Shown here piece by piece: positions 1 to 34,571 of a stretch of DNA of 34,571 bases. Made by a program: the position numbers and the translations under genes. This stretch comes from an uncultured Clostridia bacterium (lineage in GTDB: Bacteria; Bacillota; Clostridia; Christensenellales; Aristaeellaceae). The notes under the pieces are model-generated. The model did no database searches. It was not told the DNA's origin and saw only the letters and a list, made by a program, of their open reading frames with translations. The stretch's first letter is position 1, and each line of letters opens with the position of its first letter. Location: the NCBI GenBank assembly GCA_946413245.1, contig CAMKJS010000030.1, positions 1-34,571 of the forward strand, in the 5' to 3' direction.

Positions 1-268
1 GGACGCCCTGCAGCGTTCCGGCGAAGGCGTTCACATACATCAGCATACCGGTCAGGTCGTGCCCCTTGTACCAGTCCGGGAAGGCCTCCCTCGCGCGGTC
101 CATCAGACGGAGCGGCTCCGAACGCTCTTCCCAGCATCGGTACAGCATGTCCGTGAAGTAATCGTACGCCTGCCCGTCAGAATGATACAGCTCATAGTAC
201 AGCCACTTCAGCTCGTCCTCATGGATCCGGAAACGGTCGGCAAATTCCCTGTTCCAGTGTTCCTTCAA
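1..268 (-). CDS. Amylosucrase-like GH13 enzyme, N-terminal part only
   Basis: The gene runs off the left edge; only the first 89 codons are visible. They read in one frame from a TTG start at 268, preceded by AGGAGG (about 275-280) at a spacing of 7. The segment resembles the N-terminal helical domain of GH13 subfamily 4 amylosucrases: a helical region, then PDWYKGHDLTGMLMYVNAF and AGTLQGV, which parallels the amylosucrase stretch in which a PDW and a Y-V-D-x-F-A-G-x-L-x-G-L segment open the catalytic barrel. Amylosucrases move glucose from sucrose onto glucan, and related GH13_4 members hydrolyse or phosphorolyse sucrose-type substrates. The catalytic Asp/Glu residues lie outside the window, so activity cannot be judged. 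The family call is from memory of the motif and is moderately firm. Confidence 0.6.
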   Translation of the reverse strand, partial: MKEHWNREFADRFRIHEDELKWLYYELYHSDGQAYDYFTDMLYRCWEERSEPLRLMDRAREAFPDWYKGHDLTGMLMYVNAFAGTLQGV

Positions 269-362
269 ATCAATCCCTCCTGTCCTTCCGGCGGCGCCGG
301 TATTGCGGGAATCATACCTGTGCGGCTTGTTGAGATGGAAACGATGTTCATGCCTTGTCGTT

Positions 363-392
363 ATTGTATCATATATCTGTCAAAAAGAACAA
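363..392 (-). promoter_or_regulatory. Predicted promoter of the amylosucrase-like gene
   Basis: On the minus strand there is TTGTTC (387-392), an 18-base spacer and TACAAT (363-368), preceded by TG one base upstream (extended -10). It faces the TTG start at 268. This is a consensus match only. Confidence 0.5.
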
Positions 393-415
393 GTTCATAT
401 TTGCGGGAATTCTGA

Positions 416-443
416 GGAGACAGGAAACCCTGTCTTCTTTTTC
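416..443 (+). terminator. GGAGACAG-type hairpin with T-run
   Basis: GGAGACAGG (416-424) pairs with CCTGTCTTC (429-437, one G-T pair) around a 4-base loop, followed by TTTTT-rich sequence on the plus strand. No plus-strand gene ends just upstream, so it may insulate the promoter at 450-478, or simply be one of the GGAGACAG hairpins dispersed through the window. Confidence 0.5.
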
Positions 444-449
444 TTCAAT

Positions 450-478
450 TTGCTTCCGGTATGGAAAAATGCTACAAT
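450..478 (+). promoter_or_regulatory. Predicted promoter of the AmiE-like/anmK operon
   Basis: TTGCTT (450-455), a 17-base spacer and TACAAT (473-478) form a good vegetative sigma factor match, 40 bases upstream of the ATG at 518. Confidence 0.6.
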
Positions 479-517
479 GCGGGCAGGGAATTATGATCAA
501 AAAGGACGGATGCGCTG

Positions 518-1582
518 ATGATTTCAGAGGATAAACGGCTGCGCCTGCTTCAGGCGGTTACGGATCTGACGGAGCGCTACCGCGCGGCGGGCTATTTTCC
601 CTCCGCCTGCGTGCGGGTATTCGACCGGGAAAAGACCCTGGCGGTGGTCTGCGCCGGGGAGGCGCGGGAGGATTCCCTGTTCGACGCCGCCAGCCTGACG
701 AAGATCGCCACGGCGACCCAGATCCTGCTGCTGATCCGCGACGGGAAGCTGACCCTGGATACGACGCCGGCGGAGCTGTTTCCGGAGGAGATCCGGAACC
801 GCCGGATTCTGGCGGAGCGCCTGGCTGCGGTCACAGTGCGCCGGCTGCTGACGCACACCTCCGGCATCGTGCCCTGGTATCCCTTTTATTCCCGCCGGGG
901 GGAGGACTTCTGGGACGTTACGGCATACGCTCTGGAGCACACGGCGCCGACGGAGGGCGTGGCGTACTCTGATCTGAACTTCATGCTGCTGGGGAAAACG
1001 ATCGAAAAACTGCGGGGCAAGCCGCTGGACCGCTGCCTGCGGGAGGACCTGGCGGAGCCGCTGGGGCTGGGAAATATCATGTACCGGCCGCCGGCAACAT
1101 ACCATATCATTCCTTCCAGCTACGGGAACCCCGTCGAGGAGCGGATGTGCCAGGAGCGGAACATCTCCTTTGACGGCTTCCGGTCCCGGGAAGAGCCGGT
1201 GATCGGGAAAGCCAACGACGGCAACTGCCATTACTATTTCGGGGAAGTGAGCGGCCACGCGGGGATTTTCACGGACGCGGAAGCCTACGAGCGGCTGTGC
1301 CGGTTTTACATGAACACGGAGGATCCGCTGCTGATCGCGGCGCAGAGGGAACAGCCCGGCGCGCCGACCCGGGGGCTGGGCTTCCAGTCCGGCGTATCCT
1401 ATCCGCACGGCTGCGGGCACACGGGCTTTACCGGCACGGGTATCTGGTTTTCCCGGGAGAAAAACGTCGGCGCGGTTTCCATGACCAACCGGCTGTTTTA
1501 CCGGCATGAGAATCAGCAGGCCACCGCGGATTTCCGCCGAACGCTGCATGAAGTCGCGTACGTCCTGGCGGGGGAGGAGTGA
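518..1582 (+). CDS. Beta-lactamase-family serine hydrolase, AmiE-like
   Basis: 354 residues with the class C beta-lactamase/penicillin-binding fold (PF00144). The nucleophile motif SLTK is at residues 59-62 in FDAASLTKIAT, the tyrosine motif is YSDLNF at about 150-155, and a C-terminal HTGFTGTG matches the third (KTG-like) motif. No signal peptide or membrane segment is visible, so the protein is probably cytoplasmic. In Bacillus the PF00144 protein AmiE removes the stem peptide from MurNAc-peptides during wall recycling. Here the stop codon sits against anmK, whose product also handles recovered muramic acid, which favours that role over antibiotic resistance. The start ATG follows AAGGAC. 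A general esterase or D-aminopeptidase is the alternative. Confidence 0.75.
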   Translation: MISEDKRLRLLQAVTDLTERYRAAGYFPSACVRVFDREKTLAVVCAGEAREDSLFDAASLTKIATATQILLLIRDGKLTLDTTPAELFPEEIRNRRILAERLAAVTVRRLLTHTSGIVPWYPFYSRRGEDFWDVTAYALEHTAPTEGVAYSDLNFMLLGKTIEKLRGKPLDRCLREDLAEPLGLGNIMYRPPATYHIIPSSYGNPVEERMCQERNISFDGFRSREEPVIGKANDGNCHYYFGEVSGHAGIFTDAEAYERLCRFYMNTEDPLLIAAQREQPGAPTRGLGFQSGVSYPHGCGHTGFTGTGIWFSREKNVGAVSMTNRLFYRHENQQATADFRRTLHEVAYVLAGEE

Positions 1583-1587
1583 ATTGC

Positions 1588-2781
1588 GTGGGACAGACGA
1601 TCGGACAGCTGGAGAAGCTCTGGAAGAAACCGATCCTGCGGGTCGTCGGCCTGATGAGCGGCACCTCGGCGGACGGTATGGACGCCGCGCTGGTTGAGAT
1701 CACCGGCTCCGGGCTGAATACGAAAGTGAAGACGACGGGCTTCGTGAGCCTGCCGTATCCGGATGCAATCCGGGCGGAAATCCTTCGTCTGGCCTCCGGA
1801 ACGGAGGGAGGCAGCCGGGATCTGTGCCTGTTCCATTTCCTGCTGGGTCAGCTGGGGCTGGAGGCCTGTCTGGCGGTGTGCGAAGCGGCGGGCGTCGCGC
1901 CTTCGGAGATCGATCTGGTGGGCAGCCACGGGCAGACCCTGTATCATCTTCCCGCCGCGGAGCCTTATGCCGGCCGGCAGGTGCGGGGGACCCTGCAGCT
2001 GGGGGAGGCCTCGGTGATCGCGGAGGGCCTTGGATGCCCGGTAGTCAGCGACTTCCGGGTGCGGGATTTCGCCGCGGGCGGCCAGGGAGCGCCGCTGGTG
2101 CCCTATTCGGAATACCTGATTTACCGGCGGGAGGACAAGACCGTCGCCCTGCAGAACATCGGGGGCATCGGCAACCTGACGCTGCTGCCGAAGGGCGGAG
2201 CGCCGGAGGATACTCTCGCTTTCGACACCGGTCCCGGCAATATGGTGATGGATCAGCTCACGGAGCGGATCACGGGCGGAAAACAGCGCTACGACGCGGA
2301 CGGCGCCCTGGCGGCCCAGGGGACCTTCAGCCCGGAGCTGCTGGAATGGCTGCTGTCCGATCCCTGGCTGCGGCTGCCGCCGCCCAAGTCCACCGGCCGG
2401 GAGGTCTACAACGCGGCGTACGTGGACGCCCTGATCGCGCGGAGTCTGGAGATCGGGCTTTCCAGCGTCGATATCCTGGCCACCGCGACCCGCTTCACGG
2501 CGGAATGCATCGGTATCGCGGTGCGGGATTTCTGCTCCGTGGCGCCGGATCTGCTGATCGTCGGCGGAGGGGGCAGCCGGAATCCGACCCTGATGGCTTA
2601 CATCCGGGAGGTACTGCGCGTGCCGGTTCTGCGCAACGAGGATCTGGGGCTGGACAGCGACGCCAAGGAGGCTGTGGCCTTCGCGATTCTCGCCAACGAA
2701 TGTATCCAGGGACAGTGCAACAACATGCCCTCGGTGACCGGCGCCTCCCATCCCGTGGTCATGGGAAAGATCAGCCTGTAA
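1588..2781 (+). CDS. anmK: Anhydro-N-acetylmuramic acid kinase
   Basis: AnmK phosphorylates and opens 1,6-anhydro-MurNAc to MurNAc-6-phosphate, a cytoplasmic step of peptidoglycan recycling. The signature GLMSGTSADGMDAA lies near the N-terminus, followed by the ASKHA-fold elements GSHGQT, NIGGIGNLT, FDTGPGN and VGGGGSRNP. The length of 397 residues is close to the usual 360-390, with a short extra N-terminus. An in-frame GTG at 1579 overlaps the upstream stop but lies on the AGGAG itself (1575-1579), so the GTG at 1588, spaced 8 bases, is the likely start. It is translationally linked to the AmiE-like hydrolase. No MurQ etherase or MurNAc transporter is visible nearby. AnmK identity is very secure. 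Confidence 0.93.
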   Translation: MGQTIGQLEKLWKKPILRVVGLMSGTSADGMDAALVEITGSGLNTKVKTTGFVSLPYPDAIRAEILRLASGTEGGSRDLCLFHFLLGQLGLEACLAVCEAAGVAPSEIDLVGSHGQTLYHLPAAEPYAGRQVRGTLQLGEASVIAEGLGCPVVSDFRVRDFAAGGQGAPLVPYSEYLIYRREDKTVALQNIGGIGNLTLLPKGGAPEDTLAFDTGPGNMVMDQLTERITGGKQRYDADGALAAQGTFSPELLEWLLSDPWLRLPPPKSTGREVYNAAYVDALIARSLEIGLSSVDILATATRFTAECIGIAVRDFCSVAPDLLIVGGGGSRNPTLMAYIREVLRVPVLRNEDLGLDSDAKEAVAFAILANECIQGQCNNMPSVTGASHPVVMGKISL

Positions 2782-2786
2782 ACAGA

Positions 2787-2823
2787 AAAAAGGAGACAGG
2801 GAATGGTTCTCTGTCTCCTTTTT
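2787..2823. terminator. Bidirectional terminator after anmK
   Basis: A 13-bp perfect stem, AAAAAGGAGACAG (2787-2799) with its complement (2811-2823), 11-base loop, A-run on one side and T-run on the other. It lies between anmK (plus) and the convergent left esterase locus (minus), so it can serve both. The GGAGACAG core recurs elsewhere in the window. Confidence 0.85.
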
Positions 2824-2830
2824 CTCCGGC

Positions 2831-2931
2831 TAATCGTCCTTTGTCTGGTTCAGAAGCCAGGACATGATCCCGTACTCGTTGCAGCAGGTCGGGATCCGGC
2901 TGGCGTGGTTTTCGCTGAACAGGCGCGGATA
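2831..2931 (-). pseudogene. 3'-end remnant of a second esterase gene (left copy)
   Basis: Read on the minus strand, about 32 codons give a C-terminus containing FSENHASRIPTCCNEYG and ending with a TAG at 2831-2833. It matches the restored C-terminus of the esterase pseudogene at 17915-19013 with a few substitutions (for example W to R and Y to C). The rest of the gene is missing: sequence passes directly into the end of the CE15 gene at an ATA shared by both sides (2929-2931). It carries the likely catalytic histidine of the lost enzyme but is not expressible as a protein on its own. Confidence 0.8.
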
Positions 2932-3986
2932 AATTCGAAACAGCGCTGCCAGTCTTCCCGGCTCAGGGCGTGGGTTCCGCCGCGCAGGTGATAGCCGACG
3001 CTTCCTTCCCGAAACACGTCCCCGGGCTCCGGCAGCCTGTCGGGATGAACGAACCCCGGCAGGCCCAGACGCTCGTACACCTTGCCGGCCGCGCAGCAGG
3101 ACAGGTACTCGGAATCCGGGTCCGACCAGGTATCCTCCACGGCACTGGCCACGTAGACGTATCTCGGCGCGCAGCCTGCCAGAAGAAAATGCTGGTCGAA
3201 GGGCATCTCCTCTTCCCGCCCGTCGTATTTCCGGTATTCCGGCGCGAACCAGTACGGGAACACCGATCCGATCCTTCCCACGGTTTCTCCCGCCTTGCCG
3301 CGGTTCAGGGCGGCGCCGGCGCAGCCGGACTCGTTGGAAAGCACGAACCGGAACCGCTCGTCCATCAGGCCGGTAAACAGCGCCGCCTTACCCAGCCGGG
3401 AATGCCCCAGCACGGCGGAACGGGTAAAGTCCAGGCAGTCCAGGGTCTCGCAATAGTCCATGACCCGGGAGGCGGCCCAGGACCAGAGAGCGATCTTGCC
3501 GCAGTCGCTGCCGGCACGTTCCCGGCCGCCGAACACCGTTCCGGCCAGGCCGCTTGAAAAATCCCCGTCGTCCGCGGTCACGTCCCCGTAGCCGAAGGCG
3601 AACAGCGCGAATCCGTTGTCGATAATTTCCTCGGTCGGCATCAATCCGTCCGGCATATCCGGCCTGAAATTCATGTGGACGAAGAACGGAAGATTCTTTT
3701 TTCCTTTGGGAATCACAGCGTACACCGGGAAGAAAAACTCCCGCCCGTTCAGCTTTCCGCGGATCTCTGTTTTCCGCAGGGACGCCTTCCCAGCAAAGAA
3801 ATGGCCGGAAAACGGTCCTTCGGGCTGTTCGGCAAAGGTCAGCTCCTCCGGCTCTCCGGGCCGGAAACCGTAGACCTCCCGCTGCAGGATCTCTTTGATT
3901 CCTTCCCGGCGGGACGCCCAGTCCGCACTGTTTCCGTCCCATACCTCCGGCAGGTTTCTTTTTGCCAGCAGTTCGTCGCACAGCAT
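2850..3986 (-). CDS. CE15-type glucuronoyl esterase, left copy with replaced C-terminal tail
   Basis: 378 residues. CE15 enzymes cleave the ester between 4-O-methylglucuronic acid of xylan and lignin alcohols. The nucleophile elbow GHSRLGKAAL puts Ser at residue 196, an acidic candidate lies in SNESG (about 219) or AVEDTW (about 284), and the histidine is in GGTHALSREDW (about 339). No signal peptide is visible, so it would act in the cytoplasm on imported oligosaccharides. The ATG at 3986 follows AAAGGA; an upstream in-frame ATG at 4034 has no ribosome-binding site. Compared with the copy at 19033-20106, the ending LSRQ after FEFI is replaced by 25 unrelated residues read from the neighbouring esterase remnant, owing to a deletion. 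The core is otherwise identical over most of its length and is probably still functional. Confidence 0.72.
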   Translation of the reverse strand: MLCDELLAKRNLPEVWDGNSADWASRREGIKEILQREVYGFRPGEPEELTFAEQPEGPFSGHFFAGKASLRKTEIRGKLNGREFFFPVYAVIPKGKKNLPFFVHMNFRPDMPDGLMPTEEIIDNGFALFAFGYGDVTADDGDFSSGLAGTVFGGRERAGSDCGKIALWSWAASRVMDYCETLDCLDFTRSAVLGHSRLGKAALFTGLMDERFRFVLSNESGCAGAALNRGKAGETVGRIGSVFPYWFAPEYRKYDGREEEMPFDQHFLLAGCAPRYVYVASAVEDTWSDPDSEYLSCCAAGKVYERLGLPGFVHPDRLPEPGDVFREGSVGYHLRGGTHALSREDWQRCFEFIRACSAKTTPAGSRPAATSTGSCPGF

Positions 3987-4138
3987 ATGGTTTTGTTCCT
4001 TTCTGTCCGATTGTCCGGTCGTAATTTTATGCACCGCTTTCGCAGTTCATTATTCAGCAAACCGACTGGTATGTCAGGACGCTGTTTCACCAACATGCCG
4101 AACAGGCCTTATCTCTGCTCGGATCATGATCTCTCTTT

Positions 4139-4200
4139 CGTTGTTGCTATTCAGCCTGATAATGCGTCATGAATGTGCATGAGGCTGAATAGCAACAACG
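4139..4200. repeat. Dispersed palindrome, copy 1
   Basis: A 19-bp perfect inverted repeat, CGTTGTTGCTATTCAGCCT (4139-4157) with its complement (4182-4200), around a 24-base loop. No T-run follows on either strand. The same arms occur at 4235-4292, 20261-20318 and 21889-21946. Confidence 0.9.
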
Positions 4201-4234
4201 ATAATGCGTTTCAGAGCAAAAAAACGGGTAAATA

Positions 4235-4292
4235 TTGTTGCTATTCAGCCTTAAATGCGGTAATATATGCCTTGAAGGCTGAATAGCAACAA
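4235..4292. repeat. Dispersed palindrome, copy 2 (different loop)
   Basis: An 18-bp perfect inverted repeat (4235-4252 with 4275-4292) sharing its arms with the other copies but with an unrelated 22-base loop. It ends directly against the ribosome-binding site (GGAGGGG, 4294-4300) of the ATPase gene, so it would fold in that gene's leader if transcription starts upstream. Confidence 0.88.
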
Positions 4293-4308
4293 CGGAGGGG
4301 GCGATGTG

Positions 4309-5751
4309 ATGATTGGGAGATCTAAAGAAGTTCAACGTCTGAAGGAGCTTTATGACAGCGGAAGTGCCCAGCTGGTGGCCGTTCATGGGCGGCGCCGGGT
4401 CGGAAAGACCTTTCTCGTGAATGAAACGTTTCAGGGGAAATTTACTTTTCATCACGCGGGACTCTCTCCCCTCGAACTGGATCAGATGGCGGGAGGAAGT
4501 CCGCTTCGGAAACAGCTGAAGCATTTTTATAATTCACTTCTGCTGCACGGAATGAAGAAAAGCAGATGTCCGGATAACTGGCTGGATGCGTTCCTGATGC
4601 TCGAGCTGTTTCTGCAGAGCCGGGACGATGGGCAGCGTATGCTGGTTTTCCTGGATGAGCTTCCCTGGCTGGATACGCAGCGATCAGGTTTCATGACCGC
4701 TTTCGAGGGGTTTTGGAATACATGGGGATGCAGCCGTAAGAATCTGATGGTGGTGGTATGCGGAAGCGCAACCTCCTGGATTCTGGATAAACTGATCAAC
4801 AATCATGGAGGCATGTATAACCGCGTCACGTATGAAATCGCGCTGGAGCCCTTCAGCTTAAAAGAATGTGAAGAGTTCCTCAGAAGCAAAAAAATCAGGC
4901 TGTCCAGATATGATATTGTGCAGGCGTATATGGCGGTTGGCGGAATACCGTATTATCTGAACTATTTTGAAAAGGGACTCAGTCTCGCTCAGAATATTGA
5001 CCAGCTTTTCTTTGCATTCAAAGCTGCTCCCCTGCGGGATGAGTTCGATCGCCTGTTCAGCTCTGTTTTTACCAATCCGGATATGATGAAGTCCATCGTG
5101 ATTTGCCTGAATCAGAAGAACGGCGGATATACACGCTCTGAGATTGCTGAGCAAACAGGTCTGACCTTGGGCGGGTCGCTTTCCGACGCGCTGAAAGCAT
5201 TGGAATCAAGCGACTTTATCATTCGATATATTCCCTTTGGGCTGAGCAAAAAGGAGGAATACTATAAACTGGTTGATCCGTTCTGTATTTTTTATCTGAA
5301 ATTTGTTCGGGATCAGGATGCGTTAAACGGTTCTTTCTGGCAGCAGAGCGTGACATCCCCGTCTGTTGCGGCCTGGCGCGGAATTGCGTTTGAAAACGTA
5401 TGCTTCAGGCATATCAGGCAAATCAAGCAGGCGCTTGGAATCAGCGGTGTATCGACCCGGCAGAGCGCGTGGTCAAAACGGGCGGACGATCGGGAAGGTA
5501 CCCAGATTGATCTCCTGATTGAACGAAAAGACCAGGTTGTCAATATGTGTGAAATCAAATTCCACACACAGAAATTCGCGTCCAACAAAGGCTATCACGC
5601 CACGCTTGTCCATCGGCAGGCACTGCTGGAAGAAGCACTTCCGCCCTATATGGTTGTTCACAGTACGCTGATTACAACCTACGGATTGGCATATAATGAA
5701 TACAGCGGCGATTTTGAAACCGTGATCACGATGGAAGATCTATTTCGCTGA
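4309..5751 (+). CDS. AAA-type ATPase with C-terminal nuclease-like domain (DUF234 family)
   Basis: 480 residues. Walker A is HGRRRVGKTFLV (about residues 26-37) and Walker B is MLVFLDELPWLD (about 111-122). A winged-helix-like middle follows (GYTRSEIAEQTGLTLG), then a C-terminal region with D401 and EIK at 415-417, the arrangement of PD-(D/E)XK folds. This is the layout of the archaeal-type ATPase/DUF234 family, common in Clostridia, Bacteroidetes and archaea, whose biological role is unsettled. The start is ATG 4309, 8 bases after GGAGGGG; a GTG at 4306 is possible. It stands alone on the plus strand, convergent with the glycyl-radical operon. A repeat palindrome lies immediately upstream. 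A link to mobile DNA or defence is inference only. Confidence 0.85.
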   Translation: MIGRSKEVQRLKELYDSGSAQLVAVHGRRRVGKTFLVNETFQGKFTFHHAGLSPLELDQMAGGSPLRKQLKHFYNSLLLHGMKKSRCPDNWLDAFLMLELFLQSRDDGQRMLVFLDELPWLDTQRSGFMTAFEGFWNTWGCSRKNLMVVVCGSATSWILDKLINNHGGMYNRVTYEIALEPFSLKECEEFLRSKKIRLSRYDIVQAYMAVGGIPYYLNYFEKGLSLAQNIDQLFFAFKAAPLRDEFDRLFSSVFTNPDMMKSIVICLNQKNGGYTRSEIAEQTGLTLGGSLSDALKALESSDFIIRYIPFGLSKKEEYYKLVDPFCIFYLKFVRDQDALNGSFWQQSVTSPSVAAWRGIAFENVCFRHIRQIKQALGISGVSTRQSAWSKRADDREGTQIDLLIERKDQVVNMCEIKFHTQKFASNKGYHATLVHRQALLEEALPPYMVVHSTLITTYGLAYNEYSGDFETVITMEDLFR

Positions 5752-5813
5752 ACCGTTGGCTTTCGCGATTTTTGTCAACAGATAAATCTGACAGGAAATG
5801 GCATGTTGTGGAC

Positions 5814-6659
5814 TTAAAGCACCAGGGTGGGAATACTTCGCTTGTGAAAAGGCGACAACCATATTTCCGGTTTGGCACTGGTATCAAACTGCGGTTGGTA
5901 TTCAAGTCCGATCATACTATATTTCGCACCGGCGGTGATATGATAGGGGAGTAATTCGACACGGATCAGCGAACCCGGTTTTTCAAAGATGGCGGCTGTT
6001 TCTTCCATATTGTTTTCATCGTCGTTTACACCGGGGATAAGCGGTATTCGGATAATATATGGTGTGTTACCTTCCTTCAGCAGCTTCAGATTCATCAGAA
6101 TACGGTCATTATCAACGCCAGTATATTTTTTGTGATTGATGGGGTTGATAAGTTTGATATCCATCATGATGAGATTGACCTTGCTGCACATCCGGGAAAA
6201 GGTTTTCACATCAGTATAACCGGATGTTTCAATAGCAATATGGATTCCCGGCAAATAATATAGTACCTGTTCAATAAAGCTCCATTGCATCATCGGTTCT
6301 CCGCCTGAAAAAGTTACACCGCCACCGCTGCCGGAAAACGCTTGTTGATTTTTAAGCAGGCGCAATGCCAGCTCCTTTGATGTCCAAACAGTACCGGCGA
6401 TACGGCGAAGCCCGAGCGGGCAGCAGGATACACATGCACCACAGGTAATGCACATCTTGTGATGACAGGCATTTTGACAGGCGCCGCAGTGGATACAGGC
6501 GGCGGGACTGATCATCAGTTGCGGCTTAGGGGACAACCCTTCCGGATTATGACACCACTGGCATCGCAGCGGACAGCCCTTCATGAATACAGTTGTTCGG
6601 ATGCCTGGACCGTCATAAACCGCAAATTCTTTGATATCAAAAATAATACCTGTTTTCAT
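5814..6659 (-). CDS. Glycyl radical enzyme activating enzyme (radical SAM)
   Basis: 281 residues, PflA-type. It uses S-adenosylmethionine and a [4Fe-4S] cluster to make the glycyl radical on its partner. The radical-SAM motif is C29-x3-C33-x2-C36 (CPLRCQWCHNPEG) after YDGPGIRT, with GGEP in TFSGGEPMMQ. A ferredoxin-type insert carries two cysteine sets, C55/58/61/65 and C70/73/76/80, separated by only four residues and so more compact than in most relatives. The start ATG overlaps the stop of the glycyl radical enzyme gene (ATGA at 6656-6659), typical of this enzyme-activase pairing. The substrate is set by the partner. Confidence 0.92.
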   Translation of the reverse strand: MKTGIIFDIKEFAVYDGPGIRTTVFMKGCPLRCQWCHNPEGLSPKPQLMISPAACIHCGACQNACHHKMCITCGACVSCCPLGLRRIAGTVWTSKELALRLLKNQQAFSGSGGGVTFSGGEPMMQWSFIEQVLYYLPGIHIAIETSGYTDVKTFSRMCSKVNLIMMDIKLINPINHKKYTGVDNDRILMNLKLLKEGNTPYIIRIPLIPGVNDDENNMEETAAIFEKPGSLIRVELLPYHITAGAKYSMIGLEYQPQFDTSAKPEIWLSPFHKRSIPTLVL

Positions 6660-8677
6660 ATTGTCAGCTCGGCACGTTTAATGATGTGATCCTGATAACA
6701 TTTATCCAGTTCAACAAAATAACCGCTCCAGCCCCATACACGGACAATCAGGTTTCTGTATGCTTCCGGATGCTTTTGCGCGTCAAGGAGCTGATCTCGG
6801 TTGACCGTATTCAGTTGCAGCTGATGCCCGCCCAATTCTATGAACAGCCTGACAAGCTGTGCGACTTTTGTGATGGCTTCGTCATTTCGAAAGACTGAGT
6901 CTGAAAATTCGATTGTCAGAGGACCACCGTTGATTGCTTCTTTAAAATCGGGTCTGGCAAAAGACTTGATAAGCGAAATCGGCCCCTCTAGTCTGATATT
7001 CAGCGATGGCGCCCAGTTGGCTGGCAAGGGTGTTTCTGCACTGCGGCCATCTGCAGTTGCGCCTAATGAGGAAGCATGCCAGATATAATACATTGCGGAA
7101 CCGGTTCCCGCCCGGTAAATACCTCCACGCTCATTGGACAGGTTTTTTACGGCTTGCGAGAACATGTGCAGCAAAAGCACTGCGTATTGATCCACCCGAA
7201 TGTCGTCATTTCCCATTTTGGGGCAGTCGAATTTCAGATAATGCTGCAGTTCTTCAAAACCTTTAAAGTTCCGATCCAGCGCTTCAAACAGTGAACTGAC
7301 AGAGATGTTTCCGTGGAATACTGCGGCATCAACGGCCGCAAGAATATCCGATGCGGTGGCTATGCCTGTACCGTGAAGGCCAAAGTTGTTATAGACGCAT
7401 CCTAATGAAATGTCTTTCTTGTTTTTGAGACATCCGTCAAAAAACAGTGACATAAAGGGAGAAGGGATGATGTAAAGATCATGATATGTCTCGGCAAGTT
7501 CAAGTACGGTTTTTTTGATTTTGTTTTCCACATACGGGAGGAGCTCGTCAATCGAATGAACCTCACTGAGCTTTTCCCGGATCACTGAATGGATAATCCC
7601 GGCAAAGGAAACGGCACCGATGTTCGGAATATCCATCCCTTTTCCGGGTATGATGAATTCCCAGCATGCAGCCATGGCGTAGTTACGGGCATCTTCTTCC
7701 CGGTACCCCAAAGCCACTAATCCGGGTATTGCGATATCGTCGTTTTCATATTGCGGGAATCCCAATCCCAATTTGGTCAACTGTGTACCGAGTTTATAGA
7801 TATCAAGGGGTGTATCCCTGCTGACACGCAGATTGATTTTGGGATCAATCAGACGAAGGTCTGCGGAGGCTTTCAGGCACATCTCACTCAGCTGGTTATA
7901 ACCGCTTTTTCCATCTGGCGTCATTCCACCAAGCACGATGCTTTGGCCGTTGTCACCCTGCTGCATCCCGAAATACAGATCGCTGTCCCGGTTGCATGAA
8001 AGAAAAAAAGCCTCCAGTAATTCCATGGCGTCTTCTTCTGTCAGTGCGCCATGGTCAAGATCATGTTGAAGATATGGCATCAAGTACTGATCAAATCGGC
8101 CGAGCGTATTGTGATAATTGCCTTCGCACCACATGGCATAATGGAGAATGCGAAGAGATTGAAGGGCTTCCCGGAAGGTAGCGGCGGGATATGCCGGAAC
8201 ACGCATAAGGATATTGGCAAGTTCAGAAGCACCCATGTCAGCAGCTGCCTGCCGGTAACGGCTTGTAAAATCGAGTACCGCATCGATGGAGATGCGCATG
8301 GCTTGATGATAAGGCGAATCATCTGTTTGTTCACGCAGATGAAGCAGCCCTGTTTGTATGACAGTTCCATAATCCGGGGACAGATTGGTGACGGTGCCGC
8401 GTTCGTGAATATAATGCGCTTTTCCGATCTGCTCCCATTCATCATCATCGTAGATCATTGGCAACTCTGCAAGTGTACGGGTGCCTGCAATGATCTCTCC
8501 GGGAGCAAAAACAGGTTTTTCATGATCCAGTGCTGTTTTCAGCCGAAGTGCTGTACGCATATAGTCAGGCAGTTTTTTGTCACGGTAGGAATCAATAGGC
8601 GGGAGCTTTGTCTGCCTAAATGCATGGTGGTTTTTTTCAAACTGCCAGGATCTGATCTGACGGATTCTTTCGTTCAT
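6656..8677 (-). CDS. Glycyl radical enzyme of unassigned substrate (PFL-like family)
   Basis: 673 residues, shorter than the 780-850 usual for diol, choline or hydroxyproline enzymes. The C-terminal glycyl loop reads RVWGWSGYF, placing the radical at Gly649 where most members have RVxGY. The active-site loop reads YAMAACWEFIIPGKG, giving Cys338 and Glu340, the Cys-x-Glu arrangement of glycyl-radical eliminases rather than the Cys-Cys of pyruvate formate-lyase; the residue before Cys is Ala instead of the usual Gly. Downstream, NNFGLHGTGIA matches the conserved HG region. It lies 6 bases after the GH51 gene and overlaps its activase gene, inside an arabinoside operon. A dehydratase or C-X lyase acting on a sugar-derived or aglycone compound is my inference; no specific known class is recognised. 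Confidence 0.9.
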   Translation of the reverse strand: MNERIRQIRSWQFEKNHHAFRQTKLPPIDSYRDKKLPDYMRTALRLKTALDHEKPVFAPGEIIAGTRTLAELPMIYDDDEWEQIGKAHYIHERGTVTNLSPDYGTVIQTGLLHLREQTDDSPYHQAMRISIDAVLDFTSRYRQAAADMGASELANILMRVPAYPAATFREALQSLRILHYAMWCEGNYHNTLGRFDQYLMPYLQHDLDHGALTEEDAMELLEAFFLSCNRDSDLYFGMQQGDNGQSIVLGGMTPDGKSGYNQLSEMCLKASADLRLIDPKINLRVSRDTPLDIYKLGTQLTKLGLGFPQYENDDIAIPGLVALGYREEDARNYAMAACWEFIIPGKGMDIPNIGAVSFAGIIHSVIREKLSEVHSIDELLPYVENKIKKTVLELAETYHDLYIIPSPFMSLFFDGCLKNKKDISLGCVYNNFGLHGTGIATASDILAAVDAAVFHGNISVSSLFEALDRNFKGFEELQHYLKFDCPKMGNDDIRVDQYAVLLLHMFSQAVKNLSNERGGIYRAGTGSAMYYIWHASSLGATADGRSAETPLPANWAPSLNIRLEGPISLIKSFARPDFKEAINGGPLTIEFSDSVFRNDEAITKVAQLVRLFIELGGHQLQLNTVNRDQLLDAQKHPEAYRNLIVRVWGWSGYFVELDKCYQDHIIKRAELTI

Positions 8678-8683
8678 TTTTCA

Positions 8684-10189
8684 TCACTCCGATAAACTGA
8701 TCGACAGGGACACAACAGAAGCTGCGGGAACAGTGATACTATTGCCGTCTGCAAAATGAAGAGGCTTCGTCTTGGGCATAACTGCCGTTGGATTTTCAAA
8801 GGTATTGCAGGTCATGGGATCTGGCGTGCTGAGGACGGTGATTTCACCATTTCCTGCAACCGTCCTACCAATACCGCTGATACAGATTTCACGCGAAGCG
8901 GTGATATCAAGATTGGCAATGGTGATCGTCAGTATTTGATCTTTGATGGAGGATGATACAGAAAGCATCGGCAATTCGCCATATTTATTATTCTCAATCG
9001 CGGAAGTCAGCACGCTGCTCTTGATATGTTTCGCTCCCTGATGACTCCGATACATGGCGAAAACATGGTAATTTGGTGTTTCTATAAAACTGTCACCGCC
9101 TGCCAGAAACAAAGAATGCAGATTGTTGCATAGTTGAGCAACATTAGCCATTCCGACTATATCGCAGGCGTTGTTAAAAATATTCAGGGTCAGAGCAGAG
9201 ACAACTGCGTCCCGCATATTGCTTTGCTGCTCAAACAGATTATATCCCTTGCTTGGCCCTGTACCGTTTTTATGCCAATTTCCCCATTCATCCACAACGA
9301 GTTTGAGCTTTCTCTCGGGATCGTATTCGTCCATAATAAACCGATGATCATAGATGATTCTGTTCATGAAAGCGGCACGGAATAATTCATCATACCATTG
9401 ACTTTCATCAAAATTCAAATCATCTTTACCTGAATAGGTGCATGTGTAATAATGGATGCTAATGCCCCATGTCGGTACTTCCTGCCAATGGCGGGTTGCC
9501 CATTCTTTCATCAGCCGTTTTGTCCAGTTAAGATCATGCGCATTTGCGCCGCACATGATAAACTTAAGGTTTTCTGTTCCAAGGCTGCGGCAAATGGTTG
9601 TATAACGGATAAACTCTCTGGCGCATTGCTCAGGAGTCATTTGTCCGCCGCCACCCCAGTTTTCGTTTCCGATACCCCAGTATTGAACGTTGAACGGATT
9701 AACCGCCCCATTGGCTGCCCGTTCATCTGATAAAGTTGTCAGACCTGCCGGGAAATTGCAATACTCAATCCAATTCCTGATCTGGAGAGGAGTCAGTGAG
9801 GTCATATTTGCAGCAACATAAGGCTGTGCACCGACCATTTCGCAAAAGTCCATAAATTCATGTGTTCCTACATGATTGGTTTCGATACGTCGATCTTCGT
9901 AGTACCACCAATTAACGCGCCTGGGGCGCTGTGCGCGTGGACCGATTCCGTCACGCCAGTCATATGTTTCGGCAAAACAACCGCCCGGCCATCGCAGGAT
10001 CGGGGGAGCTATTTTTTTGAAACTTTCCACGAGCGACTTGCGGAATCCGTGAATATTGTCAGTTTTGCTGTTTTCACCTACCCAGAGACCGTCATAAAAC
10101 ACTCCGCCAATATGTTCGGCAAAATGTCCGTAAATATTCGGAGTGATAATGCCGTTGGAATGATCGAAGTCAATGAAGATTTTGTCCAT
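8684..10189 (-). CDS. GH51 alpha-L-arabinofuranosidase
   Basis: 501 residues, near the family norm. It releases terminal alpha-L-arabinofuranosyl groups by a retaining mechanism. The acid/base is Glu176 in WGIGNENWGG and the nucleophile is Glu301 in VVDEWGNW. N-terminal GHFAEHIGG and LRWPGGCFA are also family hallmarks. No signal peptide is visible, so it should act in the cytoplasm on imported arabino-oligosaccharides. The start at 10189 follows GAGGTG; an ATG three codons earlier lacks proper spacing. It sits between the secreted GH39-like gene and the glycyl radical enzyme gene. Confidence 0.93.
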   Translation of the reverse strand: MDKIFIDFDHSNGIITPNIYGHFAEHIGGVFYDGLWVGENSKTDNIHGFRKSLVESFKKIAPPILRWPGGCFAETYDWRDGIGPRAQRPRRVNWWYYEDRRIETNHVGTHEFMDFCEMVGAQPYVAANMTSLTPLQIRNWIEYCNFPAGLTTLSDERAANGAVNPFNVQYWGIGNENWGGGGQMTPEQCAREFIRYTTICRSLGTENLKFIMCGANAHDLNWTKRLMKEWATRHWQEVPTWGISIHYYTCTYSGKDDLNFDESQWYDELFRAAFMNRIIYDHRFIMDEYDPERKLKLVVDEWGNWHKNGTGPSKGYNLFEQQSNMRDAVVSALTLNIFNNACDIVGMANVAQLCNNLHSLFLAGGDSFIETPNYHVFAMYRSHQGAKHIKSSVLTSAIENNKYGELPMLSVSSSIKDQILTITIANLDITASREICISGIGRTVAGNGEITVLSTPDPMTCNTFENPTAVMPKTKPLHFADGNSITVPAASVVSLSISLSE

Positions 10190-10212
10190 GGTACACACCT
10201 CGTTCTTAGTTT

Positions 10213-12117
10213 TTATTCTTTTCTCAGCTTCATCGTGACATGTATATTGGGCATCAGTTGATAGGCTTCCACAGTAATCGTTGTACGTCCAGTCCAGTCG
10301 TTTGGTGCAAATTTAGCAACAGGTATTTCTATGACAGATAAATCATGAACGATTTGTTTTATGTCCGCGGGTTTCATAGTACCAAAGGGGAAAGAATAAT
10401 CGGATGGCTCCCCTGCATGCAGCAATAAAGCTTTCGAATAACCGTAATCCGAAGCATAGTCGATTCGAATTGAAAAACTGCCGGTGTTTAGCTCACTGTC
10501 CGTCAAGCCGGAAATATGCATACAGAGCCAGTCCGGTGTCTGATCCAGCGTTGTACCACATAGCAGTCTTACATCTGTTTGACTGCCTGTTCCCAGATAG
10601 AATGTGTTTTCTCTGGAATCAAACCATGAATATGCATCGGTTTGCCGTTTTTCAAACCAATAATGATTCCTGACATGATGCCCAATGGTGTAGTTGTCAA
10701 GATATGACGTGAAATCTTTTGCATTACTGGGCGAAAGTATGAGGTAAATAACTGATCGCCCGGGAATTGTTCCTTCCCAGACAGACTGATTGCTTTTTAT
10801 GACAACACTTTCCTGCACTTCCAGATGTTGTGTACCGCCGGACATAGCGTCAGCATTTTTTTCATCTATTCGATACAGACGCAACTGACAGGTATCGAAT
10901 GGAATGTTATTCAACTCAATCCGGATTCGCTGATTATCATACTGACGATTCCATGCGAGGACAGCAGCTTTATTTGAGTCTGCTGATGCGAAAGCGCGGA
11001 GTATTCGCCTGGAACTCGTGGTCACGGATACTCTTTCCTCTGGCATATCGCTATAACACTTCAAAGCATTATAACTGGCTTTGACTCTACCGTCTCTATT
11101 GACGAGGCCAAAAGCATGCGTGTTGAAATCAATATCCATGAATTGGGTCCAGTTCACCATTGTAATATCCGTTATATTCAGCAAATCATCGAACAGGTCA
11201 AGCATTGAAGGACAGATTGCATGGAAATTGCAGACGCTGTCCTGCGTATATGCGTCACTGAATACATTGAGCTCATTCAGGTGAAGTTCTGTTTTCTTCA
11301 GTTTGGGGTATTGTTCTAATGCTTCATAGATTACTTGAAGCTTTCCGGCGATGGGACTATCGGAAGTATAAGCATGGAAAGAGAAAAAATCTAGTGGCAG
11401 GTCTTCTGCGTCAATCATAGCTAGGAACTGCTTGATCTGTGAACGGTTTTGTGCAAATGCTACTGCTGGCCCACCGATAACAGCATCGGGATCACCTTTT
11501 AACAAAGCTTGTGAGCCATATCTGTACAAATCCAGATATACATTCCAGTTTTCAAGAAGGAACATGTTGGAAAGGTCAGGCTCATTATAGACCTCATGAT
11601 AACCTATTTGAACATTGTTTGCCCGAAAATGGCGTGCGGATGTTTCGAGAATATCTGACCAGATTTCTTGCCAATGAGCAACATTTTTGTTCAACTTTCG
11701 ATTATCGCCGTTATCATTGATGGGTTCCGGAAGGTAGCACCATGAATAATATGGAAGTACATTCTTTTCATTCAACAATTTTGCGACGCGTTCAATATCA
11801 TCAAAATCATAGATAAGATGATCTGCGGAACCGGTAACGGTTTTATGACCAAGCATCACAGATGAGCCACCCATACCAAGGTCTACCCGCAGGGAGGCAA
11901 CATCCAACTCTTGCAGCAGAGCGATATCGCGTTCGTAATGGCTCAGCGAAGTACAGCCGGAGTTATAGACAGAAAACTTTTTGATAAGCGGAACACCGCT
12001 GCGCACAGAGAAATCAACCGTTAATGAAGCATCGGGCATATTTTTCTCCCCTTTAGCGAAATTGCCTGAAAACATGAACGAAAACAGGATGAGCAGTAAA
12101 CATATTCTGTACAACAT
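10213..12117 (-). CDS. Exported GH39-like glycoside hydrolase
   Basis: 634 residues with an N-terminal signal peptide (hydrophobic residues 5-20). The catalytic barrel follows: acid/base Glu179 in YHEVYNEPDL and candidate nucleophile Glu282 in ELHLNELNV, spaced as in clan GH-A family 39 (beta-xylosidases, arabinosidases, iduronidases). A beta-sandwich follows, then a C-terminal region of about 150 residues that may be an added beta domain. Export suggests it trims xylosyl or arabinosyl ends outside the cell before uptake by the transporter encoded just upstream. The start follows AAAGGG and lies 5 bases after the permease gene. Family assignment is fair; substrate is not determinable from sequence. 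Confidence 0.75.
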   Translation of the reverse strand: MLYRICLLLILFSFMFSGNFAKGEKNMPDASLTVDFSVRSGVPLIKKFSVYNSGCTSLSHYERDIALLQELDVASLRVDLGMGGSSVMLGHKTVTGSADHLIYDFDDIERVAKLLNEKNVLPYYSWCYLPEPINDNGDNRKLNKNVAHWQEIWSDILETSARHFRANNVQIGYHEVYNEPDLSNMFLLENWNVYLDLYRYGSQALLKGDPDAVIGGPAVAFAQNRSQIKQFLAMIDAEDLPLDFFSFHAYTSDSPIAGKLQVIYEALEQYPKLKKTELHLNELNVFSDAYTQDSVCNFHAICPSMLDLFDDLLNITDITMVNWTQFMDIDFNTHAFGLVNRDGRVKASYNALKCYSDMPEERVSVTTSSRRILRAFASADSNKAAVLAWNRQYDNQRIRIELNNIPFDTCQLRLYRIDEKNADAMSGGTQHLEVQESVVIKSNQSVWEGTIPGRSVIYLILSPSNAKDFTSYLDNYTIGHHVRNHYWFEKRQTDAYSWFDSRENTFYLGTGSQTDVRLLCGTTLDQTPDWLCMHISGLTDSELNTGSFSIRIDYASDYGYSKALLLHAGEPSDYSFPFGTMKPADIKQIVHDLSVIEIPVAKFAPNDWTGRTTITVEAYQLMPNIHVTMKLRKE

Positions 12118-12122
12118 ATATA

Positions 12123-13001
12123 TTACCCTTTAATACTGCCAAGTAGCAAACCTTTCGTGAAATACTTTTGGAAGAAGGGGTAAGTAGCAAGGATAGGCAG
12201 TGTTCCAATGAATACTTTTGCGGCACGGGCAGTTTTATCCCCGACTTTTGACAGTCGCTCAATTTCAAACTGTGAGAGGTTATCGTATTTGACTTTAACA
12301 GTGGCTGATTGCAAATATGTCATTAAAGGATAATTTTTTGGTGTACTCATCAGGATCATCCCATCAAACCAGCTGTTCCAGATGCCGAGCATAGAGTACA
12401 CGGCAATGGTAGCCAACGCAGGTGCTGATAACGGGATAAAAACGCTAAACAGGATCTTCCACTGGGAAGCGCCGTCAATCACAGCTGCTTCCTCAAGATC
12501 TTTTGGAATGCCTCGAAAAAAGTTAAGGATCAGAAGCACAAAAAAGGTTGATACACCGCCCGGGAGAACCAAAGCCCAAATCGTGTTCAGAAGTCCAAGC
12601 CTGTGAATATTAAGGAACCATGGGATTGTTCCACCGCTGAATAGCATGGGGATGAAAAAGAACCATGCCATAGCGGTTCTTGATCTGAATTCATGATTAT
12701 TTTTACTTAAGGGATAAGCGGACAGAACGGTCAAGGTCAGTTGAAGCAGGACGCCCATGACCAGCCTTTCAACGGATATCCACATAGAACGCCAAAAACT
12801 GCTGTTTTTCAGAATATATTCATAGGAGACCAGTGTGAATCCTTTAGGCCAGAAGGTAACATCTCCCAGATTAACATACATACTGGTGGACAGAGATGTG
12901 GCGAGGATATGGATCAAAGGCGCCAGGCAGATGAGCCCCAGGAGACCAAGAAAAATATTTATGAAAATGGATGCAATGTGCTCCTGTTTAGTCTCTATCA
13001 T
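12123..13001 (-). CDS. Carbohydrate ABC transporter permease, LplC/YtcP type
   Basis: 292 residues with about six membrane helices. The cytoplasmic EAA loop is EEAAVIDGASQWKILFSVFIP, where the shared ATPase docks (the last residue quoted begins the next helix). It pairs with the permease encoded 11 bases upstream to form the channel of a sugar importer. The ATG at 13001 is chosen because AAGGAG precedes it by about 8 bases; a longer reading frame to 13076 has no ribosome-binding site and overlaps the upstream gene. No ABC ATPase gene is present in the operon. Confidence 0.9.
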   Translation of the reverse strand: MIETKQEHIASIFINIFLGLLGLICLAPLIHILATSLSTSMYVNLGDVTFWPKGFTLVSYEYILKNSSFWRSMWISVERLVMGVLLQLTLTVLSAYPLSKNNHEFRSRTAMAWFFFIPMLFSGGTIPWFLNIHRLGLLNTIWALVLPGGVSTFFVLLILNFFRGIPKDLEEAAVIDGASQWKILFSVFIPLSAPALATIAVYSMLGIWNSWFDGMILMSTPKNYPLMTYLQSATVKVKYDNLSQFEIERLSKVGDKTARAAKVFIGTLPILATYPFFQKYFTKGLLLGSIKG

Positions 13002-13012
13002 CAGTCCGCTCC

Positions 13013-13933
13013 TTAGAAAATCCTGTAATCGGCGAGTCGATAAGCTAAGAAATAGGACAGGCAAACCAAAAAACAACTGAATACTGATTTGGCGAAGCCA
13101 ATGGCTGTTGAAAGGGAATAATTAGCTTCGACAATACCCAAGCGGTATACCAATGTATCGATTACGTCTCCGCTTTCCAGTAAGGTGGTGTTATACATAT
13201 TAAAAATCTGATCAAAATTCGCATTGAAGATACCACCTATACTCAGCAGCAGCATCAAAACTATAATTGGTATAATACCAGGGATTGTGATGTGCCATAT
13301 ACGTCTGAATCTGCCTGCTCCATCCATGATAGCGGCTTCATAAAGGGCGGGATCAATGGAAGTGATGGCAGCCAGATAAATAATCGAATTGAAACCAAAT
13401 TCCTTCCAAACATCTGTAATAACCAACAATGGCTGGAAGGTTTTGTTTGTAAAAAACTTAAAGGGCGGAATGCCACATTTCTGGAAAATATTGTTAACCA
13501 AACCGTCGGAGGCAAGTATATCTTTAAAAAGGATCCCAAGGATTACCCAGGAAATAAAATGCGGCAAGTAGAATAGTGTCTGGAGGATGCGCCGATAGCC
13601 GGTTGACCTGATTTCATTAAGCAGTAAAGCCAGGAGGATTGCAGCGGACAAATGGCAAACCAGCTTTTGAAGAGAAATGGAGACAGTATTGCGAACAGCT
13701 GGAAGGAAATACGGATTGATAAGGATTTTTCTGAAATTTTCCAGTCCGACCCATTTTTGATCACCGAATAATCCCTTGAGTGGGTCAAAATTCTGAAAAG
13801 CGATAATCAGTCCGCCCATTGGGTAATACTGGAAAATCAGTAAAAAAACAAAACCAGGAAGAAGCATCAGGAGATACTGTATTTCCTTTGAAAGCCGAAA
13901 ATATGATTTCTTCTTCGGTTTGCGATACTCCAT
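13013..13933 (-). CDS. Carbohydrate ABC transporter permease, LplB type
   Basis: 306 residues. After a basic N-terminus comes the first membrane helix, followed by FQYYPMGGLIIAFQNFDP, typical of LplB/YteP-type permeases of complex-oligosaccharide importers. The EAA loop is YEAAIMDGAGRFRRIWHITI. It forms the heterodimer with the next gene's product. AAGGAGG lies 6-10 bases before the ATG. A strong stem-loop separates it from the solute-binding protein gene upstream. Confidence 0.92.
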   Translation of the reverse strand: MEYRKPKKKSYFRLSKEIQYLLMLLPGFVFLLIFQYYPMGGLIIAFQNFDPLKGLFGDQKWVGLENFRKILINPYFLPAVRNTVSISLQKLVCHLSAAILLALLLNEIRSTGYRRILQTLFYLPHFISWVILGILFKDILASDGLVNNIFQKCGIPPFKFFTNKTFQPLLVITDVWKEFGFNSIIYLAAITSIDPALYEAAIMDGAGRFRRIWHITIPGIIPIIVLMLLLSIGGIFNANFDQIFNMYNTTLLESGDVIDTLVYRLGIVEANYSLSTAIGFAKSVFSCFLVCLSYFLAYRLADYRIF

Positions 13934-13970
13934 AAAGCCTCCTTGAACTGGCTGTATAAACAGAAATGGC

Positions 13971-13994
13971 TGCTGCGGGGTTATCCCCGCAGCA
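13971..13994 (-). promoter_or_regulatory. Intercistronic stem-loop between binding protein and permease
   Basis: A 10-bp perfect GC-rich stem, TGCTGCGGGG (13971-13980) with its complement (13985-13994), 4-base loop, no T-run. It lies in the 77-base gap between the binding-protein stop and the permease start. Such hairpins commonly protect the upstream mRNA 3' end, giving more binding protein than permease; that role is inferred. Confidence 0.75.
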
Positions 13995-14010
13995 TATATT
14001 AAGTTTCCTG

Positions 14011-15711
14011 TTACTCATTCATTTCGTTAGTGATTTGCTCCCCGCCGTACTCATTCCATTCATTCACAAAGGTATCGAAGGCGTCAATATCCAGTTCACC
14101 GGTGATGATCCGGGTAAAGTAAGTTTTTGCCAGTGTATCGAGTGTACCCCAGTTGTCGCGGTAGGTGTCTGTTGTGATAGGACTTTTTTTGTCAATGTTG
14201 AGCATGTCGTTGTCTATATAGTATTTGAGGATCTTGAATGCCTGTCCGCATGTGGTATGGCCGAAGTAATCACGTGCGAATTCCGGGGCACTGTAATCAG
14301 TTTCAGGTCCTTTGACAGCATTCGGATAAATGACGTGAGTACCTAACGGGAGTCTGCGCCATTCCTCACCTTTCTCAAAGAAGGCCTTTGAGTCAGCATA
14401 ATTTGCCAGATTAAGATATGAGGCATAGACTTTTCTGATGTCTTCATCAGCATCGGTTTTGATGGCGGTAAAGGTATTTATCCATTTCTGCATATTATTG
14501 TGGACTGTTTCGGGACGAATAAGTGCGAGTTCCCAATCAGGCCAGAAATCATTGGCGTAATAAAGATAGTCATCCAGATTAAAATCTTCCACGGTTGAAC
14601 CATACTCAGTGCCATAATAGTGTATCATGTTCAGCATCTTAACAATAGCTTCCGGATGCTCGAATCCTTTTCTGACAACGAAGTAGCGGTTTGTATTGTT
14701 ATAAGCTGTCACGGTTTCAGCGCCGGGAATCGCACAGGAGATCCACTGGGAATCAGGATTCGACAGGTACAGGTCGACGAATGCGTTTCCGGTCCATGCG
14801 GTCCACTGCTTGCCAAAAGCAATACCGGCCTGTTCATGAAGCACAAGCTGAGACGCTCCTCCATTATCCTTTTCATAGAATTCAGGATCGATTTTTCCTT
14901 CTTTATACATCTGGGCCAGAACTGTCAGCGCTTCTTTCATCTCAGGCTGAACACCGCCGTAAACGATTTTGCCGTCCTTCTCGATCCAGGTGTCCGGGAA
15001 TGCACCAAACATATTAGCAAATGCGACGATGTCGTAAGTGCTGGGATACAGAGTACCGCTAAAGGCAAAGGCATAGGTATCGTTCTGTCCGTTGCCGTCT
15101 GGATCCTGAGTGGCAAATGCATCCATGATAGCCAGCATTTCATCTTTTGTCGTCGGTGCAGAGAGGCCGAGCTTTTCCAGCCAGTCACTGCGGATAAACA
15201 CAGCACGTGTTGTTTCTTCGATCGGTGAGACCTCTGGTATGCCATAGAGTTTTCCGTCATAGGTTGCTGCTGCCAGCGCAGTCTCACCGCTGGCTGCGTA
15301 AAGTGATAATGTTTTATCCGTTGCATAATCCTTCCAGGCGTCAGTCAGGTCACAGATCAGATCTGCATCAACAAGCTTTTTAAGCTGTGTAGCGTTAACA
15401 GGGAATATGTCGGGGAGCTCCTGCGTCACAAACATCATGCTGACGCGAGCATCATACTGATCGTCCATGATCAGCCATTCATACTGTAAATCGATATTCA
15501 GATCTTCCTTGTAACGTTTAATGAATTCATTGTTTTCATAGGAGGTTTCATCAACATTGGATGAAATATTGCGTGCTGCGATGACGGTTACAGGGGCTTC
15601 ATAGGGCATCAGGCCGATCGGAAGTGCTTTTTCTTCCGCAAGCGAGGCGGCAAACAGAGTCGTGCAAAGTATCAGACACAGGATAATGGATAGAATACGC
15701 TGCTTCTTCAT
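14011..15711 (-). CDS. Extracellular sugar-binding protein, LplA type
   Basis: 566 residues. It captures oligosaccharides for the two permeases that follow. The N-terminus is an export signal ending around FAASLAEE. No cysteine follows in a lipobox arrangement (the cysteine in LILC is preceded by Leu), so it does not look like the usual Gram-positive lipoprotein. The body has the large type-1 solute-binding fold with YLNLANYADSKAFF-type helices near the C-terminus, as in LplA-like proteins of about 500-560 residues. A strong AAAGGAGGAG precedes the ATG by 5 bases. First gene of the operon, with its own promoter and the AraC regulator gene upstream. Confidence 0.9.
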   Translation of the reverse strand: MKKQRILSIILCLILCTTLFAASLAEEKALPIGLMPYEAPVTVIAARNISSNVDETSYENNEFIKRYKEDLNIDLQYEWLIMDDQYDARVSMMFVTQELPDIFPVNATQLKKLVDADLICDLTDAWKDYATDKTLSLYAASGETALAAATYDGKLYGIPEVSPIEETTRAVFIRSDWLEKLGLSAPTTKDEMLAIMDAFATQDPDGNGQNDTYAFAFSGTLYPSTYDIVAFANMFGAFPDTWIEKDGKIVYGGVQPEMKEALTVLAQMYKEGKIDPEFYEKDNGGASQLVLHEQAGIAFGKQWTAWTGNAFVDLYLSNPDSQWISCAIPGAETVTAYNNTNRYFVVRKGFEHPEAIVKMLNMIHYYGTEYGSTVEDFNLDDYLYYANDFWPDWELALIRPETVHNNMQKWINTFTAIKTDADEDIRKVYASYLNLANYADSKAFFEKGEEWRRLPLGTHVIYPNAVKGPETDYSAPEFARDYFGHTTCGQAFKILKYYIDNDMLNIDKKSPITTDTYRDNWGTLDTLAKTYFTRIITGELDIDAFDTFVNEWNEYGGEQITNEMNE

Positions 15712-15732
15712 GATAACTCCTCCTTTTTATTG

Positions 15733-15748
15733 GATGTTTAACAACATC
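15733..15748 (-). promoter_or_regulatory. Inverted repeat in the operon leader
   Basis: GATGTT, 4 bases, AACATC, lying between the predicted -10 and the ribosome-binding site of the binding-protein gene. It could be an operator or a small leader hairpin; nothing in the sequence decides. Confidence 0.35.
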
Positions 15749-15762
15749 TCTTAGTTGATTAC

Positions 15763-15792
15763 ATTTTATGTTCCAGACGAAACTGATTTCAA
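15763..15792 (-). promoter_or_regulatory. Predicted promoter of the arabinoside/glycyl-radical operon
   Basis: On the minus strand TTGAAA (15787-15792), an 18-base spacer and TAAAAT (15763-15768), about 50 bases before the ATG at 15711. The AraC regulator encoded upstream is the obvious candidate controller, but no defined site was identified. Confidence 0.55.
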
Positions 15793-15816
15793 GAACTTTA
15801 CCGAGTTTATATAGAC

Positions 15817-15839
15817 AAAAACCGCTATCTTACGGTTTT
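15817..15839 (-). terminator. Terminator after the AraC gene
   Basis: AAAACCG and CGGTTTTT form a 7-bp stem with an 8-base loop followed by T-rich sequence on the minus strand, 77 bases after the regulator's stop. It separates the regulator transcript from the operon promoter. The stem is also T-flanked on the plus strand. Confidence 0.6.
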
Positions 15840-15915
15840 GCCCAAAATCTTCTATTTATTAAAAAAACATAATTAAAGCAATCTGATCGATCATAGTCGG
15901 TTGTATTCAAATACA

Positions 15916-16770
15916 TTATGCTCTATCAAACGGTTCTGCATCAATGATGGATTTTTCGGATTTGGGTTTATAGTTTGTCGGAGTATCACCGGTGATCTGC
16001 TTAAAAACCCTGTTAAAGCAGCGTATATTCTGGAAACCACACTCGAAAGCGATCCTGGATATGGTCATATTCTGCTGTTCTATCAGTTGACAGGCATGAT
16101 TGATCCGAAGAAGATTGACATATTCACGAAAGTGCAGTCCTGTTTTGTCACGGAAGTAATGAGACAGGTAATCTTTGTTATAACCGATATCAGCGCCCAT
16201 ACTTTCCAGTTTAACATTTTCCAAATAATGGTCGTTAACATAGCTCAAAATCTGTTGAAGTATGTTTCCATCATCCTTTGGCGCATCTATCAATTTGATG
16301 TTGTTTAGATATCCCGCACAGACCGCATAGCAGCTTGCTTTGATATCCAGATAACTGAGTTTTTCTTTGGGAAGCGTTACATATAGAGCGTACAAATAAT
16401 TATAAAGTGCTTTATCCGCAACAAATTCACTCTGTTTTCCGATTTTACCTGTAATTCTTCTCATAAAAGCGCCGACATATTCGACAGAAAAATTAACGAC
16501 AACACACTTGGAATAATGTGGAGTTGAAAACGCATGGATCTGGTTGGATAAAAACAGTGCGATATTGCCGGCGTCGATTTTACCGGAATGATATGGAGTT
16601 GAATAATCGACCTCACCTTCAAGAACCAGGACAAACTCAAGATCTTTATGCAAATGTGGCACAAAAACAAAATTTGTATAAGAAACAATTCGAAAGTGAT
16701 CCCGGCTTGACGAGTTATCCGCTTGATACAGTAATCGGCTGAATTTTGTCTTGCTGATGGTTTGACTCAT
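15916..16770 (-). CDS. AraC-family transcriptional regulator
   Basis: 284 residues. The N-terminal cupin sensor domain includes VPHLHKDLEFVLVLEGEVDY (about 35-55), which resembles the sugar-binding domain of AraC-type activators. The C-terminal double helix-turn-helix (about 180-275) includes YNKDYLSHYFRDKTG and IAFECGFQNIRCFNRVFKQ, ending in the typical PxxY-like turn (TPTNYK). The start at 16770 is spaced 9 bases from GGGAG; the ATG at 16779 would leave no spacing. It lies directly upstream of, and in the same direction as, the uptake/hydrolase operon, so it likely activates it in response to an arabinoside or xyloside. Confidence 0.9.
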   Translation of the reverse strand: MSQTISKTKFSRLLYQADNSSSRDHFRIVSYTNFVFVPHLHKDLEFVLVLEGEVDYSTPYHSGKIDAGNIALFLSNQIHAFSTPHYSKCVVVNFSVEYVGAFMRRITGKIGKQSEFVADKALYNYLYALYVTLPKEKLSYLDIKASCYAVCAGYLNNIKLIDAPKDDGNILQQILSYVNDHYLENVKLESMGADIGYNKDYLSHYFRDKTGLHFREYVNLLRINHACQLIEQQNMTISRIAFECGFQNIRCFNRVFKQITGDTPTNYKPKSEKSIIDAEPFDRA

Positions 16771-16809
16771 GTAAAACATCTCCCTGTGCAGATCAAGATT
16801 ATTGTTAAA

Positions 16810-16850
16810 GGAGACAACGAAGACAGAAAGGCTCTCCGTCTCCGTTTTTT
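16810..16850. repeat. GGAGAC...GTCTCC hairpin
   Basis: GGAGAC (16810-16815) pairs with GTCTCC (16838-16843), followed on the plus strand by CGTTTTTT. It lies between the unknown gene's stop (16887) and the AraC start. It shares its core with hairpins at 416, 2787 and 21822. It could end minus-strand transcription of the unknown gene weakly; the better T-run is on the plus strand, where no gene ends. Confidence 0.5.
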
Positions 16851-16886
16851 ACGATCAGGCTAATAGGCATTCCCGAACAGAATGGG

Positions 16887-17882
16887 TTACTGCTCGGAGA
16901 CCTTGATCCCCATCTTCTGCAATTCTCCGATCAGATCCGTTCTGTCCAGTGAGCCGTCCTGAAAAGCCTGTTGAATACCTGGTCCGAAAGAAATACTCAA
17001 AGGGCCATTTGGCGGGAATGCTTGGGTCACATCACACGGAGCCCATCCGGAGCGGCACCACATATGCGTATGATTATTCAGTTCCATCTCCAGCCGCAGG
17101 AGCTCTTCCATCTGTTTCCGGCTGATTTGTACCCCGACTTCCAGCAGTTCCTCTGAGAGCCATTCAATGAGTTTAAGCTGCTTTACATTGCCTATTTTTA
17201 TGTAGAAAAGCAAGTGCCGGACAATCTTCTCCGCTTCTGTACCCGCACACTCCTCCCGGAAGGCAGCCAGGGCGGAAGGCTGCTTTTCGAGCCATTTGAT
17301 TTCAAATTGCTCTGTGGAATTCAGGAAGGAGAACGCATCCAGCCGTTTCCCCCTGTTTTCATTTGGATACGGTTTCTGATGATGGGGAACACATTCATCT
17401 GCTGTGGAAACAAGCCCGGAGAGAAAATCTCGAATCGCCTTCTCCTGCGGTGAACAAACCGGATCCGCATAGCTGAGGAAATCATCTGGAATGTAATAAG
17501 GTCTGCCGTCAATTTGCTCCATCAAACCATAAAAACGGAATTTGTTCCCATATCCTACGGTGATCAATTCCCGTATTACAACGAACCGGCTCAGTTCCTG
17601 ATGAGGTTCCTCGGAATACAGTTCTTCCACTTCAAACATGTAATAAGGCTGTTTCTCCCGCCGCACGATGGAAGAAAAGGCCAGCAGATCTTTTCGCCGA
17701 AGCTTTGGCACATTTTCCAGTTGTTGATAGATTTCCCACATATGTCGCATTTCAATTGCGCCGTACAATCTGGCACAGGCAGCAAAGAAACGATGAAGAA
17801 CTTCCAGTGCTTCCGCGGATAAACTGGACTGTGCATATAACCTCTCCAGTGATTTTTGAGATAACGGTTTAGGATAAGCCAT
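16887..17882 (-). CDS. Unrecognised protein, 331 residues
   Basis: I do not recognise a family. The protein appears soluble, mostly helical, with no signal peptide, membrane segment or known catalytic motif. Visible features are an N-terminal helical part (to about residue 90) with LRRKDLLAFSSIVRREKQPY, a middle part with VIRELITVGYGNKFRFYGL, a charged helix around ISRKQMEELLRLEMELNN, and a C-terminus ending in DLIGELQKMGIKVSEQ. Internal cysteines and histidines (ADECVPHHQKP, HMWCRSGWAPC) could bind metal but are not in a standard spacing. It is the last gene of the low-GC island, starts 33 bases from the right repeat, and is not obviously part of the sugar operon. An AGAGG lies upstream of the ATG at a rather long spacing. 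Confidence 0.6.
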   Translation of the reverse strand: MAYPKPLSQKSLERLYAQSSLSAEALEVLHRFFAACARLYGAIEMRHMWEIYQQLENVPKLRRKDLLAFSSIVRREKQPYYMFEVEELYSEEPHQELSRFVVIRELITVGYGNKFRFYGLMEQIDGRPYYIPDDFLSYADPVCSPQEKAIRDFLSGLVSTADECVPHHQKPYPNENRGKRLDAFSFLNSTEQFEIKWLEKQPSALAAFREECAGTEAEKIVRHLLFYIKIGNVKQLKLIEWLSEELLEVGVQISRKQMEELLRLEMELNNHTHMWCRSGWAPCDVTQAFPPNGPLSISFGPGIQQAFQDGSLDRTDLIGELQKMGIKVSEQ

Positions 17883-17914
17883 AAAATATCATCGCCTCTT
17901 TCTCTTTTTCTTCT

Positions 17915-19013
17915 TTACTCGTCCTTCGTCTGGTTCAGCAGCCAGGACATGATCCCGTACTCGTTGCAGTAGGTCGGGATCCAGCTGGCGTGGTTTTCGC
18001 TGAACAGGCGCGGATACGGCAGATCGGGGGGTTACGGCGATATCGTATTTCTCCAGATCCTCCGGAGAGAAAAGCGTCAGATGAGCGTTATTGTTCCCGC
18101 TGTCCCGCAGAGCCATGACCGCGTCGACGAGGTACTTGTGCCGGTACAGCGTATGGTCGATATACGCGGAGGTGACCCACACGGGGCGGCGGATGGACCG
18201 GAGAATGGAGAAGGTTTCCGGTGTCATGGTCGGGCAGACCGGAAGGCAGGCGGCGAACAGATCGGAGGCGACCGACATGGCACGGATCGTGCCGGCGCCT
18301 CCCATGGACATGCCGGTCACGTACACGCGCTTCCCGTCCACTTTGCCTTCGCCGATCATCCGCCGGATGATATCGCAGACCAGGCCGAGGTATTCGCGGC
18401 TCCAGCCGAAGCCGGGAACGTTCATGGAATCGCTCTGTGCGAATTTCCGGTTCGGATTGAAGGAGCGCATATCGCGGCGCGCTTCCACGGCCATCGGCGC
18501 CATGACGTAAAGATCCGGATCATTTTCCGCGAAGTTGACAGGGCCGTAATCGGCCATGATCTGTTTGTTGTTGTCCCGTTCGCCTTCGTACCCGCCGTTT
18601 CCGCCGCCGTGGAGGAACAGGATCATCGGGCGCGGACCTTTTGCTTCCGGCGTATAGAGGCGGTACAGGACGCGACCTTCCTCCAGGCGTTCGAACCGGT
18701 CGTCCGCGGTGCGCGTATGGATGACGAACTCGTCCAGGGTATACTTCCGGCCTCCGGCGGCCAGCGTAAACCCGGCGCGGACGGTGACGGGAACGACCGA
18801 AACCGTAAGGATACCGTCCCGCAGAGATACGTCGGTCACGTCCCCCGGAGCGGTTCCCCGGGAGGATTTCAGGAACCGGACCCTGTCGTTCTCCACGGCG
18901 GGCCCTTCCAGATACACGGCGTCCGGGGCGGGCATGTCTCCCTCCCACGGTATTTCAAAACGGGCGACCTCCTGTCTGGACTAGCCGACAAACGCGTACG
19001 CGTGCTTATCCAT
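17915..19013 (-). pseudogene. Secreted-type/predicted peptidase-like esterase, disrupted by amber codon and frameshift
   Basis: The frame opens at ATG 19013 behind GAGGTG, 20 bases after the CE15 stop, and reads MDKHAYAFVG before a TAG at 18981-18983. The same frame then continues (SRQEVARFEIPWEGD) into a full alpha/beta hydrolase with FLHGGGNGG (oxyanion region) and nucleophile motif GMSMGGAG. At a run of six G on the plus strand (18026-18031) the frame breaks; with five G it would continue through YPRLFSENHASWIPTYC and stop at 17915-17917, matching the remnant at 2831-2931. The family is COG4099-like/CE1-like esterases. An open frame from ATG 18935 to 17889 survives, but it lacks the true C-terminus with the presumed catalytic His. 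Two independent lesions make loss of function likely. Confidence 0.82.
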
Positions 19014-19032
19014 TTATGTTCACCTCTTTTGT

Positions 19033-20106
19033 TTACTGACGGGAAAGAATAAATTCGAAACAGCGCTGCCAGTCTTCCCGGCTCAGGGCGTGGGTCCCGC
19101 CGCGCAGGTGATAGCCGACGCTTCCTTCCCGGAATACGTCCCCGGGTTCCGGCAGCCTGTCGGGATGAACGAACCCCGGCAGGCCCAGACGCTCGTACAC
19201 CTTGCCGGCCGCGCAGCAGGACAGGTACTCGGAATCCGGGTCCGACCAGGTATCCTCCACGGCACTGGCCACGTAGACGTATCTCGGCGCGCAGCCTGCC
19301 AGAAGAAAATGCTGGTCGAAGGGCATCTCCTCTTCCCGCCCGTCGTATTTCCGGTATTCCGGCGCGAACCAGTACGGGAACACCGATCCGATCCTTCCCA
19401 CGGTTTCTCCCGCCTTGCCGCGGTTCAGGGCGGCGCCGGCGCAGCCGGACTCGTTGGAAAGCACGAACCGGAACCGCTCGTCCATCAGGCCGGTAAACAG
19501 CGCCGCCTTACCCAGCCGGGAATGCCCCAGCACGGCGGAACGGGTAAAGTCCAGGCAGTCCAGGGTCTCGCAATAGTCCATGACCCGGGAGGCGGCCCAG
19601 GACCAGAGAGCGATCTTGCCGCAGTCGCTGCCGGCACGTTCCCGGCCGCCGAACACCGTTCCGGCCAGGCCGCTTGAAAAATCCCCGTCGTCCGCGGTCA
19701 CGTCCCCGTAGCCGAAGGCGAACAGCGCGAATCCGTTGTCGATAATTTCCTCGGTCGGCATCAATCCGTCCGGCATATCCGGCCTGAAATTCATGTGGAC
19801 GAAGAACGGAAGATTCTTTTTTCCTTTGGGAATCACAGCGTACACCGGGAAGAAAAACTCCCGCCCGTTCAGCTTTCCGCGGATCTCTGTTTTCCGCAGG
19901 GACGCCTTCCCAGCAAAGAAATGGCCGGAAAACGGTCCTTCGGGCTGTTCGGCAAAGGTCAGCTCCTCCGGCTCTCCGGGCCGGAAACCGTAGACCTCCC
20001 GCTGCAGGATCTCTTTGATTCCTTCCCGGCGGGACGCCCAGTCCGCACTGTTTCCGTCCCATACCTCCGGCAGGTTTCTTTTTGCCAGCAGTTCGTCGCA
20101 CAGCAT
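19033..20106 (-). CDS. CE15-type glucuronoyl esterase, right copy
   Basis: 357 residues, the unaltered version of the gene at 2850-3986, ending FEFILSRQ. It carries the same catalytic elements (Ser196 in GHSRLGK, His about 339 in GGTHALSREDW) and the same start context (AAAGGA before ATG 20106). It is the first gene of a two-gene unit with the esterase pseudogene. The 5' leader of about 150 bases up to the palindrome is identical to the left copy except near the palindrome loop. Cytoplasmic action on imported glucuronoxylan fragments is inferred from the lack of a signal peptide. Confidence 0.75.
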   Translation of the reverse strand: MLCDELLAKRNLPEVWDGNSADWASRREGIKEILQREVYGFRPGEPEELTFAEQPEGPFSGHFFAGKASLRKTEIRGKLNGREFFFPVYAVIPKGKKNLPFFVHMNFRPDMPDGLMPTEEIIDNGFALFAFGYGDVTADDGDFSSGLAGTVFGGRERAGSDCGKIALWSWAASRVMDYCETLDCLDFTRSAVLGHSRLGKAALFTGLMDERFRFVLSNESGCAGAALNRGKAGETVGRIGSVFPYWFAPEYRKYDGREEEMPFDQHFLLAGCAPRYVYVASAVEDTWSDPDSEYLSCCAAGKVYERLGLPGFVHPDRLPEPGDVFREGSVGYHLRGGTHALSREDWQRCFEFILSRQ

Positions 20107-20220
20107 ATGGTTTTGTTCCTTTCTGTCCGATTGTCCGGTCGTAATTTTATGCACCGCTTTCGCAGTTCATTATTCAGCAAACCGACTGGTATGTCAGGAC
20201 GCTGTTTCACCAACATGCCG

Positions 20221-20355
20221 AACAGGCCTTATCTCTGCTCGGATCATGATCTCTCTTTCGTTGTTGCTATTCAGCCTGATAATGCGTCATGAATGCACAT
20301 GAGGCTGAATAGCAACAATATCCTGTTTCATTCCACCGGTTCCGGCGCTTCCGCG
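20221..20355. repeat. 135-bp repeat unit including palindrome, first copy
   Basis: Starts AACAGGCC, contains the palindrome at 20261-20318 and continues into TTCCACCGGTTCCGGCGCTT (20331-20350). It matches 21849-21983 at nearly all positions. Its right part corresponds to the last codons (AEAPEPVE-stop on the minus strand) of the hydrolase gene at 21956, here present as a fragment out of frame with the HD gene. With the second copy it brackets the HD/toxin-antitoxin segment. Confidence 0.8.
20261..20318. repeat. Dispersed palindrome, copy 3
   Basis: 17-bp arms (20261-20277 with 20302-20318), 24-base loop nearly identical to copy 1. Confidence 0.9.
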
Positions 20356-20379
20356 TTGGCATGGCCGGAATTTTCCGGA

Positions 20380-20985
20380 TCATTCGGCGCCTCCCTGGTA
20401 GCTGCCGGGGGTCGCCGTCTCTTCCGTTTCCCGTTTCCATTCTTCCAGAAACCGTTCCATAAACGCGTGGCGGGACTCCGCCATTTCCTTTGCCGCGGCA
20501 GTGTTCATCAGATCCTTCAGCAGGAGCAGTTTCTCATGAAAATGGCCGATCGAATCCTCCGGCGTTCTTCCGTGCTTTCCGCCGTATGCGAAGGTCCGCG
20601 CGATCCCGACGGCGCCGATGGCGTCCAGCCGGTCCGCGTCCTGCACGATCTGTCCCTCGATGGTTTCCGGTCGCCTGCCCCTGTTCTTGCTGAAGGAAAC
20701 GGAATTGATCACTTCACAGATCCGGTCCGTCGTTTCGGCGCTGAGGCCCTGCCCGGCCAGAAAGCTCCGGGCGTTGAAGTTGTTCTCCGTTTTGAACAGT
20801 TTGGGATCGTCCGCGTCGTGGAGCAGGGCGCTCAGGGAAACGATCAGCAGGTCCGCCGCGGGCTCCGTTCCGGCGATCCGCAGCGCGGTGCGGTACACCC
20901 GCATGGAATGATCGAAACCGTGACCGTCCGCGTTCTCCGCGAACAGATCCCGGATCCGGGCAATAGCCGCTTCAGTGTGGTTCAT
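20380..20985 (-). CDS. HD-domain phosphohydrolase (YedJ/YpgQ-like)
   Basis: 201 residues. The metal-binding motif is His26 (GFDHSMRVY), His56-Asp57 (ALLHDADD) and an aspartate around 116-118 (IVQDADRLDAIGAVGIART), which is the pattern of the YedJ/YpgQ group of small HD proteins; some relatives hydrolyse nucleotides. The C-terminus, after a charged helix, ends in a short low-complexity tail (ETATPGSYQGGAE). The ATG follows AAAGGA at a long spacing. It is transcribed alone on the minus strand, divergent from the toxin-antitoxin genes. Physiological substrate unknown. Confidence 0.85.
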   Translation of the reverse strand: MNHTEAAIARIRDLFAENADGHGFDHSMRVYRTALRIAGTEPAADLLIVSLSALLHDADDPKLFKTENNFNARSFLAGQGLSAETTDRICEVINSVSFSKNRGRRPETIEGQIVQDADRLDAIGAVGIARTFAYGGKHGRTPEDSIGHFHEKLLLLKDLMNTAAAKEMAESRHAFMERFLEEWKRETEETATPGSYQGGAE

Positions 20986-21023
20986 GGCATATCATTTCCT
21001 TTACGCGTCATTTGCTTTGCACC

Positions 21024-21052
21024 AATATAGCATATTCCATTATCCTGCGTAA
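21024..21052 (-). promoter_or_regulatory. Predicted promoter of the HD gene
   Basis: On the minus strand TTACGC (21047-21052), 17 bases, then TATATT (21024-21029) with TG one base upstream (extended -10). It shares the 15-base block AATATAGCATATTCC (plus-strand reading) with the promoter at 24359-24387. Confidence 0.5.
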
Positions 21053-21083
21053 ATACCGGACACAAAGAACATGAAATGTCTTC

Positions 21084-21127
21084 TTGACAGCAGTTCTTAT
21101 AAATGATACTATAAGTTAGCTAAGTTA
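21084..21127 (+). promoter_or_regulatory. Toxin-antitoxin promoter and likely operator
   Basis: TTGACA (21084-21089), 17 bases, TACTAT (21107-21112): a near-consensus promoter. Immediately downstream are two direct AAGTTA repeats (21113-21118, 21122-21127) and the palindrome TTAGCTAA (21116-21123), a good candidate site for autorepression by the Phd-type antitoxin. Confidence 0.7.
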
Positions 21128-21151
21128 ACCTGATTGAAGGGAGGGCTTTCC

Positions 21152-21403
21152 TTGATTGCCGTCAGCATGTTTGAAGCGAAAACGAATTTGTCCAAGTATG
21201 TTTCTGCCATTGTGAATCAGCAGGAACCGTACGTTGTCATTGTGCGTAACGGAAAGCCTGTTGCAAAGCTTGTACCCTATGCGGAAGAAAAGACAGCCCG
21301 AATCGGGATCGCGAAAGGGCAGCTTCCTCCTATGCCGTCGCTGGAAGACTTTAACAGCATTGATGTAACGGATTCCTTTGCCGGAAACGGAGGCATAGAA
21401 TGA
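21152..21403 (+). CDS. Phd/YefM-family antitoxin
   Basis: 83 residues from a TTG at 21152 (MIAVSMFEAKTNLSKYVSAI), 7-8 bases after GGGAGG; an earlier TTG at 21134 lies before that site and is unlikely. The N-terminal part has the Phd/YefM DNA-binding pattern (short strand, then E-A-K-x-N-L-S-K-Y, then PYVVIVRNGKPVAKLVPY). The C-terminal 35 residues would wrap the toxin. It is translationally coupled to the PIN gene by an ATGA overlap and probably represses its own promoter. Confidence 0.9.
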   Translation: MIAVSMFEAKTNLSKYVSAIVNQQEPYVVIVRNGKPVAKLVPYAEEKTARIGIAKGQLPPMPSLEDFNSIDVTDSFAGNGGIE

Positions 21404-21807
21404 AATACCTGCTGGATACTCACGTTGTGATCTGGGCATTGACCGAGGATCCGCGCCTTTCCCCCGCTGCTGTGCAGATGATTTCTTCTTCGGACAATCT
21501 GATTTTCTTCAGCGGCGTTTCGCTTTGGGAAATTGCCATCAAAAACGCAAAATCCCCCCTGAAATGCCCATACCGTGAAGCGGATATTCTTCGGTTCTGT
21601 CTTTCGTCCGGTATGGAACCGCTGGATATCCTGACACGCCACATTCTGGCGCTGAGAACACTGGAAACACGGGAGGATTCCTATCTCAGCAATCAGGATC
21701 CGTTTGACAGAATGCTGATCGCCCAGGCCAAAACAGAAGGAATGATTCTGCTCTCCCACGATTCCAACCTGGCCAATTATCGGGAATCCTGTATCCTGAT
21801 GATCTGA
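21400..21807 (+). CDS. PIN-domain toxin (VapC-like ribonuclease)
   Basis: 135 residues. The acidic metal-binding residues of PIN ribonucleases are in place: Asp6 (YLLDTHVVIWAL), Glu44 (SLWEIAIK), Asp100/103 (DPFDRMLIAQA) and Asp121 (LSHDSNL). Members cut RNA, often tRNA or rRNA, when freed from the antitoxin. The start overlaps the antitoxin stop. The pair lies between two copies of a 135-bp repeat, consistent with a mobile or selfish cassette. Confidence 0.92.
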   Translation: MKYLLDTHVVIWALTEDPRLSPAAVQMISSSDNLIFFSGVSLWEIAIKNAKSPLKCPYREADILRFCLSSGMEPLDILTRHILALRTLETREDSYLSNQDPFDRMLIAQAKTEGMILLSHDSNLANYRESCILMI

Positions 21808-21821
21808 AGACAATCCAAAAA

Positions 21822-21848
21822 GGAGACAGAGAACCGTCCCCTGTCTCC
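21822..21848 (-). terminator. GGAGACAG-type terminator after the small hydrolase gene
   Basis: GGAGACAG (21822-21829) pairs with CTGTCTCC (21841-21848). Read on the minus strand it is followed by TTTTT, so it ends transcription arriving from 21956. The loop contains the GAACCGTCCC seen also near 34080. Confidence 0.7.
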
Positions 21849-21983
21849 AACAGGCCTTATCCCTGCCTGGATCATGATCTCTCTTTCGTTGTTGCTATTC
21901 AGCCTGATAATGCGTAATGAATGCACATGAGGCTGAATAGCAACAATTTCCTTTTTCATTCCACCGGTTCCGGCGCTTCCGCG
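21849..21983. repeat. 135-bp repeat unit including palindrome, second copy
   Basis: Counterpart of 20221-20355. Its right part is the genuine 3' end of the hydrolase gene at 21956-22639, so this is probably the source copy. Confidence 0.8.
21889..21946. repeat. Dispersed palindrome, copy 4
   Basis: 17-bp arms (21889-21905 with 21930-21946). The loop differs by one base from copy 3. It lies 9 bases from the stop of the hydrolase gene. Confidence 0.9.
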
Positions 21984-22639
21984 CCGGCCAGGAACACACG
22001 GTAAAACATCCGCATTTCGTTGTGGCTCATGGCGTACCGGTGATAGGTCACGAATTCGTCGTCCGCCAGGGCGGCGCCGACCCGCTGGGTGCGGTCGGAG
22101 ATCGGGGGATACCCCTTCTCCGAGGAAGCGTATATCGTCACCTGCCAGGTGCTCAGGCTGGCGCGGTAATAGTCCTCGTTGTAGGCGACGCCTCTGTAGT
22201 TTCCGTAGATGCCGTCCAGCAGGATCAGCCGGCCCGTGTATCCCGCTTCCGCCAGGGAAGCGGCCAGTACCGTGGCCGGATAGCCCCCGGCGGAGTAGCC
22301 GATCAGAATCATTTCGTATCCGTCCCCGGCCCAGGCCCGCAGCGCGGGAAAAAGATCCGCGATGACCACGTCACTGGCGGAGGAATAGTTGATATAGCTG
22401 CTGTCTCCCTGGGGAATCAGGAGCAGCCCGTCCAGGGCCGTCATGTCCCTGCAGTTCTGTACCGCGTGGAAATAGTCTCCGTCTCCCGTGAACAGCACAT
22501 AGCGGCGCAGGCCGCCGTCTCCTTCCGCGGCGGGCTGGAGCAGGCAGGGTGTGTCCCCGAGCTGAATCACGTCCGCGGAAGCGGAAAACGCCGGCAGCAG
22601 CGCCAGCGCTGCCAGCAGGGTCAGAATCCTCCGGATCAT
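21956..22639 (-). CDS. Exported alpha/beta hydrolase, small
   Basis: 227 residues with a signal peptide (MIRRILTLLAALALLPAFSA, cleavage near SASAD). The nucleophile motif is GYSAGG (Ser116), with a candidate acid at Asp142 (LILLDGIYG) and His206 (AMSHNEM), a complete hydrolase triad order. ATG 22639 is preceded by GGGAGG; the open frame extends further upstream without a start signal. It follows the Big2/sugar-binding gene by 53 bases and is probably co-transcribed. The substrate is unknown; the fold fits a small esterase or lipase-like protein outside the membrane. Confidence 0.75.
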   Translation of the reverse strand: MIRRILTLLAALALLPAFSASADVIQLGDTPCLLQPAAEGDGGLRRYVLFTGDGDYFHAVQNCRDMTALDGLLLIPQGDSSYINYSSASDVVIADLFPALRAWAGDGYEMILIGYSAGGYPATVLAASLAEAGYTGRLILLDGIYGNYRGVAYNEDYYRASLSTWQVTIYASSEKGYPPISDRTQRVGAALADDEFVTYHRYAMSHNEMRMFYRVFLAGAEAPEPVE

Positions 22640-22692
22640 ACGGCGCCTCCCGGGATTTCCTTTTTTGCTGCGGCGGACAGCTTTTCCGGATG

Positions 22693-24258
22693 TCACTGCA
22701 GCTGTTCTTCCGCATAATATCCGGAATCGATCAGATATTTTCTGTAATTGCTCTTGTCGACGACGACGGGAGTGCACAGATACGCGGGAACGCTGATCGC
22801 TCCGTTGTCCACTTTTCCGTTGGTGTCCACAGTTCCGCCGTTCATAATCTGTTCAATCATTTTGACGGTCCGGGAAACCATCACTCTGGTGTCCTTGAAT
22901 ACGGACATCGCCTGTTTGCCGGCGATGATATTCCTGACGTTGTTGATATCGCAGTCCTGCCCGGTGATAATGGGCCAGCTGCCGACGTAGGCATATCCGG
23001 ACAGCGCGCTGGTGACGCCATAGGCGGTGGAATCGTTGGAGCACACCCAGGCGTCCAGCTCGGTTCCGTCGGCATAGTATGTGAACAGCAGATCTTCAGC
23101 GCGTTCCTGCGCGACATCGGATCTCCAGGTGGGGGTCGCGACTTCGTCGAACGTGGTCTGGCCGGAAACGACGACCAGCTTGCCGGATTCGATGTAGGGC
23201 TTCAGCACGTCCATCGCGCCGTCGAAGAAGTACTTCGCGTTGTTGTCCCCGGGATCGCCGGCGGTGAACTCGACGTTGAAGGGCCCTTCGGCATTTTTCA
23301 GATCCAGCGCTTTGACGACGTAGTTTCCCTGCAGGATCCCGACCTTTTTATTGCTGAACGAGACGTAGTAGGATACGGCGTTTGTGTTCATCAGCATACG
23401 GTCGTAGGCGATGACCGCTATGCCTTTCTTCGCGGCCTGAGCCAGCGCGGAATTCAGGGAATCGTACCCGTTGACGGCGGAGATGACCAGCACCTGGCAG
23501 CCGCCGTCGATCATGGCTTCCACATGGGACAGCTGCAGCTGTTCGTTATTGTCGGCATACCGCAGATCCACGTCAAAGCCGGCGCTTTTCAGCGAGGCTG
23601 ACAGATTGGCGCCGTCCATGGCCCAGCGCTGCAGGGTGTTGGTGGGGAAGGAGACGCCGACTTTTCTGCTGGCGCTGCTGTCCTTCACGGTGAGCGTGAT
23701 TTCCTTCTTCACCTTGCTTCCGTCCGTGGCTGTCGCGGTGATCTTCACCTTGCCGACGCCTTTGGCGATTACCTTGCCTGCGGAGGACACAGTGGCGATT
23801 TTCGTGTCGCTGCTCTTCCAGGTAAAGCTCTGGGCGGCTGAGGAGGGGGAGGCTTTCGCGGTGAGCTTTGCTGTCTTCTTTCCGTTCAGGTCCAGCGTCT
23901 TCGCGGAGGTCGTGACCGTGATGGATTTGACCGCCTTTTTCATGACGGTCATTTTCCAGGTTTTGCTGGATCCGTTCTTGGCTTTCGCGGTAATGGTCAC
24001 TTTCCCGGCCTTTTTCCCTGTGACGATGCCTTTGCTGCTGACGGTGGCGATTTTCTTGTTGCTGCTTTTCCAGGTCACGGGGCTGCTGGCCTTCAGGGTG
24101 ACTTTCTTGCCGACCGCGACGTATTTGGAACCGGAAACGGTGACTGTATTTGAGACGAAGCTGTTTTCCCCGGCGGAAGCCGTGACCGGCGCGCTCAGGA
24201 AGAGACAGGGCAGGACCAGAGCCAGAACGAGGAAAAACGAAACCAGTTTGCGGTACAT
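22693..24258 (-). CDS. Sugar-binding protein with two N-terminal Big2 domains
   Basis: 521 residues. A signal peptide (cleavage near VTASAG) is followed by two bacterial Ig-like Big2 repeats (about 37-106 and 110-192; both contain W-K-S-S-x-x-K-I-A-T-V-S-S and end in K-V-x-I-T-A). Then comes a Peripla_BP_4 domain (about 199-515) like ChvE/xylose-binding proteins, with VGVSFPTNTLQRW, VLVISAVNGYDSLNSAL and ITGQDCDINNVRNII. No lipobox is present. No cognate permease or ATPase lies nearby, so it may be a wall- or surface-associated sugar sensor/scavenger rather than a simple transporter part. GGAGGG precedes the ATG at 7 bases. Confidence 0.87.
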   Translation of the reverse strand: MYRKLVSFFLVLALVLPCLFLSAPVTASAGENSFVSNTVTVSGSKYVAVGKKVTLKASSPVTWKSSNKKIATVSSKGIVTGKKAGKVTITAKAKNGSSKTWKMTVMKKAVKSITVTTSAKTLDLNGKKTAKLTAKASPSSAAQSFTWKSSDTKIATVSSAGKVIAKGVGKVKITATATDGSKVKKEITLTVKDSSASRKVGVSFPTNTLQRWAMDGANLSASLKSAGFDVDLRYADNNEQLQLSHVEAMIDGGCQVLVISAVNGYDSLNSALAQAAKKGIAVIAYDRMLMNTNAVSYYVSFSNKKVGILQGNYVVKALDLKNAEGPFNVEFTAGDPGDNNAKYFFDGAMDVLKPYIESGKLVVVSGQTTFDEVATPTWRSDVAQERAEDLLFTYYADGTELDAWVCSNDSTAYGVTSALSGYAYVGSWPIITGQDCDINNVRNIIAGKQAMSVFKDTRVMVSRTVKMIEQIMNGGTVDTNGKVDNGAISVPAYLCTPVVVDKSNYRKYLIDSGYYAEEQLQ

Positions 24259-24358
24259 AAGCTGACCCTCCGTTTTCTTTCATATTCAGCGGTACTCCGG
24301 CGCAGGAACACGAAAACAGATCTTGCCGGACATCCGCTGTCAGAATTTGCTTTTGTTT

Positions 24359-24396
24359 AATATAGCATATTCCCCGGCATTGTGCAAATGCCGGGG
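24359..24396 (-). promoter_or_regulatory. Predicted promoter overlapping a perfect dyad
   Basis: Minus-strand TTGCAC (24382-24387), 17 bases, TATATT (24359-24364). A 10-bp perfect inverted repeat, CCCCGGCATT (24372-24381) with 24387-24396, is centred on the -35. It may be an operator, or the terminator of the channel gene overlapping the next promoter (no T-run follows). Confidence 0.5.
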
Positions 24397-24470
24397 ACAG
24401 GGAGACGGGATGATTCTTCGCGTTTTTTCCCGAACGTCCGCACTGGCTTTCATCGCGGCCTGCTGTCTGC

Positions 24471-26327
24471 TCAGTTTTCCCCGAGCACGATCAGGCAGTC
24501 GTCTTCCGTCAGGGTAATCGTGTCGTCCAGCGGGAGGTTGAACTGGCTGTTCTTTTCCGGATCCAGGCGGCCCAGCAGGATGTATTTCTGGTTCAGCATG
24601 ATCTGGCGGAGGTACCGGACGGTATAGCTGCCGGTGATCCGCATCAGGCCGGCGTTTTTGATATACAGCTCGTTCCCCTCGTTGGACAGGATTTCGCGGA
24701 AGACGCTCTGAAGCTCCGGGCTCTCCGCCAGCTGCGCCAGGATCAGGGAGGACATGCTGGAAGCCACCAGGAAGTCCGAATGATCTCCCTGGACGACCAG
24801 CTTCTGGTTGTGCTCCTTCTGCATCTCCACGGTGATGTTGAAGTCCAGCTCGTATCTGGCCCGGATATCCCGAAGGTTCATCAGAAGGAAGATGGCTTCC
24901 ATATCCGCTTTTTCCGGATCGGCTTCGTGATTGCTCAGCAGGATGATATGCCTGGCCATGCGCGCAACGCCGAGCAGGAATTTCCCGGACTGTACGTTCC
25001 CCTGAATATATTTCAGGCTCAGATTCCGCCCCGCGGCGATTTCGTCCAGCTCGTCCCTGTCCTCCTGCAGGAGGCCGTGGGAATCGACCAGGAAAACCTG
25101 CGACACGTTTTCGGGAAGCTCGTGGAGGATCACCGGCAGCGTCTCGTTGGCGCCGATGATCACCGTGTCCGTTACTTCTTCTTCCTCGTGGTTCATGAAG
25201 GCTTCGGCTTCGACCACCGGGGTATACAGGGGAGACTCCAGCCTGGCGGAGGATGGTTCCTCCGAGAAGACCAGAATCCTGTCCTCTTCCTCAAACACAT
25301 AATCCGCCGGGGGATTGATCCGGGTTTTCCCGTCGCGGAACACGCCGACCGGCACCGCCCCGTTCAGGCGGAGCATGAGGTCGTTGAACGGCATGCCCTG
25401 AATCCCGGGAACGTCGATCAGATAGAATTCCGAGCCCTCAAAATTGAAGATTTCCCGGAAGGTTTCCGAAAGACCGGTCTGCGTGCACGCGTGGGCGATC
25501 ATCTTCGCGATCACGGAATTGGTCTGCAGGGTCGTAATGTTGTTGGCCTCGGCGATGGAAGGCGGAAACCGGTACTTCTCCCTGGAGATGATCGCGTTCA
25601 CGCTGATTTCCGGGACGCCTTTTTCCTGCAGGAGCACGGAGACCGCGAGAACGGCCTTCGTCGTCGTCATGTCGTCCGTCGGGCTGACGATGACGGTTCT
25701 GCAGGTTTCCACGGAGCATTTTTCCAGGGAGGCGGGATCCGTAATATCCGCGGTCCGGCAGATGATCCGGAAGTTTTTCGGTATTTCCAGGTTCTCCTGC
25801 AGGGCCTGCTCCATCTCTTCCCGGTCCATGTCTTCCGCCAGGACGACGCAGGCCGGACTGCCGGCAGCCGCGAGAATCAGCTGGCGCAGCAGCGTATATT
25901 CTCCGGGATAAAAGCCGAGGACGACAATATGATCCTTTTCCAGCACCAGGGAATTTCCCTTCTTCAGATTCTGGATTCTTCCCTCGATGGCGCTGGTGAC
26001 GATACCGATCAGCACGCTGGTGAACAGCAGCCCGGCGATGGCCGACAGGGACATCAGAACGACATATCCCGGGCTTCCCTCCTCCGTGTAGGGCATCCAG
26101 GCGTTGATCAGGGTGGCGATGCTGTCCCAGAAGACGGAGACGGTTTCTCCTTCTTCGTTAAAGCCGCAGAGGATGATCAGCCAGGCCGTGAACAGAGCCA
26201 TCACCACGGAAACGGCGATCAGTCCCCGGATCAGGCCGAGGGAGCCTTTGGACATGCGGTTGTCGAACCAGTAACGGAACCGGTCCCGAATGGAAAACCC
26301 TTCCAGTCTGTTTCTTCTTTTTTTCAT
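24471..26327 (-). CDS. CASTOR/POLLUX-like ion channel with RCK domains
   Basis: 618 residues. Two membrane helices (about 32-55 and 88-112) flank a short pore-like segment (WDSIATLINAWMP). A long cytoplasmic part follows with Rossmann-type RCK/TrkA-N units: HIVVLGFYPGEYTLLRQL at about 133, and a second unit beginning around DTVIIGANETLPVIL. The repeated element FEGSEFYLIDVPG / SNEGNELYIKNAG is typical of the CASTOR/POLLUX cation-channel family. It probably gates a monovalent cation or calcium channel in response to a ligand. AAAGGAG precedes the ATG. It lies 39 bases after the foldase gene and may share its transcript. Confidence 0.82.
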   Translation of the reverse strand: MKKRRNRLEGFSIRDRFRYWFDNRMSKGSLGLIRGLIAVSVVMALFTAWLIILCGFNEEGETVSVFWDSIATLINAWMPYTEEGSPGYVVLMSLSAIAGLLFTSVLIGIVTSAIEGRIQNLKKGNSLVLEKDHIVVLGFYPGEYTLLRQLILAAAGSPACVVLAEDMDREEMEQALQENLEIPKNFRIICRTADITDPASLEKCSVETCRTVIVSPTDDMTTTKAVLAVSVLLQEKGVPEISVNAIISREKYRFPPSIAEANNITTLQTNSVIAKMIAHACTQTGLSETFREIFNFEGSEFYLIDVPGIQGMPFNDLMLRLNGAVPVGVFRDGKTRINPPADYVFEEEDRILVFSEEPSSARLESPLYTPVVEAEAFMNHEEEEVTDTVIIGANETLPVILHELPENVSQVFLVDSHGLLQEDRDELDEIAAGRNLSLKYIQGNVQSGKFLLGVARMARHIILLSNHEADPEKADMEAIFLLMNLRDIRARYELDFNITVEMQKEHNQKLVVQGDHSDFLVASSMSSLILAQLAESPELQSVFREILSNEGNELYIKNAGLMRITGSYTVRYLRQIMLNQKYILLGRLDPEKNSQFNLPLDDTITLTEDDCLIVLGEN

Positions 26328-26366
26328 CCTGCAGGTCTCCTTTCCGCTGTTTCCCGCCGGGAGACT

Positions 26367-27665
26367 TTATGGCACGATCAGTTCCGGATGGGTTTCGACG
26401 TCATACTGGGTACGCCAGGCCTGCAGCAGGGGCTGCAGGGCTTCTGCCTGCTTCGCCTGGAGAGCGGAAGCCTCGAGGGCGGACTGTTCCTCTGCTGTCA
26501 GTTCGTGAACGCCGCCGGGGGCGTCCTCCTGATACTGGACGATGTGAATACCCAGGTTCGTCACAAAGGGTTCGGTGATATCACCGGGCTTTTCCAGAGC
26601 CGCCGCGGCGGCCCGGAAGGATTCGGCCCAGTTTTCGCTTTCCGGATGGAAAAGCAGCTCCCGGCCGGCGTCTTCGCCGGCTTCCTTGCCGTACTCGGCG
26701 ATGAGGCTTTCGAAGGTGGCGCCGGCGTTATATTTCCGGATGATTTCGTCGGTGGTTTCCTTTACGAGGGAGAGAGCGCTCATCTGCAGCTCCACCAGCT
26801 GATCCACAAGGGCGGTATAGGCTTCCTCCTTCTGCCGGTACACCGCCTTCGCCGCGTCCACGTCAGCGCCGGCGAGAGCCGCGTCCGCCACGGCGCGGTA
26901 AGCTTCGTCCATGGCCGTGGAGGCCTCCTCCAGGGAAGACGACAGCTGATTGACCGCCGCGGTAACGGAATCCGGGTAGGGCAGGAGAATCTGCCGGATG
27001 ATGCGGTAGCCCTCCGGGGAGAAGAAGGCTTCGCCGCCGGCGGTCATGATTTCCCGCTCGTAGCGGGGCACGTCGTTTTCATAGGCTTCCCGGTCGGGAA
27101 GGAGATAGTTTTCCAGATAATAGGCTTCCACTTCCTCGGGGCTGACGGTTACGGCGGGGCAGTAAAGCTCGATAATGCGCTCGTTGCGCACGGCCATGAG
27201 GGCTTCTTCATAGCAGATATCCAGGGTGTAGCCCTGCTGCGCCAGCCAGGAGGTAACCTGTTCCTCGGTCGCCTCGTAGCCTTCCTGCTCCACCCGCTGC
27301 TTGAAGGCCTGCCACAGGTTCTCGTACACACTGCCCGCATAGGAGCGGACCAGGCTTTCCTCCGCCTCGGTCAGATCGTTGCGGCCGGCCTCGATCAGCT
27401 TGTTCTGAATGAGGGCCAGCTCCACCAGGTGATCGACGGTCTGGCTGATCAGAGCCTGCTTTTCCTCAGGAGTGGGGGAATATCCCTGATAAGCCATCAG
27501 GTCCAGATTGGACTGATAGGAATAGAGCGCCAGGGACAGAGGATAGGACACCCGCCCGACACGGACGATTACCGGATCCTCCTCCGCGGCAGCCGCGGAC
27601 ACCAGGGCCAGGCAAAGAACCAGAGCCAGCACGGCAAGGCGCCGGATCACGTTGCTTCTGAACAT
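26367..27665 (-). CDS. PrsA/SurA-like peptidyl-prolyl isomerase (extracytoplasmic foldase)
   Basis: 432 residues. The signal peptide ends near SAAAAEED, without a lipobox. A SurA-N-like helical region (about 55-190) is followed by a parvulin-type domain that starts near YRIIRQILLPYPD (about 225) and resumes near FESLIAEYGKEAGEDAGREL (about 330) through EPFVTNLGIHIVQYQED. Between the two halves lies a helical insert of about 90 residues rich in Ala, Glu and Val, probably coiled coil. It would help fold exported proteins. It is placed 18 bases after the sortase gene, so the large surface protein is the likely client. Confidence 0.82.
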   Translation of the reverse strand: MFRSNVIRRLAVLALVLCLALVSAAAAEEDPVIVRVGRVSYPLSLALYSYQSNLDLMAYQGYSPTPEEKQALISQTVDHLVELALIQNKLIEAGRNDLTEAEESLVRSYAGSVYENLWQAFKQRVEQEGYEATEEQVTSWLAQQGYTLDICYEEALMAVRNERIIELYCPAVTVSPEEVEAYYLENYLLPDREAYENDVPRYEREIMTAGGEAFFSPEGYRIIRQILLPYPDSVTAAVNQLSSSLEEASTAMDEAYRAVADAALAGADVDAAKAVYRQKEEAYTALVDQLVELQMSALSLVKETTDEIIRKYNAGATFESLIAEYGKEAGEDAGRELLFHPESENWAESFRAAAAALEKPGDITEPFVTNLGIHIVQYQEDAPGGVHELTAEEQSALEASALQAKQAEALQPLLQAWRTQYDVETHPELIVP

Positions 27666-27683
27666 ATATTTCCTCTTTTCTGC

Positions 27684-28586
27684 TTATCGCTTATACGCGT
27701 TCCGAACCACGGCGGCGACGGTTTCGTCGGTTTCGTCTTCCCGAAGGCGCCGGGCTGCCACCACGCGGCGGGAATCGTCCGAGCCCTCGCAGGTAACCAG
27801 CAGCAGCAGCTGATCCTCGGCGGTGACGTTCACCCGGGTGTCGATGCAGGAGTATAGCTGCAGCTGCCGCAGGCAGGCCTCCCGCTGCTCCACCGCCATG
27901 CCGGGCAGCTGCATGAAAGGCGCGTAATGGGACAGGCCGTAAATGAGATCCACGTCGGCGACGGCGAAAATCACATACCTGGCCTCTTCATAGAGGACGC
28001 TGAAATCCACAATCGGATTGCCGCGGTAATATGCCGGATTTTCATACAGGCGCAGGCTGCCGAACATTTTCCCGTTTTTCATGTTGTGGCCGAAGATAAT
28101 ATAGGTATCCGGCCGGGAGCGGAGGCTGATGTGCTCCTCCAGAAACAGGGCGCCGTTGCCGTTGTGATAGCCTGCTGTATCCCGCTTGAGATAATAGGTG
28201 TTGTCCCGCTGCACGACGGGCTCCTCCAGCAGATCCGGGATGGAGAGCCAGCCGACGACGTCGCTGTTGCGGCGGCGCAGCTTCTGCAGGGAGGCGGAAA
28301 CAGTCATGGAGGGGTTGTCGGGCCAGCCCTGTACGACGGGCGTCGCGGCCGGCTGATCCTCTTCCGCTTCGGCGCGGGGAAAAACGACGGTGAAGTCCTG
28401 AAGGACGGAACCGAGCCGGGGTATTTCTTCAGGCGGATCCGTGGGATCGGCCCGCAGTTCCTGAAAGATCTGCCGCTCCGTTTCCACGCGCCGGGCGTCG
28501 GCCCAATAGCGGACAAGGCCCACGCCGCACACCAGCAGCAGGCAGAGACAGCCGGCCGTGAAGATTATCCGTTGAGGCCGCCGCAT
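27684..28586 (-). CDS. Class B sortase
   Basis: 300 residues with an N-terminal membrane anchor (about 8-25). Catalytic residues are His167 (IIFGHNMKNGKMFGSL), Cys266 (LLLVTCEGSDDSRR) and Arg273. HNMKNGKMF and the extra helix before the catalytic Cys are features of class B rather than class A. It joins the C-terminus of a substrate to the cell wall. Its start overlaps the end of the surface-protein gene by 22 bases, pointing to that protein (VPKTG signal) as its dedicated substrate. AAGGGGTGA precedes the ATG. Confidence 0.92.
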   Translation of the reverse strand: MRRPQRIIFTAGCLCLLLVCGVGLVRYWADARRVETERQIFQELRADPTDPPEEIPRLGSVLQDFTVVFPRAEAEEDQPAATPVVQGWPDNPSMTVSASLQKLRRRNSDVVGWLSIPDLLEEPVVQRDNTYYLKRDTAGYHNGNGALFLEEHISLRSRPDTYIIFGHNMKNGKMFGSLRLYENPAYYRGNPIVDFSVLYEEARYVIFAVADVDLIYGLSHYAPFMQLPGMAVEQREACLRQLQLYSCIDTRVNVTAEDQLLLLVTCEGSDDSRRVVAARRLREDETDETVAAVVRNAYKR

Positions 28587-31500
28587 TGCCGGTCACCCCT
28601 TTTTCTGCCGCGCAGCACAAAGACGAATCCGGCCAGGCTCAGGAGGATACCCAGCAGCCACCAGAGGAGAGGTGCGTCGTCCCCGGTTTTGGGCACCCTG
28701 GTGACGGTGAGCTTCGCGGAGGAGCTGGTAACGGAGTCTCCCAGAGCGTCGGTGATGACGCAGCGGTACAGATTGCCGGTCATATCCAGCGTGACGCCCC
28801 GCAGGGTGAGGGAGGAACCGGTGGCGCCTGTGATATCCACCCAGCTGCCGCCGGGCGTCTTTACCTGCCACTGATACTGATAGGGGCCGACGCCGCCGGA
28901 GACGCCCACGCTGAACACTGCCTCGGAGCCTTCCGGCACGGTCTGGTCCTCCGGCTGGGTGATGACCATCAGGGAGGCTGTATCCAGATAAATCACGTCC
29001 CGGTTGCTGAGGAGGGTACGTTCCGTATAATCCTTGCCGGTGACCTCCAGGGTGACTTTATAGGCGCTGCGGCCGTCGGTCAGCAGAGAGAGCGGCATTT
29101 CCAGACTCCAGGTCTCCTTGTCGCTGACGTCCTCCGGCAGGCTGTAGCGGAAAACGGGGGTTTCTTCGTCGTCGAGGAAGGCTTCCAGCACGACGCTGTT
29201 GGCGCTGCGGCTGGCTTTGGCCAGGTGGCCCGCGTTGGTCAGGATCACGTTGACCATGGGCGTTCCGTGGTCGTCCCAGCGCCTGGCGTGGATTTCCAGA
29301 TCCATGGGATCGGTGTCCAGCTGGATGCTTTCAAAGGTAACGTCGGTTTTATACATGGCCAGGTCGTCCCGGGTGGCGTTGGAGACGACGCCGTCGACCG
29401 TACGGGTGAGGGAGCCGTTCCGGTGGATCGCGATCACGCTGCGGGGAGCGGAAGCAGCTTCGCTGCCGTTGGCGGCGGAATCGCCGGGCAGCCGGGCGAC
29501 GTTGCTGAAATTGCCCTGCGCTTCGGTGAAGAGCGTTTCCACCTCCAGATAGATGTGGTGCGCGCCGCCTTCCCAGTTCTGGGGCAGAAGCAGGGAAATG
29601 TTGAAGGCCGCGAAGGTTCCGGGCATGATCAGGTTGGTCTGCATCAGCTGCTGGGTTTCCTCAACAACATTGGAAATCCGGCCCTGATAGTGGCGGGAGG
29701 TGATCAGCCAGAGCTGGGAATCCTCCTCGTTGAAGCTGCTTCGGATCTGCCGGGCGACGGTTTCACCCGACTTCTGCTCCTTCACGCCTTCCAGGCCTTT
29801 CTGGAGGGTGATCCGGTTTTTGGCGGGCTCGACCACGTCCAGATGAATGCTCTCAAAGGCTTTGGGTTCGTCGCTGCCGAACTGGTCGTAGGCCAGCAGA
29901 TCCAGGCCGGAGAGGGGCACGTTGCCGTCGTTGTACACGGTGAGAACCAGGTCGTCGTAGGTGCCGGGCTCGGCGAGGGTGCTGCTGAGGACGTTCCCGA
30001 CCAGCCGCAGGCCCACGACCAGCTGGAAGTTGAACCGGCAAATCCGGTTGCCGTTCGGGTTGTTCACGATAAAGAAGCCGCTGTTGTTGCCCGCCAGCAC
30101 GACGTTGGTGGGAACGCTGTCCTCGCTGTCGGTGCAGATGGTGGCCAGGACAAATGGCTCGGAGACAGTGTTGTTGGAAGCGTCGTACCATACGCCCCGT
30201 ACCCGGAACAGATTGCCGCCGCTGTCCTCATCGGTCCCGGCGGTTTCAAGCCAGTAAACGCACTCCTGGCCGTAGAGCGTGGTCCAGTACAGGTCGGTGG
30301 GGGGAACGACCACGTCGTAATCATAGGTGGTCCAGAACATGTTCTTGTTCGTACTGGTGGGCAGAAGACCCATGAGACCGTAATGATCCCCGTTCTCCTG
30401 AGGCTGCACCATAAAGATCATGCGGCGGTATTCGTCCCCCAGGTTTACATTCCGGGAAGCGATGGAGAATACGTTGTTTGCATAGACCTTGGTTCCCCTG
30501 CTGAAGCCGTGGTCATGGCCGAGAGAATAGAGGACAGAGTCGAACTTCTCATCATGTACGAGGGTGAAATAAATGGTGGATCTGCCCACGACGACTTTCG
30601 CGGAGGAGTATCTCACGGGCTCTGTGTTATCCCGTATGTCATAGAAGATCAGGTCCTCAAAGGTTTGTTTCTCAAAGAAGTCGTCCGTTTTCTCCAGGTC
30701 TTCGATCCATTTCTCGGCGTAGCCGTTTTCCTCCACATAGGAATATATGGCGCAGGGACGCTTGCTGTGGTAGTTGAGATCGGTCTGGTTCAGCGAGCGG
30801 GTGACGATCCGGTACATGGTCATGAACTTTTTGCCTTGGGTAAAGACGATATCTCCGAAAATGCGCGGATTGCTGCCCGGGTGGGTATAGTTTTTATCCG
30901 CACTCGCGGTATCGATGCTTTCCGCCAGATAGGTTCCGCCCTTTGTAAGAACCACCGGCTCCAGACGGTAAACGCCCTTCTGTTCGCGCAGCCACCAGAC
31001 CCGTACATAAGTATAGGTGACAGAGGGCACGGTATAGGTTTCGGTTGTGAAGTCTTCCTGGATGACTTCCTGCTGCTCGTAATCCTTCGCGAGAATCGCC
31101 ACGGTGAACAGCACGTCCGTCAGGAGAACGCCGGTGCTGCCCTGAGAATATGTATACGCTTTGGTGCCGGACACGTCCGCGACCCAGAAATCGTAGTCGA
31201 TCACCTCATAGCCGTCTCCGGGCATAAAGGCGTCGGAGCCGTCGCTGTTGCGGGTCAGGAGCGGCACGGCGGGCTGATTGTTGTCCGAGAGGGCGTGGGA
31301 TACCAGAATCGGACGGTTGAAGGTTCCCTCCGGGCCGGAGTAGGATTCATCCGTGTACAGGGTCATGGGTACGGTGGCAGAGCCGGAGCCGCTGGCGCGC
31401 ATGGAGAACAGCCGGTTGCGCGAGGCCTTGCCTACGCCGCCGTAACCGGCTTTCATGCCGACCTCCTCCGGATGAAGCACCAGATCTTCATTGTTCAGAT

Positions 31501-33946
31501 GGATCTGCCCGCCGCCTTCCTCTTCCTCCGCGGCGTCCTCGGCGTCAGCAGAGGCAAGGAGGAAGGCGATAAACCGCTGCACAGGGGTCTGCGGCATTTT
31601 CGCCTGTTCGACCGGGCCGGGATAAAGGCGCCATTTCCAGTCTTTCCCGAAGGGCATATACTCGTAGGTAGCGACCCAGAGATATTCCACGATGACCTTG
31701 ACGCCGAAACCGCCGTAAATGGTCAGATCCACCGGCTTCTCCTCGTCGCTGAGGTCCGCCGCCAGGCGGAAGACGAACTCCAGGAAGCCGTACCCCTTGA
31801 CGCTGATGCAGGCCGCTCCCTTGATGCCTGCCCGGGCGGTGACGCCCAGGTCGAGGCGGATCTTGACGTTCAGGGCTCCGAAGCCGTAGGCGCCCTCGGT
31901 CAGGGTGCTCAGGAAATCCGGGACGTAGCAGTTCCACTTCACCCCGACCTCCGGAAAAATGGTGAACGCCGCCTTGGCGTATATCCCCAGCGCCGCGGCG
32001 CCCCAGTCGATGCCGAAATCCGCGCTGACGCTCGCGGTGAGCCCCGCGCCGCCCTTGGCGAGAACCTGGCCGTAGTCGTCCGACGCCCTCCGGACCTGAA
32101 CGGCGGCAAAGCCGAACATGGACGAGCTGAAGGAGAAGCCGCCCAGAATCATATAGCTGTGCTTCCGCTCGCCTTCCCAGGAGGCGCCGGTCTGAGCCAG
32201 AGCCCGTTCCTCATATCCCTTTTTCTCGGCTTCCTTGGTTTTCTTCGCCAGGGTCCGGGTGTCCGGGGTTTTCTTCCAGTTGTCCTTGGTCTTCTGGGTA
32301 AAATCGTCAAAGGCGGTGGTGCCCAGGGAAAGGATACCGCTTCCCCGTACGTCGATGGCGACCCGGATGGGCCAGTATTTTTCAATGGGCAGACTGATTT
32401 TGATGGTGGCGCCGTCAAAGGGGCCGGGCCAGTCCTTGGGCGTGGTGAAGGAGAAGCCGGGCTCGATGACCTTCATCAGGTCCGGTCCGCCGATGGGCTT
32501 GTCGATATCCGATTTGGTCATCACCAGTTTGGACTGGTAGACCTGGGTTTCGCCGTTGACCGTGATTTGTGCCTCCAGACGGGAGCCTGCGGAGAGCTTG
32601 GAAAGATACTGGCCTGAAAAGGTGAATTCCTTTTCGCCGATTCCGCCGCTGCCGGACCCCACTTCCATGGCTTCCTTGCCGTTCTTGTCGACGAAATACA
32701 GGTAGATGAAATAGTGCGAGCTTCCGGAGATTTTGACGGCGATCTTCTGCTTTTCGTCGTTATAGGGGCTGAGCTTGACCTCCAGATCGGCCAGGGTGAT
32801 GTCCTTTCCGGCGAAGGACCAGGCCTTGATATAGGTGGTGCCGTCGTCCTTCTCCGCGGGAATCTTCGTGTTCTCTCCCTTGGTGATCCAGACCTGGGAG
32901 GCCTCTATATCGCGGTAGCCGTCGGCCTTGATGGAGAGATTGACCTGCGCCTCCCCGTCGTCGTCGGTGGGGATGTCGCGGACGGGGAAGGCGGCATAGC
33001 CGGTGTCGTCCGTAGTCTCCGTGACGGCGGCCTTGCCGGATTCCTGCACGGTGATTTCCGCGCCGGGAAAAACGCCGCTCTCGTCCGTCACGCCAAGGTA
33101 AATATGTTTGTCGTCCATCACCATGACGTGCATCTGCTGGTCGCTGTCCGCCAGAGCGCTGCTGATGGGCGAAAGCCGGGCAAGCCTGGTGAGGGGAGAC
33201 TGATCCTGCCGCACCCGCAGGGAGGAGGCGGAAACGGTCATGCTTTTCAGGGTGGCCCGCCCGGTCGTGGAACGGAGACTGTCCACCTGATCCAGCAGCC
33301 AGGAGAGGGTTTCGGTGGAGCCGGTCGCGCCGGGAGCGGTGAGCAGGTGCTCCAGCCGGTCGTATTCGCTTTCCCAGCCGGCGGACAGGTCCAGGACAGT
33401 GCCCATGAGGCTGTTCATGGTTTTCCAGCTGTCCCGTATCTGATAGGCGTAAATCACCTTCATCCGGTCGTCCGGTTCCTCATCCTGAACGACCTGGATC
33501 AGGGTGTAGGTGCGGGAAGCGGCCTGGGCCAGCATATTGTGATAATAGGCCACTTCGTCCCGCAGATCCATGGCTTTGCTGTAATTGTCATAGAGAAGTC
33601 CGATGCCCGCCTCGGAGAACCCCTTGAGCATTTCGTAGGTTACGGGATACTGCTCCTTGACGTAGGAAAGCTCCACGTCGTAGTTCTCAAAGGTATCCAT
33701 GATGTAGGCCAGTTTCCGGTTCTGGTATTCCTCAATCCAGCCTTTCATCTGGGTGGCGGTCATGCTTTTGCTGATGGGCATTCCCTCGTGATAGACCGCG
33801 GCGCCCTCCGCGAGACCTGTCGTCGCGACCGCGGCGGCCATTTCCTCCGCGGTGGGCAAAGTGTTGATCATGTCCGCAAGCACATTCTGCGGCACCGCCT
33901 GCCAGCAGAAAACAAGCGCGAGCAACAAGGCGATCAGCTTTTTCAT
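28565..33946 (-). CDS. Large sortase-anchored surface protein (VPKTG signal)
   Basis: 1,793 residues. A signal peptide (MKKLIALLLALVFCWQAVPQ) is followed by a helical region (about 35-230), a carboxypeptidase-regulatory-like beta domain (about 275-370), further beta domains, and a Gly/Ala-rich beta region (about 600-790, SADFGIDWGAAALGIYAKAA). A long repeat-poor beta segment (about 860-1330) may be propeller-like. Two CARDB-like domains follow, then an Ig-like domain (about 1655-1748, with YQYQWQVKTPGGSW and YRCVITD). The C-terminus is a sorting signal: VPKTG at 1751-1755, a hydrophobic helix and RGRKRG. The role is not recognised; adhesion or polysaccharide binding is possible. Gene order with sortase and foldase suggests a co-expressed display unit. 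Confidence 0.88.
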   Translation of the reverse strand: MKKLIALLLALVFCWQAVPQNVLADMINTLPTAEEMAAAVATTGLAEGAAVYHEGMPISKSMTATQMKGWIEEYQNRKLAYIMDTFENYDVELSYVKEQYPVTYEMLKGFSEAGIGLLYDNYSKAMDLRDEVAYYHNMLAQAASRTYTLIQVVQDEEPDDRMKVIYAYQIRDSWKTMNSLMGTVLDLSAGWESEYDRLEHLLTAPGATGSTETLSWLLDQVDSLRSTTGRATLKSMTVSASSLRVRQDQSPLTRLARLSPISSALADSDQQMHVMVMDDKHIYLGVTDESGVFPGAEITVQESGKAAVTETTDDTGYAAFPVRDIPTDDDGEAQVNLSIKADGYRDIEASQVWITKGENTKIPAEKDDGTTYIKAWSFAGKDITLADLEVKLSPYNDEKQKIAVKISGSSHYFIYLYFVDKNGKEAMEVGSGSGGIGEKEFTFSGQYLSKLSAGSRLEAQITVNGETQVYQSKLVMTKSDIDKPIGGPDLMKVIEPGFSFTTPKDWPGPFDGATIKISLPIEKYWPIRVAIDVRGSGILSLGTTAFDDFTQKTKDNWKKTPDTRTLAKKTKEAEKKGYEERALAQTGASWEGERKHSYMILGGFSFSSSMFGFAAVQVRRASDDYGQVLAKGGAGLTASVSADFGIDWGAAALGIYAKAAFTIFPEVGVKWNCYVPDFLSTLTEGAYGFGALNVKIRLDLGVTARAGIKGAACISVKGYGFLEFVFRLAADLSDEEKPVDLTIYGGFGVKVIVEYLWVATYEYMPFGKDWKWRLYPGPVEQAKMPQTPVQRFIAFLLASADAEDAAEEEEGGGQIHLNNEDLVLHPEEVGMKAGYGGVGKASRNRLFSMRASGSGSATVPMTLYTDESYSGPEGTFNRPILVSHALSDNNQPAVPLLTRNSDGSDAFMPGDGYEVIDYDFWVADVSGTKAYTYSQGSTGVLLTDVLFTVAILAKDYEQQEVIQEDFTTETYTVPSVTYTYVRVWWLREQKGVYRLEPVVLTKGGTYLAESIDTASADKNYTHPGSNPRIFGDIVFTQGKKFMTMYRIVTRSLNQTDLNYHSKRPCAIYSYVEENGYAEKWIEDLEKTDDFFEKQTFEDLIFYDIRDNTEPVRYSSAKVVVGRSTIYFTLVHDEKFDSVLYSLGHDHGFSRGTKVYANNVFSIASRNVNLGDEYRRMIFMVQPQENGDHYGLMGLLPTSTNKNMFWTTYDYDVVVPPTDLYWTTLYGQECVYWLETAGTDEDSGGNLFRVRGVWYDASNNTVSEPFVLATICTDSEDSVPTNVVLAGNNSGFFIVNNPNGNRICRFNFQLVVGLRLVGNVLSSTLAEPGTYDDLVLTVYNDGNVPLSGLDLLAYDQFGSDEPKAFESIHLDVVEPAKNRITLQKGLEGVKEQKSGETVARQIRSSFNEEDSQLWLITSRHYQGRISNVVEETQQLMQTNLIMPGTFAAFNISLLLPQNWEGGAHHIYLEVETLFTEAQGNFSNVARLPGDSAANGSEAASAPRSVIAIHRNGSLTRTVDGVVSNATRDDLAMYKTDVTFESIQLDTDPMDLEIHARRWDDHGTPMVNVILTNAGHLAKASRSANSVVLEAFLDDEETPVFRYSLPEDVSDKETWSLEMPLSLLTDGRSAYKVTLEVTGKDYTERTLLSNRDVIYLDTASLMVITQPEDQTVPEGSEAVFSVGVSGGVGPYQYQWQVKTPGGSWVDITGATGSSLTLRGVTLDMTGNLYRCVITDALGDSVTSSSAKLTVTRVPKTGDDAPLLWWLLGILLSLAGFVFVLRGRKRGDRQCGGLNG

Positions 33947-34091
33947 AACCGTACCCCCGTAATGTAAGATGCTGCATGACGAATTCCGGATTCGTTCATC
34001 ATCAGCGCGGCGGAAAAGATTGATCTGCCCGCGGCAAATCAGTGGATAACGGGCGGAGCCGATCTGTCAGGGCGGGGAACCGTCCCGGGAT
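33947..34091. other. Gap between small protein and surface protein genes
   Basis: Contains GGGGAACCGTCCC (34075-34087), matching the loop of the GGAGACAG hairpin at 21822, but without the flanking arms. No clear promoter or terminator was identified; the surface protein gene has only a weak GGGGGT before its ATG. Confidence 0.4.
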
Positions 34092-34421
34092 TCAGCTGCC
34101 GATCGTAAGCATAAAGATGACCTGGGCCTGCTGTTCGGGCGTGATGCCTTGTTCGGGATATTTTTTGCAGATGGAAAGCAGGCTGTTCCAGTGATCGGCT
34201 TTCACGTTGCTTCTGGCTTCAGCTTCCGGTACGCCGGCTTTGAGCTGCGCCTGATAATCCGATACCATTTCGCTCATAATCTTGTAGGCGTAGGAATAAT
34301 CCGCGCCGCCGACGACGTGCTCCATCATGGAAATATCCAGTAACTGCGCCATATTTGTCCCGATCTCCGTTCTGTTTTCCGGCATGTTTTCTGCCTGGTT
34401 ATTTGTCTGGTTCTCTGTCAT
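34092..34421 (-). CDS. Small protein of unknown function with a Gly-Gly site
   Basis: 109 residues, family not recognised. The N-terminal 25 residues are polar and rich in Asn, Glu and Gln. Then comes LLDISMMEHVVGG (ending at about residue 39), which loosely resembles the double-glycine leader of exported peptides, followed by an amphipathic helical region (ADYSYAYKIMSEMVSDYQ) and a C-terminus with GITPEQQAQVIFMLTIGS. No typical signal peptide, membrane helix or cysteine cluster (one Cys only). GGAGAG precedes the ATG, and a good promoter lies about 100 bases upstream. It is the first gene in the direction of the surface-protein operon, 145 bases before it. Confidence 0.65.
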   Translation of the reverse strand: MTENQTNNQAENMPENRTEIGTNMAQLLDISMMEHVVGGADYSYAYKIMSEMVSDYQAQLKAGVPEAEARSNVKADHWNSLLSICKKYPEQGITPEQQAQVIFMLTIGS

Positions 34422-34521
34422 GGCTTTTCTCTCCGTCTGTACGTCTGTTCTGTGCTATGGTATTCATGGAGTTGAAATCCGGTTGGATTCCTGTTATGCG
34501 AACAATACAATGAACCAATAT

Positions 34522-34551
34522 ATTTTACGTGAAGAGACAGCCGTGTGTCAA
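34522..34551 (-). promoter_or_regulatory. Predicted promoter of the small protein gene
   Basis: On the minus strand TTGACA (34546-34551), 18 bases, TAAAAT (34522-34527). It may also drive the surface-protein operon by read-through. Confidence 0.6.
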
Positions 34552-34571
34552 CAAATTCCGTGTTTCTTTCC

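Follow-up and report, generated by a model that had tools for sequence, protein, structure and literature searches.

A conserved family of CxE-type glycyl radical enzymes with a possible part in L-arabinoside breakdown

Glycyl radical enzymes (GREs) are oxygen-sensitive radical enzymes of anaerobes, and L-arabinose is among the major sugars that plant cell walls offer to the microbes of the rumen and gut. The catalytic roles of the Cys-x-Glu (CxE) residues have been described for GRE eliminases, a main group of which are the diol dehydratases (excerpt of PMC7077986). Closest in sequence and fold to the enzyme considered here are the glycerol dehydratase (1r8w/1r9d) and the propanediol dehydratase (5i2g). 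Other CxE eliminases act on sugars, as is proposed below for the present enzyme: YbiW and PflD of E. coli open the ring of anhydroglucitol- and anhydromannitol-6-phosphate, converting these anhydrohexitol phosphates to 1-deoxyfructose-6-phosphate, and so provide a precedent for the radical opening of a sugar ring (excerpt of PMC12441222). The CxE motif is also found in the trans-4-hydroxyproline dehydratase HypD, whose substrate is a five-membered ring. In the isethionate lyase IslA, residues R187, Q191 and R676 are those assigned to the sulfonate, and one published network set its edges at about 60% identity to part GRE activities (both from the excerpt of PMC6453916).

The window analysed here, a stretch of 34,571 nucleotides from an uncultured Clostridia bacterium (contig CAMKJS010000030.1), encodes a GRE of 673 amino acids with an ATG start at 6656..8677 on the minus strand, and its coordinates, strand and length agree exactly with those given in the initial annotation. 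Pfam scores of 307 bits for the PFL-like domain (PF02901) and 74.5 bits for Gly_radical (PF01228; cut-off 22.2) exclude a chance match. The gene is the penultimate one of a minus-strand run that begins with an AraC-family regulator (15916..16779; Pfam HTH_18 and AraC_binding) and continues with an ABC importer made up of a 566-residue solute-binding protein (14011..15711; SBP_bac_8) and two permeases (13013..13933 and 12123..13076; both BPD_transp_1, the former with UgpA as its best NCBIfam match, below cut-off). Next come a GH39-like glycosidase of 634 residues (10213..12117; Glyco_hydro_39, 69.3 bits), likely exported in view of its hydrophobic N-terminus, and a GH51-type alpha-L-arabinofuranosidase of 504 residues (8684..10198; Alpha-L-AF_C 123.5 bits, ASD1_dom 42.2), in which no signal peptide was seen by eye and which scores 212.5 bits with the NCBIfam ArfA model, below the cut-off of 625. 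Six bases separate the end of the GH51 gene from the start of the GRE, the stop of which shares four bases with the gene of a radical-SAM GRE activase of 281 residues (5814..6659; TIGR02494, 277.7 bits against a cut-off of 174.35). The placement of the GRE after the importer, GH39-like and GH51 genes and the overlap with the activase had been described beforehand and are borne out, as is the lack of microcompartment, aldehyde dehydrogenase and alcohol dehydrogenase genes, none of which was found in the run with Pfam and NCBIfam. Terminator and promoter scans gave counts near chance (10 against 9.8, and 32 against 24.4 with an sd of 5.0, respectively).

The active site of the enzyme lies in an AACWEF motif (Cys338-Trp339-Glu340), the codons of the Cys loop (residues 326-352, including the invariant Asn352) falling at 7622..7702 on the minus strand by arithmetic from the ORF start, and the glycyl loop reads RVWGWSGYF with Gly649 as the glycyl residue. 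Both motifs had been remarked upon as atypical, and they are conserved family-wide. A contig scan of genomes for relatives yielded 97 stretches, of which 80, at 45-68% identity, were kept; AACWE is present in all 73 aligned relatives and R[VI]WGWS in 72, the remaining one ending at a contig edge. In a set of 100 loci (97 distinct) consisting of the fetched relatives, the window and 19 loci from its order, 99 have ACWE and 96 have R[VI]WGW. The exceptions are L019, where Asp replaces the radical Gly at a contig end, L082 and L113, whose sequences are broken off by contig ends, and L121 (genome G445), in which neither motif is present and which probably does not function as a member of the family. 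Neither motif is unique alone, since some other short GREs also have a Trp after the glycyl Gly and one has ACWE; the two together are, by sequence, the conserved signature of one GRE family. Among GREs taken from 16 genomes, from the window's genome and from named references, family members score at least 892 bits with the family profile and the others at most 371, the lowest values over the 100 loci being 504 bits for L121 and 787 for L120. All 32 members compared have Cys338, the C-W-E triad and Gly649, and in a tree of 58 sequences they form one clade (support 1.0).

The proposal that the enzyme stands outside the known GRE classes held up when it was set against HypD, CutC, YbiW, PflD and the Pdu-type GRE: the family clade is apart from all of them, and none of the classes tested fits by NCBIfam score, tree position or substrate residues. 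With the NCBIfam equivalog cut-offs as class test, the window GRE scores 297 bits with the HypD model (cut-off 1100), 263 with PRK09983 (1109), 235 and 232 with the sulfopropanediol GRE models (1000), 231 with CutC (1050), 190 with the indoleacetate GRE (1100), 151 with the hydroxyphenylacetate GRE (1150) and 85 with PFL (994), below the cut-off in each case, and 321 bits with the broad PFL2-3 subfamily model (678). The best solved structures are about 25% identical to it. Glycyl loop, barrel cysteine and overlapping radical-SAM activase gene are all present, and on sequence grounds the window GRE is a CxE-type enzyme of an uncharacterised subfamily within the known GRE superfamily.

An AlphaFold model of the window GRE (pLDDT 90.1, pTM 0.91) has glycerol dehydratase 1r8w as its best fold match (TM 0.88, 25% identity). 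The predicted barrel, the CxE loop and the glycyl loop are like those of the glycerol and propanediol dehydratases, although the window GRE is 114 residues shorter than the glycerol dehydratase, and the Val and Tyr that a Pdu-type enzyme has in the two loops are both replaced by Trp. H166 and D448 of the Pdu-type enzyme L160, which we take to be its pocket His and Asp, correspond to Asn98 and Asn352 in 32/32 family members. The same asparagines stand for the His of HypD (H160), PD, YbiW and PflD and for the Asp of PD and PflD. PflD is the second-best profile match (371 bits), but YbiW and PflD lie on a separate branch of the tree, and the PTS, FsaA/B and GldA genes of their E. coli loci are absent from the window's run. 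Of the other HypD residues, D278, D339 and F340 become a gap, N243 and G244 in 32/32 members, and S334, Y450 and T645 a gap, mostly Ala, and Ala. The alignment of Y188/H189 with His282-Ser283 of PD/YbiW is possibly one residue off, phmmer and MAFFT disagreeing at this point. Many positions of the polar stretch 229-245 do not vary among the 32 members, and confidence in the model is lowest at the mostly invariant loop DSDLYFGMQQGDNGQ (residues 231-245; codons at 7943..7987, minus strand), dropping below 50 at residues 238-242, a combination that would fit a loop becoming ordered on the substrate. Given that the CxE and glycyl loops, Asn98, Asn352 and much of 229-245 are invariant, one polar substrate is likely for the whole family.

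The GRE and its activase are the constant unit of the family loci; they share one cluster in 53 of 73, the remainder being possibly cut or miscalled. No further shared partner emerged among the 25 families listed per Pfam tally of 174 other frames, picked by hand out of 328 with most of the already-named clusters left out; gene calls were longest frames and include some false ones. An L-arabinose-specific gene lies within 5 kb of the GRE in 23 of the 100 loci (22 of the 97 distinct ones) and any pentose or sugar marker in 40, counts for which the marker queries were drawn from the family's own loci and for which 5 kb was available on both sides in 49 loci, 51 being short on at least one. No marker gene was found in 17 loci of other GREs, a control that comes largely from one genome, that of Oligosphaera ethanolica, and is biased by the choice of markers. 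In L005 and L007, AraA, AraD and an FGGY kinase are divergent from a GRE-activase-sugar ABC arrangement, and in L006 a kinase of the same type and an isomerase precede the GRE and activase. At the thresholds applied, none of the ribulokinase models is reached by the kinases of L006, L007 and L188, which are named FGGY kinases only; the AraD and DeoC names were upheld on checking. GH51 genes lie near the GRE in the window, L008 and L011, and GH127 genes in L025, L048, L049 and L114. Four Bacteroidales loci (L038, L039, L066, L080) have a complete set of AraR-like regulator, GH127, sugar porter and arabinofuranosidase, and eight others (L028-L032, L034, L036, L037) a partial one; by AraR-like we mean a GntR + Peripla_BP_3 protein, a domain layout which we presume to be that of AraR. 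In loci of Kiritimatiellae, Verrucomicrobia, Planctomycetia and Lentisphaerae the neighbour is a sugar porter, in some cases accompanied by a GH27-like gene, the porters scoring above the sugar-porter cut-off and below that of XylE. Some loci carry xylose genes (L046) or GH27/GH36-like genes rather than L-arabinose genes; the GH27/GH36-like ones, which may encode beta-L-arabinopyranosidases, were left out of the arabinose gene count.

An L-arabinose gene context recurs, then, in separate lineages, in part of the family. The initial annotation had suggested that the enzyme processes a pentose derivative or an aglycone freed by the hydrolases: the link to pentoses recurs in several lineages and is retained, whereas the aglycone finds no support, the informative relatives adjoining sugar porters, AraA/AraD or XylA/XylB, neighbours that point to the sugar itself as the substrate.

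Across 396 genomes of the window's order, the GRE was found in 20 (doubtfully in G445), AraA in 44 and L-ribulokinase in 41. L-ribulokinase is present in 9 of the 20 GRE genomes against 32 of the 376 others (Fisher P 4e-5, kinship ignored), five of the nine belonging to one family; the other 11, among them G445, have no L-ribulokinase match. The corresponding figures for AraA are 1/20 and 43/376 (P 0.71, kinship likewise ignored). In the window's own genome, of 78.6% completeness, AraA gave no match and L-ribulokinase no clear one.

The neighbouring genes for freeing and importing sugars suggest a radical reaction on L-arabinose. Our tentative proposal, which we find quite possible, is that the window GRE is a C-O eliminase of the CxE type that represents an uncharacterised family and takes part in the breakdown of L-arabinosides; the gene context leads us to infer that the C-O bond it cleaves by radical chemistry belongs to L-arabinose or to a pentose derivative close to it. 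By analogy with characterised eliminases, the activase would install the radical on Gly649, from which a thiyl radical would form on Cys338 and abstract hydrogen from a carbinol carbon of the substrate; Glu340 would take the proton of that carbinol hydroxyl and the adjacent C-O bond would break. The substrate would be either L-arabinose, released by GH51-, GH39- or GH127-type enzymes or imported through sugar porters, or a closely related pentose derivative, and the bond cleaved may be that to a hydroxyl (dehydration) or to the ring oxygen. A bolder version, which we consider rather unlikely, makes the enzyme a radical entry to pentose breakdown that acts directly on an unphosphorylated aldopentose, L-arabinose, and would yield a deoxypentose derivative or deoxylactone by dehydration, or L-ribulose by opening of the furanose ring. 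Among the titles listed from the open-licence literature searched, none joined a GRE with L-arabinose or arabinosides.

Several other functions may be considered. The top sequence and fold matches are glycerol and propanediol dehydratases, as would be expected if the window GRE were simply a dehydratase of glycerol, propanediol or ethylene glycol that chance has placed in sugar operons, but the identity of about 25%, the two asparagines in place of the pocket His and Asp, the scores below cut-offs and a run free of microcompartment and aldehyde or alcohol dehydrogenase genes make this improbable, and a diol dehydratase assignment was rejected. GH127 and GH39 enzymes are described in abstracts as acting on arabinosides of hydroxyproline-linked glycans, and hydroxyproline is the substrate of HypD, such that one might think of a HypD-like lyase releasing arabinose and pyrroline-5-carboxylate from the hydroxyproline-linked arabinosides of extensin or arabinogalactan protein; the loss of the HypD substrate residues in 32/32 members and the HypD score argue against HypD identity, and proC is absent from the window's run and from 40 neighbours given singly to Pfam, the tallies listing 25 families each, so that we hold such a lyase to be very improbable. 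Hardly credible is a pyruvate formate-lyase or other carbon-carbon cleaving GRE, for which the PFL-like Pfam domain common to the window GRE and PFL might speak: the window GRE is of the CxE type, with A337-C338 instead of the adjacent Cys-Cys found in TdcE, and falls far below the PFL cut-off.

More closely related to our proposal, and in our opinion fairly unlikely, is a dehydratase of pentitols or pentose-derived polyols, which would turn L-arabinitol or xylitol into a 2-deoxypentose to be taken by a kinase and a DeoC-type aldolase to acetaldehyde, with NAD regenerated. Apart from the prominence of diol dehydratases among CxE eliminases, it finds a model in a run of genome G275 containing an ABC importer and an activase (both assigned by eye), a distant short GRE, an iron-ADH-like gene, an FGGY kinase and DeoC (195.6 bits, cut-off 117.3). 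The G275 GRE, however, falls outside the family (237 bits to its profile), and searches with the G275 DeoC, ADH and kinase against the window, L003-L082 and L103-L121 revealed no shared partner: ADH was matched in L020 and L048, the kinase in L010, L046 and L109, and DeoC in L010 alone, roughly 7 kb from the GRE; the sole DeoC/kinase pair being some 5-7 kb from the GRE, the deoxypentose route was discarded for the family. Still less probable, to our mind, is a radical sugar isomerase replacing AraA, which would take the C2-H of L-arabinofuranose, break the C1-O(ring) bond and return the hydrogen at C1 to give L-ribulose. The ring opening by YbiW and PflD mentioned above, reportedly also a C1-O(ring) cleavage, is a parallel. 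AraA above 200 bits is present in 16 of 50 GRE genomes drawn from several phyla and missing in 34, of which 18 have a ribulokinase match of at least 398 bits; these absences are weak evidence, most of the records being titled metagenome-assembled. The Treponema genome G039 has GH51-GH51-AraB-AraD without AraA, and no isomerase of the L006 type adjoins the ribulokinase matches in 16 stretches. Against this, 17 of the 34 AraA-less genomes, including G039, carry an L006-type isomerase (PF02952 C-terminus) that could stand in for AraA, a role that is itself tentative. This isomerase is common, being present in 46 of the 80 genomes searched (in 45 of them at no less than 417 bits); it has an FGGY kinase as its neighbour in L006, and in L188 both such a kinase and AraD, which weakens the case for replacement of AraA by the GRE; in ten isomerase stretches, one has a kinase and AraD, two an XylB-like kinase and seven neither. 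The other 17 genomes have neither enzyme, and four of them, including Oligosphaera ethanolica, have a ribulokinase match of at least 398 bits; one of the four, G012, has a 27-bit AraA match barely above the Pfam cut-off. Moreover, AraA is retained next to the GRE in L005 and L007, its frequency among AraB genomes of the window's order (0/9 with the GRE against 9/32 without) gives a P of 0.17, and a radical route would be costly for a reaction that AraA already performs.

The carriers of the family are anaerobic bacteria, many of them from gut and rumen, and belong to the Clostridia, Bacteroidales, Spirochaetes, Lentisphaerae, Kiritimatiellae, Verrucomicrobia and Planctomycetia. Should the enzyme act on L-arabinose, an unrecorded step would have to be added to the fermentation of fibre in several phyla, one that brings a redox balance and a sensitivity to oxygen of its own; should it act as a radical entry to pentose breakdown, it would take its place among several sugar-directed short GREs of anaerobes. 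Compact and strongly conserved, the family is carried by a culture-collection strain, Oligosphaera ethanolica DSM 24202, which makes the substrate question testable now. Other, uncharacterised short GREs of O. ethanolica (L162, L164-L167, L169) fall into one clade with the family (support 0.953) and several have its Trp after the glycyl Gly, but they score at most 338 bits with the family profile against at least 787 for family loci (504 for the doubtful L121). A human faecal contig filed as phage (MT836376) carries an AraR-like regulator, activase, GRE, porter and arabinofuranosidase.

A short glycyl radical enzyme (GRE) outside the family of the window's enzyme, with the motifs GCTE and RVWGY, lies in a gene run of genome G275 (locus L174:195-13374, contig C64) together with an ABC importer and an activase, both read by eye, an iron-ADH-like gene, an FGGY kinase and a DeoC scoring above its cut-off. 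This gene content is suggestive of a radical dehydration to a deoxysugar followed by cleavage to acetaldehyde. A possible stand-in for the arabinose pathway enzyme AraA is an isomerase of about 490 residues with a Fucose_iso_C domain, a type present in 46 of the 80 genomes searched, including the window's own. Its gene adjoins an FGGY kinase in one locus (L006:3432-4907) and a kinase and AraD in another (L188:6938-8452), and is also found at L181:7403-8959.

The window's genome encodes a second GRE (L180:2695-4965, contig C68 of G000) with the motifs GCGE and RVGGF, followed by an activase-like ORF and near an ABC permease-like ORF, both recognized by eye. A relative of the window's enzyme at a contig end (L019:8468-10504) has the glycyl loop RVWDW, in which Asp replaces the radical Gly, reflecting either a mutation or a sequencing error. 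Another family member lies in an arabinose locus of bacterial appearance on the human faecal contig MT836376.1 (L193), filed as 'Bacteriophage sp.' (unverified). One genome, that of Oligosphaera ethanolica (G032), yielded 12 Gly_radical matches, several of them in short GREs that the tree places outside all reference classes.

Elsewhere in the window, two glucuronoyl-esterase-like genes (2850-4034 and 19033-20154, both minus strand) are fully identical across 369 residues and sit in a 1270-base repeat (99.5%) representing either a recent duplication or an assembly artefact. Judging from its signal-like start and LPxTG-like end (VPKTGDD), both noted by eye, the 1793-residue ORF at 28565-33946 (minus strand) probably encodes a surface protein.
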